Shown piece after piece: positions 1 through 64,000 of a stretch of 64,000 bases of DNA. Numbering within the stretch: the stretch's first letter is position 1; each line of letters begins with the position of its first letter. A program made the translations under genes and the position numbers. The notes under the pieces were generated by a model that searched no databases, was not told where the DNA came from, and was given only the letters and a program-made list of their open reading frames with translations. The stretch covers positions 62,001 through 126,000 of the forward strand of contig PHEQ01000005.1 of NCBI GenBank assembly GCA_002842985.1, in the 5' to 3' direction. Source of the stretch: Alphaproteobacteria bacterium HGW-Alphaproteobacteria-1. GTDB lineage: Bacteria; Pseudomonadota; Alphaproteobacteria; Rhodobacterales; Rhodobacteraceae.

Positions 1-263
1 GCAGGCATTTCGCCCGCCCGCCATGGGTGGCGATATGCACCGGGGCCGACGGGGTAATGAGGGTGATATGGGTCTCATCTTGCTGCACTGCGGCACCTCT
101 CGCTTGCCCGCACCATACGCCGCACACCGGGTATGGCAAGGGGGAGGTTGCGCGCGCGGCGCGTCATCCCCCCGTCACGCACAACCCGGACCAACCCGCT
201 TGCGCGCGCCGCTGCGCCGGGGCACTCTCGCGCCGCCGACATCTTGGGAAAGGAACGGGCGCG
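1..263. other. Non-coding stretch upstream of murD
   Basis: I see no supported gene here. The murD reading frame stays open through most of this stretch, but the translation upstream of residue 264 has no resemblance to MurD and lacks a ribosome binding site. It is probably leader sequence between murD and an upstream gene outside the window. Confidence 0.5.
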
Positions 264-1673
264 ATGATCAAGGTGCAGGGCATGGCCGGGCAGCGCGTGG
301 CGGTTCTGGGCCTCGGGCGTTCGGGCCTTACGGCGGCGCGCGCGCTTGACGCGGGCGGGGCCGGGGTGGTGGTCTGGGACGACAACCCCGAGAGCCGCGC
401 ACGGGCCGAGGCCGAGGGCCTCGCCGTCACAGACCTCACCCGCACGGGGGCCTTTGACGGTATCGCCAGCCTCGTTACCAGCCCCGGTATCCCCCATCTC
501 TACCCGGCGCCGCATCCCGCCATCGCGGCGGCCATGGCCGCGGGCGTGCCGGTCGACAACGATATCGGCCTGTTCTTCCGCTCGCTCGCCACGCCCGACT
601 GGGACGGGTTCGAGCAGCCGCCAAAGGTCATCGCCGTCACCGGCTCGAATGGAAAATCCACCACGTCGGCACTCATTCACCACATCCTGACCGAGGCGGG
701 CCACCCCTCTCAGCTTGCCGGCAATATCGGGCGCGGCGTGCTCGATCTCGACCCGCCCGGAGAGGGCGGCGTGGTGGTGCTGGAGCTCAGCAGCTACCAG
801 ACCGATCTTGCGCGCGCGCTCACCCCCGATATCGCCCTTTTCACCAATTTCTCACCCGACCACCTTGACCGTCATGGCGGGCTTGGCGGCTATTTCGCGG
901 CCAAGCGGCGGCTCTTTGCGGAGGGCGGACCGGACCGCGCCGTGATCGGCGTGGACGAGGCCGAGGGGCGTTATCTTGCCGGTCAACTCTCCGAAGCGCC
1001 CGGCGACGACCGGGTGATCCGCGTCTCGGTCAGCGGCAAGCTGACCGGCCCCGGCTGGACGGTCTTTGCCCGCAAGGGATTTCTCAGCGAATACCGCAAG
1101 GGCCGACAGGTGGGGGCCATCGACCTGCGCGCCATTCCCGGCCTGCCCGGCGCGCATAACCACCAGAACGCCTGCGCCGCCTATGCCGCCTGCCGCAGCC
1201 TTGGCCTTGCCCCACGCGTGATCGAGGCCGGCTTGCACAGTTTCCGGGGCCTGCCGCACCGCTCGCAACTGGTGGCCGAGGCGGGCGGCGTGCGTTTCGT
1301 CAATGACAGCAAGGCCACCAACGTGGACAGCGCGCTCAAGGCGCTTCTGGCCTTCGAGCGCATCCGCTGGATCTGCGGCGGTCTGGAAAAGGAGGGCGGT
1401 CTGGGCGCGCTTGCCCCCGCCCTGCCCCATGTCGCCAAGGCCTATGTGATCGGGCGCGAGGCGGCGCAGTTCGCCATGGGGCTTGCGGGGGTGGAGGCCG
1501 AGATCTGCACCACCATGGCCCGCGCGGTCGAACGCGCCATGGCAGAGGCCGCACCCGGCGAGGTGGTGCTGCTTGCCCCCGCCGCCGCCAGCTTTGATCA
1601 ATACGACAATTTCGAGAAGCGCGGCGAGGATTTCATGGCCGAGGTGCGCGCGCGGCTTGGTGGAGAGGCCTGA
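264..1673 (+). CDS. murD: UDP-N-acetylmuramoyl-L-alanine--D-glutamate ligase
   Basis: Cytoplasmic ATP-dependent ligase that adds D-glutamate to UDP-MurNAc-L-Ala in peptidoglycan precursor synthesis. The 469-residue product shows an N-terminal Rossmann-like region ([10 protein letters not shown], residues 12-21), the Mur ligase ATP loop GSNGKST near residues 127-133, the [11 protein letters not shown] stretch near 193-203 and the HNHQN motif of the central domain near 290. The frame is open further upstream to position 27, but the ATG at 264 follows AAAGGAACG and gives the normal MurD N-terminus and length, so I chose it. It converges on the following minus-strand gene with 13 bases between them, and no terminator is obvious. 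Confidence 0.96.
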
Positions 1674-1686
1674 GCGCCGCCCCGTC

Positions 1687-2256
1687 TCAACCCCGGCGCG
1701 ACATGTCGATCACCTCGGCCTCGGTCACGACCATGTCGAGGGGTTGATCCGTGGGCTCCAGTGGCAGGCCCTCGGCCTCCTGTGCGCCATAGGCAAAGCC
1801 GATGGCAAGGGTCGGGCGCAGGGCGCGCAGCCCTTGCAGTGTGCGGTCATAGAACCCGCCGCCATAGCCCAGCCGCCCGCCCGCGCGGTCAAACGCCACC
1901 AGCGGCACGATCAGGATTTCGGGTGTGATGAAGTCATCCACCTCCGGCACCTTTGCCCCGAACGGCCCGTCGCGCAGCGCGCAGCCCGGTGACCACCGGG
2001 AGAAGCGCAAGGGCAGGCCCGCCCCCTCGATCACCGGCACCGCCACGGCACCATGCGCGGCGGCCTCTGCCATGGCGGACAACGGGTCGATCTCGGAGCG
2101 GATCGGCATGTAGCCCGCCAGCGGCACGCCGCGATAGCCTGCCAGCACCGACGACAAAAGCGCCGCCGCACCCGGCGGGCAGGCGCGGTGCGCGGCGGCG
2201 CGGCGGGCCAGGGCCGCCTTGCGCGCGACGGCCTTGGCGTTGGCCAGATCGTTCAC
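1687..2256 (-). CDS. 5-formyltetrahydrofolate cyclo-ligase
   Basis: ATP-dependent enzyme converting 5-formyl-THF to 5,10-methenyl-THF in folate one-carbon metabolism, cytoplasmic. The 189-residue length is normal for the family. The signature GYGGGFYDR is at residues 130-138, and the PIRSEIDP substrate-site segment near 51-58 is typical. The start is a GTG whose last two bases form the mgtE stop codon (GTGA overlap), so the two genes are translationally coupled. The coupling to an Mg2+ transporter has no obvious metabolic meaning beyond the enzyme's Mg-ATP need. Confidence 0.93.
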   Translation of the reverse strand: MNDLANAKAVARKAALARRAAAHRACPPGAAALLSSVLAGYRGVPLAGYMPIRSEIDPLSAMAEAAAHGAVAVPVIEGAGLPLRFSRWSPGCALRDGPFGAKVPEVDDFITPEILIVPLVAFDRAGGRLGYGGGFYDRTLQGLRALRPTLAIGFAYGAQEAEGLPLEPTDQPLDMVVTEAEVIDMSRRG

Positions 2257-3650
2257 AGCAGCACCATCGAGGCAAGTCCCAGAAAGGTGAGAAACCCCAC
2301 CACATCGGTGATCGTGGTCACGAACGGCCCCGAGGCAAGCGCGGGATCGATCCCCGCCCGCTCAAGCGCCATGGGAATGGCGATCCCGCCCAGAGCTGCG
2401 GCCACAAGCGTAAGCAACATCGACACCGCAATCACGGCGGCCAGCACCGGCACGCCGAACCAGAACCCAGCCACCAGCGCCATGACCGCGCCGAAAACGG
2501 CGCCATTAGCCGCCCCCACGGTGATCTCGCGTCCGATCATCCGCAGCGCGTTGCGCGCGGTCAGGTCGCGGGTGGCCAATGCCCGCACTGCCACCGTCAT
2601 CGTCTGCGTGCCCGCATTGCCGCCCATCGAGGCGACGATGGGCATGAGCACGGCAAGCGCCACCATCTGGTCAATCGAATCCGCAAAAAGGTCGATCACC
2701 AGCGAGGCAAGGATCGCCGTCAGAAGGTTCACGAAAAGCCACAGCGCCCGGTTGCGGATCGTCACCATCAGCGGCCCGGAAAAGCCGCCCTCTTCACCCA
2801 CCCCGGCAAGGCGCAGGATATCCTCCTCGTGCTCCTCGTCGAGCACGATCATCGCGTCGTCGATGGTGATGACGCCCACAAGCCGCCCATCCTCGTCCAC
2901 CACCGGTGCGGAGATCAGGTGATACTGGTTGAAGGCATAGGCGACGTCGGCCTCTTCATCGGTCACCTTGAAGAGGTGAAACGTCTCCTCCACCAGATCG
3001 CGCAAGGGCACCGCGCGGCGCGAGGCCATCAGGCGTCCAAGCGTGACATTGCCCACCGGGTGAAGGCGCGGATCGACCAGCGTGACATGATAGAACTGTT
3101 CGGGCAATTCCTCGGCATTGCGCAGAAAATCAATCGCCTCGCCCACGCTCCAGTGTTCGGGGGCCATGACCACCTCGCGCTGCATGAGGCGGCCGGCGGA
3201 ATATTCCGGATAGGTGAGCGATTGCTCGACGGCGACGCGGTCGCTGTCCTCCAGAATGTCGAGGATCGCGGCCTGCTGGTCGTCCTCCAGATCCTCGACG
3301 AGGTCCACCACGTCATCGGAATCAAGCTCGCGAACCGCCTCGGCCAGAACCTCGGGCGTCAGAAGGCCGATGACCTCCTCGCGGATCGATTCGTCCAGTT
3401 CCGACAGGATTTCACCATCGAATTCCTGCCCGTAGAGCGTGATCAGGCGCCGCCGGTCATAGGCGTTGATCTGTTCGAGAAGGTCGGCGATGTCGGCGGC
3501 GTGGAGCGGCTCCATCTCGGACCACAGAAGATCGCGGTCCTCTGTGTCGAGCGCATACATGATGCGCGAGATGCGCGCGCGGCTGAGCGGGGTGTCATCC
3601 TCGGCCTCGAGGGCGGGATCGGGGGTCAGGTCGTCATCGGTCTCGGCCAT
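2253..3650 (-). CDS. mgtE: Magnesium transporter MgtE
   Basis: Inner-membrane Mg2+ channel of the MgtE/SLC41 family. The 465-residue protein has the acidic helical MgtE N domain (about residues 30-125), two CBS domains (about 130-260) and a C-terminal block of five membrane helices. The pore signature GNAGTQT lies in the second helix region. The ATG at 3650 is preceded on its strand by AAAGGGGAG. The longer frame back to 3722 adds 24 unlikely residues, so it was rejected. It is first in a two-gene operon with the folate cyclo-ligase and diverges from the small gene at 3787. Confidence 0.95.
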   Translation of the reverse strand: MAETDDDLTPDPALEAEDDTPLSRARISRIMYALDTEDRDLLWSEMEPLHAADIADLLEQINAYDRRRLITLYGQEFDGEILSELDESIREEVIGLLTPEVLAEAVRELDSDDVVDLVEDLEDDQQAAILDILEDSDRVAVEQSLTYPEYSAGRLMQREVVMAPEHWSVGEAIDFLRNAEELPEQFYHVTLVDPRLHPVGNVTLGRLMASRRAVPLRDLVEETFHLFKVTDEEADVAYAFNQYHLISAPVVDEDGRLVGVITIDDAMIVLDEEHEEDILRLAGVGEEGGFSGPLMVTIRNRALWLFVNLLTAILASLVIDLFADSIDQMVALAVLMPIVASMGGNAGTQTMTVAVRALATRDLTARNALRMIGREITVGAANGAVFGAVMALVAGFWFGVPVLAAVIAVSMLLTLVAAALGGIAIPMALERAGIDPALASGPFVTTITDVVGFLTFLGLASMVLL

Positions 3651-3786
3651 GGTCTCCCCTTTCGCGCGGTCGCTGTGGTCTTGCGCCTGAATACGGAGTG
3701 CGGGCGCGGAAAACAATCGCACGGGCCGAGATTTACCGCGCAGGCGGATGCGCTATCTCCGTTGAACAAGGAGAAAGGAGCCGCCC

Positions 3787-4023
3787 ATGACCGATCCCGC
3801 CCGCCATCTCTCGGAGGCCATTGCCGCCATCGACGCGGCCTTCGGGCCGGGCTATGCGCGCGATCATCCCGCGCTTGTGGCCGCGATGGTTCAAAGCGCC
3901 ACCATCGAGGCGGCGGTGGCCAAGGGATACGGCGCGCATCAGGAGGCGCTGGCGGCAGCGCGCGAGATCAGCGCGGAGATGGGTGCGACCATCCTTAAGC
4001 TCAAGCCGCGCATCTTCGGCTGA
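3787..4023 (+). CDS. Small helical protein of unknown function
   Basis: A 78-residue Ala-rich protein predicted to be helical, without signal peptide or membrane segment. The start has a strong AAGGAGAAAGGAG ribosome binding site, which is the main reason to accept the gene. The sequence looks like a small cytosolic protein (repeated short helices, an ending KLKPRIF) but I recognise no domain and assign no function. It ends two bases before the convergent phosphatase gene. Confidence 0.75.
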   Translation: MTDPARHLSEAIAAIDAAFGPGYARDHPALVAAMVQSATIEAAVAKGYGAHQEALAAAREISAEMGATILKLKPRIFG

Positions 4024-4025
4024 GA

Positions 4026-4817
4026 TCAGGCCATACGCGACAGGATTTCCAGCGCCGCCGCGTGTTGCTCGGGACCTGCCGCCGCGACGGCGCGACCGCC
4101 CTCATGCACGGGGTCCCCGTTCCAATCGGTCACGATGCCGCCTGCGGCCTCGATCACGGCGATCGGGGCCTGAATGTCATAGGAAGCCAGCCCCGCCTCC
4201 ACCACCAGATCGATCTGACCGGCGGCGAGCAGCGCATAGGCATAGCAATCGAGCCCGTAGCGCGTCAGTTTCACCTGACGCGACAGGGCGGCGAAAGCGG
4301 CCCCCTCTTTGGGGCTGCCCACTTCGGGGAAGGTGGTGAACAGCACGCAGTCTGCCAGTGGCCGGTTGCCACGGGTGCGCAACACGCGCGTGCCTTGCGG
4401 TCCGGTCATCCGTGCGCGGCCAAAACCGCCCTCGAACCGCTCGCCGATATAGGGTTGATCAATGAGACCGTAGATCGGGCCGCTGCCGTTTGCCACCGCG
4501 ACCAGCACGCCCCAGGTAGGCGCGCCCGCCATGAAGGCACGGGTGCCGTCGATCGGGTCAAGCACCCAGGTAAGGCCACTTTGACCGTCCTGCGCGCCGT
4601 ATTCCTCACCCAGAATACCGTCTTCGGGACGCATCTGCGCCAGCACGGCCCGCATCGCGCGCTCGGCCGCGCGGTCTGCGGCCGTCACGGGATCGAACCC
4701 GCCCGAGGCGTGCTTGTTCTCGGTATCGAGCGCATCGCCCCTAAAATACGGCAGGATCGTCGCCCGCGCGGCATCTGCCAGCGCGTGCGCCGTTGTCATG
4801 ATCGCTTCGTGATCCAT
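4026..4817 (-). CDS. Inositol monophosphatase family phosphatase (histidinol-phosphatase-like)
   Basis: Mg2+-dependent phosphatase of the IMPase fold, cytoplasmic. The metal-binding signature is complete: EE at residues 71-72, DPIDGT at 88-93 and D214 in ASYDIQAP. The 263-residue length and the sequence around LDPIDGTRAFMAG resemble the HisN-type histidinol-phosphatases common in alphaproteobacteria, so histidine biosynthesis is the leading guess. A 3'-nucleotidase/CysQ or true inositol phosphatase role cannot be excluded, because substrate is hard to read in this family. It is convergent with the small gene at 3787 and upstream of nothing in the same operon. Confidence 0.88.
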   Translation of the reverse strand: MDHEAIMTTAHALADAARATILPYFRGDALDTENKHASGGFDPVTAADRAAERAMRAVLAQMRPEDGILGEEYGAQDGQSGLTWVLDPIDGTRAFMAGAPTWGVLVAVANGSGPIYGLIDQPYIGERFEGGFGRARMTGPQGTRVLRTRGNRPLADCVLFTTFPEVGSPKEGAAFAALSRQVKLTRYGLDCYAYALLAAGQIDLVVEAGLASYDIQAPIAVIEAAGGIVTDWNGDPVHEGGRAVAAAGPEQHAAALEILSRMA

Positions 4818-4871
4818 TGTCCGGCCCCACCACAGTCTCTGTGGGTGCCATAGCCTGCGGGGCGGTTGGCC

Positions 4872-5234
4872 TCAAGCCACCTCGCTCAACACGCGGGCAA
4901 GATCGAACAGGCGGCGTCGCTGGTTTTCCGGGATCGCGTAATAGGAGCGCACCAGATCGAGCGCCTCCTTGTCACCGATGATATCGGCCGGAAGCGTCGT
5001 CCCGCCGCCCTCTTCCTTGGTGAGTCCGTCGAAAAAGAACGAAACGTCCACCTCCAGCGCCTCGGCGATATCCCACAGCCGGGACGCGCTCACACGATTC
5101 GCGCCGGTCTCGTATTTCTGGATCTGCTGGAACTTGATTCCGACCGCCTCTGCCAACTGCTGCTGGGTCATGCCCGTCAGCCAACGACGGTGCCGGATCT
5201 GCTTGCCAACATGGACATCAACGGGGTGCGGCAT
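4872..5234 (-). CDS. XRE-family helix-turn-helix regulator
   Basis: DNA-binding regulator of 120 residues. A Cro/C1-type HTH covers about residues 9-63 (MTQQQLAEAVGI, then FQQIQKYETG), followed by a short helical C-terminus (ALDLVRSYYAIPENQRRRLFDL) of the type seen in many alphaproteobacterial XRE proteins. The ATG at 5234 has GAGAGGAAAGAAC upstream. The open frame continues to 5270 but adds 12 residues with no binding site. Its target is unknown. It stands alone, and the long upstream spacer (5235-5549) separates it from the divergent quinone oxidoreductase gene. Confidence 0.9.
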   Translation of the reverse strand: MPHPVDVHVGKQIRHRRWLTGMTQQQLAEAVGIKFQQIQKYETGANRVSASRLWDIAEALEVDVSFFFDGLTKEEGGGTTLPADIIGDKEALDLVRSYYAIPENQRRRLFDLARVLSEVA

Positions 5235-5549
5235 GTTCTTTCCTCTCAATAAACTACCTGACAAAGACACGGGCGATCACATCCCAGTGTCGACAAACGA
5301 CCGCCGCGCATCCCAGCAGCGTCGCCGCGACACTACCAAAATCCCTTTGCGTTACAAGATTTTTCGCGCCTACCGCGAGGGATTTGATCAAAGGTCCCGC
5401 AATTTATGCGGGTATACACCCGATTGGATAGAACCTTACGTAACGTCATCATCGCGTAAGCATCACATGGCCCGCAGACGCGCGAATCGGATAGACAGAC
5501 TCGCTGCACCCGCTTACCCACAACGCCCAAGCAGACGAGGAGGACCCCC
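5235..5549. other. Divergent intergenic region
   Basis: A 315-base AT-richer spacer between the XRE regulator and the quinone oxidoreductase gene. It must hold both promoters. The only symmetric element I see is TTACGTAA at 5436-5443, followed by ACGTCATCATCGCGTAA. It could be a regulator site, but the match is short. A strong GAGGAGG ribosome binding site sits just before the oxidoreductase start. No gene is supported. Confidence 0.5.
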
Positions 5550-6530
5550 ATGCGCGCCTATCACATCGCCCGGACCGGAGCCGCCCCCGCCATGGCCGAG
5601 ATCGTCGCGCCCGTGCCCGGACCGGGCGAAATCGGTGTCAGGATCGCGGCCTGTGGGCTCAACTTCGCGGACCTTCTGATGATCGAAGGCCGGTATCAGG
5701 ACACGCCCGAGGCCCCCTTTACCCTGGGGATGGAGGTGGCGGGCACCGTCGAGACACTTGGCCCCGGCGTCGAGGGGCTGGCACGCGGCGACCGGGTGGC
5801 GGTGTTTGGCGGCCATGGCGGTCTTGCCGAATTCGGCACCTTTCCGGCGTCGCGCGCCGTGCGCCTGCCCGAGGCGATGGGATTTACCGACGCCGCCGCC
5901 TTTCAGATCGCCTATGGCACCAGCCATGTCGCGCTCGACCACAAGGCGCGGCTTCGCCCGGGCGAGACATTGCTCGTTCTCGGCGCGGCGGGGGGCGTGG
6001 GCCTGACGGCTGTGGAGATCGGCAAGCTGATGGGCGCGCGGGTCATCGCCTGCGCGCGCGGTGCGGACAAGCTTGCAGTGGCGCGCGCCGCCGGGGCCGA
6101 TCACCTGATTGACGCGGCCAAGGACGATATCCGCGATACCTGCCGCGCGCTTGGCGGGGTGGACGTGGTGTATGATCCGGTGGGCGGCGATCAGTTCAAG
6201 GCCGCGATGCGCGCCTGCCGCCCCGAGGCGCGGATTCTCAGCATCGGCTTTGCCAGTGGCGAGGTGCCGCAAATCCCCGCCAATCATCTGCTGGTCAAGA
6301 ACCTGAGCGTGATGGGTCTTTACTGGGGCGGCTATCTGGCGTTCCGCCCAGAGGTGGTGACCGACAGCCTGCGCCAGCTTCTGATCTGGTATGAGGCCGG
6401 ACAGTTGCGCCCGCATGTCAGCCACATCCTGCCGCTGGACCGCGCGGGCGAGGCGCTCGAGCTGCTGCGCGCGCGCAAATCCACCGGCAAGGTCGTGGTC
6501 ACGACCGCCCCCGGTCACGACGACAGGTAA
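5550..6530 (+). CDS. NADPH:quinone oxidoreductase family protein (zinc-free MDR)
   Basis: A 326-residue medium-chain dehydrogenase/reductase without the zinc-binding cysteines, so an NADPH-dependent quinone or enone reductase is likely. The N-terminal catalytic domain includes NFADLLMIEGRYQ (about 38-50) and GMEVAGTVE (60-68), and the nucleotide loop GAAGGVG is at 145-151. The cytoplasmic substrate is unknown. The GAGGAGGACCCCC leader before the ATG is a strong ribosome site. Its last 16 bases overlap the 3' end of the convergent SDR gene. Confidence 0.9.
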   Translation: MRAYHIARTGAAPAMAEIVAPVPGPGEIGVRIAACGLNFADLLMIEGRYQDTPEAPFTLGMEVAGTVETLGPGVEGLARGDRVAVFGGHGGLAEFGTFPASRAVRLPEAMGFTDAAAFQIAYGTSHVALDHKARLRPGETLLVLGAAGGVGLTAVEIGKLMGARVIACARGADKLAVARAAGADHLIDAAKDDIRDTCRALGGVDVVYDPVGGDQFKAAMRACRPEARILSIGFASGEVPQIPANHLLVKNLSVMGLYWGGYLAFRPEVVTDSLRQLLIWYEAGQLRPHVSHILPLDRAGEALELLRARKSTGKVVVTTAPGHDDR

Positions 6531-7243
6531 GCCCCGCCATTGACGTGCAAGGTCTGGCCGGTGGTATAGGCCCCCTCGGGGGCGCAGAGCATGGCGATGG
6601 CGGCGGCAACCTCCTCGGGGCGGCCCTTGCGCCCGGTGGCGGCGGCCATATGGGCGGGCAAGGGGCCGTTGCGGGTGGTGTCGATATTGCCGGGCACGAC
6701 GGTGTTGACGGTGATGCGGTCCGCCGCCAGATCCCGCGCCAGTGCCCGCGTAAAACCAAGAACGGCCGCCTTGACCGTGACCACATGGGCCCGGTCGCGG
6801 GCACCAATATGCGCCGACAACCCGCCCAGATTGACGATCCGCCCCCGGTCCGAGCGGCGCAGCAGCGGCAGCGCAAGCTTCGTGGCCAGAAAGAGCGCGT
6901 CAAGCTGCGGATGCACCACCGCGCGCCATTCGTCCAGATCCATCGCCTCGAACGGCGTCTCGCGGCGCAGGCCCACATTGTTCACCAGCACGTCAAGACG
7001 GCCCGGCCCGGACTCGATCCGCGCGAATATCCCGGCGAGTGCGGCGGGGTCGAGCACATCGCCCATCAGGATATGCGCCTCGGCGCCCGCTGCGCGCACT
7101 TCGGCGGCGGTGGCCTCGGCGGCGGCGGTGTCGGCGCGCCCGTTGAGGCCGATGTCAAAGCCCTGATGTGCCAGAGCAATCGCCGTGGCGCGCCCGATAT
7201 TGCGGGTCGCGCCGGTGATGAAGGCGACGGGGCGCTCGGTCAC
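6515..7243 (-). CDS. Short-chain dehydrogenase/reductase family protein lacking the catalytic Tyr
   Basis: A 242-residue SDR-fold protein. The cofactor loop TGATRNIG (10-17) and NNVG (88-91) are normal, and the C-terminal GQTLHVNGG is typical of FabG-like members. The active site is not. The YxxxK motif reads VVTVK, with Val at residue 154 in place of Tyr and K158 kept. The position of the catalytic Ser is Gly141, with S143 two residues away and H153 beside V154. It may be an inactive or altered SDR. It starts with a 4-base overlap on the LysR gene stop, so the pair is an operon. Family assignment is firm, reaction unknown. Confidence 0.88.
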   Translation of the reverse strand: MTERPVAFITGATRNIGRATAIALAHQGFDIGLNGRADTAAAEATAAEVRAAGAEAHILMGDVLDPAALAGIFARIESGPGRLDVLVNNVGLRRETPFEAMDLDEWRAVVHPQLDALFLATKLALPLLRRSDRGRIVNLGGLSAHIGARDRAHVVTVKAAVLGFTRALARDLAADRITVNTVVPGNIDTTRNGPLPAHMAAATGRKGRPEEVAAAIAMLCAPEGAYTTGQTLHVNGGAYLSS

Positions 7244-8136
7244 GCCACATCCTCTGCAAGCGCCGCGCGGGGCCGCGCCGCCACCGCAGACTCGCAGCCG
7301 AAGCCCTGCCGCAGGAACCCGGCCATCGCCACGATCAGCGGATCGCCGCCCGCGCGCGCATAGAGGTTGATCTTCTGCGCGCCCAGATCAGGCAGCGCAT
7401 CGCCTGCCGCAATCGCGTCCTGCTGCGGCGGGATCGAGGTCTCCAGCAGCGCGCCCACGGCAAGATCGGCGCTCACCAGCGCCTCGACCGCGCGCACATC
7501 GTCCGAGATGACCGCCATTTCCCAGTCGATTCCCGCCGCATCGAGACGGCGCTCCACCACGCTGCGGAAAATGCAGGTGCGCGTGAAGGCAAGGCGCAGC
7601 GGGCGGCGCTTCCAGCAGTGCCCGCCCCGCGCCCCGCTCCAGCGCAGGGGGATTTCGGTCAGGGTCTCGCCACCCGGCTCCACCCCTTCCTCGGTGGTCA
7701 GGATCAGGTCCATCTCGCCGCGTGCAAGGGCCGCGCGCAGCCGCACGGTATTGCTGGCGCGCAGATTGACGTTGACACGCGGATAGGCGGCGTTGATCTG
7801 CTTGAGCACGCGCGGCACGACCGGGTAGACGATGTCATCCGGGATGCCGAGGCTCAACTCGCCCTCATAGACCGGCTCGGTCAGCCGCGCCACGGCCTCG
7901 TCATTGAGGTCGAGAATGCGCCGGGCATAGCGCAAAAGCTGCTCGCCCGAGGCCGTGAGCGCCACGCGCCGGTTGGCTCGATCAAACAGGGCAAGCCCCA
8001 ACATCTCTTCCAGCCGCTTGATCTGCATCGAGACGGCGGATTGCGTGAGGTTGAGCATGGCCGCCGCCCGCGTCACGCCGCCATGATCGGCAACGGCAAC
8101 GATCGCGCGCAGGGTGGCGATGTCGAGGTTGCGCAT
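7240..8136 (-). CDS. LysR-family transcriptional regulator
   Basis: A 298-residue LTTR with the N-terminal winged HTH (residues 1-60, GVTRAAAMLNLTQSAVSMQIKRLEE) and a periplasmic-binding-like effector domain. It is co-transcribed with the SDR gene downstream (4-base ATGA overlap), which suggests it controls that enzyme or a linked pathway. The effector is unknown. The upstream spacer to the DUF1127 gene (8137-8259) is AT-rich and would carry its own promoter. Confidence 0.93.
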   Translation of the reverse strand: MRNLDIATLRAIVAVADHGGVTRAAAMLNLTQSAVSMQIKRLEEMLGLALFDRANRRVALTASGEQLLRYARRILDLNDEAVARLTEPVYEGELSLGIPDDIVYPVVPRVLKQINAAYPRVNVNLRASNTVRLRAALARGEMDLILTTEEGVEPGGETLTEIPLRWSGARGGHCWKRRPLRLAFTRTCIFRSVVERRLDAAGIDWEMAVISDDVRAVEALVSADLAVGALLETSIPPQQDAIAAGDALPDLGAQKINLYARAGGDPLIVAMAGFLRQGFGCESAVAARPRAALAEDVA

Positions 8137-8259
8137 CGTTCAATCCTTGTGATGGTGCATTCCACAAACATTCATTTTCAAAATTGATCTGATTGCGTCA
8201 AAAGATCAACAGGAAAGATGGACCACGACCACCGCATCACGACAAGAGAAGGAAAGCCC

Positions 8260-8454
8260 ATGTCGCCCCGCGCCCTTGCCCCCGCCCTGCCCTTCGCCCT
8301 GCCGCACCGCTCTGCCGTTCTGCGCATGATCGCGGTCTGGCAGCAGCGCCGCGCGCTCGCGCGGCTGGGTGACGCCGCGCTGGCCGATCTGGGACTGACC
8401 CGCGCCGAGGCAGAGCACGAGGCAGGCCGCCCGTTCTGGGACCTGCCTGCGTGA
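8260..8454 (+). CDS. DUF1127 (YjiS-like) small protein
   Basis: A 64-residue basic protein. The C-terminal WQQRRALARLGDAALADLGLT stretch (rough residues 28-48) is the DUF1127 core, a short Arg-rich helical motif found in many alphaproteobacterial small proteins, some reported to bind RNA. The ATG at 8260 has AGAAGGAAAG before it. The open frame goes up to 8218 without a ribosome site. It diverges from the LysR gene. Function is not known. Confidence 0.82.
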   Translation: MSPRALAPALPFALPHRSAVLRMIAVWQQRRALARLGDAALADLGLTRAEAEHEAGRPFWDLPA

Positions 8455-8586
8455 GTCACGGGCCGTTGCGCGGCCCCCGCCCAAAAACATGTCGAAAACC
8501 GTCGGAAATACTTGAAACGCCCGCCTGCCTCACCGATATTGTCTGCAAAGCCCCGCGACGGGGTGGCCATTCAACTGGAGGTATCT

Positions 8587-9366
8587 ATGGCAGAGTTCAA
8601 CACAATCCGGACGGCGTCGGGAGTCCGGACCGCCGAGATTGACGCGGGCCTGCGCGCGCACATGAACAAGGTCTACGGCACCATGTCCGTGGGGATGCTC
8701 ATCACCGCGCTGGCAGCATGGGCCATCGCCGGGCTCGCCGTGACCACCGATCCCGCGACCGCCGCCGCGCAGTTGCCCAACGGCAAGCTTCTTTCGGGTC
8801 TTGGCGCGGCGCTCTATCTCTCGCCGCTCAAATGGGTGGTGATGCTGGCGCCGCTTGCGTTCATCTTCCTCGGCTGGGGAGCGGTGATGCGCCGGGCATC
8901 GGCTGCGGGCGTGCAGCTTGCCTTCTTCGGCTTCGCGGCGCTGATCGGCATCTCGCTCAGCTCGATCTTCCTGGTCTTCACCAGCTTCTCGATCGTGCAG
9001 ACATTCCTGGTGACGGCGATCGCCTTCGCCGGCCTGTCGCTCTGGGGCTACACCACGAAAAAGGACATCTCGGGCTGGGGCACTTTCCTGATCATGGGTG
9101 TGATCGGCCTTATCGTGGCGATGATCATCAACATCTTCCTGCAATCGCCCGCGATGATGTTCGCGATCTCGGCCATCGGCCTGCTGATCTTTGCGGGGCT
9201 GACGGCCTTTTACACGCAGGAGATCAAGAGCACCTATGTTGCGCATGCCGCACATGGTGATCAGGAATGGCTGGACAAGGCCGCCTATGACGGCGCGCTG
9301 AGCCTCTACATCAGCTTCCTGAACATGTTCCAGTTCCTGCTCATGTTCATGGGTCAGCAGGAATAA
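8587..9366 (+). CDS. Bax inhibitor-1/YccA family membrane protein
   Basis: A 259-residue inner-membrane protein with seven predicted hydrophobic segments, ending in the typical YTQEIKSTYVAHAAHG and LYISFLNMFQFLL region of the BI-1/YccA family. Family members are linked to protease FtsH control or ion leak; the function here is not shown. The ATG at 8587 follows GGAGGTATCT. The open frame back to 8512 is not coding-like. Its own intrinsic terminator began 23 bases after the stop codon and has been split by the insertion element at 9405-12207. Confidence 0.93.
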   Translation: MAEFNTIRTASGVRTAEIDAGLRAHMNKVYGTMSVGMLITALAAWAIAGLAVTTDPATAAAQLPNGKLLSGLGAALYLSPLKWVVMLAPLAFIFLGWGAVMRRASAAGVQLAFFGFAALIGISLSSIFLVFTSFSIVQTFLVTAIAFAGLSLWGYTTKKDISGWGTFLIMGVIGLIVAMIINIFLQSPAMMFAISAIGLLIFAGLTAFYTQEIKSTYVAHAAHGDQEWLDKAAYDGALSLYISFLNMFQFLLMFMGQQE

Positions 9367-9382
9367 TATCTGACAGCACTTC

Positions 9383-9404
9383 AAAACGGGGGCCGGTCCG
9401 CCTG
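9383..9404 (+). other. 5' half of the interrupted BI-1 terminator
   Basis: AAAA (9383-9386) and the hairpin arm GGGCCGGT (9390-9397) followed by loop CCGCCTG (9398-9404). The matching arm ACCGGCCC and the T-tract now lie at 12217-12233, on the far side of the insertion element. Joining 9404 to 12217 restores an 8-bp perfect stem, a 7-base loop and TTTTCTTTT. Confidence 0.9.
9396..9404. repeat. Target site duplication, left copy
   Basis: GTCCGCCTG, identical to 12208-12216. The 9-base direct repeat abuts both inverted repeat ends and marks the insertion. It covers the last two stem bases and the whole loop of the interrupted terminator. Confidence 0.93.
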
Positions 9405-9429
9405 GGAGCCATTCCGAGTTGTAGGACAC
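9405..9429 (+). repeat. Left terminal inverted repeat
   Basis: Reads GGAGCCATTCCG, then AGTTG, then TAGGACAC. The right end read on the minus strand gives GGAGCCATTCCG, CACCG, TAGGACAC. 21 of 25 positions match. Confidence 0.93.
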
Positions 9430-9462
9430 GGGCGGCAGGAAACTGTCGCCCGTTTTCCGTTT
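9429..9462 (+). terminator. Inward-facing intrinsic terminator, left end of the element
   Basis: A 10-bp stem (arms 9429-9438 and 9443-9452, one G-U pair) with GAAA loop, followed by TTTTCCGTTT. The T-tract lies on the plus strand only. It would stop transcripts entering from the BI-1 gene, replacing the terminator destroyed by the insertion, and it shields the transposase gene from antisense read-through. Confidence 0.85.
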
Positions 9463-9469
9463 CAGCCCG

Positions 9470-12016
9470 TCATCGACCCTGAAGTTTCGCCCACATTGGC
9501 GTGCCGTGGAATAGCCACGGTTGGTAGAGAATGCGGGCGAGGCTGGGCAGGTGAGGACGGTCGTCTCGTCGGCGGTCTTGCTTTTTCTGCCTCGCTCCAC
9601 CCGGGGCTTCCGCCTCTTCGGCACTGCCTGCTTCCTGCTCCGAGCCCTTCGGTTTCGACGGTTGATGGACACCCATACGCATCGCAGGTGTAGTCCGGAT
9701 GACCCTATTGGTCCGCCTTTTCGGAACAAAGATTGCCTTGTCTGTCCCCGGCACCGCGAGACGCCTGAACTGCTCGCCATTCTCGGCCGCATCAGCATTC
9801 TTTTCCCCTGCGCCGGACGCTGCACCTTCTGGCGATAATGCCTCCTCTTCCAGAGGCTGCCGGTAGGACCTCCAGTCGAAGAAGTTGTAGTGCACGCGCC
9901 ATATGTTCATCAGGGCGATCAGGACGCGCGGATTATAAGCGGCGCCGTTGATGTATTTTGCGCCTACACGAGAACTGCGGCCACCCGCCCGCTGGATGAT
10001 ACTGACCCGCTCGCGGATGGCGTTCATAAAGGTGGAGGTTGGCTGGATCGTTGCGTGGATGACCCTTCGGGTGATGGCAGCGCGAAGTTCTGCATCGTCG
10101 ATCTCGTCGTCGATGCCGAGCCGTCGATAGGCGTTGCGATAGCGCGGCGACAGGATCGGGAAGCCCACGGTCTTGTCGATCTCATTGGCTGTCTGGATGG
10201 GGCTGTTGACCCACAAGCGCGGAAACGCGGCGGAGGCAAGGTTAGGCCCCACCAACGAGCTTTTCGACTGGTCCTTCGGGTCGGTGTGGTAGGCGGGGCT
10301 CAGGTTCGCAGAAGTCCAGCTTTGTAGTGCTTCCCACGGTGTCAGGTCGGGATGCATCTTGCGCCATTCCGCGAGGCTCTCCGAAAACTCCGCCTGCTTC
10401 TCCCGGATATGGTCGATCGACGCATCCTTCGTGAACCCAATGACGGCCCATTCGAATCTGTCCGCCAGGATCTCCTCGCGGAAGATGTGCGGCACCACGC
10501 GGGCCGCCTGCCCCTCCTTCTCGCCGACGAGCGTGAGCTTGCCGCTGGGGATCATCCACTTGAGGCACGCGAGGGACGCCGCCTTCGTGTAGGTATCGCG
10601 GGTCATAACCCCATCGAAGGCGTTTCGGCTGTCGCGCTCGTGCTTCACGAAGTTGAACCAGTGATCGCGCAGGTGTTCGATCTCGTTTGCCCGAGTGCTG
10701 GCGGCCTGCGTCGCCATGTGGGCCTCTGGCGAGAGTGCCTCTCCTGCAGCATCGAATGCTTTGGCGGCCCGCCACACAAAGTGGTGCAGGCGCATCTCGG
10801 CGGCGGTGAAGAGCGCCGGCTCGTCGAACCGCGCTGTCGGCCGCTGGAAGTGGAGCAGTGGCGCGGTGAAGACGCCTTTCGAGTTCCGGTATTGCTTTCG
10901 GAGAGCCGAGTCCCGAGCGACGCCAAAATAGGCGTCCTCGATGACCTCCAGCGGGTCGATGGTCGGATCGAAATCCACATCGCAGCGGAAGACATAGCCT
11001 GACCGAATGTCGGCGCTGACCGAGCAGTTCAGCTGCGTAATCTTGCGGTCGATCTTCGTCTGCCAGTTCACGCCGACGACGATGTCGTCGTGGGCGATGC
11101 GGGTATGGGTGTATGGCTTGCCTTCCTTGATGCGCTGCCGTTCGACGCGCTTTCGCCATTCCGCGAGTTGCGCCTGTTCGTAGGCCAGGAGGGTCCGTTC
11201 AAGCCAGAATATGCGATCGTAGAGCCTCGACATTCCTGGTTCGGTTTCGCCTCTCGGCGTACGCAGGATGCGGCGGATGTCGTGAAGACCGGTCCCATTG
11301 GCCAGCAGTGACAATATCTCGATGTTCTCGTCGCGCTTCTTCTGGCGCCGATGCTCGCTCGAGACCGTGAAGCGGGCGCCAGGCAGTCCCTTGCAGGGCT
11401 TGTGGATCACTCTGACGGAGCGCGCACGGGGCACAGAACCCTTCTTGCGGCCGATCTTTCGCGACGGTTTGCCGTTGGCCCCGTTGAAGATGAACTCCTC
11501 AGGCTTTTCGAGGTAGGCAGTGCCACAGTTGCCGCAGAAGGGACCCTCCAACGCGCCGTTCTGGACCCATAGTCGATGTCGCTCTTCCTCATAGGCCTCA
11601 TTCGATATCAGCCGGGTCCGAACCCCGCATTCCGAGTTGCCTCGGAGGTGCTGACAGACCAAGACTCGACCATCATTCCACGCCCGCGGATCGCCGGCGA
11701 ACTCGAACGCATCGGTCTCTCGATGCAGGTTATCGCCACTCTCGGCCTCGATCTTGTAACGACCGACGCCACGCGCGATCGCGGGATCGGCCATGGCAGC
11801 TTTCAGCCGCCTCTCGGTCGCACCACGCCCTACGAAGGCGTGCTTTGTTGGAGCCGGTTCGACCCCGTAGTTCCCGCAATCGGGATCACCGCAGCAGTTG
11901 AAGTTTGTATCGCCCGAGACGCGGGGGTATATTTGCGCAAGCGTAAGGTTTTCCAGGCTCTTCACCTTGTTCGGTCCTTTCGTCCGTTTCTGTGTCAAGA
12001 GCTTGCACACCTCCAA
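9470..12016 (-). CDS. Large zinc-finger transposase-like protein of the insertion element
   Basis: Up to 848 residues. Cys clusters resembling zinc ribbons occur at C41/C42/C47, C121/C130 and CGNC at 161-164. A probable HTH lies at about 230-270 (EILSLLANGTGLHDIRRIL). A DDE-like core is suggested by D310/D311 (HDDIVVGVNW), D336 (VSADIRSGYVF) and a possible distal Glu near 669 (NAIRERVSIIQR). The region near 694-716 (AYNPRVLIALMNIWRVHYNF) and the later TTPAMRMG tail look like transposase C-termini. The last 60 residues are low-complexity. It is the only gene between terminal repeats. The 12016 start is a TTG; a GTG at 11965 with AAAGGA upstream is an alternative. The catalytic triad is inferred. 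Confidence 0.8.
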   Translation of the reverse strand: MEVCKLLTQKRTKGPNKVKSLENLTLAQIYPRVSGDTNFNCCGDPDCGNYGVEPAPTKHAFVGRGATERRLKAAMADPAIARGVGRYKIEAESGDNLHRETDAFEFAGDPRAWNDGRVLVCQHLRGNSECGVRTRLISNEAYEEERHRLWVQNGALEGPFCGNCGTAYLEKPEEFIFNGANGKPSRKIGRKKGSVPRARSVRVIHKPCKGLPGARFTVSSEHRRQKKRDENIEILSLLANGTGLHDIRRILRTPRGETEPGMSRLYDRIFWLERTLLAYEQAQLAEWRKRVERQRIKEGKPYTHTRIAHDDIVVGVNWQTKIDRKITQLNCSVSADIRSGYVFRCDVDFDPTIDPLEVIEDAYFGVARDSALRKQYRNSKGVFTAPLLHFQRPTARFDEPALFTAAEMRLHHFVWRAAKAFDAAGEALSPEAHMATQAASTRANEIEHLRDHWFNFVKHERDSRNAFDGVMTRDTYTKAASLACLKWMIPSGKLTLVGEKEGQAARVVPHIFREEILADRFEWAVIGFTKDASIDHIREKQAEFSESLAEWRKMHPDLTPWEALQSWTSANLSPAYHTDPKDQSKSSLVGPNLASAAFPRLWVNSPIQTANEIDKTVGFPILSPRYRNAYRRLGIDDEIDDAELRAAITRRVIHATIQPTSTFMNAIRERVSIIQRAGGRSSRVGAKYINGAAYNPRVLIALMNIWRVHYNFFDWRSYRQPLEEEALSPEGAASGAGEKNADAAENGEQFRRLAVPGTDKAIFVPKRRTNRVIRTTPAMRMGVHQPSKPKGSEQEAGSAEEAEAPGGARQKKQDRRRDDRPHLPSLARILYQPWLFHGTPMWAKLQGR

Positions 12017-12018
12017 GA

Positions 12019-12035
12019 TTGGCCAGTCTGGCCAA
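12019..12035. promoter_or_regulatory. Inverted repeat at the transposase gene start
   Basis: TTGGCCA-GTC-TGGCCAA, perfect 7-base arms, 3 bases upstream of the TTG start. It could be an operator for the element's own DNA-binding protein or a translation-blocking hairpin. Neither is shown. Confidence 0.55.
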
Positions 12036-12069
12036 TGACGAAATCAGACGGACGCCAGAGCGCCACGCC

Positions 12070-12091
12070 GCGGGAAGTTCGAACTTCCCGC
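12070..12091. promoter_or_regulatory. 22-bp perfect palindrome upstream of the transposase gene
   Basis: Perfectly symmetric around TTCGAA, with outer arms GCGGGAAG and CTTCCCGC. It overlaps a second inverted repeat, CCGCCAT (12088-12094) with ATGGCGG (12105-12111). The position, 54 bases from the start codon, suits an operator or promoter-region hairpin that limits transposase expression. Confidence 0.6.
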
Positions 12092-12132
12092 CATTCCGGC
12101 CCTGATGGCGGAAAAATTAGACGAATTTAAGA

Positions 12133-12171
12133 CCAGAAAACAAAAGCCTGCCGACCTCTCGGTCGGCAGGC
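12133..12171 (-). terminator. Inward-facing intrinsic terminator, right end of the element
   Basis: A perfect 11-bp stem (12146-12156 with 12161-12171) and TCTC loop. On the minus strand it is followed by TTTTGTTTTC, so it stops minus-strand transcripts entering the element toward the transposase gene. It mirrors the plus-strand terminator at the left end. Confidence 0.88.
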
Positions 12172-12182
12172 AAGTAGGGCGT

Positions 12183-12207
12183 GTGTCCTACGGTGCGGAA
12201 TGGCTCC
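12183..12207 (-). repeat. Right terminal inverted repeat
   Basis: On the minus strand it begins GGAGCCATTCCG and ends TAGGACAC, matching the left repeat at 21 of 25 positions. Confidence 0.93.
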
Positions 12208-12216
12208 GTCCGCCTG
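12208..12216. repeat. Target site duplication, right copy
   Basis: GTCCGCCTG, identical to 9396-9404, directly outside the right inverted repeat. Confidence 0.93.
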
Positions 12217-12233
12217 ACCGGCCCTTTTCTTTT
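12217..12233 (+). other. 3' half of the interrupted BI-1 terminator
   Basis: ACCGGCCC (12217-12224) followed by TTTTCTTTT. It complements the arm at 9390-9397 and formed the intrinsic terminator of the BI-1 gene before insertion. Confidence 0.9.
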
Positions 12234-12299
12234 GCGGCCTGCTTGTGCGGGCGCGCGCGGTCGGGCAAGACTGTGGGCGAGTTTGTCGAAAGGCCGCCC

Positions 12300-12443
12300 A
12301 TGACCAACAGGATCGCGCTTGCGCTCGGTGCCATGATCGTGCTCGCGATTGGCTATGACATGCTGCGCAACGACATGGCCGGGTCGCTCTTCATTGCGCG
12401 CAAATTCACGGACCTGATCGACTGGCTCGCCTTCTGGCGTTGA
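12300..12443 (+). CDS. Small single-span membrane protein
   Basis: A 47-residue product with one hydrophobic segment (about residues 4-20, IALALGAMIVLAIGYDML) and an aromatic C-terminus (DLIDWLAFWR). The ATG at 12300 follows GAAAGGCCGCCC. The frame is open further back into the insertion element, but that part cannot be native. It lies 90 bases upstream of the gap coding region and may be co-regulated with it. I recognise no domain; small membrane proteins like this are common in Rhodobacteraceae. Confidence 0.65.
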   Translation: MTNRIALALGAMIVLAIGYDMLRNDMAGSLFIARKFTDLIDWLAFWR

Positions 12444-12464
12444 TCACTTTCGTTTTCCGGCGGA

Positions 12465-12516
12465 TTGACAGACAGTTCTTTTCGCGTATGTTCGCCCCCA
12501 TACGTTAGCGCTAACG
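12465..12516 (+). promoter_or_regulatory. gap promoter with LacI-type operator
   Basis: TTGACA at 12465-12470, 16 bases, then TATGTT at 12487-12492 form a good sigma-70 promoter. Just downstream, 12503-12516 is the perfect palindrome CGTTAGCGCTAACG, whose TTAGCGCTAA core is typical of operators of LacI-family regulators. A second repeat, CGTATG (12485-12490) with CATACG (12499-12504), overlaps the -10. The operator position suggests repression of gap by a sugar-responsive regulator encoded elsewhere. Confidence 0.72.
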
Positions 12517-12533
12517 GACAGGGAGGCCACGCC

Positions 12534-13535
12534 ATGACAACGACCCTCGCCATCAACGGTTTCGGACGGATCGGGCGGAACGTGCTGCGCGCGCTGGTGG
12601 AATCGGGGCGCACCGATCTGCGGATCATCGCCATCAACGATCTCGGCCCGGTCGAGACCAATGCGCACCTTCTGGAATTCGACAGCGTGCACGGGCGCTT
12701 TCCCGGCTCGGTCACGGTGGATGGCGACACGATCGACGCGGGAACCGGTCCGATCCGGGTGACGGCATTGCGCGAACCCGAGGCGCTGCCCTGGGGCGAT
12801 GTGGATATCGTGCTCGAATGCACCGGCATCTTCACCGAGCGCGACGCCGCCGCGCGCCATTTGAAGAATGGTGCGCGCCGGGTGCTTGTCTCGGCCCCGG
12901 CCAAGGACGCGGACCGCACAGTGGTTTACGGCGTGAACCACACCGATCTGACACCCGAAGACATCATCGTCTCGAACGCCTCCTGCACCACCAACTGCCT
13001 CGCCCCTGTGGCCAAGGTGCTGCATGAGGTGATCGGCATCACGCGCGGCTTCATGACCACGATCCACAGCTATACCGGCGATCAGCCGACGCTCGACACC
13101 ATGCATCGTGACCTCTACCGCGCGCGGGCAGCGGGGCTGAACATCATCCCCACCACAACCGGTGCCGCGCGCGCCGTGGGTCTTGTCTTGCCGGACCTCG
13201 CGGGCCGTCTCGACGGCACCGCCATCCGCGTGCCCACCCCGAACGTGAGCGCGGTCGATCTGACCTTCGATGCCGCGCGCGACACAAGCGCCGAGGAAAT
13301 CAACGCCGCCATCGCAGAGGCCGCTGCCGGTCCGCTCAGGGGGATTCTTGACGTGACGGGCCGCGAACTGGTGTCATCGGATTTCAACCACAACCCGATG
13401 AGCGCGATCTTTGCCACCGACCAGACCCGCGTGATGGACGGCCATCTGGTCCGGGTTCTGGCCTGGTATGACAACGAATGGGGATTTTCCAACCGGATGC
13501 TCGACGTGGCCGCAACCATGGCGCGCGCGGGCTAG
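12534..13535 (+). CDS. gap: Type I glyceraldehyde-3-phosphate dehydrogenase
   Basis: Oxidises glyceraldehyde 3-phosphate to 1,3-bisphosphoglycerate with NAD(P), in glycolysis and gluconeogenesis. The 333-residue protein has the Rossmann start INGFGRIGRN (7-16), the catalytic SNASCTTNC with C151, and the C-terminal WYDNEWGFSNRM. The ATG at 12534 follows GGGAGGCCACGCC; the longer open frame to 12465 runs into the promoter. It is preceded by a promoter and a LacI-type operator. It converges on coaD with three bases between the stop codons. No phosphoglycerate kinase lies next to it. Confidence 0.96.
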   Translation: MTTTLAINGFGRIGRNVLRALVESGRTDLRIIAINDLGPVETNAHLLEFDSVHGRFPGSVTVDGDTIDAGTGPIRVTALREPEALPWGDVDIVLECTGIFTERDAAARHLKNGARRVLVSAPAKDADRTVVYGVNHTDLTPEDIIVSNASCTTNCLAPVAKVLHEVIGITRGFMTTIHSYTGDQPTLDTMHRDLYRARAAGLNIIPTTTGAARAVGLVLPDLAGRLDGTAIRVPTPNVSAVDLTFDAARDTSAEEINAAIAEAAAGPLRGILDVTGRELVSSDFNHNPMSAIFATDQTRVMDGHLVRVLAWYDNEWGFSNRMLDVAATMARAG

Positions 13536-13538
13536 CCC

Positions 13539-14030
13539 TCAGCCGAATTTCGCCGCCAGCGCCATCTTGACCGGGGGGGTGACGAATTTCGACACATCCC
13601 CGCCCAACCGCGCGATTTCCTTGACCAGTTTGGATGCGATCGCCTGATGGCCTGCATCGGCCATCAGAAACACCGTCTCCACGGAGTTGTCGAGCGCGCG
13701 GTTCATGCCGACCATCTGGAATTCATACTCGAAATCCGCCACCGCGCGCAGGCCGCGAATGATGATCTGCGCGCCGACATCATGGGCGCAGTGGATCAAC
13801 AGGTTCTCGAACGGATGGGCCACGATCTCGGTGCCGGTCAGTTTGGACAGCCCCACGCATTCCGCCTCGATCATCGCCACCCGCTCTTCAAGCGAGAACA
13901 GCGGCCCCTTGTCGCGATTGATGGCAACCCCGATCACCAGCCGGTCCACCAGCATCGCCGCGCGCCGGATTATGTCGATATGACCCAGGGTTATCGGGTC
14001 GAAAGTGCCGGGATAGAGGGCGATGCGCAT
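13539..14030 (-). CDS. coaD: Phosphopantetheine adenylyltransferase
   Basis: Penultimate step of coenzyme A synthesis: transfers AMP from ATP to 4'-phosphopantetheine. The 163-residue product has the nucleotidyltransferase motif GTFDPITLGH (residues 8-17), RGLRAVADFEYEFQM in the middle and the SKLVKEIARLGGDVS tail motif, all characteristic of CoaD. The ATG at 14030 gives the family length; the frame continues upstream to 14069 without support. It is alone on its strand between gap and the CBS gene. Confidence 0.95.
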   Translation of the reverse strand: MRIALYPGTFDPITLGHIDIIRRAAMLVDRLVIGVAINRDKGPLFSLEERVAMIEAECVGLSKLTGTEIVAHPFENLLIHCAHDVGAQIIIRGLRAVADFEYEFQMVGMNRALDNSVETVFLMADAGHQAIASKLVKEIARLGGDVSKFVTPPVKMALAAKFG

Positions 14031-14094
14031 GAGGCGGCTCCGTTCTTGCAGTCGTGGGGCACGCAACAAGATTGCGCGCGCCGATGCAAGCCCC

Positions 14095-14529
14095 TCAGTA
14101 GCCCATGATCATGCCTTCGAGCGCGCTTTTCTCCATCGACAGCTCTTCCAGCCGCGCCTTGACCACGTCGCCGATGGTCACGATGCCCACAAGGCGGCCC
14201 TCCTCGACCACCGGCATATGCCGGAACCGGCCATCGGTCATGCGGGTCAGCACCGCGTCGGATGTGTCCTGCCGCGAGCAGCAGACCGGGTTGCGCGTCA
14301 TCATCTCTCTCACCGTTTCCTTGAGACAGCCCGCACCACGCACCGCCAGCGCCCGCACGATATCGCGCTCCGACAGGATGCCGTCGGGCCGCTCGCCATC
14401 GGCGGACACGATCACCCCGCCGATCCGGCGCTCGGCAAGAATGCTGGCCGCCTCCGAGACAAGGGTTTCGGGGGTAACGGTGATCACGCCGCTATCGCCT
14501 TTGGATTTCAGAATCTGGTGAACGAGCAT
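14095..14529 (-). CDS. Tandem CBS-domain protein
   Basis: A 144-residue protein made of two CBS motifs (about residues 8-65 and 75-130, FRHMPVVEEGRLVGIVTIGDVVKA). Such stand-alone CBS pairs bind adenine nucleotides and may sense energy state or regulate a partner; none is indicated here. The ATG at 14529 has GGAAGGG upstream. The longer open frame to 14853 reads into the LysR gene in another frame and is an artefact. Confidence 0.9.
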   Translation of the reverse strand: MLVHQILKSKGDSGVITVTPETLVSEAASILAERRIGGVIVSADGERPDGILSERDIVRALAVRGAGCLKETVREMMTRNPVCCSRQDTSDAVLTRMTDGRFRHMPVVEEGRLVGIVTIGDVVKARLEELSMEKSALEGMIMGY

Positions 14530-14590
14530 GTCGGGACCCTTCCGAAACAAAATGTCAATAACAGCAGCGTGATCGACAATAAAATTCCTG

Positions 14591-15484
14591 TCAAGTCTCG
14601 CCCTCCAGTCGCGCCACTTCCGCGCGCAGCCCCTCGACAAGGGCGGTCGCAAAACGGTTCTGCCGCTCCAGCCGCCGGTCATCGGCATGGCGCACGAGGT
14701 AAAAGCTGCGCGTGAGCGAAAGCTGATCGGGCAGAACCTTGATCGCGCGCAGCCAGGGCATCGAGAAATCGTGCAGAACCCCGATCCCCGCCCCCTGCCG
14801 CACGAGGTTGAGCTGCACAGCGACCGAGTTCGACGCCAGATCCACCCGGCCAATCCCCGCCTCGCTCAGATAATCCAATTCGCGGTCGAAGATCATGTCC
14901 TGGATATAGCCGACGATGCGGTGACCATGCAGGTCCTCGAGCCGGGTGATCGGCGGATGCGCGCGGATATACGCCCGCGAGGCGGCAAGGTGCAGCCGGT
15001 AATCGGTGATCTTCTGCACCGTGAGGCGGCCTGCCGTCGGCGGGCTGACGGCGATGACCATATCCGCCTCGCGCCGCGTCAGGTTGAAGACGCGCGGCAG
15101 TGCGACAATCTGGATTTCAAGATCCGGGTTCTCCTTGCCGATGGCGGCGCAAACCTGGGGCAGCAGGAAATTGGCGCAGCCATCCGGCGCACCGATCCGG
15201 ATTTGCCCCGAGAGGCCGCCCGCCTGCCCACCCAGCTCGGTCGCCGCCTCCTCCATCGCCTGTTCGGCGCGAATCGCGTGTGCCATGAGTCGGGCGCCCG
15301 CCTCGCTCAGCGCATAGCCGGTGGGGGATTTGGCGAAAAGCGGTGTGCCGAGATCCTCCTCCAGCCGGGCGATGCGGCGTCCTACCGTGGCCGGGTCGAT
15401 CCGCAGCACACGGCCCGCGCCCGACAGGCTTTCCTCCCGGGCGACGGCAAGGAATATGCGAATATCGTCCCAATGCGGCATCAT
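14591..15484 (-). CDS. LysR-family regulator, probably of mmsA
   Basis: A 297-residue LTTR. The HTH region (residues 5-62, SLSGAGRVLRIDPATVGRRIARLEEDL) is of the subgroup with ATVGRRI. The effector domain follows. It is transcribed divergently from mmsA with about 100 bases between, the standard arrangement for a LysR regulator and its target, so control of methylmalonate-semialdehyde dehydrogenase is likely. The start has two ATG codons in a row behind GGGGGGCGGGA. Confidence 0.92.
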   Translation of the reverse strand: MMPHWDDIRIFLAVAREESLSGAGRVLRIDPATVGRRIARLEEDLGTPLFAKSPTGYALSEAGARLMAHAIRAEQAMEEAATELGGQAGGLSGQIRIGAPDGCANFLLPQVCAAIGKENPDLEIQIVALPRVFNLTRREADMVIAVSPPTAGRLTVQKITDYRLHLAASRAYIRAHPPITRLEDLHGHRIVGYIQDMIFDRELDYLSEAGIGRVDLASNSVAVQLNLVRQGAGIGVLHDFSMPWLRAIKVLPDQLSLTRSFYLVRHADDRRLERQNRFATALVEGLRAEVARLEGET

Positions 15485-15588
15485 TCCCGCCCCCCTTTGC
15501 AGAATTGCAAATCCATAATGGAATCTTGCCTCTTTTTCATCGAGTTTTGCAAGGCTAAGCTTCGCGCAATCTCAGAGGAGGATCCCAG

Positions 15589-17088
15589 ATGCAAGAGCTG
15601 ACCCATTATATCAACGGCGCGCATGTCAAAGGCACGTCGGGCCGGTTTTCGGATGTGTTCAACCCCGCCACCGGCGACGTGCAGGCGCGCTGCCCGCTGG
15701 CCAGCGTCGAGGAGATGGAACAGGCGGTCGCCGCCGCGCAGGCTGCGCAACCTGCCTGGGGGGCCACCAACCCGCAGCGTCGCGCGCGGGTGATGATGGA
15801 GTTCGTGCGCCTTCTCAACCGCGACATGGACAAGCTGGCCGAGGCGCTGAGCCGCGAGCACGGCAAGACATTCCCCGACGCCAAGGGCGACATTCAGCGC
15901 GGGCTGGAAGTGGTCGAATACTGCATCGGCGCGCCGCAACTGCTCAAGGGCGAGTTCACCGACAGCGCCGGACCCGGCATCGACATGTATTCCATGCGCC
16001 AGCCGCTTGGCGTGACGGCAGGCATCACCCCGTTCAACTTTCCGGCCATGATCCCGATGTGGATGTTCGCCCCGGCGCTGGCCTGCGGCAACGCCTTCAT
16101 TCTCAAGCCGTCCGAACGTGATCCGTCCGTCCCGCTCATGCTGGCCGAACTGATGGAAGAGGCGGGCCTGCCCAAGGGCCTCTTGCAAGTCGTGAACGGC
16201 GACAAGGTGGCAGTGGATGCGATCCTCGACAACCCGGTGATCCAGTCGATCGGCTTTGTCGGCTCCACCCCCATTGCCGAATACATCTATTCGCGGGGCT
16301 GCGCGAACGGCAAGCGGGTGCAGTGCTTCGGCGGCGCCAAGAACCACATGATCGTCATGCCCGACGCCGACATGGATCAGGCCGCCGACGCTCTGATTGG
16401 GGCCGGTTACGGGGCTGCAGGTGAACGCTGCATGGCGATCTCCGTGGCCGTGCCGGTGGGCGACGAGACCGCTGATCGGCTGATCGCGAAGCTGGTGCCG
16501 CGCATCGAAAAGCTGAAGGTCGGCCCCTACACTGCGGGCAATGACGTGGATTACGGCCCTGTCGTGACGGCGGCGGCCAAGCAAAGAATCCTCGGGCTGG
16601 TCGAGAGCGGTATCGCGCAAGGCGCGGACCTGGTCGTCGATGGCCGCGATTTCAAATTGCAGGGCTACGAGGACGGCTTCTTTGTCGGCCCGCACCTCTT
16701 TGACCGGGTGACGCCGGAGATGGACATCTACCGGCAGGAAATCTTCGGTCCCGTGCTCTCGACCGTGCGCGCGGGCAGCTATGAGGAGGCGCTCAAGCTG
16801 GCGATGGACCACGAATACGGCAACGGCACCGCGATCTTTACCCGCGACGGCGACGCCGCCCGCGATTTCGCCAACCGCATCAATATCGGCATGGTCGGCA
16901 TCAACGTGCCCATTCCGGTGCCGCTTGCCTATCACACCTTCGGCGGCTGGAAGAAATCGGGCTTTGGCGATCTCAACCAGCACGGGCCGGACGCGTTCAG
17001 GTTCTACACCCGCACCAAGACCGTGACGGCGCGCTGGCCGAGCGGAATCAAGGAGGGCGGCGAGTTCAACTTCAAGGCGATGGACTGA
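15589..17088 (+). CDS. mmsA: CoA-acylating methylmalonate-semialdehyde dehydrogenase
   Basis: Converts methylmalonate semialdehyde (or malonate semialdehyde) to propionyl- (or acetyl-) CoA with NAD and CoA, the last step of valine degradation. The 499-residue length matches. The catalytic Cys is C281 in GERCMAIS, and [14 protein letters not shown] at about 248-261 is the family hallmark, lacking the Glu of hydrolytic ALDHs. It follows AGAGGAGGATCCCAG. It has its own terminator at 17154-17176. The remaining valine genes are in a separate minus-strand operon at 20.1-23.2 kb. Confidence 0.95.
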
Positions 17089-17153
17089 ACCCGAGGGGAC
17101 AGGAACGGGGGGCCAGCCCCCCGTAACCCCCCGGGATATTTCCGGCCAGAAGA

Positions 17154-17176
17154 AACCGGTACGCGCCGGTTTTTTC
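17154..17176 (+). terminator. Intrinsic terminator of mmsA
   Basis: AACCGG (17154-17159), loop TACGCG, CCGGTT then TTTTTC. It lies 66 bases after the mmsA stop. A GC-rich hairpin GGGGGGCCAGCCCCCC sits upstream of it at about 17107-17122. Confidence 0.85.
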
Positions 17177-17230
17177 TTGGCAGCCTCCCTTGCGCGGTGT
17201 TTTCTGGACCGACTGACAGGGGGGATAGCC

Positions 17231-18370
17231 ATGGCGATCACGGCACCGGAGTTCACCATCGGGATCGAGGAGGAATACCTTCTTGTCGATCTCGACAGCC
17301 TGGCGCTCAGCCCCGCGCCAGAGGCGCTGATGCGGGCCTGCGCGCAGGAGCTGGAGGGCCAGGTCAGCCCCGAATTCCTGAATTGCCAGATCGAGATCGG
17401 CACCAAGGTCTGCGCGACCGTGGCCGAGGCGCGCGAGGACCTGCGTCGGCTGCGCCGCGCCGTGGCCCGGCACGCCAAGGCGCACAACCTTGCCCCCATC
17501 GCCGCCTCATGCCACCCGTTCTCGGACTGGCGCGCGCAATCGCATACCGACAAGCAGCGCTATAACGACCTGTCGCACGATCTGGCCGGCGTGGTGCGGC
17601 GAATGCTGATTTGCGGGATGCATGTGCATGTGGGCATCGACCCGCCCGACCGGCGCATCGACCTGATGAACCAGTTCACTTACTTCCTGCCGCATCTTCT
17701 GGCGCTGTCGTGCTCCTCGCCCTATTGGCAGGGGCAGGATACCGGGCTGGCCAGCTACCGGCTCACCGTGTTCGACAATCTGCCGCGCACAGGCCCGCCG
17801 CCGCGGATGGAAAGCTTCGGCAGTTTCGAGCGCTCGGTTCAGGCGCTGGTCGATCTGGGTGTGATCGAGGATGCGTCAAAGATCTGGTGGGATCTGCGTC
17901 CCTCCTCGCGGTTTCCCACCATCGAGTCGCGGATTTGCGACGTGCAGCCCCGGCTCGAAGACGCGCTCACGCTGGCGGCGATTACGCAGGCCCTGGCGCG
18001 GATGCTGTGGCGGCTGGCGCTGAAAAACCAGCGCTGGCGCATCTACGACGCATTCCTCGTTTCGGAAAACCGCTGGCGCGCACAGCGCTACGGGACGACC
18101 CATGGGCTGATAGATTTCGGTCGCGGCGAGATCGTGGAGATGGCCGTTCTGGTCGAGGAACTCCTGGAGCTGATCGCCGAGGATGCGGAATTTTTCGGCT
18201 CAACCTACGAGGTCGAGGCCGCGCGCGACATTCTTCACCGCGGCACCAGCGCGGAGAGACAGCGCGCGGTGTTCGAGGCGTCGCGCGACACCGGCCAGAC
18301 CGAGGCCGAGGCGCTGCAATCGGTGGTGCGCCACCTGATCGAGGAATACCACGCCGATTGCGAAGGCTGA
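17231..18370 (+). CDS. YbdK-type carboxylate-amine ligase (glutamate-cysteine ligase 2 family)
   Basis: ATP-grasp-like enzyme of the GCS2 family, 379 residues. The family hallmark [10 protein letters not shown] is near residues 10-19, and [36 protein letters not shown] and the terminal EEYHADCEG match YbdK-type members. E. coli YbdK has weak gamma-glutamylcysteine ligase activity, but the true substrate of this group is not settled. The ATG at 17231 has GGGGGATAGCC before it. It converges with cobS, with 6 bases between the stop codons. Confidence 0.92.
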
Positions 18371-18376
18371 GCGCCC

Positions 18377-19363
18377 TCAGCGCACCGTCACATTGGCCGC
18401 GCTCTCGGGCAGTTCCTCGTCAAAGCAGCGCTGATAGAATTCGGCCACGGTCTGACGTTCCAGTTCGTCGCATTTGTTGAGGAAGGTCAGCCGGAACGCA
18501 TAGCCCACATTGCGGAAGATCGTGGCGTTCTGCGCCCAGGCGATCACGGTGCGGGGGCTCATGACAGTGCTGAGCTCGCCATTCATGAAGGCGGTGCGCG
18601 ACAGATCGGCGACAGTGACCATGCGGCTGATGGTCTTGCGCCCGTCGGCGGTGTTGTAGAGCGGGTTCTTGGCCAGAACGATGGCGGTTTCCGCGTCATG
18701 GCTGAGGTAGTTGAGCGTGGCCACAAGCGACCAGCGGTCCATCTGACCCTGATTGATCTGTTGGGTGCCGTGATAAAGGCCGGTGGTGTCGCCCAGACCC
18801 ACCGTATTGGCGGTGGCAAAGAGGCGGAAGAACGGATTCGGCGTGATCACCTCGTTCTGGTCGAGCAGCGTCAGCTTGCCGTCGGCCTCGAGCACCCGCT
18901 GGATCACGAACATCACATCGGCGCGCCCGGCGTCGTATTCGTCAAAGACGATCGCGGTCGGGTTGCGCAGCGCCCAAGGCAGGATGCCCTCGTGAAACTC
19001 GGTCACCTGCACGCCGTCGCGCAGCTTGATCGCGTCCTTGCCGATCAGATCGATCCGGCTGATATGGCTGTCGAGGTTGACGCGCACGCAGGGCCAGTTG
19101 AGCCGCGCGGCCACCTGCTCGATATGGGTGGATTTGCCGGTGCCGTGATAGCCTTGGATCATCACGCGACGGTTGTGGGAGAAGCCCGCAAGAATGGCCA
19201 GCGTGGTGTCGGGGTCGAATTTATAGGTCGAATCGAATTCAGGCACGCGGTCGGTGCGCTCGGGAAACCCTTTCACGATCATGTCGGTGTCGATCCCGAA
19301 AATCTCGCGGACCGGGATGTCCTCGGTCGGTTTCGCATTGATGTCGATGGTGCCGTCCGCCAT
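18377..19363 (-). CDS. cobS: Aerobic cobaltochelatase subunit CobS
   Basis: AAA+ ATPase subunit that inserts cobalt into hydrogenobyrinic acid a,c-diamide with CobN and CobT in the aerobic cobalamin pathway. Walker A is GYHGTGKST at residues 71-79, Walker [10 protein letters not shown] about 135-145, followed by a sensor region. The 328-residue length and the [28 protein letters not shown]-terminus are typical. The frame is open upstream to 19492, which overlaps no start signal. The usual partner cobT is not beside it in this window. Confidence 0.96.
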
Positions 19364-19448
19364 GTCGCCCTGGTCCTTCAGATCGCGTCGTTTTGTCAGT
19401 GACGTGGTGCAACATATCGCGGGCAAGGGCAAGGGGAAGGGGCGCGCC

Positions 19449-20102
19449 CTAGTCCACAAGAGCCGCGATCTCGCCAAGCGCCTCTGCGTCAAGGATCCGC
19501 ACCTGTCCGCGCGCCATCGCCACGATCCCGCGCCGCGCCAGCGCGTCGAGCCTGCGCGAGACCACCTCGCGCGCGGTGCCGATCATCACCGCCAGTTCGG
19601 CATGGGTGGCGGCCACCACGCCGCTCTCGGCTCGCGCCAGAAGGCAGGCGGCCAGCCGCGTCTCGACCCGCTGGAACGCCACCCGGTCAAGCAGGTGCAT
19701 CATGGATTGCAGCCGCGCGGCGAAGGCCGCGAAGACGAAGCTGCGAAAGGCCGGTGCCTCGTCCATCAGCCGCAGGAAGATGTCGCGTGGAACCAGCACG
19801 ATCTCGGAGGGCGTGCGCGCCACCGCCTCGCCGGAATACTCCTCACCGCCCATCAGACCGAGGGTGGATTGCACGCAGCTTTGCCCCGGTTCCACCTCGT
19901 AGAGCAGGATTTCGCGCCCCGAGAGGCCGGTGAGATAGACCTCGACCCGGCCCCGGAGCACGATGACGAAGCCCTTGACCGTTTCGCCGGGGCGAAAGAG
20001 CACCGCCCCCGCAGGCACCGCCATCGGCGCGAGCCGGTCAAGCGCCGCCGCTGCCGCGCCCTCGACCGGCGGCAGGCCGGTGGCGCGGGCGCGCCAGCCC
20101 AT
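19449..20102 (-). CDS. Crp/Fnr-family transcriptional regulator
   Basis: A 217-residue regulator with an N-terminal cyclic-nucleotide-binding-like beta-roll (about residues 15-125) and a C-terminal Crp-type winged HTH (about 145-205, [23 protein letters not shown]). It lacks the Cys cluster of FNR, so an oxygen Fe-S sensor is unlikely. Its ATG overlaps the mmsB stop codon by one base, making it the last gene of the valine degradation operon and a likely regulator of it or of linked metabolism. The frame continues upstream inside mmsB, which is a shadow. Confidence 0.9.
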
Positions 20103-20974
20103 CAGCCGCGTCCGCGCGTCTCGAATCGCGGCAGCATGGCCGAGAAATCGCGGCCCTTGCCGCCCTCCTCTTCGACGAATTGCGCGTAAAGGTCGCGCGC
20201 CGCGCGGCCCATCGGCGTGTCGGCATCGACAGCCTCGGCGGCCATCTGCGACAGGCGCAGGTCCTTGAGCATCAGCTCGGCCGCAAAGCCGGGGGTGTAA
20301 TCGTTGTCGGCGGGCGACTTGGGGCCGACGCCCGGCGCAGGGCAATACGCGTTCATCGACCAGCTATAGCCCGAGGAAGTCGAGACCACGTCGAACATCG
20401 CCTGCCGGTCAAGCCCCAGCTTGTCGGCGAGGGCAAACGCCTCGCAGGTGGCGATCATGGTCACGCCAAGGATCATGTTGTTGCAGATCTTGGCCGCCTG
20501 CCCATTGCCGGACGGGCCACAGTGAACCGCTTTTTGCCCCATGACATCAAATAGTTCTCCGGCGATGTTAAAGCCATCATCGCCGCCCCCCACCATGAAG
20601 GTGAGCGTGCCCGCCGCCGCCCCGCCGACGCCGCCGGAGACCGGCGCATCGAGCGCGTGAAGCCCCGCCGCCACTGCCTGCGCGGCCACGTCGCGGGCCG
20701 ATTGCACATCGACGGTGGAACAATCCAGCAGCACCGCGCCCGTCTGCATCGCCGGGATCACCTCACCCGCCACACGGCGCAGGATATCGCCGTTGGGCAG
20801 CATGGTGATCACCACATCCGCGCCCTTGGCCGCCTCTGTGGCACTTGCCGCCATCGTTACGCCCTCAACGCTGACGGCCGCCATGTCAAAGCCCGTTACC
20901 TCGTGGCCCGCCTTGGCGAGATTGGCCGCCATCGGCGCGCCCATATTGCCCAGCCCGACAAATCCGATCTTCAT
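20102..20974 (-). CDS. mmsB: 3-hydroxyisobutyrate dehydrogenase
   Basis: Oxidises 3-hydroxyisobutyrate to methylmalonate semialdehyde with NAD in valine catabolism, feeding MmsA. The 290-residue enzyme has GFVGLGNMG (4-12), the substrate motif PVSGGVGGAAAGTL (111-124) and catalytic K162 in GNGQAAKICNN. It starts with a 4-base overlap on the preceding hydrolase gene and ends overlapping the Crp-type regulator, so all are one operon. Confidence 0.95.
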   Translation of the reverse strand: MKIGFVGLGNMGAPMAANLAKAGHEVTGFDMAAVSVEGVTMAASATEAAKGADVVITMLPNGDILRRVAGEVIPAMQTGAVLLDCSTVDVQSARDVAAQAVAAGLHALDAPVSGGVGGAAAGTLTFMVGGGDDGFNIAGELFDVMGQKAVHCGPSGNGQAAKICNNMILGVTMIATCEAFALADKLGLDRQAMFDVVSTSSGYSWSMNAYCPAPGVGPKSPADNDYTPGFAAELMLKDLRLSQMAAEAVDADTPMGRAARDLYAQFVEEEGGKGRDFSAMLPRFETRGRG

Positions 20975-22020
20975 ATGCTTGTCTCCTCCAGCGTCAGGGC
21001 GTTTTTGCCCAGCGGCATCAGCATCTGCGAGACGGCAAGCCCCGGCAGGCTGTCAAGCCCATGTTTCCATTTTGGATTTCTGTCCTTGTCGATGATCGCG
21101 GCGCGGATCCCCTCAAGAAAATCGCCCTGCTCCATCGCGCGATACGTGAACCGGTATTCCAGCCCGAGCGCCCGCACGATATCCGCCGAGGTGCCGCGCA
21201 ACCGGTGGATCATCTCGACCGCGCAGGCCATCGAGAGGGGCGAGTTGCGCGCCAGTGTCCTGAGCGTCTCGCGGGCGAAATCACTGTCTGTGGCGCGCAG
21301 GGAATTGACGATGTCGTGCAACGTCTCGCCGCCGAAATGTGCATCGATCTCGGGTCGCAGGGCGCTCAGCCCGTCTTGCGGCGCGGTCTCGCTCAGCTCG
21401 GATATGGCCTCGGTCGTGCCGGTTTCGATCAGGCGTCCGGTCAGGTCTGACCACTTTAAGTCAGGAACGTAAACATCTGCAAAACCTGCAACAATTGAAT
21501 CCGAAGCCCCCATCCTCGCCCCAGTCGTGCCCAGATATTCCCCCAGCCGCCCCGGCGCGCGCGCCAGCAAAAGCGAGCCGCCAACATCGGGCACCAATCC
21601 GATGCCGCATTCGGGCATGGCGATTTGCGTGCTCTCGCAGACCACCCGGTGCGAGCCGTGGCAGGAAACGCCCACGCCGCCGCCCATGACAAAGCCCTGC
21701 ATCAGCGCGACATAGGGTTTCGGATAGCGCGCGATCTTTGCATTGAGCCGGTATTCATCGGCCCAGAACCGCCGCCCATAGGCAAAATCGCCCGCACGGC
21801 CCGTATCGTAAAGCTGCTGGATATCGCCGCCCGCGCAAAACGCCCGCTCGCCCTCGGCGTCGATCAGCACAAGCGCCACGTTCTCGTCGTCGCGCCAGTC
21901 GTCGAGGGCCGCCTCTATGGCCAGGGCCATGTCATAACTCAGCGCGTTCAAGGCCTTGGGCCGCGTCAGCGTGATCCGCCCCGCGCGCCCCTCCCTGCGG
22001 ATATGAATGTCGCCGCTCAT
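20971..22020 (-). CDS. 3-hydroxyisobutyryl-CoA hydrolase (crotonase fold)
   Basis: Crotonase-fold protein of 349 residues, the length of 3-hydroxyisobutyryl-CoA hydrolases rather than of 260-residue hydratases. The oxyanion segments AFCAGGDIQQLY (about 62-73) and GFVMGGGVGVSCHG (about 110-123) are present. The acidic MPECGIGLVPDVGG matches the HIBCH active site. Its place between an acyl-CoA dehydrogenase and mmsB supports release of free 3-hydroxyisobutyrate from valine. Both ends overlap neighbours by 4 bases. It may also act as an enoyl-CoA hydratase; the pathway needs one from elsewhere. Confidence 0.92.
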   Translation of the reverse strand: MSGDIHIRREGRAGRITLTRPKALNALSYDMALAIEAALDDWRDDENVALVLIDAEGERAFCAGGDIQQLYDTGRAGDFAYGRRFWADEYRLNAKIARYPKPYVALMQGFVMGGGVGVSCHGSHRVVCESTQIAMPECGIGLVPDVGGSLLLARAPGRLGEYLGTTGARMGASDSIVAGFADVYVPDLKWSDLTGRLIETGTTEAISELSETAPQDGLSALRPEIDAHFGGETLHDIVNSLRATDSDFARETLRTLARNSPLSMACAVEMIHRLRGTSADIVRALGLEYRFTYRAMEQGDFLEGIRAAIIDKDRNPKWKHGLDSLPGLAVSQMLMPLGKNALTLEETSI

Positions 22021-23159
22021 CGCGCGCTCAGCATCTGGCGCGCCACGATGAGGCGCATGATCTCGTTGGTGCCCTCGAGGATTTCATGCACGCGCAGATC
22101 GCGCACCAGCTTCTCGATGCCGTAATCGGCCAGATAGCCGTAGCCGCCATGCAGTTGCAGGCACTGATTGACGATGCGTGATCCGGCCTCGGTCACGAAT
22201 TTCTTGGCCATGGCGCAGAACTTGGTGGCGTCGGGGGCGTCGGTGTCGAGCTTCCACGCCGCCTGCCGCAGGAAGGTGCGCGCGGCCTGAAGCTCGATCT
22301 CCATGTCGGCCAGGCGGAATTGCAGCGCCTGGAACTGGTCGATCGGCTTGCCGAATGCCTTGCGCTCGGCCATGTAGGCCAGCGTCATGTCGATGGCCTG
22401 CTGCGCGGCCCCCAGCGAGCACGCAGCGATGTTGAGCCGTCCCCCATCCAGCCCGTTCATTGCATATGTGAAACCTTTACCCTCTTCACCCACCAAATTC
22501 GCCGCTGAAATGTTGCAATTGTCAAACTGAACCTGACGGGTCGGCTGCGCTCTCCAGCCCATCTTGTCCTCCAGCCCGCCGAAACTCAGCCCAGGCGTGC
22601 CATCCTCGACATAGACCGTCGAGACGCCCTTGGGCCCCTCGCCGCCGGTGCGCACCATCACCACATAGGCGTCCGAATAGCCGCCGCCCGAGATGAACGC
22701 CTTGGTGCCGTTGAGCGTATAGCCCTCATTGGTGCGCTCGGCGCGGGTGCGCAGCGCGGCGGCGTCCGAGCCCGATCCCGGCTCGGTCAGGCAGTAGGCA
22801 AGCACAGTTTCCATGGTCATTGCGCGGGGCAGCACGCGCGCCTTCAATTCGTCGCTGGCAAACTTGTCGATCATCTTGGCGCACATGTTGTGGATCGACA
22901 GGAACGCCGCCACCGCCGGACAGGCCATGGAAAGCGCCTCGAACACCAGCGTCGCGTCAAGCCGCGTCAGCCCCGACCCGCCCGCCTCCTCGCTCACGTA
23001 AAGCCCGCCGAAACCGAGCGCGCCGATCTCGGGCCACAGATCTTTCGGGATCGTGCCCGCAGACTCCCACTCGCGGGCATGCGGCGCGATCCGCTCCTGT
23101 CCAAAGGCGTGGGCCATATCGAAAATGGCGGTCTGTTCCTCGCTGAGGGCAAAATCCAT
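22017..23159 (-). CDS. Acyl-CoA dehydrogenase, probably isobutyryl-CoA dehydrogenase
   Basis: FAD-dependent acyl-CoA dehydrogenase of 380 residues. It shows the FAD-binding YCLTEPGSGSDAAALRT and the C-terminal catalytic Glu in EILEGTNEIMR. As first gene of the valine operon, isobutyryl-CoA to methacrylyl-CoA is the most likely reaction. The ATG at 23159 follows AGGAGCTAGCA. The longer open frame to 23420 runs through non-coding DNA. It overlaps the hydrolase gene by 4 bases. Electrons would pass to ETF. Confidence 0.92.
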   Translation of the reverse strand: MDFALSEEQTAIFDMAHAFGQERIAPHAREWESAGTIPKDLWPEIGALGFGGLYVSEEAGGSGLTRLDATLVFEALSMACPAVAAFLSIHNMCAKMIDKFASDELKARVLPRAMTMETVLAYCLTEPGSGSDAAALRTRAERTNEGYTLNGTKAFISGGGYSDAYVVMVRTGGEGPKGVSTVYVEDGTPGLSFGGLEDKMGWRAQPTRQVQFDNCNISAANLVGEEGKGFTYAMNGLDGGRLNIAACSLGAAQQAIDMTLAYMAERKAFGKPIDQFQALQFRLADMEIELQAARTFLRQAAWKLDTDAPDATKFCAMAKKFVTEAGSRIVNQCLQLHGGYGYLADYGIEKLVRDLRVHEILEGTNEIMRLIVARQMLSAR

Positions 23160-23444
23160 TGCTAGCTCCTGTTCGTTGAATTGAACACTTGTTAATTTCC
23201 AATTCTTGCGGGAATGTTGCAAGGGGATTTGTAACCGGATCTGACGCAGGTCGATGGTAGCGTGACAGCGAAGATCGAACAACTTTGCGCGCTGCATGGT
23301 GCCTGCGAGCTTTGTTGACACCGGGTGTGGACAGGCGTGCGGCATACGCGCTCGAGACGCCGAAAAAGATATGCGCGCACTCTCGCCAGGTGCGTTCACC
23401 GCGCCCACGGGGCCCGCCAAACTGATTTGGTTTCAAAGGAGAAT
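23160..23444. other. Spacer between the valine operon and tRNA-Leu
   Basis: About 285 bases without a supported gene. It must hold the promoter of the acyl-CoA dehydrogenase operon on the minus strand. I see an imperfect repeat CTTGC/GCAAG around 23207-23223 but cannot name a regulator. No convincing terminator follows the tRNA on the minus strand. Confidence 0.4.
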
Positions 23445-23531
23445 TGGTGCGGTCGAGAAGACTCGAACTTCCACGGGTGTTACCCCACAGCGACCTCAAC
23501 GCTGCGCGTCTACCAATTCCGCCACGACCGC
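23445..23531 (-). tRNA. tRNA-Leu (anticodon GAG)
   Basis: On the minus strand the 87 bases fold as a tRNA with a long variable arm. The acceptor stem is GCGGTCG with CGACCGC and an encoded CCA. The D arm contains GGAATTGGTAGACGC. The anticodon stem CAGCG/CGCTG encloses TTGAGGT, giving anticodon GAG (reads CUC). The T arm ends GTTCGAGTC. It has its own promoter upstream. Confidence 0.97.
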
Positions 23532-23554
23532 ACGTGATCAGGTAGGTGTCGCGC

Positions 23555-23583
23555 CGTATAAGCAATGGTTCGGGGCTTGTGAA
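23555..23583 (-). promoter_or_regulatory. tRNA-Leu promoter
   Basis: On the minus strand TTCACA (23578-23583), a 17-base spacer and TATACG (23555-23560), placed about 24 bases before the mature 5' end. Spacing is ideal for sigma-70. Confidence 0.65.
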
Positions 23584-23614
23584 GGGGCAAATCGCATGCC
23601 CCTTCGGGTTTTTT
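23581..23614 (+). terminator. Plus-strand intrinsic terminator without a known gene
   Basis: GAAGGGGC (23581-23588), 9-base loop, GCCCCTTC (23598-23605), then GGGTTTTTTC. The T-tract is on the plus strand, while both flanking genes are on the minus strand. It would stop transcripts running antisense to the tRNA, before they reach the 3' end of the next gene. Confidence 0.7.
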
Positions 23615-23633
23615 CATCTGCCCCTGCGCGCCC

Positions 23634-24977
23634 TCAATCGAGCTTGAAGGTTGGCAGGGTCGCGGCGGGCTGCACCATGCCGCCCTGCGCCGCCGCGCCG
23701 CCGAAGGCCGCGCGCCGCAGAAGATCGTTGCGCCCGGAATCACCCGGCGCAAAGACCGGCTTTGCACCGTTCTCCACCGCGTCGACAGCCGTGCGATACC
23801 AGACCTGTGCCAGATCCGGGCGCTTGGTGGTGCCGAACCCTTCGTTGAGGTGGTGGCCCATCAATTCGCCATAAGCCTCCTCGCCGAGCGCGGTCAGCAA
23901 CAGCCCCGAGCCGAGCGCGACGGTCATGTTGTCGATCCGGTAGCCCACCGAGAGGCAGATCTTGGCAGTGCCGGCAAGCTGCGCGGGCGATTGCCCGGTC
24001 TCAAGGACGAAGCCACGCACGCCGTCGATGACCTCGCCCCGATCCTTGAGCGAGAGCGCGGCGACATGATCGCGCATGGCGGGTCCGAACGCGCGGCACT
24101 GTTCCTCAAGCTGCGCGGGGGTTATCCCCTTGAGTGCGGCGGCCATGGTCTCGCCCTCGGCGATGGCATAGGTCCGCGCAAGACAGAACTGCTCGTTCAG
24201 CGCAAAGCGCGGGTCCTGCATCGAGGCGGCAGTGACGAACCCGCCGTTCGAGTTGGTGACAAGGCTGACCTGGTTGCAATGCGAGGCCAGCGAAGGCCCG
24301 TCCCCGCCCGAGGCCATCAGATTGGGCAATGCGCCCAATCCGGCATCCTGTTGTGCCACCGGCTGCACTTCGGGTTGCGGCACCTGCGCCGCCTGCGGGA
24401 TCGCCGCCATCACCGGCGACTGGAATTGCGATTGCGGCACGGGCACAGGTGCCGTTGCATAGACGGGCGGCGCGCCCGCCGCCTCGTCACGATAGGCGTG
24501 CAGCAGGCCGCGCGTGCCCTGCCCGCGCTGCGCGATCAGCTGCGAGGTGGCCATGCCGCCCGATTGCGCGCGGTAATAGGACGAGATCAGGAACTGCCGC
24601 TCGTAATCGGCAAGATAGCCCGTCACGGGATAGCCCATATGCGCCTGGTAGGTCGACACCGCGTTGCGGGTGTTGCGTCCGCTCACACCGTCGGGCGTGC
24701 CCGCAGGAAAGCCGAAATAGTTGAGCGCGGTCTGCTCTTCGCGGACCTGCTGGCTCGACACTGTCGGCGCGCGATAGACCCGCTGCGTGGTGGTGGTGGT
24801 CGTGGTCGTGCGCTTGCGCTCACGCGCCTTGGCGCTTTCATTGACGATGATGCCGCTCACGGCACCGCCAACCAGGCCGCCGACAAGGCCATCCTTGAAA
24901 TCGGCAACCGCCTGTGAGGCGGGCAGGGCCGCGACACTCGTCATCAGCGCAGCTATGACAAACCGCTTTGTAAACAT
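23634..24977 (-). CDS. Exported peptidoglycan-binding domain protein
   Basis: A 447-residue protein with a signal peptide (residues 1-25, MFTKRFVIAALMTSVAALPA, cleavage after AVA). A Gly-rich hydrophobic stretch (29-47) resembles glycine-zipper segments, followed by a poly-Thr tract at about 57-64. A peptidoglycan-binding domain (about 75-125, QTALNYFGFPAGTPDGVSG) comes next. The Pro/Gln/Val-rich middle is probably flexible, and a helical C-terminal domain (about 225-440) is unknown. It likely acts in the periplasm on the cell wall. It stands alone on the minus strand. Confidence 0.82.
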   Translation of the reverse strand: MFTKRFVIAALMTSVAALPASQAVADFKDGLVGGLVGGAVSGIIVNESAKARERKRTTTTTTTTQRVYRAPTVSSQQVREEQTALNYFGFPAGTPDGVSGRNTRNAVSTYQAHMGYPVTGYLADYERQFLISSYYRAQSGGMATSQLIAQRGQGTRGLLHAYRDEAAGAPPVYATAPVPVPQSQFQSPVMAAIPQAAQVPQPEVQPVAQQDAGLGALPNLMASGGDGPSLASHCNQVSLVTNSNGGFVTAASMQDPRFALNEQFCLARTYAIAEGETMAAALKGITPAQLEEQCRAFGPAMRDHVAALSLKDRGEVIDGVRGFVLETGQSPAQLAGTAKICLSVGYRIDNMTVALGSGLLLTALGEEAYGELMGHHLNEGFGTTKRPDLAQVWYRTAVDAVENGAKPVFAPGDSGRNDLLRRAAFGGAAAQGGMVQPAATLPTFKLD

Positions 24978-25061
24978 CTCACATCTCCCCTAATCAGGTA
25001 CCGTTCTAACGTCTCTATAATAGCATGAGTTTCCCCCCATCTGCCCGACGAGTCGAGACAA

Positions 25062-25742
25062 ATGCTGCAAAACCCCTTCGAAACCGATCAAAATGGCGTG
25101 GAATGGCATCATTCCGCCGGTCTTACCCCCTATCCGGCGGCGGTCGCGGCGATGGAGGCGCGGGTGGCGCGAATCGCCGCCCACGAGGCAGCAGAGGCGA
25201 TCTGGCTGCTCGAACACCCCGCCCTTTATACGGCGGGAACCTCTGCCAAACCCGCCGATCTGCTGATGCCTGACCGCTTTCCGGTCCATGAGGCCCGACG
25301 CGGCGGGCAATATACCTATCACGGACCCGGACAGCGTGTGGTCTATGTGATGCTCGACGTGGGCCGCCGCGGGCGCGATGTGCGCTGCTTCGTGCGCCAG
25401 TTGGAGGAATGGGTGATCGCCACCCTGGCCGAATTCAACATCCGTGGCGAGATCCGCCCCGGCCGGGTGGGCGTCTGGGTCGCGCGCGACGACCGGCCGC
25501 TGACCGCGGCCGGCGCGCGTCAGGAGGACAAGATCGCGGCCATCGGCATCCGGTTGCGCAAATGGATCAGCTTTCACGGGATTTCGATCAACGTGGAACC
25601 GGATCTGGAGCATTTCACGGGGATCGTACCCTGCGGCATTGCCGAGCACGGCGTGACAAGCCTTGTCGATCTCGGTCTGCCGGTGACGATGGATGATCTG
25701 GATGCGGCGCTGATGAAGGCCTTCGCCAAGGCTTTCCCCTGA
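25062..25742 (+). CDS. lipB: Octanoyl-[ACP]:protein N-octanoyltransferase
   Basis: Transfers octanoyl from octanoyl-ACP to lipoyl domains, first step of lipoate assembly. The 226-residue protein shows [13 protein letters not shown] (about 80-92, with the family's conserved HGPGQ), [17 protein letters not shown] with the catalytic Lys, and the catalytic Cys in GIVPCGI. It is a stand-alone gene and lipA is not in the window. Confidence 0.95.
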
Positions 25743-25849
25743 GGCAATCCGCCACCGCGCGCGGCTTGGCCCTTGCATGTCACGCTGGCCGGGCTAGTGT
25801 CTTTTGGGTCTCACCTGACGTCTGACGTCAACCAAACCGGAGAAACACC

Positions 25850-26242
25850 GTGATGAAAACCTTTGTGATCACTTCCGCCGCCATCATGGCCCTTGCCGTG
25901 CCCGTCATGGCCGAGGGCGATGCCGCCGCGGGCGAAAAGATCTTCAACCAGTGCAAGGCCTGCCACATGATCGCCTCAGACAGCGAGACGATCGTCAAGG
26001 GCGGCAAGACCGGCCCCAACCTCTATGGCGTGATCGGTCGCACCATGGGCAGCGTCGAGGATTTCAAGTATTCCGACGGGCTGATCGCCAAGCATGACGC
26101 GGGCGAGGTCTGGACCGAGGAAAGCCTTGCAGCCTACACCACCGACCCGAGCGAATTCCTCGGCAGCCGCTCGAAGATGACCTTCAAGCTGCGCAAGGGG
26201 TCCGAGGACGTGGCCGCCTATCTGGCGACCTTCTCCGAGTAA
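25850..26242 (+). CDS. Periplasmic class I c-type cytochrome (c2-like)
   Basis: A 130-residue exported cytochrome. A signal peptide (first 21 residues, ending PVMA) precedes the haem site CKACH at residues 35-39. The distal Met ligand is in SRSKMTF near residue 111. Size and the KTGPNLYGVIGRT segment resemble cytochrome c2/c-550 electron carriers between the bc1 complex and oxidases. The start is GTG at 25850 or the overlapping ATG at 25853; GGAG lies 7 or 10 bases upstream. A terminator follows. Confidence 0.93.
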   Translation: MMKTFVITSAAIMALAVPVMAEGDAAAGEKIFNQCKACHMIASDSETIVKGGKTGPNLYGVIGRTMGSVEDFKYSDGLIAKHDAGEVWTEESLAAYTTDPSEFLGSRSKMTFKLRKGSEDVAAYLATFSE

Positions 26243-26264
26243 GGCCGTCCACGCGACGCCGCAG

Positions 26265-26298
26265 CGCCGCGCGAGGGATCGCGCGGCGTTCTGTGTTT
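26265..26298 (+). terminator. Intrinsic terminator of the cytochrome c gene
   Basis: Perfect 10-bp GC-rich stem (26265-26274 with 26279-26288), GGGA loop, followed by TTCTGTGTTT. It lies 22 bases after the stop codon. Confidence 0.8.
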
Positions 26299-26436
26299 CG
26301 GGCACCCGCATTGCGCGCCCATATCGCGGAAATTTGCCGGGCTTGGTGTGCCCCGCGACAAATTTCCGGTCGAATCCCGCGCCAAGACCGGCTATGCGCG
26401 GCGCAGAGAGTTCCGCAAGCGCCAAGGACACCCCCA

Positions 26437-27114
26437 ATGAGCAGCTATGGTCGCGACACCCCGAGCCCCGAATACCGCGACATGGTCGCCATGTATGAGC
26501 GCCTGCACGAAGAGGGTGAAGCCTCGTCGAAGAAGTCCGGCGAAGAGACCTTTGCGGGCAAGATGCTCATTCAGCACGCCCCGGGCATCAAGGAGATGAT
26601 CGCGCGCACCGGCGCCCGGACCATTCTCGATTACGGCGCGGGCAAGGGCGGCGGCTATCTGCGCCGCGACATCAAGCTGCGCAATGGCGAAACGGTGCCC
26701 AGCATCGAGGACTATTGGGGCACCAGGGAAATCCGCTGCTACGATCCCGGCCACGAGCCGTTCAGCGCGCTGCCCGAAGGCCGGTATGACGGGGTGATCT
26801 GCACCGACGTGCTCGAACACATCACCGCGCCTGACGTGCCCTGGATCGTGGACGAAATGTTTTCCTATGCCACCAAATTCATCTATGCCAATGTCGCCTG
26901 CTACCCGGCGGTGAAATTCCTGCCCAATGGCGAGAACGTGCATTGCACCATCCGCGACCCCGCCTGGTGGGCGGGCGTGTTTCACGCGGTGGCGATGCGC
27001 CATACCGATATCTCCTACCGGCTTGTCACCTCGACCAAGACCGGGCGGCGCAAAAAGTTCGGTTTCGCCAAGAACCGCCGCAAGGAATATCAGACCGTGG
27101 AACGCATGGTCTGA
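26437..27114 (+). CDS. Class I SAM-dependent methyltransferase
   Basis: A 225-residue protein with SAM motif I ILDYGAGKGGGY (about 62-73) and the acidic DGVICTDVLEHI motif (about 117-128). The Lys/Arg-rich tail (KTGRRKKFGFAKNRRKEYQT) is unusual. The ATG at 26437 gives the normal fold; the frame is open upstream to 26293 without coding character. It starts the surface-modification island and lies 20 bases before the acyltransferase, so they may form an operon. Its target (sugar, lipid or protein) is unknown. Confidence 0.85.
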   Translation: MSSYGRDTPSPEYRDMVAMYERLHEEGEASSKKSGEETFAGKMLIQHAPGIKEMIARTGARTILDYGAGKGGGYLRRDIKLRNGETVPSIEDYWGTREIRCYDPGHEPFSALPEGRYDGVICTDVLEHITAPDVPWIVDEMFSYATKFIYANVACYPAVKFLPNGENVHCTIRDPAWWAGVFHAVAMRHTDISYRLVTSTKTGRRKKFGFAKNRRKEYQTVERMV

Positions 27115-27134
27115 ACCCGCCGCGATCCGCATAG

Positions 27135-29090
27135 ATGAGTGAACATGCCCTCTCCTACCGGCCCGAGATCGACGGGCTGCGCGCCATCGCGATCCTGCCG
27201 GTCGTGCTCTATCACGCGGGGCTTGCCGCGGTCTCCGGCGGCTTTGTCGGGGTGGACGTGTTCTTTGTCATCTCGGGCTATCTCATCACCTCGATCATCC
27301 TGGCGGAGCGGCGCGCGGGGCGCTTCTCGCTGACGAACTTCTATGCGCGGCGCATCCGGCGGATATTTCCGGCGCTCTTCGTGATGATGGCGGCCTGTTA
27401 CCCGGTGGCCTTTGCGGTGATGGGCCCCGTGGGAATGGCGGAATTCGCAGGCAGCGTCACCGCCGCGACGGTGTTTCTGGCCAATGCGTTCTTCTACGAT
27501 ATCAGCGGCTATTTCGCCACAGCGGCCGAGGTCAAGCCGCTCTTGCACACCTGGAGCCTTGCGGTCGAGGAACAGTTCTACCTGGTCTTTCCCGCGCTTG
27601 TGCTTCTGACATGGCGCATGGGCGCGCGGCGGCAGGTGATGCTCTTTGCCGTGCTGGCGGTGCTGAGCCTGACGCTCGCACAATGGGATATCGCGCAGGG
27701 CAAGGCGGATCGCGCCTTCTTCATGCTGCAAACCCGGCTGTGGGAGTTGATGGCCGGGGCGCTTGCCGCCTGGTGGCTTGCATCGCCGCGCGGAGCGGCG
27801 CTGCGGGCTGGAGGGCGGCTGCGTCATGGCGCGATTGTGGGCCTCGCGCTTATCCTCTTCGCGGTGATCGGCTATGATGGCGAGACGCGCTTTCCCGGCA
27901 TTGCCGCGTTGCCGCCCGTTCTGGGCGCGGTGCTGGTGATCCTCTGCGCCACACAACACAGCCTTGCGGGTCGGCTGCTCAGCCTGCGCCCGATGGTCTT
28001 CGTCGGGCTGGTGAGCTATTCGCTCTATCTCTGGCATGTGCCCCTGCTGGCCTTCACCCGGATCGGCACGGGGCACGACGACGTGGCGCTCATGCTGGGG
28101 GTCTGCGCGATTGCCTTCGCGCTGGCCTGCCTGAGCTGGCGCTATGTGGAGCGCCCGATCCGCCGGCTGCAGGGGGTCCCCGCCGGCCGCCTTTTCGGCA
28201 CGGCGGCCCTGTCGATGGTGCTGCTCGGCGGGCTGGGACTGGCGGGGCAGAAAACCGACGGCTATCGCGCCTTTTATCTCGAGCACCGGCTCGATCCGGT
28301 CACCCGCGCCAATGTCGAAACCTTCAGCCCCGACGCGACACGCGGACGCGTGGCCGATGACGGCTGCCGGTTCCGCGATGAAATCTTCAGTGAGACGTTC
28401 GTGACCCGCTTCGAGGCTTGCGCCCGTCAGCACGGGCAGGCCGTGTTCCTTTTGGGGGACTCCCACGCCGAGAACGTCTACAACGCGTTGCGCTCCACCG
28501 AATTGCCGCCGTTCTTCGTGTTACTCTCGCGGGGCGGCTGCCGTCCCTACCAGCCCAAGGAAAAATGTTCCTACGACGCGGCGGTGGCCTTTGCCGAAGA
28601 GCGTCAGGACAGCATTTCGCAACTGATCTTTCACGTCTCCGGCTCGCATTACATCCTCGATCATCGCGGCGAGGGCGACAGCGATGCGGCCTTCGTGCCG
28701 GGCGTGCCACTGCGCATCGCCGAGAACAATATCGACAGGACCGCCGCCTATCTCGCGCGCTTTCCCGCCGCGCTTGACGTGGTCTGGCTCGGCCCCTTCG
28801 CCGAGGGGCGGGTCGATCTCGACGATCTGGAGAATTATCACCCCGACCGCCTGCGATTCAATCCGACGTCTTTGGCGCATTTCGACGCGCTCGACGCGCT
28901 GCTCAAGGCGCGGGCGGCTGGGCAATCGGCCTATCGCTATATTTCACTGGTCGATGCGCTGGCCTTTGATGAGGAAGCTCTCATTCAGGAGGGCTGCCTC
29001 ACCTTCTGGGACGTGGATCATTTCAGCCCCTGCGGCGAGCGTCTCTTCGGCCCCGTGATCGCCGCCGCCCTTGACGGCGCACCGCGATAG
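27135..29090 (+). CDS. OafA-type acyltransferase with SGNH domain
   Basis: A 651-residue inner-membrane protein. The N-terminal acyltransferase-3 domain (residues 1-375) has about ten membrane helices and begins RPEIDGLRAIAILPVVLYH with the conserved Arg and His. A periplasmic SGNH domain follows, with GDSH at about 440-443 and the Asp/His pair DVDH near 627. This architecture O-acetylates surface polysaccharide or lipid sugars, as OafA does on O-antigen. It sits next to a methyltransferase and sulfotransferases, in line with decoration of an exported glycan or glycolipid. Confidence 0.92.
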   Translation: MSEHALSYRPEIDGLRAIAILPVVLYHAGLAAVSGGFVGVDVFFVISGYLITSIILAERRAGRFSLTNFYARRIRRIFPALFVMMAACYPVAFAVMGPVGMAEFAGSVTAATVFLANAFFYDISGYFATAAEVKPLLHTWSLAVEEQFYLVFPALVLLTWRMGARRQVMLFAVLAVLSLTLAQWDIAQGKADRAFFMLQTRLWELMAGALAAWWLASPRGAALRAGGRLRHGAIVGLALILFAVIGYDGETRFPGIAALPPVLGAVLVILCATQHSLAGRLLSLRPMVFVGLVSYSLYLWHVPLLAFTRIGTGHDDVALMLGVCAIAFALACLSWRYVERPIRRLQGVPAGRLFGTAALSMVLLGGLGLAGQKTDGYRAFYLEHRLDPVTRANVETFSPDATRGRVADDGCRFRDEIFSETFVTRFEACARQHGQAVFLLGDSHAENVYNALRSTELPPFFVLLSRGGCRPYQPKEKCSYDAAVAFAEERQDSISQLIFHVSGSHYILDHRGEGDSDAAFVPGVPLRIAENNIDRTAAYLARFPAALDVVWLGPFAEGRVDLDDLENYHPDRLRFNPTSLAHFDALDALLKARAAGQSAYRYISLVDALAFDEEALIQEGCLTFWDVDHFSPCGERLFGPVIAAALDGAPR

Positions 29091-29209
29091 GCGCGGCGGC
29101 ATTTCGCCCTTGCTTGCGTTTTCCGGTCGCAAAACCGTCGTGAACTGATTAAGCGGTGCCCAATGATTTCTTGACCGAAGGCGAGACGGCACCCCGTCCC
29201 GATGACACC

Positions 29210-30193
29210 ATGAGCGACACATTCCGCCTGCTGCGTGCCACCCTGCCCGAGGCCAGCAAAGTCGTCTGGCGCAAGGCCGCGCGCCGCCTGCTCGATCTGC
29301 GCCTGACCCTTGCGGGTGCGACGGAGGAGGACCGGCTGCGCGCCGAACGCCGGTTGCGCGGGCACCAGCATTTCTCGCGGCTCAAACGCGCCGATGCGGT
29401 CGTCGTCTCCTATGGCAAGAGCGGGCGGACCTGGCTGCGGGTGATGATGTCGCGGCTTTATCAGCAGGTCTACGCCCTTCCCGAGGATATCCTCATCGGC
29501 TTCGACAATTTCCATAACATGGACGCCCGCATCCCGCGCGTGTTCTATACGCATGACAATTACATCGGCGACTATACCGGCAATACCGACAACAAGTCGG
29601 ATTTCTACGACAAGAAAGTGCTGCTTCTGATGCGCGACCCGCGCGATGTGGCGGTGTCGCAGTTCTTTCAGTGGCGCTACCGGATGCGTCCGGGCAAGAA
29701 GGCGCTGAACGACTACCTGCCCGATGGCGACGAAAGCCCGATCTTCGATTTCGTCATGCACGAGGGCGGCGGGCTGCCCAAGGTCATCGCCTTCATGAAC
29801 CTCTGGGCGCAGGAAATGGCGAAGGTCCGCGCGCTGGAACTGGTGCGCTACGAGGACATGCGCGCCGATCCGCATGAGGCGATGACGCGGGTGGCGCGGT
29901 TTCTGGATATTCCGGCGGATGCCGCAGCGGTGCAGGACGCCGTTGATTTTGCCTCTTACGAGAACATGAAGAAGAAAGAGACCGATCAGTCGTTCCGCCT
30001 CTCGGGCGGGCGCATGGCCCCGGGCGATCAGGACAATCCCGACAGCTACAAGGTGCGCCGCGCCAAGGTGGGCGGGTATCGCGACTATTTCGACGATGCC
30101 CAGATCGCCGCCATCGACGCTCTGGTGGCCAAGCGGCTCGATTCCGTCTATGGCTATGGGGCGCAGGGAAGACAATCGCCTGATCACACGTGA
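29210..30193 (+). CDS. P-loop sulfotransferase (paralogue 1 of 3)
   Basis: A PAPS-dependent sulfotransferase of the Sulfotransfer_1 type, 327 residues. The 5'-phosphosulfate loop YGKSGRTW is at residues 68-75, and the 3'-phosphate site [10 protein letters not shown] near 142-151. The C-terminal [16 protein letters not shown] is shared with two other genes in the window. The start is uncertain: the frame reaches GTG 29156, but neither it nor ATG 29210 has a good ribosome site. The sulfate acceptor is unknown; glycolipid or polysaccharide is likely from context. Confidence 0.88.
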   Translation: MSDTFRLLRATLPEASKVVWRKAARRLLDLRLTLAGATEEDRLRAERRLRGHQHFSRLKRADAVVVSYGKSGRTWLRVMMSRLYQQVYALPEDILIGFDNFHNMDARIPRVFYTHDNYIGDYTGNTDNKSDFYDKKVLLLMRDPRDVAVSQFFQWRYRMRPGKKALNDYLPDGDESPIFDFVMHEGGGLPKVIAFMNLWAQEMAKVRALELVRYEDMRADPHEAMTRVARFLDIPADAAAVQDAVDFASYENMKKKETDQSFRLSGGRMAPGDQDNPDSYKVRRAKVGGYRDYFDDAQIAAIDALVAKRLDSVYGYGAQGRQSPDHT

Positions 30194-30235
30194 CATGGCT
30201 GGAAATGCACGGCAACACCAAAGAGACACTGTGAA

Positions 30236-30985
30236 ATGCTGAAAAAAACCTTCAGACGAAAAATTCGTAAGCAGATGGGAGTTCTGACCGACGCTATCGA
30301 AACGCCGTTGAGGGTAGTGGGACTGGACGCAGGTCGTAGAAACCGGCCCGATATGCTTTTCATTTGGATCCCGAAAACCGCGGGCTCGAGCGTGTTCGCC
30401 CTTCTGGAGTCGACGCTCGGGATGCGGAAGTTGAAGACCTTTCAGGATGCAGCAAGGTTCAGGAACCGCGGCCCTGTCACCTTTGGTCACATGCAGTATC
30501 TGTCCCTGCTTCAGGCAGGCATGGTTAAACCTGAGTTTCATAGCCGCGCGTTCAAGTTCGCTTTCGCGAGGAATCCCTATGCCCGGATTGCATCATTGTA
30601 CAATTATCTGACGCCTCGCGGTTTGGTGGACGAACCGTGTTTCGACCGGTTCCTTGACAGCGTCCGGCTACGCCCGCCCATAGGCTTGTACAGTAAGTCA
30701 GGGCTGTCCCAGGCAAATCCACAAGTGGATTGGTTGCTCGACCTCACCGGAAATCTTCTGGTAGATCGAGTTTTCAAGGTTGAAGAAATTGACGAGTTTC
30801 CGCGCTTTCTCAATGAAACTTATGATCTGAAAACACGCCCTCTGGAACAGTTGAACACAAGTTCGGCACATGTGACAACCGAAGATATCATCGGCAACGC
30901 CGAGCGCCGGGAAAAGATCAATGATCTCTACGCCGTCGACTTCGACCTTCTCGGTTACAAAAAAATCGACACAGGGCTTTCATGA
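30236..30985 (+). CDS. Sulfotransferase family 2 protein (horizontally acquired look)
   Basis: A 249-residue protein of the carbohydrate Sulfotransfer_2 type. The PAPS loop is IPKTAGSS (45-52) and the second site FARNPYARIASLYNYL (about 110-125). Its base composition is clearly more AT-rich than its neighbours, with many AAA, TTT and TTG codons, which suggests recent transfer. It follows paralogue 1 by 42 bases and converges with the GT-A-like gene. A carbohydrate 6-O or 3-O sulfation role is plausible but not shown. Confidence 0.83.
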   Translation: MLKKTFRRKIRKQMGVLTDAIETPLRVVGLDAGRRNRPDMLFIWIPKTAGSSVFALLESTLGMRKLKTFQDAARFRNRGPVTFGHMQYLSLLQAGMVKPEFHSRAFKFAFARNPYARIASLYNYLTPRGLVDEPCFDRFLDSVRLRPPIGLYSKSGLSQANPQVDWLLDLTGNLLVDRVFKVEEIDEFPRFLNETYDLKTRPLEQLNTSSAHVTTEDIIGNAERREKINDLYAVDFDLLGYKKIDTGLS

Positions 30986-30990
30986 CGGAT

Positions 30991-31013
30991 CTGCGGGCGC
31001 CCCCCGCCCGCAG
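30991..31013. terminator. GC-rich convergent hairpin
   Basis: CTGCGGGCG (30991-30999), CCCCC loop, CGCCCGCAG (31005-31013), between two convergent genes. There is no T-tract on either strand, so a weak or Rho-assisted bidirectional stop is the most that can be said. Confidence 0.45.
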
Positions 31014-31028
31014 GCCATGCCGGTCAGA

Positions 31029-32000
31029 TCACGCCGTGACGGGATAGGCGACCGGCGGGACCGTCTTGATCAGGTCGAGCGCGTCGTGGCGGACGTGGTT
31101 CTGGCGCATCTCCTCGCGCAGCATGTCCTCGGTGATCGCGCCCTTTTCCACCGCCTCGCGCACGAGACCGAAAAAGAACGCCTCCTGCCTGGGGTCGGGG
31201 TGGGGCTTGTAGCGCCCCGCCATGCCGTAATCGCCAAAAAGCGCCCGGCGCGCCCGGCGGAACCAGTGGCGCGGCGGAAAGATGCGGAACGAATCGGCGG
31301 CGCGGTAATCGACCGGCAAGCCGGTTTTCCACGGCTGCGTCTTGCGCTGCGTGTTGTGGATGGCCTTGGTGTTCTCGTCGAGATGGTCGAAATCGTTCCA
31401 TTCGTTCTCGAAGAGGGCAACGGTGTCGGGATCCTCGTATTTGAGCGAGATCCACGGCATGTAATCGCGCGAGCCGTCGAACATGGCGGCGAACTGCTCG
31501 TCGAATTTCCAATGCGTCAGCTTGGCGTTGTCGAGCAGCATCACGCTTGTCGCCAACGCGCCCCGCTTGCCCTTGTTGCCCGATTTCGGGCGGCACATCA
31601 CGGCGGCGCCCTGCATGTCGCGTGTGAACAGATCCCAGATATCGGCGATCACGAATACATCGGGGTCGATCACGATGGCGCGGCCCTTGAACCCCATGAG
31701 CTGCGGTGGCGCAAAGCGCGTAGGGGTAAAGGATTGCAGGTCGTTGCGGACCCATTCGCGCCATTCCCCGTCGCGCAGGAACTTCTTGCCCTCATGCGCC
31801 TTGAAGATGGGAAAATCGTCGTAATGCATGATGCGGATATCGAACTTGTCGTTGTGTTTCGAATTCCGCCGGATTGCGTATTCGGCAATGAGCGCGCCGA
31901 TATACTGCTTGTGGTTGGCCTGAATGAAAACGCAGTAATCCTTGGCGTTTTCGGTCTGGCCGGTGTTCTGGGCGCTGTCTTTGGGGGTGGTCTTTGTCAT
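31029..32000 (-). CDS. GT-A-like glycosyltransferase of unknown family (paralogue 1 of 2)
   Basis: A 323-residue cytoplasmic protein. An N-terminal YCVFIQANHKQYIGALIAEYAIRR leads to IDPDVFVIADIWDLF, where D112-P-D114 looks like a DxD metal/nucleotide-sugar site. The fold resembles GT-8-type transferases but I do not recognise a named family. A close paralogue is at 36467-37417. The ATG at 32000 follows GGAAAGACG; the frame open to 32072 lacks support. It is flanked by two sulfotransferases. Confidence 0.72.
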   Translation of the reverse strand: MTKTTPKDSAQNTGQTENAKDYCVFIQANHKQYIGALIAEYAIRRNSKHNDKFDIRIMHYDDFPIFKAHEGKKFLRDGEWREWVRNDLQSFTPTRFAPPQLMGFKGRAIVIDPDVFVIADIWDLFTRDMQGAAVMCRPKSGNKGKRGALATSVMLLDNAKLTHWKFDEQFAAMFDGSRDYMPWISLKYEDPDTVALFENEWNDFDHLDENTKAIHNTQRKTQPWKTGLPVDYRAADSFRIFPPRHWFRRARRALFGDYGMAGRYKPHPDPRQEAFFFGLVREAVEKGAITEDMLREEMRQNHVRHDALDLIKTVPPVAYPVTA

Positions 32001-32335
32001 CGTCTTTCCAATCCTCGATCCCGTCACCCGCTTTCCTGTGGCTCCCGCCTGTGGCGGTGGCGGATCGGTCAAGCGAAGTCATCGGACTGTTCACGCGTCG
32101 CGGAGGCTATATCCGGGCGGGGCGGTCAAGGTCAACCGCGCGCATCATCGCAGGCAGCGACAGGCGGGCAGGATCGCCCCGGTTTTGCTCACGCCGCCGA
32201 AACACTGTGACGATTTTGGCGGTGGATGGGCGGGCGGGCGCAGGCCGCCGGGGTGGACTTCCCGCCCCGGATGCGGCAAAGGGCTGGCCTTGACCGCGCC
32301 CCGGTGCATCCCTGCCCCATCTTTGGACCGATCCC
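32001..32335. other. Divergent spacer
   Basis: 335 GC-rich bases between the GT-A-like gene and sulfotransferase paralogue 2. It should hold both promoters. I see no clear -35/-10 pair, hairpin terminator, small RNA or coding frame with a ribosome site. Confidence 0.4.
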
Positions 32336-33313
32336 ATGAGCCTTATCCCCTCCCTGCGCAATCTCGGCCGCGACAATATCCGCAAGGCCGCCATCATCGG
32401 CAGCACCGCCGTGTTGCCTGCCCGGCTGCGCATATCTGCCCGCAAGGCGCGGCTCGGCGCGCTCGAGGTGGATATTGCGCGACGCTCCTCGCTGATCATC
32501 ATCGCCCACCCCAAAAGCGGCAACACCTGGCTCAAGGTCATGCTCACACGGCTCTACGCACAGCGCCACGGCATCCCTGAAAGCGATTTCGCCCGTTATC
32601 CCGCGCTGGCCGATGCCAACCCCGCGATCCCCGGCTTTGCCGCCACGAATGGCTGGTATAGCTACGAACGCGCGGTCGGCGACCTGTTGCAACCGGGTCG
32701 TCAGGATGCAGAGCTTGCCGCGAAACCGGTGGTTCTGCTGGCGCGCAACCCGCTCGACATCGCCGTGTCATGGTTCTTTCAGTTCACCAAGCGGCAGTCC
32801 GATCACAAGCAGGAACTGATCAATGCGGGCCTGTCGCGCCCCGTGGACCGGCGCAATATCGGTATGTGGGAATTTGTCCGGCAAAGCGAGATCGGCCTGC
32901 CCTCGCTCATTGCCTTTCTCAATTACTGGGATACCGCCCTTGGCGCGCTCGATCACACGCTGCTCACCTCCTACGAGGAATTGCGTGCCGATCCGGGCGG
33001 CGTGTTGCGCAAGATCACGACGCTCATGGGCGATGAGTTTACCGAGGCCGAGATCGCCGACGCGGTGGATTTCGCCTCCTTCGACAACCTGCGCAAGCTT
33101 GAAAGCGAGGGGTTTTTCCAGTCTGGCGGCCTGACCCTGCGCAATGCCAATGACCCCGAAAGCTTCAAAGTGCGCCGCGCCAAGGTGGGCGGCTACCGCG
33201 ATTATTTCGACGAGGCCCAGGTGGCGGAGCTTGAGGCGCTGGTCGAGCGTGATCTTGCGCCGCGCCTGAAAACCCTCTTCGGGATCGGCGCGCCCGCGAC
33301 GCAGGCGCTGTGA
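32336..33313 (+). CDS. P-loop sulfotransferase (paralogue 2 of 3)
   Basis: A 325-residue PAPS-dependent sulfotransferase. The PAPS loop reads HPKSGNTW (58-65) and the 3' site ARNPLDIAVSWFFQFTKR starts near 136. The C-terminus [20 protein letters not shown] matches the other two paralogues closely, while the middle has diverged (longer loop around 85-125). It lies 7 bases upstream of the ELM1-family gene and probably shares its transcript with the lipid kinase and Tam41-like genes. Acceptor unknown. Confidence 0.88.
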   Translation: MSLIPSLRNLGRDNIRKAAIIGSTAVLPARLRISARKARLGALEVDIARRSSLIIIAHPKSGNTWLKVMLTRLYAQRHGIPESDFARYPALADANPAIPGFAATNGWYSYERAVGDLLQPGRQDAELAAKPVVLLARNPLDIAVSWFFQFTKRQSDHKQELINAGLSRPVDRRNIGMWEFVRQSEIGLPSLIAFLNYWDTALGALDHTLLTSYEELRADPGGVLRKITTLMGDEFTEAEIADAVDFASFDNLRKLESEGFFQSGGLTLRNANDPESFKVRRAKVGGYRDYFDEAQVAELEALVERDLAPRLKTLFGIGAPATQAL

Positions 33314-33320
33314 GGCATCC

Positions 33321-34457
33321 ATGAGCGCGGGGGCAACGGGGCCGCGCATCTGGCGGGTGCTCGGTGACAAGCGCGGCGACAACGGCCAGGTCGAGATGAT
33401 CGCCGACGCGCTTGCCACGCGCGGCTGGAGCAGCGAGCTTCGCCATCTCGAGATGCAACCGCAATGGGTTCTGGGCAAGCCGCCCGTCGCCGCGTCGCTC
33501 TCGCATCTCGACATGGCCCGGTCCGACGCGCTCGAGCCGCCCTGGCCCGACCTCATCCTCACCAGCGGCCGCCGCCCCGCCAATGTAGCGCTCTGGATCA
33601 AGGAACAATCCGGCGGGCGCGCGCGCATCGTCCTGGTGGGCAAGCCCTCGGGGATGATGGACCGTTTCGACCTCATCGTGACCAGCGCCGAGACTCTGGT
33701 CGCGCCCTTTCCCAATGTGCTCAACATCGGCCTGCCGCTCATGCGCGTTGATCCCGCGCGGCTTGGGGCCGGGCAAGCCGCATGGCAGGAGACGCTCGCG
33801 CCCCTGCCCCGCCCGATCATCGCCTTTCTGATCGGCGGGCCGACCAACCCCTTTGTCTACAATGCGCAGGTGACGGCACGACTGCGCGCGCGCGCAGCAC
33901 AGGTGCTGGCCGAGGGCGGCACGCCCTATGTGGTGGGCTCGCGCCGCACGCCCGAGGGCTTTGTCGCCGCCCTGACCGAGGGGCAGGCCGGGGCCGTGCC
34001 GCGCTTCGACTGGCACGCGCCCGAGGGCGAAAACCCCTATGCCGGGTTGCTGGCCCTGGCCCAAGGGTTCGTTGTCACCGGCGACAGCATCTCGATGCAG
34101 GTCGAGGTGGCGCGGCTGGGCAAACCGCTTGAAATCCTGCCCCTGCCCACGGGTGGGCTTGGCTGGCTCGATCATGCGCGGCGGCAAGCGGCGGGCTGGC
34201 TTTTTCGTCCGCCGCAGGACGGCGCAACCGGCGATGTGGCGCGCATCGCGCTCGCTCGCCTGCTCTTTCGCCTTCGCCTGATGCCGCAGACCCGGCATTT
34301 CCCGCGCTTTCACCAGACGCTGATCGACCGGGGCCTTGCCACCTGGATCGGTGAGGGCGGTGCCGCGATCCGCTCGGACACAGCCACCGAGACCGATGCC
34401 GACATGGCGCGCATCCTTGCGCGCATCGACGCTCTTTTGCCGCGAGAGGCTCGATGA
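33321..34457 (+). CDS. ELM1 (DUF1022) family protein, copy 1 of 3
   Basis: A 378-residue protein of the mitochondrial-fission ELM1 family, which is GT-B-like in sequence. The N-terminal VLGDKRGDNGQVEMIADAL and PPWPDLILTSGRR are hallmark segments. The FVVTGDSISMQVEVARLGKPLEI region near residues 250-275 resembles a nucleotide-sugar site. Plants use ELM1 in mitochondrial division; the bacterial role is unknown and a glycosyltransferase is a reasonable guess. It overlaps the lipid kinase start by 4 bases, which ties it to lipid head-group work. Confidence 0.85.
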   Translation: MSAGATGPRIWRVLGDKRGDNGQVEMIADALATRGWSSELRHLEMQPQWVLGKPPVAASLSHLDMARSDALEPPWPDLILTSGRRPANVALWIKEQSGGRARIVLVGKPSGMMDRFDLIVTSAETLVAPFPNVLNIGLPLMRVDPARLGAGQAAWQETLAPLPRPIIAFLIGGPTNPFVYNAQVTARLRARAAQVLAEGGTPYVVGSRRTPEGFVAALTEGQAGAVPRFDWHAPEGENPYAGLLALAQGFVVTGDSISMQVEVARLGKPLEILPLPTGGLGWLDHARRQAAGWLFRPPQDGATGDVARIALARLLFRLRLMPQTRHFPRFHQTLIDRGLATWIGEGGAAIRSDTATETDADMARILARIDALLPREAR

Positions 34458-35437
34458 TCCGCGTTTGCGTCATTTCGAACGCCGTGAGCGGCAACAACCG
34501 CAAGGGGCTCGAGGCTGTCACCGACCGCCTTGCCGCCTACCGCAAGGTGACCCATCACGTCACCCGCTCACCCGAGGAGGCGCGCGCGCTGATGCCCGCC
34601 CTTCGCACCGAAGCCCCCGACGTGGTGGTGATCAACGGTGGCGACGGCACAATTGCCGCCACGCTCGGGCTGATGCTGGAGCACTGGCGCGCCGAGGATC
34701 TGCCGCTCGTGATGCTGCTGCCGGGGGGCACCGCCAACATGACGGCGGGCGATATCGGTCTGGCCTCCGGCCCGCGCCGCGCGCTCGACCGGCTTTGCGA
34801 CTGGCTCGACGCGGGCGCGCCGCTGGTGGGCGCGGACATCCGCAGCCGCCACATCATGCGCGTCGAGGGGGGCGCCGATGGCACGGTGCGCCACGGCATG
34901 TTTCTCGGCACCGGCGCGATCATGCAGGCCACGCGCTTTGCCCATGACAATGTCCATTCGCGGGGTCTGGGCGGTGAACTGAGCCTCGGGCTCATCCTCA
35001 TCCGCGCACTCTGGGGGTTGATCCGGCAGGACCCGCGTTTCTACCAGCCTACCCATGTGGGCCTTGCGCTGAATGGTGCGACAGGCCCCATCACGCGCGA
35101 CGAGGCCCCCATGCTGATCCTCGTGGCCAGCACGCTCGACCGGCTCTTTCTGGGGATGCGCCCGTTCTGGGCGCGGGAAAGCGGGCGCATCGGCCTTACC
35201 GCCATTCAGGGCGGCGCGCGCCAGTTCGGGCGCACGATCCTGTCGGTCCTGCGCGGGCGGCCCAATCGCCAGGCCACACCTGAAAACGGCTATGAAAGCT
35301 TTCGGGGCGATCGCATCGAGATGTATCTCGACGGTGAGTTGAACCTCGACGGCGAGCTTTTCGTGACAAAAGCTGGCGAAAATCCGCTTATCGTGAGCGC
35401 GCAAGGCCCGATCCGGTTCCTGCGCCCGCCACGATGA
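34454..35437 (+). CDS. Diacylglycerol-kinase-family lipid kinase
   Basis: A 327-residue protein of the DAGK catalytic family (YegS-like). It shows the nucleotide loop NGGDGT at about 61-66 and LLPGGTANMTAGD at about 88-100, and the C-terminal LDGELNLDGELF typical of the family. It would phosphorylate a neutral lipid: diacylglycerol, sphingosine or ceramide. A ceramide kinase of this fold has been reported from Caulobacter, and this window has a ceramide-type operon at 50.7 kb, so ceramide is a candidate. It overlaps the ELM1 gene by 4 bases and is followed 7 bases later by a Tam41-like gene. Confidence 0.87.
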   Translation: MIRVCVISNAVSGNNRKGLEAVTDRLAAYRKVTHHVTRSPEEARALMPALRTEAPDVVVINGGDGTIAATLGLMLEHWRAEDLPLVMLLPGGTANMTAGDIGLASGPRRALDRLCDWLDAGAPLVGADIRSRHIMRVEGGADGTVRHGMFLGTGAIMQATRFAHDNVHSRGLGGELSLGLILIRALWGLIRQDPRFYQPTHVGLALNGATGPITRDEAPMLILVASTLDRLFLGMRPFWARESGRIGLTAIQGGARQFGRTILSVLRGRPNRQATPENGYESFRGDRIEMYLDGELNLDGELFVTKAGENPLIVSAQGPIRFLRPPR

Positions 35438-35444
35438 GGCCCGC

Positions 35445-36380
35445 ATGACATATCCCGCCGCCCCCGGCCCGACGCTGGACGACACGCCTGCGCTTGCCGC
35501 GCTCTACGCCGCGCTTGAGGCGCGGTTTGGCGCGGGGCTTCAGGCGGTGATCCTTTACGGGTCATGCCTGCGGGGGGGCGATCTGCTGGATGGGCTGGTG
35601 GATCTCTACGTGCTCGTCGATCCCACACCGCGCGCCGAGCCGCGCCTTGCGCTCCGCCTGGCGGGGCGGGCGCTGCCCCCCAATGTCTATTATCTCGAGG
35701 CCCCGCTTGGCCCGGACACCGTGCGCTGCAAATATGCCGTGCTCAGCCTGCGCCAATTCGAGCGCGGCACCGGACCAGGCCGGTTCGAATCCTACCTCTG
35801 GGGCCGCTTTGCGCAGCCGGTCAAGGTGATCTGGGCCGACAGTCCCGCAACCCAGGACCGTCTGCACGCGGCCTTTCTCACCGCGGGCGAGACGCTTTTG
35901 CGCCGCGCCCTGCCCGCGCTGCCGCCCGAGGGCGCGGTCGAGGCGCTCTGGCAGGGCGCGCTCGCGCTCAGCTACGGCACCGAGTTGCGCGCCGAACGCA
36001 AGACCCGCGCCGCCGAACTGGCGGGCCACGGGCGCGATTTCTACACGGCGATGACGCGCGCGCTGCTGCCGCGCCTTGGGGGCAGACTGACGCTACACGC
36101 CCATGACGGCACGCTTTGCTACAAGGCGCAAATCGCCCCGAGCGCGCGCCGGATTGCCCCACTGCTCTGGGGCCTGCGCCGTGTGCAGGGCAAGGTTCTC
36201 TCGGTGGCGCGGCTGATCAAGGGGCTCTTCACCTTCGAGGGCGGACTGGATTATCTCGCCTGGAAACTCTCGCGCCATTCCGGTCAGGAGGTCGTGATCC
36301 CCGACAAGGTCCGCCGCCGCCCGCTCATCCATATCTGGGGCCTTTTCTGGCAGCTTTACCGGCGCGGCGTGTTTCACTGA
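35445..36380 (+). CDS. Tam41/Mmp37-like nucleotidyltransferase (putative CDP-lipid synthase)
   Basis: A 311-residue protein. The segment VILYGSCLRGG (about 35-45), the Asp-rich LLDGLVDLYVLVD just after, CKYAVLSLRQFE near 97-108, FAQPVKVIWAD and a basic helical region RLIKGLFTFEGG resemble Tam41, the mitochondrial CDP-diacylglycerol synthase, as I recall it. The similarity is partial and I cannot align it here. It follows the lipid kinase by 7 bases, so a phospho-lipid to CDP-lipid step would be logical. No membrane segment is clear; Tam41 is peripheral. Alternative: another Pol-beta-fold nucleotidyltransferase. Confidence 0.6.
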   Translation: MTYPAAPGPTLDDTPALAALYAALEARFGAGLQAVILYGSCLRGGDLLDGLVDLYVLVDPTPRAEPRLALRLAGRALPPNVYYLEAPLGPDTVRCKYAVLSLRQFERGTGPGRFESYLWGRFAQPVKVIWADSPATQDRLHAAFLTAGETLLRRALPALPPEGAVEALWQGALALSYGTELRAERKTRAAELAGHGRDFYTAMTRALLPRLGGRLTLHAHDGTLCYKAQIAPSARRIAPLLWGLRRVQGKVLSVARLIKGLFTFEGGLDYLAWKLSRHSGQEVVIPDKVRRRPLIHIWGLFWQLYRRGVFH

Positions 36381-36466
36381 TCGTGAACGCGGCGGACATG
36401 GAACCCCGCGCCACTCTCATGTAAGATCGCGAAAGACAGAAAACAGACAAGGGACGGACCTCGCCC

Positions 36467-37417
36467 ATGAAATACGGTGTCTTCATCCAGACCAACCACA
36501 AGCAGATCGTCGGCGCAATCGTGGCCGAGCACGCGATCCGGCGCTATTCGACGCATAACGACAAGTTTGACATCCATATCGTCGACAGTCGCAACTATCC
36601 GTTCTTCGCCGAGCACGAGGGCCGCGAATACCTGCGCGACGGGGTCAAGCGCGTCTGGCTCAACGACGACCTGCAATCCTTTACCCCCACCCGGATGATG
36701 CCGCCCGAGTTGATGGGCTACGAGGGGCGCGCCGTGGTGATCGACCCCGATGTGTTCGCCTGCGTCGATATCTGGGATCTGCTCAGCCGCGAGATGCACG
36801 GCAAGGCGATCATGGCGCGGATGCGCTCGGGTCCCAAGGGGTTGATCGACGGCAACGTGGCCTCGAGCGTGATGCTGCTCGACTGCGCGAAGCTCACACA
36901 CTGGAAGGTCGAGGAGCAATTCCGCGCGATGTTCGCGGGCACGCTCGACTATCAGGACTGGATCGGCCTGCGCAAGGAACCGCGCGAGACGATCGAGTTC
37001 ATCGAGAAAGAGTGGAACGATTTCGACAAGTTCACAACCGAGACCAAGATGCTGCACACCACCCGCCGCAAGACCCAGCCGTGGAAGACCGGCCTCAAGG
37101 TCGATTGGCGCCCCGCCGAACGGTTCCGCGCCTTCCCGCCCGCCGGATGGGTGCTGCGCCTGCGCCGTCAGATTTTCGGCGAATACGGGCTGATGGGCAA
37201 TTACAAGGCGCATCCCGACAAGAATCAGGAACGGTTCTTCATGGGCCTGCTCAAGGAATGTGTGAACGAGGGCAAGATTTCCGAGGAGTTCCTGCGCAAT
37301 GAGATGGCGCAGAACCACGTCCGCCACGACGCCTTCGAAATCCTCCAGCGGACGCCGGACCTGCCCCCCGCCCCGGCACATCCGCTGAGCGCGGGCAATC
37401 TGGCCATGGCGGCCTGA
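36467..37417 (+). CDS. GT-A-like glycosyltransferase of unknown family (paralogue 2 of 2)
   Basis: A 316-residue paralogue of the product of 31029-32000. Both share the FIQ-NHKQ start, NDLQSFTPTR or NDDLQSFTPTR, the VIDPDVF DxD-like motif (D93/D95 here), the EWNDFD and RKTQPWKTGL blocks and an RQNHVRHDA-type end. No signal peptide. The two differ in orientation and linkers. It probably transfers a sugar in the same surface-modification pathway. The ATG follows GGGACGGACC. Confidence 0.72.
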   Translation: MKYGVFIQTNHKQIVGAIVAEHAIRRYSTHNDKFDIHIVDSRNYPFFAEHEGREYLRDGVKRVWLNDDLQSFTPTRMMPPELMGYEGRAVVIDPDVFACVDIWDLLSREMHGKAIMARMRSGPKGLIDGNVASSVMLLDCAKLTHWKVEEQFRAMFAGTLDYQDWIGLRKEPRETIEFIEKEWNDFDKFTTETKMLHTTRRKTQPWKTGLKVDWRPAERFRAFPPAGWVLRLRRQIFGEYGLMGNYKAHPDKNQERFFMGLLKECVNEGKISEEFLRNEMAQNHVRHDAFEILQRTPDLPPAPAHPLSAGNLAMAA

Positions 37418-37434
37418 GCGATCTGGCCCGGGTG

Positions 37435-38526
37435 TCAGCCCGGGCCACCTCCGAACAAGGTCCGCACCCTGTTCGCCGCGCGCCGCGCGCCTGCCAAGGG
37501 ATCTATATCGGCCGCCCCGAACCAGCCCTCGCCACCCGCGATCAACGCCGGGGCCTCTTCCAGCCACCGTGCCTGCCCCTGAGCGACGAGGGCCGCCTGA
37601 ATCCGCCCCACGTCACGCCGCATCCGCCGGGGCGCGAACCGCATGGCAAGGCGATGGCTGAGCGGCTTTAGCCCGTAATTATGCGCGCGCCGCCACCACG
37701 CCTCCGCCTCGGCGGGATCGAACACATAGAGCGGGCGGGCCATGGCGGCGGCTTCGGCCAGCATCGACATGCTCTCGCCGGTGACAACGAACCGGTCCGC
37801 CAGCCCCAGAAACCCCCGATAGGGGTTCTCGGGCCAGTCCCCTTTCGCGTCGAACCAATAGCAGGCCGCAGGCACGTCGAGCGCCGCGCGAAAGCCCGCG
37901 CGCGCGGGTGCGGGTGTGCGCGCGCTGTCGCTGACCAGAACGCTGCCCCCCGTCGCCGCCACCAGACGGTTCACGCCACGGGCCAGCCGCTGCCCCGTTT
38001 CAGGCGTGAACACGAACGCCCCGCTGTCGCCGCCGATCAGGACCGTGGTCCAGGGGCGCGGCAGATGCGCCAGACGCGGAGCGAGCCGGGCCGCATCCCC
38101 GGCCACGCTCTCGCGGCTCAGGTGATGCAGCGGCAGCGGATTGACCAGCACATTGCCCCCCTCGGGCAGGAAATATTGCGGCGTCGTGACGATGAGATCG
38201 TATGTATCAATCTGGGCCCAGGGCCGGCCCACATGCACCAGCTTCACCCGCCCCCCGGCCTGTGCTCGGATCCAGCGCGCGACCGGCTCGTTGCGGCGCC
38301 CCGCGCTGATCACCAGATCGGGCCAGGGCGGGACAAGCGGCGAAGAGGCCGCACGGTCGATCCCCAGAAGGGTTTCGCCCAACACCAGATGCGGCAGCAA
38401 TTCCCAGGCGCGCGCGTTGATGCGCCTCGCCTCGACCGGCCAACCCAGCATCGCCGCCAGCGTCTCCACCTGCGTGTTGTCGCCAGCCTTGCGGCCCAAA
38501 AGCGTCCAGACTTTCGCTTGCATCAT
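37435..38526 (-). CDS. ELM1 (DUF1022) family protein, copy 2 of 3
   Basis: A 363-residue ELM1-family protein. LLGRKAGDNTQVETLAAML at the N-terminus, PPWPDLVISAGRRNEPVARW and LADRFVVTGESMSMLAEAAAMA are the shared segments. It is more like the copy at 57637-58752 (both have NEPVARWIR and TTPQY) than like the one at 33321. The start has two ATG codons in tandem (38526, 38523). It is convergent with the GT-A-like gene and divergent from sulfotransferase paralogue 3. Catalytic role unproven. Confidence 0.85.
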   Translation of the reverse strand: MMQAKVWTLLGRKAGDNTQVETLAAMLGWPVEARRINARAWELLPHLVLGETLLGIDRAASSPLVPPWPDLVISAGRRNEPVARWIRAQAGGRVKLVHVGRPWAQIDTYDLIVTTPQYFLPEGGNVLVNPLPLHHLSRESVAGDAARLAPRLAHLPRPWTTVLIGGDSGAFVFTPETGQRLARGVNRLVAATGGSVLVSDSARTPAPARAGFRAALDVPAACYWFDAKGDWPENPYRGFLGLADRFVVTGESMSMLAEAAAMARPLYVFDPAEAEAWWRRAHNYGLKPLSHRLAMRFAPRRMRRDVGRIQAALVAQGQARWLEEAPALIAGGEGWFGAADIDPLAGARRAANRVRTLFGGGPG

Positions 38527-38626
38527 CCCGCCGCTTGCGTTCAAAGGGGCGCGGTCCGGCCCTATCCCCCTATGCACCGGATCGAACCCGGACTTAAAGC
38601 CCCGACCGCCCGAAAGACGCGCCACC

Positions 38627-39562
38627 ATGTTCAACACCACGCCCCGGGAAATCCGCGCCCTTGCCAGCCGCCACCTGATCCTCGGCGCGCTCTTCTTCCT
38701 GCCCAAAGCCCGCAAGCTCGGGCTGGAGCGGCGCCTGCGCGGACGCGAGGAATACCGGAAATTGCAGGAAACCGACTGGGTGCTGATGTCTTGGGGCAAA
38801 AGCGGGCGGACATGGTTCCGCGTCATGCTCTCGCGCTTCTACCAGCTTCATTTCGCCCTGCCGACCGAGAACATGATCGAGTTCGACAATTTCCACCGCC
38901 TGAACCCGGCAGCGCCCAAGGTGCTGTTCAGCCACAACAACTACATGCGCGACTATCTGCGCGAATGGGACAGCCTTGCGCATTTCAAGGGCAAGAAGGT
39001 GGTGCTTCTGGTGCGTGATCCGCGCGACGTGGCGGTGTCGCAGTATTTCCAGTGGAAATACCGGATGCTGCCCGGCAAGAAAGAGCTGAATTTCTATCCG
39101 CCCCACGGGGCGGAGGTGGAGATTTTCGATTTCGTGTCGAACCCCGACTGCGGCATTCCGCGCATCGTGGATTATTTCAACGGCTGGGCGCGGGCCATGC
39201 CGATGATGGGCGATGACCTTCTGATGATCCGCTACGAGGACATGCGCGCCGATCCTGGCGCCGCGCTGCAAAAGGCCGTGACCCATACCGGCACGCCGGG
39301 CGATCCTGCGCATATCGAGGCCGCGCGCGACTATGCCGCCTATGAGAACATGAAAAAGCGCGAGGCAAAAAACGAGGGGATGCGCGCCAGCGGCCAGCGC
39401 GTCAAGCCCGGGGACGAGAACAACCCAGACAGTTTCAAGGTGCGGCGCGGCAAGGTCGGCGGCTATCGCGACTATTTCACGCCCGAGCAATTGGCGGCGG
39501 TGGATGCGATGGTCAAAGGGCGGCTCGACCCGGTGTTCGGCTTCGACGGCGCAGGCGGCTAG
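38627..39562 (+). CDS. P-loop sulfotransferase (paralogue 3 of 3)
   Basis: A 311-residue PAPS-dependent sulfotransferase. PAPS loop WGKSGRTW (56-63), then [15 protein letters not shown] and [18 protein letters not shown] from about 131. It is most like paralogue 1 ([21 protein letters not shown] and the KVGGYRDYF tail are shared). The ATG at 38627 was chosen over the long upstream frame, which crosses the ELM1 gene. Its stop overlaps the convergent methyltransferase end by 4 bases. Confidence 0.88.
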
Positions 39563-40299
39563 ACCGGCTTGGCCTCGGGCTGCGGGACCAGCACGCCAAG
39601 GGGCCGCTTGACCTTTTCGCGCAGGCCCGGCCCACTCGGGGCCTGAACGCGCTTGGTCGCCTCCACCATGAGCACACCACCCGCAGCCACCATGGAAAAC
39701 CGCATTCCAATCCGCTCCCACATGCCGGCCGTGCGCCGCCAGAACGGGCGGTCCGAGGGCGGTTGATAGAGCGCGGTGGCGTGTCGCTCAGGCAGGAAAT
39801 TATGCGATTTCAACTGGTTTTCCAGTTGCGTCTGGGTGTAGGGGCGCCCGAATCCGAACGGCGTGCGGTCCGTGCGCGACCAGATCCCCGCCCGGTTTGG
39901 CACCATGAAGAGCGCCGATCCGCCGGGGCCGAGCACACGCCAGCATTCCTCCAGCAGATCGCCGGGCCGGTCAGACGTCTCCAGCCCGTGCACCACCAGA
40001 AGCTTGTCCACATGGCCGGTTTCCAGCGGCCAGAGCGTCTCTTCGCAGAGCACCGAGACATTGGGCATCCCCTGCGGCCAGCCGATCACGCCTTGCGGCG
40101 CGGGCATGAGCCCCACCACGCGGCGCGCATCCGCCAGATAAGGCCGCAGGAACGGCACGGCAAAGCCGAACCCCGCCACCGTCTGTCCCTGCGCCTCGGG
40201 CCAGAAGGTCGCAAGCTGCGCGCGCAACGTCTTCTGCACCGCACGCCCCAGAGGGTTGCGGTAATAGAAGTTTCGCAAATCCTGCACGTCGAGATGCAT
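39559..40299 (-). CDS. SAM-dependent methyltransferase
   Basis: A 246-residue methyltransferase of the class I fold. The glycine motif is weak ([11 protein letters not shown] near 42-52), but the later [20 protein letters not shown] (about 116-135) is the characteristic motif after the acidic strand, as in ubiquinone-type methyltransferases. It diverges from gloB by 64 bases, an arrangement that I recall as common in Rhodobacteraceae. Substrate unknown. Confidence 0.83.
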
Positions 40300-40363
40300 T
40301 GAAGTGCCGCCCCTGATACGTCACTCTGAGCCTAACAGCAGAAACGACGCGGGGGAACAGAGC

Positions 40364-41131
40364 ATGGTCTTGCAGATTGTCACCATTCCCTGCCTTTCGG
40401 ACAATTACGCCTATCTCGCCCATGATCCGGCAACCGGGGCGACGGCGGCGGTGGACGTTCCCGAGGCAGCACCCATCCTTGCCGCACTGCGCGCGCAGGG
40501 CTGGACGCTCTCGGATGTGCTGCTGACCCACCACCATGCCGATCACGTGCAGGGGCTCTCGGCGCTTTTGTCAGAGGCCCCGGCGCGCGTCATCGGGGCG
40601 GCGGCCGATGCGCACCGCCTGCCGCCGCTCGACCGGGCCGTGATCGAGGGCGACCGGGTGCAGATCGGCTCCGAGACCGGCCGTGTCATCGACGTCTCCG
40701 GCCACACGGTCGGTCACATCGCATTTCATTTCCCCGAAAGCGGCGCGGTCTTTACCGCCGACAGCCTGATGACAATGGGCTGCGGGCGGGTGTTCGAGGG
40801 CAGCATGGCACAAATGCACGCAAGCCTTGCCAAGCTCGCCGCCCTGCCGCCCGACACGCTGGTTTGCTCGGGCCATGAATACACCGCCGCCAATGCCCGC
40901 TTTGCCGTCACCATCGACCCGGACAACGCGCGCCTTGCCGCGCGGGTGCGCGAGATCGAGGTGGCGCGCGCCGCAAATCGCCCTACCGTCCCCTCACGGC
41001 TGGACGAGGAACTGGCCACCAACCCGTTTTTGCGCAGCCATGATCCGGAGATCCGCGCGCGGCTTGGGATGCAAGGGGCGAGCGACGCCGAGGTTTTCGC
41101 CGAAATCCGCAGCAGAAAGGACCGGTTCTGA
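40364..41131 (+). CDS. gloB: Hydroxyacylglutathione hydrolase (glyoxalase II)
   Basis: Hydrolyses S-lactoylglutathione to lactate and glutathione in methylglyoxal detoxification. The 255-residue metallo-beta-lactamase-fold protein has THHHADH at residues 55-61 and the later HTVGHI and SGHEYT segments, all metal ligands of GloB, plus a C-terminal HAGH domain ending RKDRF. The ATG at 40364 follows GGGGGAACAGAGC. Confidence 0.95.
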   Translation: MVLQIVTIPCLSDNYAYLAHDPATGATAAVDVPEAAPILAALRAQGWTLSDVLLTHHHADHVQGLSALLSEAPARVIGAAADAHRLPPLDRAVIEGDRVQIGSETGRVIDVSGHTVGHIAFHFPESGAVFTADSLMTMGCGRVFEGSMAQMHASLAKLAALPPDTLVCSGHEYTAANARFAVTIDPDNARLAARVREIEVARAANRPTVPSRLDEELATNPFLRSHDPEIRARLGMQGASDAEVFAEIRSRKDRF

Positions 41132-41288
41132 TGCAATGTTACGACACACGCCGGAAAGGCTGATGAAATGTGAGGCGGATTTGCAAAATAAACCTTGAAG
41201 CCGAGCCGTCATCGACCAAACTTTAACACTATGAGGCCATGGTTGTTCGGCACACTGCCTGACGGCCAAGATCAGAAGGAGCACGACC

Positions 41289-43621
<2,333 letters not shown>

Positions 43622-43625
<4 letters not shown>

Positions 43626-44581
43626 GGGCGGCGGCGCTCGCGCTTCTGCTGGCGGCGGCCCCGGCCGCCGCCGAACCACCACGCCTGTCGCTGCCGCTTG
43701 ACTGCGATTACGGGCGAAGCTGCGTGATCGAGGATTACGTCGACGCCGATCCCGGCCCCGGCCAGCGCGATTACACCTGCGGACTAAAGAGCCGCGACGA
43801 TCATCGCGGCGTTGATTTCATGTTGCCCGCATTCGCGGCCATGGAGGCCGGCGTGGCTGTGCTTGCCGCCGCTCCCGGCGTGGTGGCCGCCACCCGCGAC
43901 GGGGTGGAGGACACGCCCGTCACCCCCGAGAACCGCGCGCAGATCGCGGGGCGCGAATGCGGCAACGCGGTGCGCGTGGACCACGGGCACGGCTGGCAGA
44001 CGCTTTATTGCCATATGAAGCGCGGCTCGGTCACCGTGCGGCAGGGCGACCGGGTGGCGACAGGCGACGTGCTGGGCGAGGTCGGCCTCAGCGGCCTCAC
44101 CAACGCGCCGCATCTGCATCTGGGCGTTCTGCACGAGGGCCGGATCGTCGATCCCTTCAACCCAGAAAACCGTGAAAGCTGCGGCTTGGGCGGCGCGACG
44201 CTCTGGGAGATCGATCTGCCCTATCACAAGACAGGGCTTTTCACCGCCGGATTCTCCGATGGCGTGCCTGAGTTCACCGATGTGCAATCCGGCGCCGCGC
44301 GGCGCGATCGTGCCACACCCGAAGCGGCGCTGGTGCTCTATGGGCATGTCTTCCACGCCGAAGCGGGCGACCGGCTCAGCTTTGAGGCCAAGGGGCCCGA
44401 GGACGAGATCTTTATCCACGCCGTCACGCTCGACCACCCCAAAGCGCAGCTTTTCCGCGCCTTCGGGCGCAAGGCCCCGCCGGGCGGCTGGCCCGAGGGG
44501 GCCTATCGCGGCTATGTCCGGCTCTGGCGCGGCGAGACGCTGATCGCCACGCGCCATGCGGATATCGAGGTGAGGCGCTGA
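43622..44581 (+). CDS. Exported M23-family peptidase
   Basis: A 319-residue LytM-fold metallopeptidase with a short signal peptide (residues 1-17, ending AAA). The zinc site is complete: H61 and D65 in HRGVDF, and HLHLG near 163-167. A C-terminal beta-rich domain (about 205-319) is unassigned. It probably cleaves peptidoglycan cross-bridges or activates amidases in the periplasm. Its ATG overlaps the clpA stop, so expression is coupled to a cytosolic protease. It converges with the MotB-like gene by 3 bases. Confidence 0.9.
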
Positions 44582-44584
44582 GCC

Positions 44585-46480
44585 TCAGCGCGTCGTCAGC
44601 TTCAACTCGATCCGGCGGTTCTGCGCGCGCGCCTCGGGCGTGTCGGCGGGATTGACGGGCTGGAACTCGCCATAACCGTTGGCCGAAAGGCGGTCCGGCG
44701 GAAACCCGAGGAAATCCACCAGATACCGCACGACAGAGAGCGCCCGCGCCTGGCTCAGCGCCCAGTTGTCGGCAAAGCGCGCACCGGGCATCAGCGGCAC
44801 GTCATCGGTATGGCCATCGACCTGCAACACCCAGTCAATGCCATCGGGGATTTCGCCGATGACACCAAGAAGGATGTCCGCCACGCCTGCGATCTCGCGC
44901 GCGCCCGCTTCCGACAGGTCCGCCGAACCCGGAGAAAACAGCACCTCGGACGAGAAAACGAACCGGTCGCCGACAATGCGCACGCCCTGTTTCTGCCCGA
45001 GAATGTCCCGCATCCGCCCGAAGAAATCCGAGCGATATTTCTCCAGATCCTCCTTTTCGGCGGCCAGCCGCTCGGCCTCGGCCTGCAACAGCGCGGCGCG
45101 CTCCTCCTCGGCCTGACGGCGGCGGCGTTCCTCGGCGGCAACGCGGGCAAGCGCGGTGTTGAGTTCGTTGCCAAGCGATTGCAACTGCACCTCCGCATCG
45201 GATTCGCGCGCGCGCGCATCATCGAGCAGGGCCTGCAATTCCGAAAGCTGCGTGCGAAGCGCCGCGACCTGGCTGTTGAGCAATGCCTGTTCGCGCTGCG
45301 CGGCCTCGGTCGCGGCCTGCTGCGTGGAAAGCTGCGCGCGCGCCTGCGCGAGCAGCGCCGCACGCTCCTCTGCGGCGCTCAGCCGGGTCGCGGCGTCGGC
45401 CTCTGCCGCGCGCCGCGCGGCCAATGCGGCCACGAGCCGGTCGCGCACCTCTGCTGCATCGAGCGCCTCGGCCTCGCTTGCGGCCACCGCCTCGGCCAGT
45501 TGCGCCTCCAGCCGCGCGATGTGTGCCTCGGCTCCGGCCAGCGCGGCGCGGGTCTCCTCAAGGCTGCCACTTGTGGATTCGAGCGCCGCCGCCCGCTCTT
45601 CGGCGCGCAACAGCGCCTGCGCCAACTGGCTGTTCAGATCCTCCTGCGCGGTCTCGGCGGCCGCCAGAAGCGTCAGCGTCTCCTCGGCACGGCGGCGTTC
45701 CTCTTCCAGTGCCAGTGTCATCGCGGTCAACTCCGCCTGTGCGCCTTCCAGCCGGTCGCGAAGCGCCTCGACCGCCGCAGCCTCGGTCAGCCGCGCGGCC
45801 TCTTCCTCGCTGAGCCGTTCCTCGAGCGCCGTCACATCCGCCTCGAGCGCCGCCTGTGCCGCGCTCGCCTCGGTCTCGCGGGCGCGCAGATCGGCCACTA
45901 GCGCCTCGAGCGCCTCGCGGCGGGCGGCGGCAAGGCGGGCGGCCTCGGTCTGCGCGTCGATCTCGTCGCGCAGCCCGGCCAGGGCGAGGTCGAGCGCGGC
46001 ACGCTCATCCATCAGCTCGGCGCGCGCGCCCTCCAGATCGGCCACCTGCCCAAGGGCGCGGTCGCGCTCGGCCAGAAGGCTGGCGACCTGTTCCTCGAAA
46101 GAGGCGATGCGCCCCTGCGCCGCGTCGAGTGCTGCGTCCTGTTCGCTGCCTCTGGTGCGCAATTGCGCAATGAGAGCCGCCTGTTCCTCGGCGCGTGCGC
46201 GGGCATCGCCCAAAGTGGCGGTCAGCGTGCCGACCCGCGCCGACAGGTCGGCGTTGCGATCCTCGGCAAGGCCCAGTGCGCGCGACAGCGCCGCCACCTC
46301 CGCCGAGAGCGTATCGAGGCGCGAGGCCTGACCGGTGATCTCTTCGCGCAGCACGAATTGCACCACCATGAAAATGGTGAGCACGAACATCAGCACCAGC
46401 AAAAGCCCGGTCATCGCATCGACGAAACCCGGCCAGATCGCGCTCTGAAACCGTGCCCCCGTGCGCCGCGAGAGCGCCAT
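44585..46480 (-). CDS. OmpA/MotB-type protein with long coiled coil
   Basis: A 631-residue protein with one N-terminal membrane segment (about 21-43) carrying an Asp (D22 in WPGFVDAMTGLLLVLMFV), as in the proton-binding Asp of MotB. A very long Ala/Glu/Arg-rich coiled coil follows (about 50-470), then an OmpA-like peptidoglycan-binding domain ending NRRIELKL. With the upstream ExbB/MotA-like protein it should form an ion-driven inner-membrane complex reaching the cell wall. It starts 1 base after the upstream stop codon. The driven process is unknown. Confidence 0.88.
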   Translation of the reverse strand: MALSRRTGARFQSAIWPGFVDAMTGLLLVLMFVLTIFMVVQFVLREEITGQASRLDTLSAEVAALSRALGLAEDRNADLSARVGTLTATLGDARARAEEQAALIAQLRTRGSEQDAALDAAQGRIASFEEQVASLLAERDRALGQVADLEGARAELMDERAALDLALAGLRDEIDAQTEAARLAAARREALEALVADLRARETEASAAQAALEADVTALEERLSEEEAARLTEAAAVEALRDRLEGAQAELTAMTLALEEERRRAEETLTLLAAAETAQEDLNSQLAQALLRAEERAAALESTSGSLEETRAALAGAEAHIARLEAQLAEAVAASEAEALDAAEVRDRLVAALAARRAAEADAATRLSAAEERAALLAQARAQLSTQQAATEAAQREQALLNSQVAALRTQLSELQALLDDARARESDAEVQLQSLGNELNTALARVAAEERRRRQAEEERAALLQAEAERLAAEKEDLEKYRSDFFGRMRDILGQKQGVRIVGDRFVFSSEVLFSPGSADLSEAGAREIAGVADILLGVIGEIPDGIDWVLQVDGHTDDVPLMPGARFADNWALSQARALSVVRYLVDFLGFPPDRLSANGYGEFQPVNPADTPEARAQNRRIELKLTTR

Positions 46481-46481
46481 C

Positions 46482-47687
46482 TCAGCCCTCCTCGCCGCGC
46501 GGCGCGACCGGGCGCACGGGGCGTGGCGCCGCCGCCCGCGCCTGTCCCATAAGGCGGGTGAGCGCGGCCAGATCGGTGCGCAGCTCGGTCATGGTTTCCT
46601 GCCGTCCGGCGCTGATTTCCTCGAGGATGCGCAACATCTGCACGTCGATCGAGCGCAGGCGCATCCGGCTCTCGGCATCGAGCCCCTCGGAGGTCTCGCG
46701 CGCCTCGATCGCCTCGGTGAGACGTTCCTGCCCCTCGGCCACGCGCAAGAGCGCCAGTTGAACCGGGTTCTGCTCGCTCATCCGGTGGGTCAATCGCTCG
46801 ATGGAATCGGCCAGCACGCCAAGCTTTTCGTCGACCACCGCGCGGCTCATCTCGGCCTGTGAAAACATCGCCTGAAGCGCGTCCATCTGCTCGCCCATCT
46901 GCTCGGCCATCGTGTCGAGCACATGGGCCACGCCGCTGCCCTCGCCTTCTCCCTCGGCGAAACCCAGACGGGTAATGGTGGAAATCCACTCCTCGAGCTC
47001 GCGGTAAAAGCGGTTCTGGCCGTGACCTGCGAAGAGTTCGAGCAGACCCACCACGAGCGAGCCGGACAGCCCCAGAAGCGACGAGGCAAAGGCCACGCCC
47101 ATGCCGCCCAATTGCGCCTCGAGCCCGGTCATGAGGCGATTGAAGATGTCCACGCCCTCCTCTCCGGGTTGCGGGGCCAGGCTGCGGATCGTGTCAACCA
47201 CCGCCGGAATGGTCGTGGCAAGGCCGTAGAACGTGCCCAGAAGGCCAAGGAAAATGAGCAGGCTGACGATATAGCGGGTGATCTCGCGCGCCTCGTCGAT
47301 GCGCTGCGCCACCGAATCGAGGATCGAGCGCGCGGAGGTCGAGGCGATCTGCATCCGCCGCCCGCGCCCGCGCAGCATCGTGGCCAGCGGCGCAAGCATG
47401 GCGGGCGGGCGCGTCATCTCGTGGCCCGGCACCTCGCCGGCAAAGCTCTCGATCCAGCGCGCCGAGCCGATCAGTTGAACGACCTGCCAGAAGGTGGCGA
47501 TCACGCCCAGCACGAAGACGAAGAAGATGAACCCGTTGAGCCAGGGGTTGGCCTCGAAGACCGGCAACACGCGCGGGGCCGCAACGAAGGCACCAAGTGC
47601 CGTCAGCCCCAGAACCACGAGCATGAGCACGATCTGGCGGTAGGGATAGGAAAACTGCGGCTCGACCTCGCGGTCCGGCTGGTCCAT
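46482..47687 (-). CDS. MotA/TolQ/ExbB-type proton channel family protein
   Basis: A 401-residue protein with about four membrane helices (near 17-37, 50-70, 140-160 and 190-220). The TolQ/ExbB-like core includes YIVSLLIFLGLLGTFYGLATTIP and GMGVAFASSLLGLSGSLVVGLLELF. A long helical C-terminus (about 240-380) is predicted. It is upstream of the MotB/OmpA-like gene; together they resemble a 5:2 stator unit, but neither flagellar nor Tol-Pal nor TonB neighbours are present. A good GGGAGCGTCCAG site precedes the ATG. Confidence 0.88.
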   Translation of the reverse strand: MDQPDREVEPQFSYPYRQIVLMLVVLGLTALGAFVAAPRVLPVFEANPWLNGFIFFVFVLGVIATFWQVVQLIGSARWIESFAGEVPGHEMTRPPAMLAPLATMLRGRGRRMQIASTSARSILDSVAQRIDEAREITRYIVSLLIFLGLLGTFYGLATTIPAVVDTIRSLAPQPGEEGVDIFNRLMTGLEAQLGGMGVAFASSLLGLSGSLVVGLLELFAGHGQNRFYRELEEWISTITRLGFAEGEGEGSGVAHVLDTMAEQMGEQMDALQAMFSQAEMSRAVVDEKLGVLADSIERLTHRMSEQNPVQLALLRVAEGQERLTEAIEARETSEGLDAESRMRLRSIDVQMLRILEEISAGRQETMTELRTDLAALTRLMGQARAAAPRPVRPVAPRGEEG

Positions 47688-47752
47688 CTGGACGCTCCCG
47701 ACACGGTGTTTATCGCGCGCAGCCTACGCGGCTTGGGCGGTCAAGCCAAGGC

Positions 47753-48277
47753 TTATCCACAGATATGGCGCACCCGGCGCACCAGCCAGTCCAGCTCTCC
47801 GTCATGCAGGCCAAGCTCTTGCAGATGGGCGGTCGTGTTGAACAGGTAGTCGGTATTCGGCCCCCGCCCGCCATGGGCGCGGGCGATGATCTGGGCCTGC
47901 TCCTCGAGATCGAGCCCGCCGCAATACTGATCGTGGTCGGGATCGACCACATAGGTCACCGCCTCGACGCGGCGGCCATCGGCGAGCGAGAGGTCGAGAC
48001 GCCGCTCGAGATAGGCCGAGGAGATCAGTTCGCGCTCGCGCAGGTAGGCGAGAACCTCGTCGGCGCGGTCGGGATGGGCGCGCAGCGCCACCCCCTCGCA
48101 CGACCCACCCGGCACCCGGTCGAGCGCCAGCACCAGCCCCGGCGCCTCGGGCGTGCCGCGATGGTGGATCGAGCGCATGCAAAAGCTGCGGCGATAGTCC
48201 GGCAGCCGCGCGATCACCCGTTCGACCGTATCAAAGCCCGGATTCCACACCAGCGAACCGTAGCCGAACACCCACAT
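47753..48277 (-). CDS. ChaC-like gamma-glutamylcyclotransferase
   Basis: A 174-residue protein of the ChaC family, which breaks glutathione to 5-oxoproline and Cys-Gly. GYGSLVWNPGF (5-15) is the substrate loop and the catalytic Glu is in YLRERE. The ATG at 48277 has AGGGGAAACGGC upstream; the long frame to 48376 is not supported. Glutathione is the likely substrate. Adjacent genes give no pathway clue. Confidence 0.92.
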   Translation of the reverse strand: MWVFGYGSLVWNPGFDTVERVIARLPDYRRSFCMRSIHHRGTPEAPGLVLALDRVPGGSCEGVALRAHPDRADEVLAYLRERELISSAYLERRLDLSLADGRRVEAVTYVVDPDHDQYCGGLDLEEQAQIIARAHGGRGPNTDYLFNTTAHLQELGLHDGELDWLVRRVRHICG

Positions 48278-48350
48278 GCCGTTTCCCCTGTTCCTCGCGC
48301 ACCCGCCCTTATAAACACACCTCGAACCGGGCGTGAAAGGGGCTTTTGTC

Positions 48351-49352
48351 ATGCGAACATTGCTTGCCATCCTCATTCTGGGCGCCTCGCTCTGGGGCGG
48401 CTACTGGTTCGTGGGCAGCCGCGGGATCGAGGCGGCGTTCTCGCAGTGGTTCGACGCACGCCGCGCCGAGGGCTGGGTAGCCGAGACCGGCACGCTTGAA
48501 GTGCAGGGCTTTCCCAACCGGTTCGACACGGTTTTCACCGATCTGGCGCTGGCCGATCCGCGCAGCGGCCTTGCGTGGGAGGTGCCGCGCTTTCATGTCA
48601 ATGCGCTCAGCTACCGGCCCAATCACGTCATCGCGGTCTGGCCAGACCGACAGCTCATCGCCACCCCGCAGGAGAAATTCGTGGTCGAGAGCCGCGACAT
48701 GCGCGCGAGCCTCGTCATCGCGCCGGATACGGCGCTGGCCCCCCGGCGCATGACGCTGACCGCCGAGTTCCTGCGCGTAACGCCGCAGGCGCGGGTCGAG
48801 GAGACCACCGCGCTCTCGGCGCTCACGCTGGCCGCCGAACGGATGGAGGGGGCGACCTATCGCCTCGGGTTGCGCGCCGAGGGGCTGACCCTCGCCGCGC
48901 CGTGGCGCGCGCTGCTCGATCCCGAGAACCGCCTGCCGCAGCAGATCAGCGGGGCCAGCGCTGACCTCACCGTGCGTTTCGACAAGCCCTGGGACCGGAG
49001 CGCCATCGAGCGCGCCCGCCCGCAGCCCGTGCAGATCAAGGTCGCGCTCGCCGATGGCCGCTGGGGCGACTTGCAGCTTCAGGCGGCAGGGGTGGTGGAT
49101 GTGGACGCGCAGGGCGTTCCCGCGGGCGAAATCACCCTCAAGGCGCGCAACTGGCGCGAGATCGTGACCTTGATGCGTGTGGCGGGCGTCCTGCCCGAGA
49201 GCCTCGCGGGCAGCGTCGAGTCGGGGCTGGGCATGATGGCGCGCATGGCAGGCAACCCCGACACGCTCGACATTCCGCTGGGGCTTCGCGGCGGGCGCGT
49301 CTGGCTGGGGCCGGTGCCCATCGGCCCCGCACCGGTGCTGCGGCTGCGCTGA
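48351..49352 (+). CDS. DUF2125 protein
   Basis: A 333-residue protein with an N-terminal membrane anchor or signal (residues 1-22) and a periplasmic beta-rich body typical of DUF2125 (for example VQGFPNRFDTVF and VPRFHVNALSYRPNHVI). The family is conserved in alphaproteobacteria without assigned function. The start could be ATG 48351 or GTG 48333; GAAAGGGGC fits the former. It diverges from the ChaC gene and converges with the thioesterase gene (3 bases). Confidence 0.88.
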   Translation: MRTLLAILILGASLWGGYWFVGSRGIEAAFSQWFDARRAEGWVAETGTLEVQGFPNRFDTVFTDLALADPRSGLAWEVPRFHVNALSYRPNHVIAVWPDRQLIATPQEKFVVESRDMRASLVIAPDTALAPRRMTLTAEFLRVTPQARVEETTALSALTLAAERMEGATYRLGLRAEGLTLAAPWRALLDPENRLPQQISGASADLTVRFDKPWDRSAIERARPQPVQIKVALADGRWGDLQLQAAGVVDVDAQGVPAGEITLKARNWREIVTLMRVAGVLPESLAGSVESGLGMMARMAGNPDTLDIPLGLRGGRVWLGPVPIGPAPVLRLR

Positions 49353-49355
49353 GGG

Positions 49356-49835
49356 CTATGTGCGCCGGATGCCGATGCGGCTGCCCACGCCCTCGGGGCG
49401 CGGCAGGTCGGCATGGGCGCGGGCCATTTCGGCCACGCGCGCGGCGATATCCTCGGGCATGGCCACGACGCGGGGGCCGGACAGATCCACATGCAGCGTC
49501 AGCCCCTCGCCGGTGGCGGCAAGCCAGCCATCCTCGTGGTATAGCTCCTGGAAGGAATGGAACCGCTTGGCGTCATGGTCGAGCAGGTGGAACGTGCTGA
49601 AAAGCCGGTCGCCCAGCTTGACCTCGCGCAGGTAGCGGATGTGGAATTCCGCCGTGTAGGTCGTCAGCCCCCGCGCCGCCACGTAATCGGGACCAAAGCC
49701 CATCTCGGCAAAGGCCTCGTCGGCGCAACGATCAAGCAGGACGGTATAATAGCCCATGTTCATATGGCCATTATAGTCGATCCAGCCTTCCTCGACAGAA
49801 TGGAAGGACGAGCGGAACGGGGCGTGTAAGGTCAT
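49356..49835 (-). CDS. Hotdog-fold thioesterase
   Basis: A 159-residue single hotdog-domain protein, with YNGHMNMGYYTVLLDRCADE (about 20-39) as the conserved catalytic helix region of 4-hydroxybenzoyl-CoA-type thioesterases. It would hydrolyse an acyl-CoA in the cytoplasm; the acyl group is unknown. It stands alone, convergent with the DUF2125 gene. Confidence 0.87.
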   Translation of the reverse strand: MTLHAPFRSSFHSVEEGWIDYNGHMNMGYYTVLLDRCADEAFAEMGFGPDYVAARGLTTYTAEFHIRYLREVKLGDRLFSTFHLLDHDAKRFHSFQELYHEDGWLAATGEGLTLHVDLSGPRVVAMPEDIAARVAEMARAHADLPRPEGVGSRIGIRRT

Positions 49836-50020
49836 CGGCAGGGCCTTTCGGTGGGGATTGGTCGCGGCAAGCCTAACGCAGTTTCCGGCCCGAGCGATAG
49901 GGTCTCGGATCGGAAATGGACAGGGCCGGTCGAACCTCGGCGGCTTGCAAAAACTTGATGTGATATTTCAACAGGCCCGCCCTATCTGGCCTCTGAGCGA
50001 TGATCGTGCGGAGAAACGCC

Positions 50021-50521
50021 ATGCCAGTGAAGATCGGACGACGGCAAGTGCTGGTGGCGGCGGGGGGCCTCGCTCTCGGAGGGGCCGCTTTCGCGGGCTT
50101 GCGCCTGTGGTCCGCCCGGCTCGAGGAACTGGCCACGGCTCCGGTATTCTCGACCGATGGCGTGGCGATCCGGGGCACCGATCCGGTGGCCTATTTCACC
50201 GAACGCCGTCCCGAGGCGGGCGATCCGGCCCATGTCCACGACTGGCGCGGTGCGGTCTGGCATTTCGCCACAGCCGAGAACCGCGACCGGTTTGCCGTCG
50301 AGCCCGAGCGCTATGCCCCGCAATATGGCGGCTTCTGCGCCTGGGCGGTGGCGGAAAAGGGCAAGCTCTATTCGACGCAGCCGGGCAACTGGTCGATCGT
50401 GGACGGCAAGCTTTACCTCAACTTCAACGACGACATTCAGGCCCGGTGGGAGACGGATATTCCTGGCTTCATCATGGCCGGTGACAGGCGCTGGCCCGAG
50501 ATCCTGACCGCGCGCGGCTAG
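50021..50521 (+). CDS. YHS-domain protein
   Basis: A 166-residue protein with a twin-Arg-like N-terminus (MPVKIGRRQVLVAAGG) that suggests Tat export or a membrane anchor. The YHS-type domain (about 45-140) includes GTDPVAYFTE and YGGFCAWAVAEKGKLYSTQPGNW. YHS domains often bind metal; no function is known for this variant. The ATG at 50021 has GGAGAAACGCC before it. A 9-bp inverted repeat follows at 50535-50561. Confidence 0.82.
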   Translation: MPVKIGRRQVLVAAGGLALGGAAFAGLRLWSARLEELATAPVFSTDGVAIRGTDPVAYFTERRPEAGDPAHVHDWRGAVWHFATAENRDRFAVEPERYAPQYGGFCAWAVAEKGKLYSTQPGNWSIVDGKLYLNFNDDIQARWETDIPGFIMAGDRRWPEILTARG

Positions 50522-50534
50522 GGCGCACGCGCAC

Positions 50535-50561
50535 CCGTTTCGTCACACTGTTACGAAACGG
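50535..50561. repeat. Inverted repeat downstream of the YHS gene
   Basis: CCGTTTCGT (50535-50543), 9-base loop, ACGAAACGG (50553-50561), 14 bases after the stop codon. There is no T-tract, so it may be a Rho-dependent stop, RNA stabiliser or operator. Confidence 0.5.
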
Positions 50562-50635
50562 AAACCATTCGTGACGCAAATCGCAGGATATCGCCTATCT
50601 TTTCCGGTGTCCCTTCGGGGCATCAGGCAGCACGC

Positions 50636-50664
50636 TTGACATAAAACGACCGGTTGTATCTATC
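50636..50664 (+). promoter_or_regulatory. Putative promoter of the ceramide-type operon
   Basis: TTGACA at 50636-50641 followed by AT-rich sequence with TATCTA at 50657-50662 (15-base spacing, somewhat short). It lies about 90 bases before the acyl-AMP ligase start. The -35 is perfect, the -10 uncertain. Confidence 0.5.
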
Positions 50665-50753
50665 CAAGGCGTCACCCACCAGACGTGGCGAGCAGAATGG
50701 CCCGATGCCCGACGGATTGGCAGATTGAGGCCCCGAGGACAAAGGACAACTCG

Positions 50754-52556
50754 ATGCAAGCGACCGGCAGTTCGCATGATCTGGCCTTGCGAAAGGCTGA
50801 TTTCTCCACTCTGTGCGAGGCGCTCGATTATGCGGCGCTGGGCACGACCGGGGTGAATTTCTACAACGCGAAGGGCGAGATCTATGCCTCGTCCACCTAT
50901 ACCGAATTGCGCAATGAGGCGATGGAACTCGCCCGCCGCCTGATGGGCCTCGGGATCGAGCGTGGCGGGCGCGTGGCGCTCGTGGCCGAGACCTCGCCGC
51001 ATTTCGTGCGCTTCTTCTGGGCCTGTCAGTATGCGGGCCTTGTGCCGGTGCCCCTGCCCGCAACGATCCAGATCGGCGGGCACGCGGCCTATGTGACGCA
51101 GCTTGCGCAGCTGATCCGCAATTGCGGCGCCTCGGCGGCGATGGCGACGGCGGAATGGGCCGATTTCCTTGCTGAGGCCGTGGCCGATATGGACCTTGCC
51201 TGCGCGGGCACGCCCGAGACGTTTGACGCGCTTGCGCCGGTCGCCGGAGACCTGCCCGGCGTGACCCCCGAGAGCACGGCCTACATCCAGTATACCTCGG
51301 GCAGCACGCGCTTTCCGCGCGGCGTGGTGATCGACCAGAAGACGGTTCTGGCCAATATCCGCGACATGTCCGCGAACGGGCTCAAACTGCACGAGGGCGA
51401 CCGGTTCAGCTCGTGGCTGCCTTTCTATCACGACATGGGGCTTGTCGCCTTCATCATCATGCCGATGGCGACGCAGCGCTCGGTGGATTTCCTCGGCACC
51501 CATGATTTCGCCATGCGCCCGCGCAAGTGGCTCGAGATGATGTCGGCCAACCGTGCCACGATCACCTCGGCACCGCCCTTTGCCTATGAACTGGCGGTGA
51601 TGCGCATTCGCCCGCGCGATGCCGAGGGGCTTGACCTGAGTGCCCTGCGCGTGGCCTGCGTGGGGGCCGAGATGATCACCCCCGAGCCGCTCGAGCGGTT
51701 TGCCGAAGTGCTGGCCCCCGCCGGTTTCCGCAAAACCGCTTTCCTGCCCTGCTACGGCATGGCGGAATGTTCGCTCGGGATCAGCTTTCTCGGCCTCGAT
51801 GAGGAAGTGCGGATCGACCATATCGATTCCGAGGACATGCAGCATGACGGCATCGCCCGCCCGCTCGACCCCGCCGAGGCCGAGGGCACAGAGCGCCGCG
51901 TCGCGCGCTATGTCGATTGCGGCGCGTTGCTGCCGACGTTTGACATCGAAATCCGTGACGAAAACGGCCGGCCCCTGCCCGAGCGGCACGCGGGCGTGAT
52001 TCATCTGCGTGGCCCGAGCGTGATGAGCGGCTATTTCCAGGACCCCGAGATGACGCGCGAGGCGCTGAGCGCCGATGGCTGGCTCAATACCGGCGATATC
52101 GGCTATCTCGCGGGCGGGCGGCTGTTCCTGACGGGGCGCAAGAAGGACATGATCATCATCCATGGCCGCAACATCTGGCCGCAGGATCTCGAACATCTGG
52201 CGAAAAGCCAGCCGGGCGTGAGCTATAACGACGTTGCGGCCTTCTCGGTGCCGTCCGGGGACGGGCGCCACGAAGAGGCGGTGATCGTGGTGCAATGCCG
52301 CGAGCGCGACGAGATCAAGCGTGCGCGTCTGGTCAAGACCATCATCGGCATGGTGCGCAGCGAATTCGGCATCGACTGCCGGGTGGAACTGGTGCCGACG
52401 CGGACGCTGCCGCGCACCTCTTCGGGCAAGCTGGCCCGCGCGCGCGCGCGGCTGGACCATATGGCGCGGCAACAGGCGGCGGCCTCGGTGCCCGTGCAGC
52501 CTGCCACTGCGCAACCCGAGACCGTGGACGAGGCGCCGATCCGTTACATTGCATGA
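50754..52556 (+). CDS. Fatty acyl-AMP ligase / acyl-ACP synthetase of the ceramide operon
   Basis: A 600-residue ANL-superfamily enzyme. The ATP loop YTSGSTRFPRG is near 180-190, CYGMAECSLG is the FAAL-type motif, and GRKKDMIIIHGRNIWPQDLE is the hinge. The catalytic Lys is in RTSSGK (about K560). It activates a fatty acid as acyl-AMP and likely loads the ACP encoded two genes later. It corresponds in order and type to the acyl-ACP synthetase (AasR) of the Caulobacter ceramide genes. The ATG at 50754 follows AAAGGACAACTCG. It overlaps the reductase gene by 4 bases. Confidence 0.9.
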   Translation: MQATGSSHDLALRKADFSTLCEALDYAALGTTGVNFYNAKGEIYASSTYTELRNEAMELARRLMGLGIERGGRVALVAETSPHFVRFFWACQYAGLVPVPLPATIQIGGHAAYVTQLAQLIRNCGASAAMATAEWADFLAEAVADMDLACAGTPETFDALAPVAGDLPGVTPESTAYIQYTSGSTRFPRGVVIDQKTVLANIRDMSANGLKLHEGDRFSSWLPFYHDMGLVAFIIMPMATQRSVDFLGTHDFAMRPRKWLEMMSANRATITSAPPFAYELAVMRIRPRDAEGLDLSALRVACVGAEMITPEPLERFAEVLAPAGFRKTAFLPCYGMAECSLGISFLGLDEEVRIDHIDSEDMQHDGIARPLDPAEAEGTERRVARYVDCGALLPTFDIEIRDENGRPLPERHAGVIHLRGPSVMSGYFQDPEMTREALSADGWLNTGDIGYLAGGRLFLTGRKKDMIIIHGRNIWPQDLEHLAKSQPGVSYNDVAAFSVPSGDGRHEEAVIVVQCRERDEIKRARLVKTIIGMVRSEFGIDCRVELVPTRTLPRTSSGKLARARARLDHMARQQAAASVPVQPATAQPETVDEAPIRYIA

Positions 52557-53503
52557 GCCAACAGGTCGCGGTCACCGGGGCTGCGGGGTTTGTCGGGCAG
52601 GCCCTGGTCGCGCGGCTTCTGGCCGAGGGCTACGGTGTGCGCGCACTGGTGCACCGCACGCCGATCAGCATCCAGCATCCCGCGCTGGAGAGCGTGACGG
52701 GCAACCTTGCTGACGAGGCGGCGCTCGGGCGGCTGATTGCGGGGGTGGACACCGTCATTCACGTGGCGGGCGTGGTGCGCGGTCGTGACGCGCGCGATTT
52801 CCGGCCGGTCAATGCCGAGGGCGTTGCGCGCGTGGCGGGCATCGCCGAAACACAGCCCACACCGCCGCGCATGATCCTGATTTCCTCGCTCGCCGCGCGC
52901 GAACCGCAGCTTTCGCATTACGCCGCGAGCAAGCGCGAGGGCGAGGCGCTTCTGGCGCGAACCGGCCTTGATCACACGATCCTGCGCCCGCCCGCGATCT
53001 ACGGCCCCGGCGACCGCGAGCTTGTGCCGCTCTTCGAGACCATGGCGCGCGGCATCGTGCCGCTGCCGGGGGCGAAGGGCGCGCGCGCCTCGCTTCTGCA
53101 TGTCGACGATCTGGCGCGCGCCATTCTTGCGCTCGTCGCGCATCCCGCGCCCGGCACGTTCGAACTCGATGACGGGCGCGCGGGCGGCTATGGCTGGGAG
53201 GAGATCGCGGCCATCGTCGAAGAGGTGGCGGGCCGTGGGCGCGGCTGGCGGGTGCCGCTTCCCGGCGCGCTCATGCACACGATCGCCACGACCAATCTTT
53301 TCGCCGCGCGGCTTTTCGGCTATCAGCCGATGCTGAGCCCCGGCAAGCTGCGCGAGTTGCGCCATCCCGACTGGGTGGCGGACAATACCGCGCTGAGCGC
53401 CGCCACCGGCTGGCAACCGCTAATCCCGCTGGCCAGGGGGCTGCGGGCGCTTTGGAACAGGCCGGACCCGCAACCCGAGAGAGGCAAGAGCCATGTCAAC
53501 TGA
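52553..53503 (+). CDS. NAD(P)-dependent epimerase/reductase of the ceramide operon
   Basis: A 316-residue extended SDR. The cofactor loop VTGAAGFVG is at 7-15, S111/S112 precede the catalytic pair Y123 and K127 in HYAASK. In Caulobacter the reductase of ceramide synthesis (CerR) is of this type and sits beside the same partners, so reduction of 3-oxo-sphinganine or 3-oxo-ceramide is likely. It begins with an ATGA overlap on the ligase and its end overlaps the ACP gene start by 11 bases. Plain sugar-epimerase activity is the alternative. Confidence 0.86.
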   Translation: MSQQVAVTGAAGFVGQALVARLLAEGYGVRALVHRTPISIQHPALESVTGNLADEAALGRLIAGVDTVIHVAGVVRGRDARDFRPVNAEGVARVAGIAETQPTPPRMILISSLAAREPQLSHYAASKREGEALLARTGLDHTILRPPAIYGPGDRELVPLFETMARGIVPLPGAKGARASLLHVDDLARAILALVAHPAPGTFELDDGRAGGYGWEEIAAIVEEVAGRGRGWRVPLPGALMHTIATTNLFAARLFGYQPMLSPGKLRELRHPDWVADNTALSAATGWQPLIPLARGLRALWNRPDPQPERGKSHVN

Positions 53504-53750
53504 GACACAGGACGAGATCATCGAGACGCTTTACGGCTTTCTGGAGCGATTCCCCAAAGCCACTGGGAATCTCGGACCCGATACCAAGCTGGCCGACGAT
53601 CTCAGCCTCGATTCGGTCAACCTGATGGAATTGCTGGTCGAGATCGAGGATCACTATGACATCGGCCTGCCGCTCAACATGATGGCCGACATCACCACGA
53701 TCCGCGAACTGGCCGCCAAGATCACGCAACTCATCGAGGACAGGGCATGA
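53493..53750 (+). CDS. Acyl carrier protein of the ceramide operon
   Basis: An 85-residue acidic four-helix ACP. The phosphopantetheine attachment Ser is S41 in SLDSVNLMEL. It overlaps both neighbours (11 and 4 bases), so it is made with the acyl-AMP ligase, reductase and palmitoyltransferase-like enzyme. It likely carries the long acyl chain for condensation with serine, as the dedicated ACP (AcpR) does in Caulobacter. It is not the housekeeping AcpP, whose gene would be near fab genes. Confidence 0.92.
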   Translation: MSTETQDEIIETLYGFLERFPKATGNLGPDTKLADDLSLDSVNLMELLVEIEDHYDIGLPLNMMADITTIRELAAKITQLIEDRA

Positions 53751-54946
53751 GCATCACCACACGTTTTGCCGAGATGGCGCAGGTCCGCGACGGGCTGCGC
53801 GGGCTTCAGGCCGACCCGAGCCGCATCGTGATGGAGCGGTTCCTGTCGCCCACCGAGGCGGTGATCGGCAATCGCCCGACGATCCTTGTCGGCACCAACA
53901 ACTATCTGGGCCTGACCTTCGATCCCGAGGTCATCGAGGCCGCCTGCAAGGCGATGCACGAAGAGGGCAGCGGCACCACCGGCTCGCGCATGGCCAATGG
54001 CAGTTTTTCCAGCCATGCAGCCCTCGAAGAGGAATTCGCGCGCTTTTACGACATGCCCTCGGCGATGCTGTTTTCCACCGGGTATCAGACCAATCTGGGC
54101 CTTCTCATGGCGCTGTTGCAACCCGGTGACAAGGTGGTTCTGGACAGCCACAGCCATGCCTGCATCTATGACGGCTGCCGGATCAGCGGCGCGGATTTCT
54201 TCGCCTTCAAGCACAATGACCCCGAGGATCTGCGCAAGCGTCTGCGCCGTCTGGGCGGCGCGGCGGAGGGCTCGCTCGTCATCGCCGAAGGGCTTTACAG
54301 CATGTGGGGCGATACCGCACCCTTGGGCGATCTTTGCGCCGTGGCCAAGGAATTCGGCACGTGGTTCATGGTCGACGAGGCGCATTCCTTCGGCGTCTAT
54401 GGCGAGACGGGGCGCGGATTGTGCGAAGAGGAGGGCATCCTCGATCAGGTGGATTTCATCACCGGGACGTTTTCCAAAAGCCTCGCCTCGCTGGGTGGAT
54501 TCTGCGTAAGCCGCCATCCTGAATTGCAGCTTCTGCGCTATGGCAGCAGGCCCTATATCTTTACCGCCTCATCCAGCCCCGCCAGCATCGCGGCGGCGCA
54601 TACCGCTCTCAAGGCAGTGCGCGGGCGGCCCGAGTTGAAGGCACAGCTTTGGGCCAACGCGCGCAGGCTCCATGCCGGGCTGACCGCGTTGGGCTATCGG
54701 CTCGCCTCGGGGCCAAGCCCGGTCATCGCAGTGCAGGTGCCCTCTCACGAAGAGGCGGCGCGGATGTGGAACGCGCTGCTGGATCAGGGGGTCTATGTGA
54801 ACCTCGTGGTGCCGCCCGCAGCCCCCGAGGGGGCGTCGCTCTTGCGCTGCTCGCTGAGTGCCGGGCACACCTTCGATCAGATCGACCGTATTCTTGCCGG
54901 GTTCGAAGCGGTGCGCACAGAGGCCATCACGGCGGTGGCCGGGTAG
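53747..54946 (+). CDS. spt: Serine palmitoyltransferase-type alpha-oxoamine synthase
   Basis: A 399-residue PLP enzyme of the alpha-oxoamine synthase family. DEAHSFGVYGE is near 210-220 and the PLP Lys in GTFSKSLASLGG near 244. It lacks any N-terminal signal. AOS members include KBL, BioF, HemA and Spt; here the co-transcribed ACP, acyl-AMP ligase and reductase point to Spt, condensing serine with an acyl-thioester to 3-oxo-sphinganine. The ATG overlaps the ACP stop by 4 bases. Substrate amino acid and chain length cannot be read from sequence. Confidence 0.87.
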   Translation: MSITTRFAEMAQVRDGLRGLQADPSRIVMERFLSPTEAVIGNRPTILVGTNNYLGLTFDPEVIEAACKAMHEEGSGTTGSRMANGSFSSHAALEEEFARFYDMPSAMLFSTGYQTNLGLLMALLQPGDKVVLDSHSHACIYDGCRISGADFFAFKHNDPEDLRKRLRRLGGAAEGSLVIAEGLYSMWGDTAPLGDLCAVAKEFGTWFMVDEAHSFGVYGETGRGLCEEEGILDQVDFITGTFSKSLASLGGFCVSRHPELQLLRYGSRPYIFTASSSPASIAAAHTALKAVRGRPELKAQLWANARRLHAGLTALGYRLASGPSPVIAVQVPSHEEAARMWNALLDQGVYVNLVVPPAAPEGASLLRCSLSAGHTFDQIDRILAGFEAVRTEAITAVAG

Positions 54947-54963
54947 GGCAGGAGCGGCGGACG

Positions 54964-55875
54964 GTGCTGGCAACCCCCGAGAGCGGCGTCGTGCTGGCGC
55001 ATCTGTCGGATGTGCATCTGCCGCTGCCCGCGCGCGTGGACTGGCGCGACGTGCTGAACAAGCGCGCGCTGAGCCTGCTGTCCTGGCGGCGCAAGCGGCA
55101 CAAGGTGCACCGGCCCGAGGTGCTGGCGCGGCTGGTGACCGACATGAAAGCGGCCGCACCGGGGCTGATCGCGGTGACCGGGGACCTGACAAATCTGGGC
55201 CTGCCGATTGAGTATGACCGCGCGCGCAAATGGCTTGACGCGCTTGGGGACCCTGATCGCGTCATGGTCATCCCCGGCAATCACGAGGCGCTGGTGCGCG
55301 GCGCCTGGGAGACCGGCGCGCAGACATGGCGGCCCTGGTGGCAGGGCGATGACGGGGGCGGTTTTCCCTGGCTGAGGCGGCGCGGCGGGCTGGCACTCAT
55401 TGGCGTGTCGAGCGCCGTGGCCTCTGCCCCCGGTCGCGCCGTAGGCGCGGTGGGGACGGCGCAGCTTGACCGGCTGGCGGGGCTGCTGGCACAGGCACGT
55501 GCCGAGGGCCTCTGTCGCGTCGTCATGGTGCATCACCCGCCGCTTGACGGCACGGTGAAGGCACGCAAGCGGCTCCTGGACGCGCCCGCGCTGCGTGCGG
55601 TTCTGGCGCGCGAGGGGGCCGAGATGGTGCTTCATGGTCACAGCCACCGCAGCCACCACCAGCAGATGCAGACCGCCAGCGGCGTGGCCCCCGTGATCGG
55701 CGTGCCCTCCGCCTCGGCCACCCATCCGGAACCCGCAGCCTACCACCTCTACCATATCGCCCCGGTCGCGGGGGGCTGGCAGGTCGTCCTGACCGCCCGC
55801 CGCCACACGACCGACGGCATGGAGACAAGCCACACCGCCACCCATCACCTCGCGCGCGCCCATGCCGCGCCGTAA
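54964..55875 (+). CDS. Calcineurin-like metallophosphoesterase
   Basis: A 303-residue phosphoesterase with all metal motifs: LSDVHLP near the N-terminus, TGDLTN, GNHE, HHPP and GHSH. The start is GTG 54964 behind GCAGGAG; the frame upstream lies in spt. It is 17 bases after spt and 71 before the ABC transporter gene, so it probably belongs to the same transcript. It may remove or transfer a phosphate from a lipid intermediate, such as an LpxH-like step, but this is inference. Confidence 0.88.
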   Translation: MLATPESGVVLAHLSDVHLPLPARVDWRDVLNKRALSLLSWRRKRHKVHRPEVLARLVTDMKAAAPGLIAVTGDLTNLGLPIEYDRARKWLDALGDPDRVMVIPGNHEALVRGAWETGAQTWRPWWQGDDGGGFPWLRRRGGLALIGVSSAVASAPGRAVGAVGTAQLDRLAGLLAQARAEGLCRVVMVHHPPLDGTVKARKRLLDAPALRAVLAREGAEMVLHGHSHRSHHQQMQTASGVAPVIGVPSASATHPEPAAYHLYHIAPVAGGWQVVLTARRHTTDGMETSHTATHHLARAHAAP

Positions 55876-55946
55876 CGCGCCCGGGGCCGGTGGACATTCC
55901 CGCGCCCCGAAGCGATAGAGCGCACACCCAACCGGAAAGCCACGCC

Positions 55947-57653
55947 ATGCGCCTGATGATCCACCTCTTCCGCGCCTACCCGATGCCCAGTTTCCTCATG
56001 GTTCTGGCGCTGTTCCTGTCGGGGTTGGCCGAGGGGCTTGGCCTCTCGGCGATGTTGCCGATGCTCAAGATCGCGCTGTCCTCGGGGGAGGCGGCAGAAA
56101 ATGCCGGCCCGCCGGGTGAGCTGGAACAGGTCGTGCTCGACGTGCTGGCCTGGCTCGGGGTGCCGCCGACGCTTGGCGCGCTCCTGCTCTTGATCGTGGC
56201 CATGGCGACGCTCAAGGCGATCCTGCTGCTCGCCGCGCAACGGCAGGTCGGCTATACGGCAGCGCGGGTGGCAACGGACATGCGCCTTGAGGTGTTGCGC
56301 AACATGATGCGCAGCCGCTGGAGCTTTTTCCTGCATCAACCGGCAGGCAAGCTGACCAATGCGCTGGCCACCGAGGCACAGCGGGGGGCGGACGCCTACA
56401 TGTTCGGTGCGACCGCGCTCACCTTCTTCATTCAGGCGATTGTCTATGGCTCGGTGGCGCTTGCCGTGTCGTGGAAGGCAACGGTTCTTGGCCTCATGGC
56501 CGGGGCGGTGGTGATCTGGGTATCGCACTTTCTTGTGCGGATGACGCGGCGGGCGGGCAAGCGGCAGACCGAGTTGATGACCTCGCTCATGTCACATCTC
56601 ACCGACATGCTGCAATCGGTCAAGCCGCTCAAGGCGATGGCGCGCGAGAACCAGACCGACGACATGCTGCGTGGCGAGACCAACCGCCTCAACAAGGCGC
56701 TGCGCAAACAGGTGCTGGCGGGTGCCGCGCTCGACGCGGGCCAGGACCTGATGTTCGTCATGCTCATCGCCCTCGGCGTCTATCTGGCGATCGGCGTGCT
56801 TGCGATGGAATTCGCCACGGTGCTGATCCTCGCGGTCGCGCTCGGGCGGACCTTCGCCTTTCTCGGCAAGGTCCAGAAACAGTATCAGAAGCTTGCCCAG
56901 GCCGAGAGCGCCTATTGGTCGCTCAAGGACACAAGCGCGCGCGCCGAGGCCGAGCAGGAGCATCTGGGCGGCCATGTCACGCCGACGCTGGAGCGCGAGA
57001 TCACGCTCAGCGGTGTGCGTTTTGCCTATGAGGGCCACTCGGTTCTGGGCGGTCTCGATCTGACAATCCCGGCGCACCGGATCACTTCATTGGTGGGGCC
57101 GTCCGGCTCGGGCAAGACCACGATCATCGACCTTGTCATCGGCCTGTTACGCCCCGAGGGCGGCGAGATCAGGATCGACGGCGTGCCGTTCGAGACGGTC
57201 GATCTGCGTGCCTGGCGGCGGATGGTGGGCTATGTGCCGCAGGAGACGGTGCTGCTCCATGACACCGTGCTGCACAATGTCACGCTGGGCGACCCGGCGA
57301 TATCTCAGGAGCGCGCTGTCGCCGCGCTGGAAAAGGCCGGGGCCTGGGACTTCGTGCGCACCTTTCCCGAGGGGCTGGAGACGGTCGTGGGCGAGCGCGG
57401 CGGCAGGCTGTCGGGTGGCCAGCGCCAGCGCATCGCCATCGCGCGCGCGCTGATCAACGCGCCGCGCCTCTTGATCCTGGACGAGGCGACAAGCGCGCTC
57501 GACCCCGAAAGCGAAGCCGAGATCATCGCCACGCTTGAGGCGCTCAAGGCCGAGCTGACCATCCTTGCCATCACCCATAACGACACCCTCGCGCAGGCCG
57601 CGGACGTGGTGCATCGGCTCGAGGTGGGCGGCACGCTCAGCCGCGCGGGATAA
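55947..57653 (+). CDS. MsbA-like ABC transporter (fused permease and ATPase)
   Basis: A 568-residue half-transporter. Six membrane helices (about residues 8-300) are followed by a nucleotide-binding domain with Walker A GPSGSGKTT near 384-392, signature LSGGQRQR near 488 and Walker B LLILDEATSALD. It works as a dimer in the inner membrane, and the context suggests export of a sphingolipid or lipid-linked product. It converges with the ELM1-family gene; their 3' ends overlap by 17 bases. Confidence 0.9.
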   Translation: MRLMIHLFRAYPMPSFLMVLALFLSGLAEGLGLSAMLPMLKIALSSGEAAENAGPPGELEQVVLDVLAWLGVPPTLGALLLLIVAMATLKAILLLAAQRQVGYTAARVATDMRLEVLRNMMRSRWSFFLHQPAGKLTNALATEAQRGADAYMFGATALTFFIQAIVYGSVALAVSWKATVLGLMAGAVVIWVSHFLVRMTRRAGKRQTELMTSLMSHLTDMLQSVKPLKAMARENQTDDMLRGETNRLNKALRKQVLAGAALDAGQDLMFVMLIALGVYLAIGVLAMEFATVLILAVALGRTFAFLGKVQKQYQKLAQAESAYWSLKDTSARAEAEQEHLGGHVTPTLEREITLSGVRFAYEGHSVLGGLDLTIPAHRITSLVGPSGSGKTTIIDLVIGLLRPEGGEIRIDGVPFETVDLRAWRRMVGYVPQETVLLHDTVLHNVTLGDPAISQERAVAALEKAGAWDFVRTFPEGLETVVGERGGRLSGGQRQRIAIARALINAPRLLILDEATSALDPESEAEIIATLEALKAELTILAITHNDTLAQAADVVHRLEVGGTLSRAG

Positions 57654-58752
57654 GCGCGCGAATGGCGGCGGTGGCGCGGGCCATATCGTCGCCCTCGACG
57701 TTTTCGCGCGCGGGCGGCAGCGGATCGCCCAGCCAGACCGCCCGTCCGGATTGGACGAGCCGCAGGTGCAACCGGCTGATATCGCGACTGAGATAGGACC
57801 AGCCATAACGCATCAGCGCGCGATAGGCGCTTGCGCCCAGGGCATGGTCGGCGCGGTCCGTATCGGCAAGGGCCAGCGCGCGGGCCGCCTGCGCGTCGCC
57901 CGCCGCGCAGAGCATGTCATGACGCATCGAGGACCGCCCTGCCCCGGTGTCGAACATATGCACGGGGCGGCCCGTGGCATGGGCTTCGGCCAGCATGGAA
58001 ATGCTGTCGGCGGTCACGATCACCTCATCGGCCAGCGCCAGAAAACCCAGATAGGGATTGTCCGGATCGTCGCGCCGCCAGCGATAGAGCTGCATCGGCA
58101 CCGCCGCTTGCGCCGCAAAGGCGTCGAGCGCAACGGCCGGCGTGCGCGCGCTCGAACTGACCAGAAGCGAGCCACCCCGCGCGCGCGCCAGCGCCAGCGT
58201 ATCGCGCAAGAGCCGCGCGGCGGCGTTGGGGCCAAAGGCATAGGGCCCGCTGGTGCCGCCGATAGTCACCGTGAGGTAAGGGCGGGGCAGATGCGCAAGG
58301 CGCGGCGCCCAGAGGGTGGCGGCCTCATCCAACCGCGCCCGCGTCACGCCGTGCAACGGCAGCGCGTTGCGCAGCACATTGGCGCGTTCGGGCACGGGGT
58401 ATTGCGGCGTGGTGATGATCAGGTCGAAATGGCGCGGATCGGCCCATTGCCGCCCCAGAAACACCAGCCGCGTGCGCCCGCCCGATTGGTCGCGGATCCA
58501 GCGCGCCACCGGCTCGTTGCGCATCCCGATGGAAAGGACCACATCGGGCCAGGGCGGGGCAAGTGCATCGGACCCCGCCAGAGCGACGCCCTTCAGATCG
58601 TTGCGCAGGAAAAGCGCGCTCGCCAACCCGAAACGGCGATAGGAGAGCCGCTTGATCTCGAACGGCCAGCCAAGCGCCGTGGCCAGCGCGCGCAACTGCG
58701 TGCGCTCGCCCGCGCGATAGGCGTCGAGCACCCAGACGCGGGGGTCAGACAT
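57637..58752 (-). CDS. ELM1 (DUF1022) family protein, copy 3 of 3
   Basis: A 371-residue ELM1-family protein. VLDAYRAGERTQLRALATALG, PPWPDVVLSIGMRNEPVARW and DEVIVTADSISMLAEAHATGRP are shared segments with the two other copies. Its start overlaps the LpxL-like gene by 8 bases, making a minus-strand operon with that gene and the hydroxylase. GT-B-like activity on a lipid is likely but unproven. This copy sits in the sphingolipid region, which supports a lipid glycosylation idea for the family. Confidence 0.86.
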   Translation of the reverse strand: MSDPRVWVLDAYRAGERTQLRALATALGWPFEIKRLSYRRFGLASALFLRNDLKGVALAGSDALAPPWPDVVLSIGMRNEPVARWIRDQSGGRTRLVFLGRQWADPRHFDLIITTPQYPVPERANVLRNALPLHGVTRARLDEAATLWAPRLAHLPRPYLTVTIGGTSGPYAFGPNAAARLLRDTLALARARGGSLLVSSSARTPAVALDAFAAQAAVPMQLYRWRRDDPDNPYLGFLALADEVIVTADSISMLAEAHATGRPVHMFDTGAGRSSMRHDMLCAAGDAQAARALALADTDRADHALGASAYRALMRYGWSYLSRDISRLHLRLVQSGRAVWLGDPLPPARENVEGDDMARATAAIRALIPRG

Positions 58753-59692
58753 CGGCGGCCCGTGGCGGGCGGGGCTTGGGCCAGCGCCGTTTCATGCACA
58801 GCCATTGGCCCGGATCCTCTCGGATCCAGTCCTCGAACACCGCATTGAGCCGCGCGGTGAGGTCAAGCACCTGATCCTTGCGCGGCGCGTCGGGGTCGGC
58901 GGGAGCGAGCGGGGCCATGACCTCGATCCGGTAGCGCGTGCCGGGCAGGCGCACCGCGCGGATCGGGATCAGCGGATGGCCGCGCAGCGCCAGCATCGCG
59001 GGCAAAGTGTTGGTCATCGCGGGCACGCCGAAAAAGGGCACCGCTTCGCCCTCGTCGATGCGCGTATCAAATGCGGCACCCACCGAACGCCCGGCGGCCA
59101 GTTCGCGGATCATGTCGCGCACGCCGCCCGCGCTTGGCACCATCGGACCGCCGAAATGTCGCCGCCGCGCGAGAAAGAAGCGGTCCATCCAGGGGTTGCT
59201 GTCGGGTGCGTAGAGCACTGCTACTGAGAGGTCATGGGCGCGCGCAATAAAATTGCAGAGTTGCCATGCGCCGGTATGGGCGGTGGCGAAAACGATGGGG
59301 TCCTTGCGGCGGATCGCCACCTCCGCCTCGGGGTGGAGCCTGAATTCCAGGTAGCGGTCGCGCCCGCGCCAGATCCGGTCGAGCAGGAACAACTCGACCG
59401 CCGCGTGACCGGTGGAGCGGAAGATATCGCGCGCCACGGCGTCGCGGTCAGCCTCGCTCGCGTCACGCATCATCACCGCGAGGTTGCGCCGGACCACGCG
59501 CAACTTGTTAGGATTGCGAATGCCGATGAAGCCGAGGCAGGCGGCAAAGACCCGCGTGGCCAGCGGCACCGGCATGAGCCGCGCCACCCCGTAGAGAAGG
59601 TAGAATACCGCCGCCTCGAACAGCCAGACCGGCGTTTGTGCCGCGGGCATGCGGTCCATCAGATGCTTGGGCAGCAGGTAATATTTCGCCAT
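58745..59692 (-). CDS. LpxL/HtrB-like acyltransferase with altered active site
   Basis: A 315-residue protein of the lipid A lauroyl-acyltransferase family with an N-terminal hydrophobic region (about 22-55). The HX4E catalytic motif reads HTGAWQ, so H139 is kept but Gln (Q144) replaces the acid. Catalysis by the usual charge relay would be weakened or lost. The rest (RVVRRNLAVMM, the ALRGHPLIPIR block) is normal. It is between the hydroxylase and ELM1 genes on one transcript and may act on a lipid other than lipid A, or be structural. Confidence 0.85.
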   Translation of the reverse strand: MAKYYLLPKHLMDRMPAAQTPVWLFEAAVFYLLYGVARLMPVPLATRVFAACLGFIGIRNPNKLRVVRRNLAVMMRDASEADRDAVARDIFRSTGHAAVELFLLDRIWRGRDRYLEFRLHPEAEVAIRRKDPIVFATAHTGAWQLCNFIARAHDLSVAVLYAPDSNPWMDRFFLARRRHFGGPMVPSAGGVRDMIRELAAGRSVGAAFDTRIDEGEAVPFFGVPAMTNTLPAMLALRGHPLIPIRAVRLPGTRYRIEVMAPLAPADPDAPRKDQVLDLTARLNAVFEDWIREDPGQWLCMKRRWPKPRPPRAADV

Positions 59693-59743
59693 GGCTCGAT
59701 CCCGGCCCTCAGACAGCGCGCCGTTGGGGCGCGGGCCCGTGCC

Positions 59744-60391
59744 TCAGGGGCGCTCTGCGCGGTCGGATTTCTCCGGATAGGTGCCGAAAACCCAGTCCCA
59801 GACCGGCGAGGACACGCCATAGCGGCCCGGATCTTTCGAGAAATGGTGGCGCATGTGGTAATGCTTGAGGAATTGCAGCGCCGGGTGTTTCATCGGAAAG
59901 TGATGCGTCGCGTAGTGGATGTAGTCGTAGACCAGATACCCGATGATGAAGAAACCGGTGAACGGCTCGGCCCAAGGGTAGGGCAGCACCAGCCAGAAGA
60001 TCAGGTAGAGCACGGCAATGATCGGCAAGGCCCCCGCGGGCGGCATCAAAAGCCGCGTCTTGTCCTGCGGCGTGTCGTGGTGGACACCGTGAAACAGATA
60101 GATGAAGCGGCGGCCCAGATCGGTCTTCGGCTCAAAATGAAACAGGTAACGGTGCAGCAGGTATTCCGCCAGCGTCCATGTCACCAGCCCCGCGAGCCCG
60201 ATCAGCGCCAGACCGCCAAACCCGATGCCATGCACCGCAACCGCGCGCCAGATCAGCCAGCCCGCGACCGGCGACCAGACCACAAGCGGCACGATCGGAT
60301 GCACATGGCTGAGTTTTTCCAGCAGCGGATTCTTGAACAGCCGGACAGAGTCGTCCACGCGATGACGGCGGCTGGGTTGATGGTTCGACAT
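59744..60391 (-). CDS. FA2H/sterol-desaturase-family fatty acid hydroxylase
   Basis: A 215-residue membrane di-iron hydroxylase with about four hydrophobic helices. The His clusters are intact: H80 and H85 (LLHRYLFH), H101, H104 and H105 (HGVHH), H159, H163 and H164 (HYATHH), H177, H179, H182 and H183. The HGVHHDTPQDKTRL block is close to FA2H/Scs7, the 2-hydroxylases of sphingolipid fatty acids. This fits a role in ceramide hydroxylation beside the ceramide operon. It heads a minus-strand operon with the LpxL-like and ELM1 genes. Confidence 0.88.
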   Translation of the reverse strand: MSNHQPSRRHRVDDSVRLFKNPLLEKLSHVHPIVPLVVWSPVAGWLIWRAVAVHGIGFGGLALIGLAGLVTWTLAEYLLHRYLFHFEPKTDLGRRFIYLFHGVHHDTPQDKTRLLMPPAGALPIIAVLYLIFWLVLPYPWAEPFTGFFIIGYLVYDYIHYATHHFPMKHPALQFLKHYHMRHHFSKDPGRYGVSSPVWDWVFGTYPEKSDRAERP

Positions 60392-60420
60392 GGGGCAACC
60401 TCTTTGATGCGGGCGCGGCG

Positions 60421-61428
60421 TCAGGCTTCTTTATATATGTCGGTTTTCGCCCGAAGAACAGCGCCGCGCCAGATTTTGCTGGTGCAGAGCCATTCGCCCG
60501 GCCGCGCGCTGATCCACTCCTCGAACCGCTCGTGGATCTGGAGGGTCAGGTCAAGCGCCTGCGCGTCCGTGTCGGCCTCGGGGTTGCGCGCAACAAGCGG
60601 CGCGTGAAAGCGCACGGTAAAGCGCGCGCCGGGGTGACGCTCGACCTGCACCGGCACAAGCGGCGCCCCGAAGCGCAGCGCAAGGCCCGCAGGCAGGGTG
60701 GAGCTGTCCTTTTCCACGCCGAAAAACGGGATCGGCTTGCCCCCCTCCACGCGGCGGTCGATGATCATGGCCGGGGCCTCGCCGTTCTTGAGGGCCTGCA
60801 TGAAGACGCGCAGCCCCGCGTCGCGCGACACCGTTTCGCATCCCAGCCGCGCGCGATAGCGCAGCATGATCTTGTCCAGCCAAGGATTGGCCAGCGGCGC
60901 ATAGAGCGCATAGGACCGGATCCCCATCTGCGTCATCGCGGCGCAGGCCACCTCCCAGTTGCCGAGATGCGCGGCGACGAAGACCACGGGCGTGCCGGGG
61001 CGGCAATAGGCCGGATCATCCTCGACCGTCTCGATGCGCAGCAGGCCGCGCCTGGGGTCGGTAAATTTGGCCAGATGCGGATATTCGGCAAAGACGGCGC
61101 CCGCATTGCCCCAGACCTCCTCGGCCAGCCGGTCGATTTCGGCGGGCGATTTTCCGGGCAGCGCAAGCGTCAGGTTGGCGCGCACATGGCGGGTGCGGTT
61201 CTTGAAGATGCGGCCCAGAAACCGGCCAAACCCCGCCCCCGTGGCCGAAGCCCATGGCAGCGGCAGCAGGCGGAAAAATCCGGCCATCGCACCGACAAAG
61301 GCCAGATCGAGAAACCACAACGCATTGCTGGCGGCCCGGCTTTCGAGCGCCTTGTGGCGAAGATGGCTTCCGAGGATGAACTTGGCCAAGACGGCCCCCT
61401 GAGCGGTGAACGGTTGTCCCCGGTTCAT
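60421..61428 (-). CDS. LpxL/HtrB-like acyltransferase
   Basis: A 335-residue lipid A acyltransferase-family protein with the canonical HLGNWE motif (H154, E159) and an N-terminal hydrophobic anchor (about 36-62). It resembles acyl-ACP or acyl-CoA dependent late acyltransferases of lipid A, but its place in the ceramide region allows another lipid acceptor. The ATG at 61428 is the likely start; the frame is open to 61488, and neither has a strong ribosome site. It is the second LpxL-like gene within 2 kb. Confidence 0.87.
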   Translation of the reverse strand: MNRGQPFTAQGAVLAKFILGSHLRHKALESRAASNALWFLDLAFVGAMAGFFRLLPLPWASATGAGFGRFLGRIFKNRTRHVRANLTLALPGKSPAEIDRLAEEVWGNAGAVFAEYPHLAKFTDPRRGLLRIETVEDDPAYCRPGTPVVFVAAHLGNWEVACAAMTQMGIRSYALYAPLANPWLDKIMLRYRARLGCETVSRDAGLRVFMQALKNGEAPAMIIDRRVEGGKPIPFFGVEKDSSTLPAGLALRFGAPLVPVQVERHPGARFTVRFHAPLVARNPEADTDAQALDLTLQIHERFEEWISARPGEWLCTSKIWRGAVLRAKTDIYKEA

Positions 61429-61636
61429 CGGGGTTTGGCCCCTGATCTGCAAGCGTTTTGTGGCAAGGGCCCGCCGCCCGTGGCGCACGGATCTGTAACA
61501 ATCTTACCGGTTTCAGAGTCCCGGCGCGCAGGGGGGCTTGCCCTTGATGGCCCCGATGCGGCAAGGCTGAAGAGGTCCACAGGCGGGCGGTGCGGGGGGC
61601 AACCCCCTCCGCGCCCGGCAGAACGAAAGGCACCAG

Positions 61637-62785
61637 ATGGCAATCCCCGCGCCCGCAAGCGCCCCGATCGATGTCCGTCCGGCGGAAAGTGGCCGTGCGG
61701 CGCGCGATTTCCTGCACCTGCCTGAGCGGATTTACGCCGGTGACGCGGCCTTTGTGCCGCCGCTTCTGATAGAGCAGAAACAGCGGGTCTATCAGAACAA
61801 GCCGCTTTTCGCGCATTGCGAGGTGGCCCGATGGGTGGCCTATCGCGGGGCCGAACCGGTGGGACGCATCACCGCGCAGATGGACCGCCTCCAGCCCGAG
61901 GTGGAGGGCGGCAAGCTCGGCTATTTCGGGATGCTCGAGGCAGTCGATGACGCGGCCGTGTTCGCGGCCCTCTTCGAGACGGCCGAGACGTGGCTGCGCG
62001 CGCGCGGCGCGGCGCATGTGCGCGGGCCCTACAACCTGACGATCAACGAGGAAATCGGCCTTCTGGTCGAGAATTTCGACAGCCCCTCCTATATCATGAT
62101 GGGCCACGCGCCGCGCTATTATGGCCCACGCATCGAGCAACAGGGCTTTGCGGGCGTCAAGGATCTGCTGACCTACATGGTGCAGCCCGATTTCGTGGCA
62201 CCGCCCGTCATGACCAAGCTGGCCGAGCGCGCCAGCCGCAAGGTCACGATCCGCCCCTTCAACCGCAAGGACAAGGCCGCCGATTTCGCCGCCATGCGCG
62301 ATATCTTCAACGATGCGTGGTCGGACAACTGGGGCTTCGTGCCCTTCACGCCCGAGGAATTCGACGAGACGGCCAAGGCGCTCACCCTGCTTCTGCCCGA
62401 CGACTATATCCAGTTCGCCGAGATCGAGGGCCGCCCGGTGGCCTTCATCACCGCATTTCCGAACCTCAACGAGATGATCCACGACCTGCGCGGGCGGCTG
62501 TTGCCGTTCGGCTGGGCCAAGCTTTTGTGGCGGCTCAAGGTGCGGGGGGCCAAAAGCACGCGCGTGGCGCTGATGGGGGTGCGCAAGGAGCATCAGTATT
62601 CGCGGCTGGGGCCGACGTTGGCCTTTCTGGTGATCGATTCGGTGCGCAAGCGGATGATCAAACGTGGTGTGACCCGGGTCGAGATGGGCTGGATTCTGGA
62701 GGATAACGACGGTATGCGCCACATCATCGAGGAAATCGGCAGCACCATTCACAAACGCTACCGCCTCTATCAAAAGCCGCTCTGA
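61637..62785 (+). CDS. GNAT-fold acyltransferase, candidate bacterial ceramide synthase
   Basis: A 382-residue GNAT-superfamily protein. The N-terminal domain contains ARDFLHLPERIYAGD and LLIEQKQRVYQNKPLF, and the second half DDYIQFAEIEGRPVAFITAFPN is a GNAT acetyl-CoA-type core, with VRKEHQYSRLGPTLAFLVID. The N-acyltransferase (bCerS) of Caulobacter ceramide synthesis is, as I recall, a GNAT-like protein of this size encoded near spt. The location supports N-acylation of sphinganine. It precedes the nucleotidyltransferase gene by 8 bases. Confidence in the substrate is moderate. Confidence 0.8.
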   Translation: MAIPAPASAPIDVRPAESGRAARDFLHLPERIYAGDAAFVPPLLIEQKQRVYQNKPLFAHCEVARWVAYRGAEPVGRITAQMDRLQPEVEGGKLGYFGMLEAVDDAAVFAALFETAETWLRARGAAHVRGPYNLTINEEIGLLVENFDSPSYIMMGHAPRYYGPRIEQQGFAGVKDLLTYMVQPDFVAPPVMTKLAERASRKVTIRPFNRKDKAADFAAMRDIFNDAWSDNWGFVPFTPEEFDETAKALTLLLPDDYIQFAEIEGRPVAFITAFPNLNEMIHDLRGRLLPFGWAKLLWRLKVRGAKSTRVALMGVRKEHQYSRLGPTLAFLVIDSVRKRMIKRGVTRVEMGWILEDNDGMRHIIEEIGSTIHKRYRLYQKPL

Positions 62786-62793
62786 GGCCCCCC

Positions 62794-63624
62794 ATGACCC
62801 GACCCGAGACCCAAACGCCCGACTTCGCCGCCGTCATTCTGGCCGGCGAACGCGACGCGCAGGACGCGCTGCGCGATCACGCAGGCGTGGCCAGCAAGGC
62901 GCTGATCGAGATCGCGGGCAAGCCCATGATCGTGCGGGTGATCGCGGCGCTCGAGGGGGCCGCGCGGGTCGCCTCGGTGCATCTGAGCGGCCCGGCAGAG
63001 GCGGTCGTGACCGGCTCTGACGTGCTCGCCGGGCTGATCGAGGCGGGCCGCGTGGACTGGACCGCGCCGGGCCCCAGCCCTTCGACCAGCGCCTTCGAGA
63101 TGCTGCGCCGCTTTCCCGAGGGCCAGAAGGTGATGATCACCACCGCAGATCACCCGCTGCTGTCCAGCGAGATCGTCGATCATTTCTGCCGCGACGCGGC
63201 GCGCTCTGGCTGTGACGTGGTGGTGGGGTTGGCCCCTTATGATCTGGTGCGCGGGGCCTATCCCGACCTCAAGAAAACCGTGCTGCGCTTTGCCGACGGG
63301 CAATATTGCGGCTGCAACCTCTTTGCCTTTCTCACCACGGATGGCCGTCGCATGGCCGATTTCTGGCGGCGGATCGAGCGCGAGCGCAAGAAGCCGCTGG
63401 TTGTGATCCGGATGCTGGGCTTGCTTGCGGTGCTGCGCTACCGGCTGGGCTGGCTCACGCTCGACCGCGCGCTGGCGCTTTTGTCGCGCAAGGCGGGGCT
63501 GCGCGTCGGCGTGGTCGTGCTACCCTATGCGCACGCCTCGGTAGACGTCGACTCGGTCGATGATTATGTTGTGCTTCAGCGTTATGCCAAGGCGGCCCCC
63601 ACGCCGCAACCTGCCCCGACCTGA
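62794..63624 (+). CDS. MobA-like nucleotidyltransferase
   Basis: A 276-residue NTP-transferase-fold protein. AAVILAGERD (about 11-20) replaces the classic LAGGxG loop, and KALIEIAGKPMIVRVI and ITTADHPLLSSEIVDHF (metal Asp) follow. It lies in an operon with the GNAT gene, so transfer of a nucleotidyl group to a lipid head group or sugar is possible. MobA itself is unlikely, because the loop differs and there are no molybdenum genes here. The C-terminus (about 225-276) is unique. Confidence 0.82.
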   Translation: MTRPETQTPDFAAVILAGERDAQDALRDHAGVASKALIEIAGKPMIVRVIAALEGAARVASVHLSGPAEAVVTGSDVLAGLIEAGRVDWTAPGPSPSTSAFEMLRRFPEGQKVMITTADHPLLSSEIVDHFCRDAARSGCDVVVGLAPYDLVRGAYPDLKKTVLRFADGQYCGCNLFAFLTTDGRRMADFWRRIERERKKPLVVIRMLGLLAVLRYRLGWLTLDRALALLSRKAGLRVGVVVLPYAHASVDVDSVDDYVVLQRYAKAAPTPQPAPT

Positions 63625-63675
63625 GGGCCCGCCCGTGCCCGCCCCCCGTTCCTTCATCGAAAGAAAGATGCAGAC

Positions 63676-64000
63676 ATGACCACCACAGCAACCAAACTCC
63701 TGAATTTCGACGCTGTCGAAAAGGCCCCGCTCACCACCGAACCGTTCAGCTTCATGGTCGCCAAGGACGTGATCCCGGCGGACATGCTGGAGCGGGTGAA
63801 CGCGGATTACCCGCATATCGACCGGCCCGCCAACTTCAAGCCCGAGAGCCTGACCTACGGCCCGCTTTTCGCGCAGATCCTCGAGGATCTCGACAGCCCC
63901 GAATTCGAGCGGATGATCTCGCGCAAGTTCGACATCGACCTGAGCCAGACCACCAAGACCATCACCGTGCGCAAGCTGTCGGAGCCGAGCGACGGCAATA
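63676..64000 (+). CDS. Partial 2OG-Fe(II) oxygenase-like protein
   Basis: The first 108 residues of a gene running past the window end. The PFSFMVAKDVIPADMLERVNADYP start and TTKTITVRKLSEPSDGN end look like the N-terminal half of a 2-oxoglutarate/Fe(II) oxygenase, just before the expected HxD motif, which is outside the window. Function and length cannot be given. Confidence 0.6.
   Translation, partial: MTTTATKLLNFDAVEKAPLTTEPFSFMVAKDVIPADMLERVNADYPHIDRPANFKPESLTYGPLFAQILEDLDSPEFERMISRKFDIDLSQTTKTITVRKLSEPSDGN

Follow-up and report, generated by a model that had tools for sequence, protein, structure and literature searches.

Ceramide synthesis has been described in Caulobacter crescentus, where the published set, in the available portion of PMC9386255, comprises five genes, the fifth encoding bCerS, and where the ceramide and CPG/CPG2 region spans CC_1168-CC_1152 (PMC11324152, PMC9386255). 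Escherichia coli BL21(DE3) carries an operon (ECD_02850-02854) with aasR, epi, acpR and spt in that order and with yghO. According to the available part of PMC10964400, the Gram-negative Sphingomonas makes sphingolipids and by nature has no lipid A, and Caulobacter, too, can survive without lipid A in a condition that needs a sphingolipid. The available text of a 2020 type-strain survey states that reported sphingolipids of Alphaproteobacteria seem restricted to Sphingomonadales (PMC7179689). Titles and abstract openings in the openly available literature mentioned nothing on Roseovarius sphingolipids, ceramide lipidomics of Rhodobacterales, or Rhodobacteraceae lacking lpxC or lipid A. A sphingolipid flippase has yet to be identified (PMC11087976); CC_1166 has been named as a potential one (PMC11324152).

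We analyzed a 64,000-nucleotide stretch of contig PHEQ01000005.1 from Alphaproteobacteria bacterium HGW-Alphaproteobacteria-1 (the window). Positions 50754-54946 encode AasR, CerR, AcpR and Spt, all on the plus strand and in the gene order of the BL21 operon (Table 1), and the coordinates confirmed the overlaps of 4, 11 and 4 bases given in the sequence-only reading. That reading had called the locus exactly the Caulobacter ceramide set; the four genes are indeed present, but "exactly" was wrong, since the published set has a fifth gene. It had also overlooked bCerS, the other cluster genes and the fact that lipid A genes are lost alongside.

Profile searches placed AasR above the cut-off of the fatty acyl-AMP ligase model NF006624 (723.8 bits versus 600) and assigned CerR to the SDR/epimerase family and AcpR to the PP-binding family. 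Spt exceeded the NCBIfam cut-off for serine palmitoyltransferase, NF047599 (570.9 bits versus 500), and fell below those of the BioF model (326.5 versus 426.45) and of the glycine C-acetyltransferase (KBL) model PRK06939 (306 versus 460). Against solved structures, Spt scored 405.8 bits with SPT 2x8u and 215.3 with the best KBL, its top PDB matches being the SPTs 2x8u and 2jg2. The closer similarity to KBL or BioF that had been named as the refutation of the assignment was thus not found, SPT being closer by both comparisons. The active-site motifs, which had been described as intact, were located: FSKS at 242 and DEAH at 210 in Spt; DSV at 40 in AcpR, containing the phosphopantetheine serine (Ser 41); YTSGST, YGMAE, TGDIGY and TSSGK in AasR; and TGAAGFVG and YAASK in CerR. 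The gene acpR directly precedes spt. Ceramide synthesis by the operon is well supported by the sequence, and the prediction that this Rhodobacteraceae strain makes sphingolipids gains support as a reading of it.

Table 1. Genes of the ceramide cluster in the window, with predicted functions
Feature	Position	Strand	Family, similarity or context
Gene of no Pfam family	26377..27114	+	In one block with rest of cluster in G453
AT3-SGNH acyltransferase	27135..29090	+	Pfam; in one block with rest in G453
Sulfotransferase	29156..30193	+	Pfam; in one block with rest in G453
Sulfotransferase, cluster membership uncertain	30236..30985	+	PF03567
Sulfotransferase	32336..33313	+	PF00685 7.9e-20; 91% in G453 and G454
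ELM1-b	33321..34457	+	PF06258 6.6e-50
CpgB-like ceramide kinase	34454..35437	+	PF00781; GGDG present
CpgC-like protein, kinase partner	35445..36380	+	No Pfam family; relatives in other sphingolipid clusters
Conserved protein	36467..37417	+	No Pfam family; 79-97% identity in 5 other type-I genomes
ELM1-c	37435..38526	-	PF06258 4.7e-57
Sulfotransferase	38621..39562	+	PF00685 1.1e-21
aasR, fatty acyl-AMP ligase/acyl-AcpR synthetase	50754..52556	+	NF006624; 45% identity to BL21 ligase
cerR (epi), SDR-type reductase of ketone intermediate	52553..53503	+	PF01370 8.6e-25; 41% to BL21
acpR, dedicated acyl carrier protein	53493..53750	+	PF00550; only 26% to BL21 ACP
spt, serine palmitoyltransferase	53747..54946	+	NF047599; 49% identity to BL21
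Metallophosphoesterase	54964..55875	+	PF00149 1e-14; begins 17 bp downstream of spt, at an inferred GTG
ABC exporter, candidate flippase	55947..57653	+	PF00005 and PF00664; fused membrane and ATPase domains
ELM1-a, candidate GT-B glycosyltransferase	57637..58752	-	PF06258 5e-58
LpxL-like acyltransferase a	58745..59692	-	PF03279 1e-37; own clade, support 100/100
Scs7-like ceramide fatty-acid hydroxylase	59744..60391	-	PF04116; PDB 4zr1
LpxL-like acyltransferase b	60421..61488	-	PF03279 2.6e-39; own clade, 100/99
bCerS (cerS/aca/YghO), ceramide N-acyltransferase	61637..62785	+	47% to E. coli BL21 YghO
MobA-like nucleotidyltransferase	62794..63624	+	PF12804; adjoins bCerS
2OG-Fe(II) oxygenase	63676..64000	+	PF13640; runs beyond window to contig position 126335

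The operon forms one end of a cluster, here termed type I, that spans ~26 kb in genome G453. Its further genes encode a ceramide-kinase-like protein, three ELM1 proteins, sulfotransferases, an Scs7-like hydroxylase, two LpxL-like acyltransferases and an ABC exporter. In the studied genome the cluster is split, probably by an inversion. The bCerS gene was matched by BL21 YghO with an E value of 7.5e-111 and was its sole match in the genome at E<=1; PF04339 (FemAB_like), tried as a guess for bCerS, matched one gene on contig C23, and YghO pointed to a different gene. The MobA-like gene is likewise next to bCerS in type II, G113, G326 and G376. The metallophosphoesterase gene follows spt in type-I loci, and the spt regions of G160, G396 and G376 contain relatives of it at 43-47%. 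The PDB matches of the exporter include ABCB1, ABCB4, PglK and MsbA. The AlphaFold model of ELM1-a (mean pLDDT 75.8) resembles glycosyltransferases in a fold search, and the Scs7-like protein matched the ceramide very long chain fatty acid hydroxylase SCS7 (PDB 4zr1) at 2.7e-27. No gene of the genome other than the CpgB-like one matched DAGK_cat; relatives of the CpgC-like protein (33-38%) occur in other sphingolipid clusters, with a kinase adjacent in seven of nine. The kinase block was not found in the 15 kb adjoining ELM1-c in G465, and the PF03567 sulfotransferase had no match in the eight type-I stretches compared. The structure model of the conserved protein at 36467-37417 was poor (pLDDT 55.7).

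The locus shares aasR, cerR, acpR, spt and cerS with the Caulobacter region, as well as the kinase-like and CpgC-like genes and a nucleotidyltransferase gene beside cerS, as CC_1153; the CpgB-like and CpgC-like genes are candidates, put forward from a DAGK_cat domain containing GGDG and from the conservation of the partner gene. That region contains LptC2, LptF2, LptG2 and CC_1159, the last bearing a CDP-alcohol domain, whereas CDP-alcohol (CpgA) and LptF/LptG domains were not found among the window genes at 26377-40299 and 49356-64335. A CDP-alcohol domain occurs in the type-II locus L042; outside the genus, L050 and L053 have CDP-alcohol as well as LptF/LptG domains. LpxL-like, ELM1, sulfotransferase and Scs7-like genes are extra in the window relative to Caulobacter, and the source genome is without an LpxC match. 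BL21, at identities of 26-49%, differs in having annotated lptG and lptF beside spt and in keeping lpxD, lpxA and lpxB. As in Sphingomonas, sphingolipid genes accompany missing lipid A genes; unlike Sphingomonas as described in the literature, the state varies between related species of one genus, and LpxL-like, ELM1 and sulfotransferase genes lie in the cluster. The Scs7-like protein is of the family of yeast Scs7 and similar to it over residues 9-205 of 215; it is bacterial and lacks the N-terminal portion present in the 392-residue chain 4zr0. The cluster supplies candidates for open steps, the exporter as a flippase and a bacterial Scs7-type hydroxylase.

Sphingolipids had been called unusual for the group. 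This held at the family level, where 7 of 394 genomes, drawn from 393 genera and including the source genome, had spt at E<=1e-110, but not within the genus, where 8 of the 36 genomes had an spt above the cut-off; bCerS coincided with over-cut-off spt in all 36 (eight with both, 28 with neither). Type-I genomes made up 11 among 60 of the genus, Roseovarius autotrophicus SHN287 being one carrier.

Lipid A genes were examined in these 60 genomes by a genome-wide search for LpxC (PF03331, E<=0.001) and by inspection of the usual fabZ locus for lpxA and lpxB. The search detected no LpxC in any of the 11 type-I genomes, including the source genome, and detected it in 48 of the 49 others. The one exception, G460, is an assembly of 790 contigs with 81% completeness that retains lpxA-lpxI-lpxB, so that type I and missing LpxC agree in 59/60 genomes. 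Missing LpxC counts for little in the incomplete type-I genomes G453 (65%), G465 (73%) and G018 (86%); with the comparison restricted to the 52 genomes whose completeness is 90% or more and whose contamination is 5% or less, 8/8 type-I genomes were without LpxC and 44/44 others had it. Between fabZ and the next conserved gene, lpxA and lpxB were absent in 10/10 informative type-I genomes and present in 48/48 informative others (uninformative were G018, whose contig ends soon after fabZ, and G017, which lacks a full fabZ match). G015 has lpxC, lpxA, lpxI and lpxB, but neither bCerS nor any spt match reaching E<=1e-60. The group of G000, G453, G454 and G465, which the trees place closest to it, shows the reverse gene state. 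Cluster and lipid A gene loss are identically distributed among the 20 tree genomes, and the independent contrasts number only three to four, all concordant (sign test p 0.25-0.125), so the strong count partly reflects shared ancestry.

The two LpxL-like genes of the cluster are the only PF03279 genes in 10/11 type-I genomes. They scored 144.4 and 128.5 bits, below the NF005120 cut-off of 273, which was applied to the cluster genes alone, and they group in clades of their own, separate from the 16 other LpxL-family genes compared; the tree thus rejected the idea that they are the relatives' LpxL relocated beside the cluster. LpxL-like a has HxxxxQ rather than HxxxxE in 11/11 genomes. HxxxxE was discarded as a discriminator, the column being N in 11 and E in 5 of the 16 LpxL-family genes of other loci. 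The real start of LpxL-like b is probably near 61428.

The sequence supports the five ceramide genes, the lack of lpxC in type-I genomes and the lack of lpxA and lpxB at the usual locus. Type-I species are thus short of genes needed for LPS, which suggests that one lipid of the outer membrane has given way to the other, and we consider it likely that a ceramide-based lipid whose core would be made by the operon has taken the place of lipid A. We infer the individual decoration steps, the transport route and the replacement as follows. AasR would load a free fatty acid onto AcpR, Spt would condense acyl-AcpR with serine, CerR would reduce the ketone, and bCerS would attach the second acyl chain. 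The Scs7-like enzyme may hydroxylate the ceramide acyl chain, and the CpgB-like kinase may phosphorylate the ceramide. Judging by family and fold, the ELM1 proteins are predicted to add sugars, the sulfotransferases sulfate, and the two LpxL-like enzymes, probably without lipid A as substrate, extra acyl chains. The ABC exporter would flip the lipid, which may then travel outward by the transport route that LPS has vacated.

An ordinary Caulobacter-like ceramide or phosphosphingolipid cluster, added to LPS, would resemble this locus in its kinase-like, CpgC-like and bCerS-linked nucleotidyltransferase genes, and the missing lpx genes would then be artefacts or unrecognized replacements. Six genomes of the genus with type-II bCerS do retain LpxC, which indicates that sphingolipid genes alone do not accompany LPS loss, and the lipid A gene search covered lpxC, lpxA and lpxB. 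An artefact is opposed by the lack of LpxC in the near-complete assemblies G457 (100% complete, 3 contigs) and G452 (99%, 6 contigs) and by the gap after fabZ, which make this explanation unlikely.

We regard as quite improbable that Spt takes cysteate or another amino acid to yield a sulfonolipid-like product. Sulfotransferases do lie in the cluster, and the available portion of PMC9304779 postulates that sulfonolipid synthesis in Alistipes is similar to sphingolipid synthesis; however, Spt passes the equivalog cut-off for serine palmitoyltransferase and is accompanied by the dedicated ceramide genes, arranged as in BL21. Marginally less probable still is that lipid A was lost first, for another cause such as a different surface layer, with the type-I cluster merely a frequent companion. 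Co-occurrence cannot order the events and the independent contrasts are few, but a mere companion fits poorly with the agreement across the genus and with the cluster holding the only LpxL-like genes of nearly all type-I genomes.

Replacement of lipid A by a ceramide-based lipid probably happened more than once: within the genus the cluster has probably passed from one lineage to another, each of them losing its lipid A genes. We lean slightly toward the fuller proposal that a ~26 kb transferable cluster lets marine Roseovarius swap lipid A for an acylated, glycosylated and sulfated ceramide, partly through redeployed LpxL-type enzymes, with several exchanges among related species. Related species of one genus differ in lipid A versus sphingolipid genes, and the replacement question becomes testable in marine bacteria. 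Composition gave no sign of recent transfer (G+C 66.8% in 50754-63624 versus 65.5% in the window). NusB, used to locate the flank of the island, lies beside the cluster in G000 and on another contig in several type-I genomes, so a common insertion site is not shown. In the spt tree, where long-branch warnings were raised for E. coli, G047, G113 and G376 and their positions were not used, type-I Spt formed one clade (100/100). Species trees of 20 genomes, with one ORF of doubtful reality left out, rejected the type-I hosts as one clade (p-AU 0.0012; 0.0003 with BamA and FabZ added). With the doubtful ORF included, p-AU was 1.7e-29 and 2.6e-33, and the rejection stands either way.

The four open reading frames of the ceramide operon (aasR-cerR-acpR-spt) and their overlaps of 4, 11 and 4 bases were confirmed, and the identities given to them by the sequence-only reading were upheld by profile searches. 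AasR matched the fatty acyl-AMP ligase model NF006624 (723.8 bits, cut-off 600), the second frame was identified as an SDR reductase and the third as an acyl carrier protein, and Spt matched the serine palmitoyltransferase (SPT) model NF047599 (570.9 bits, cut-off 500). KBL and BioF had been named as the competing identities for Spt; the BioF (326.5 bits) and KBL (306 bits) models both remained below their cut-offs, and among the sequences of solved structures the SPTs 2x8u (405.8 bits) and 2jg2 (397.7 bits) scored best, the best KBL reaching 215.3 bits. The operon is real, and its first reading was right as far as it went. That reading had called the four genes exactly the known set; the four are correct, but a fifth ceramide gene, bCerS, was overlooked. 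Five dihydroceramide genes are listed in the available portion of PMC9386255: aasR, epi/cerR, acpR, spt and aca/cerS, the last called yghO in E. coli BL21. The order aasR-epi-acpR-spt of E. coli BL21 is that of the window, and yghO adjoins the BL21 genes. A search of the whole genome of the window (G000) with BL21 YghO returned a single match (47% identity, E 7.5e-111), which is bCerS; since it lies in the window, the ceramide gene set is complete there.

Features of the sphingolipid cluster and its surroundings in the window
Feature	Position	Remark
Second block	26377-39562	about 11 kb ahead of aasR
ELM1-b	33321-34457	ELM1 family (PF06258)
Conserved protein	36467-37417	no Pfam family; 79-97% identity in five other type-I genomes; predicted structure poor
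ELM1-c	37435-38526	ELM1 family (PF06258)
YHS-domain (seleno)protein family member	50000-50521	directly upstream of operon; NF041384, 151.7 bits
aasR-cerR-acpR-spt	50754-54946 (+)	ceramide operon
Metallophosphoesterase	54964-55875	3' of spt
ELM1-a	57637-58752	candidate glycosyltransferase
bCerS	61637-62785	fifth ceramide gene

G000 (4.02 Mb, 85 contigs) was placed in the Roseovarius group because its five named Spt relatives (85-95% identity) come from Roseovarius autotrophicus SHN287, three Roseovarius MAGs and one Rhodobacteraceae MAG. Spt exceeded the profile cut-off in 8 of 36 genus genomes, and among 394 genomes drawn from across the family, 7 (G000 counted) had an spt match at E<=1e-110. 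bCerS was present in 17 of 60 genus genomes, and in the 36 where both genes were sought, bCerS and spt occurred in the identical eight. The bCerS-bearing genomes were of two sorts, type I (n=11; 77-100% identity to the window protein) and type II (n=6; 35-39%). All 11 type-I genomes contained spt, as detected by profile (G000, G005, G018, G019 and G024) or by tblastn on fetched stretches (G452, G454, G457, G470, L017 of G453 and L016 of G465). Four of the six genomes of type II (G001, G008, G020 and G471) also had spt, which tblastn did not find in the fetched stretches of G455 and G466. The type-II cluster was observed in other Roseovarius-group genomes (loci L042, L043, L044 and L056), all four of which retained LpxC; L042 carries CDP-alcohol transferase, HAD, nucleotidyltransferase, LptA-like and ABC genes, and L053, from another genus, carries LptF/LptG and kinase genes.

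The type-I cluster showed a constant order by tblastn on fetched loci: aasR-cerR-acpR-spt-phosphoesterase-ABC exporter, then on the opposite strand ELM1-LpxL-like a-hydroxylase-LpxL-like b, and then bCerS-nucleotidyltransferase. The full order was found in nine loci beyond the window (L014-L018, L045, L055, L059 and L060) and a partial order in L046 and L096 of G018; in G019, spt and bCerS lie on separate contigs. In G453 a second block is contiguous with the first, giving a cluster of ~26 kb, and contains ELM1, sulfotransferases, a CpgB-like kinase with its CpgC-like partner, an AT3-SGNH acyltransferase and a conserved protein of no Pfam family. Kinase, partner, ELM1-b and one sulfotransferase also occur together in G454, G457, G452, G024 and G470; in the fetched stretch of G465, ELM1-c and one sulfotransferase alone were found of this block, and in G005 the contig ends. 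One inversion of the intervening piece would explain the split of the cluster in the window. The kinase-like gene is the sole DAGK_cat match in G000. The metallophosphoesterase may be a general sphingolipid gene, since G160, G396 and G376 have relatives of it, at 43-47%, near their spt genes.

We found that the type-I cluster accompanies the loss of lipid A genes, one for one in 59 of 60 genomes, and that this loss varies within the genus. Genome-wide searches detected LpxC (PF03331) in 48 of the 60 genomes, including all six of type II, and failed to detect it in 12, namely all 11 type-I genomes and G460 (81% complete, 790 contigs). The association gave a Fisher's exact p of 3.5e-11 over the 60 genomes, a value that ignores kinship. 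When the set was limited to assemblies with completeness of 90% or more and contamination of 5% or less (52 genomes), LpxC was present in 0/8 of type I and 44/44 of the others. The two PF03279 (LpxL family) genes of G000 both lie inside the cluster, and the two cluster genes are the sole members in 10 of 11 type-I genomes (60 genomes searched); G018 has a third, which groups in the tree with secondary copies of other genomes (L095).

The fabZ locus was located with TIGR01750 (above cut-off in 58 of 60 genomes, with a weak match in G017) and fetched from 59 genomes, G017 being left out. All 48 informative genomes without type I, G460 included, showed the order fabZ-lpxA-lpxI-lpxB. At this locus lpxA and lpxB were not found in any of the 10 informative type-I genomes; in G018 the contig ends soon past fabZ, making the locus uninformative. 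In the informative type-I loci the next sought gene after fabZ is an ABC gene, the one located behind lpxB in G001 and G023, except in G470, where lpxI is kept between the two (L072, about 9913-10800; 60% over 300 aa), possibly as an operon remnant after loss of lpxA and lpxB. The fabZ of G000 (L063, about 16309-16650) is interrupted by an N run (42 N in the stretch). With both gene ends present, the interruption appears to be a gap in the assembly and not a genuine truncation.

Species trees of 20 genomes, built from RibB, NusB and RibH or with BamA and FabZ added, rejected monophyly of the type-I genomes (p-AU 0.0012 and 0.0003, respectively). They require 4 changes, as do trees including one more, doubtful ORF, and a BamA tree of 19 genomes requires 5. 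The LPS-bearing G015 and G023, with no spt above cut-off, were placed among type-I species, and G018 groups with G003, distant from the remaining type-I species. Since type-I Spt forms a single clade (support 100/100) although its hosts do not, these results suggest that the cluster has been transferred, into the G018 line at least; the LPS-bearing lines could also have regained lpx genes. Across the 20 genomes of these trees, the type-I cluster and the absence of LpxC coincide completely and count as one trait, and the 3-4 independent contrasts are all concordant (p 0.25 and 0.125), too few to reach significance.

Sphingomonas, which naturally makes no lipid A (PMC10964400, in part), is an already known kind of sphingolipid bacterium without lipid A; new relative to it are the gene content of the type-I cluster, its patchy occurrence inside one genus and its apparent transfer. 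A 2020 chemotaxonomic account, in the portion available, considered reported alphaproteobacterial sphingolipids apparently confined to Sphingomonadales (PMC7179689), a view already outdated by dihydroceramides reported in Rhodothalassium (PMC11762602, in part). The available portions of these three sources and of PMC9386255, PMC11324152, PMC11087976, PMC10331486, PMC12275187 and PMC11334938 make no mention of Roseovarius sphingolipids. Spt and bCerS are described as cytoplasmic and CerR as periplasmic in an excerpt of PMC11087976, which stated that flippases and transporters were then not yet identified; in an excerpt of PMC11324152, CC_1166 is put forward as a potential flippase and second LptC/F/G copies are named.

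We infer the step assigned to each extra cluster gene. The ABC exporter is nearest to ABCB-type transporters, with PglK and MsbA more remote, and passed no NCBIfam cut-off among the 25 matches listed. The hydroxylase aligned over residues 9-205 of 215 with yeast Scs7, named in the PDB as ceramide very long chain fatty acid hydroxylase (E 2.7e-27). The AlphaFold model of ELM1-a (mean pLDDT 75.8) matched 64 PDB chains at E<=0.001; the best 50 were mostly glycosyltransferases and UDP-sugar epimerases, which share the GT-B fold, with two complex-I entries (TM-scores 0.28-0.49). A role as lipid glycosyltransferase, if true, would give the ELM1 family a testable function. One sphingolipid cluster holds three proteins of a family named for mitochondrial fission ELM1.
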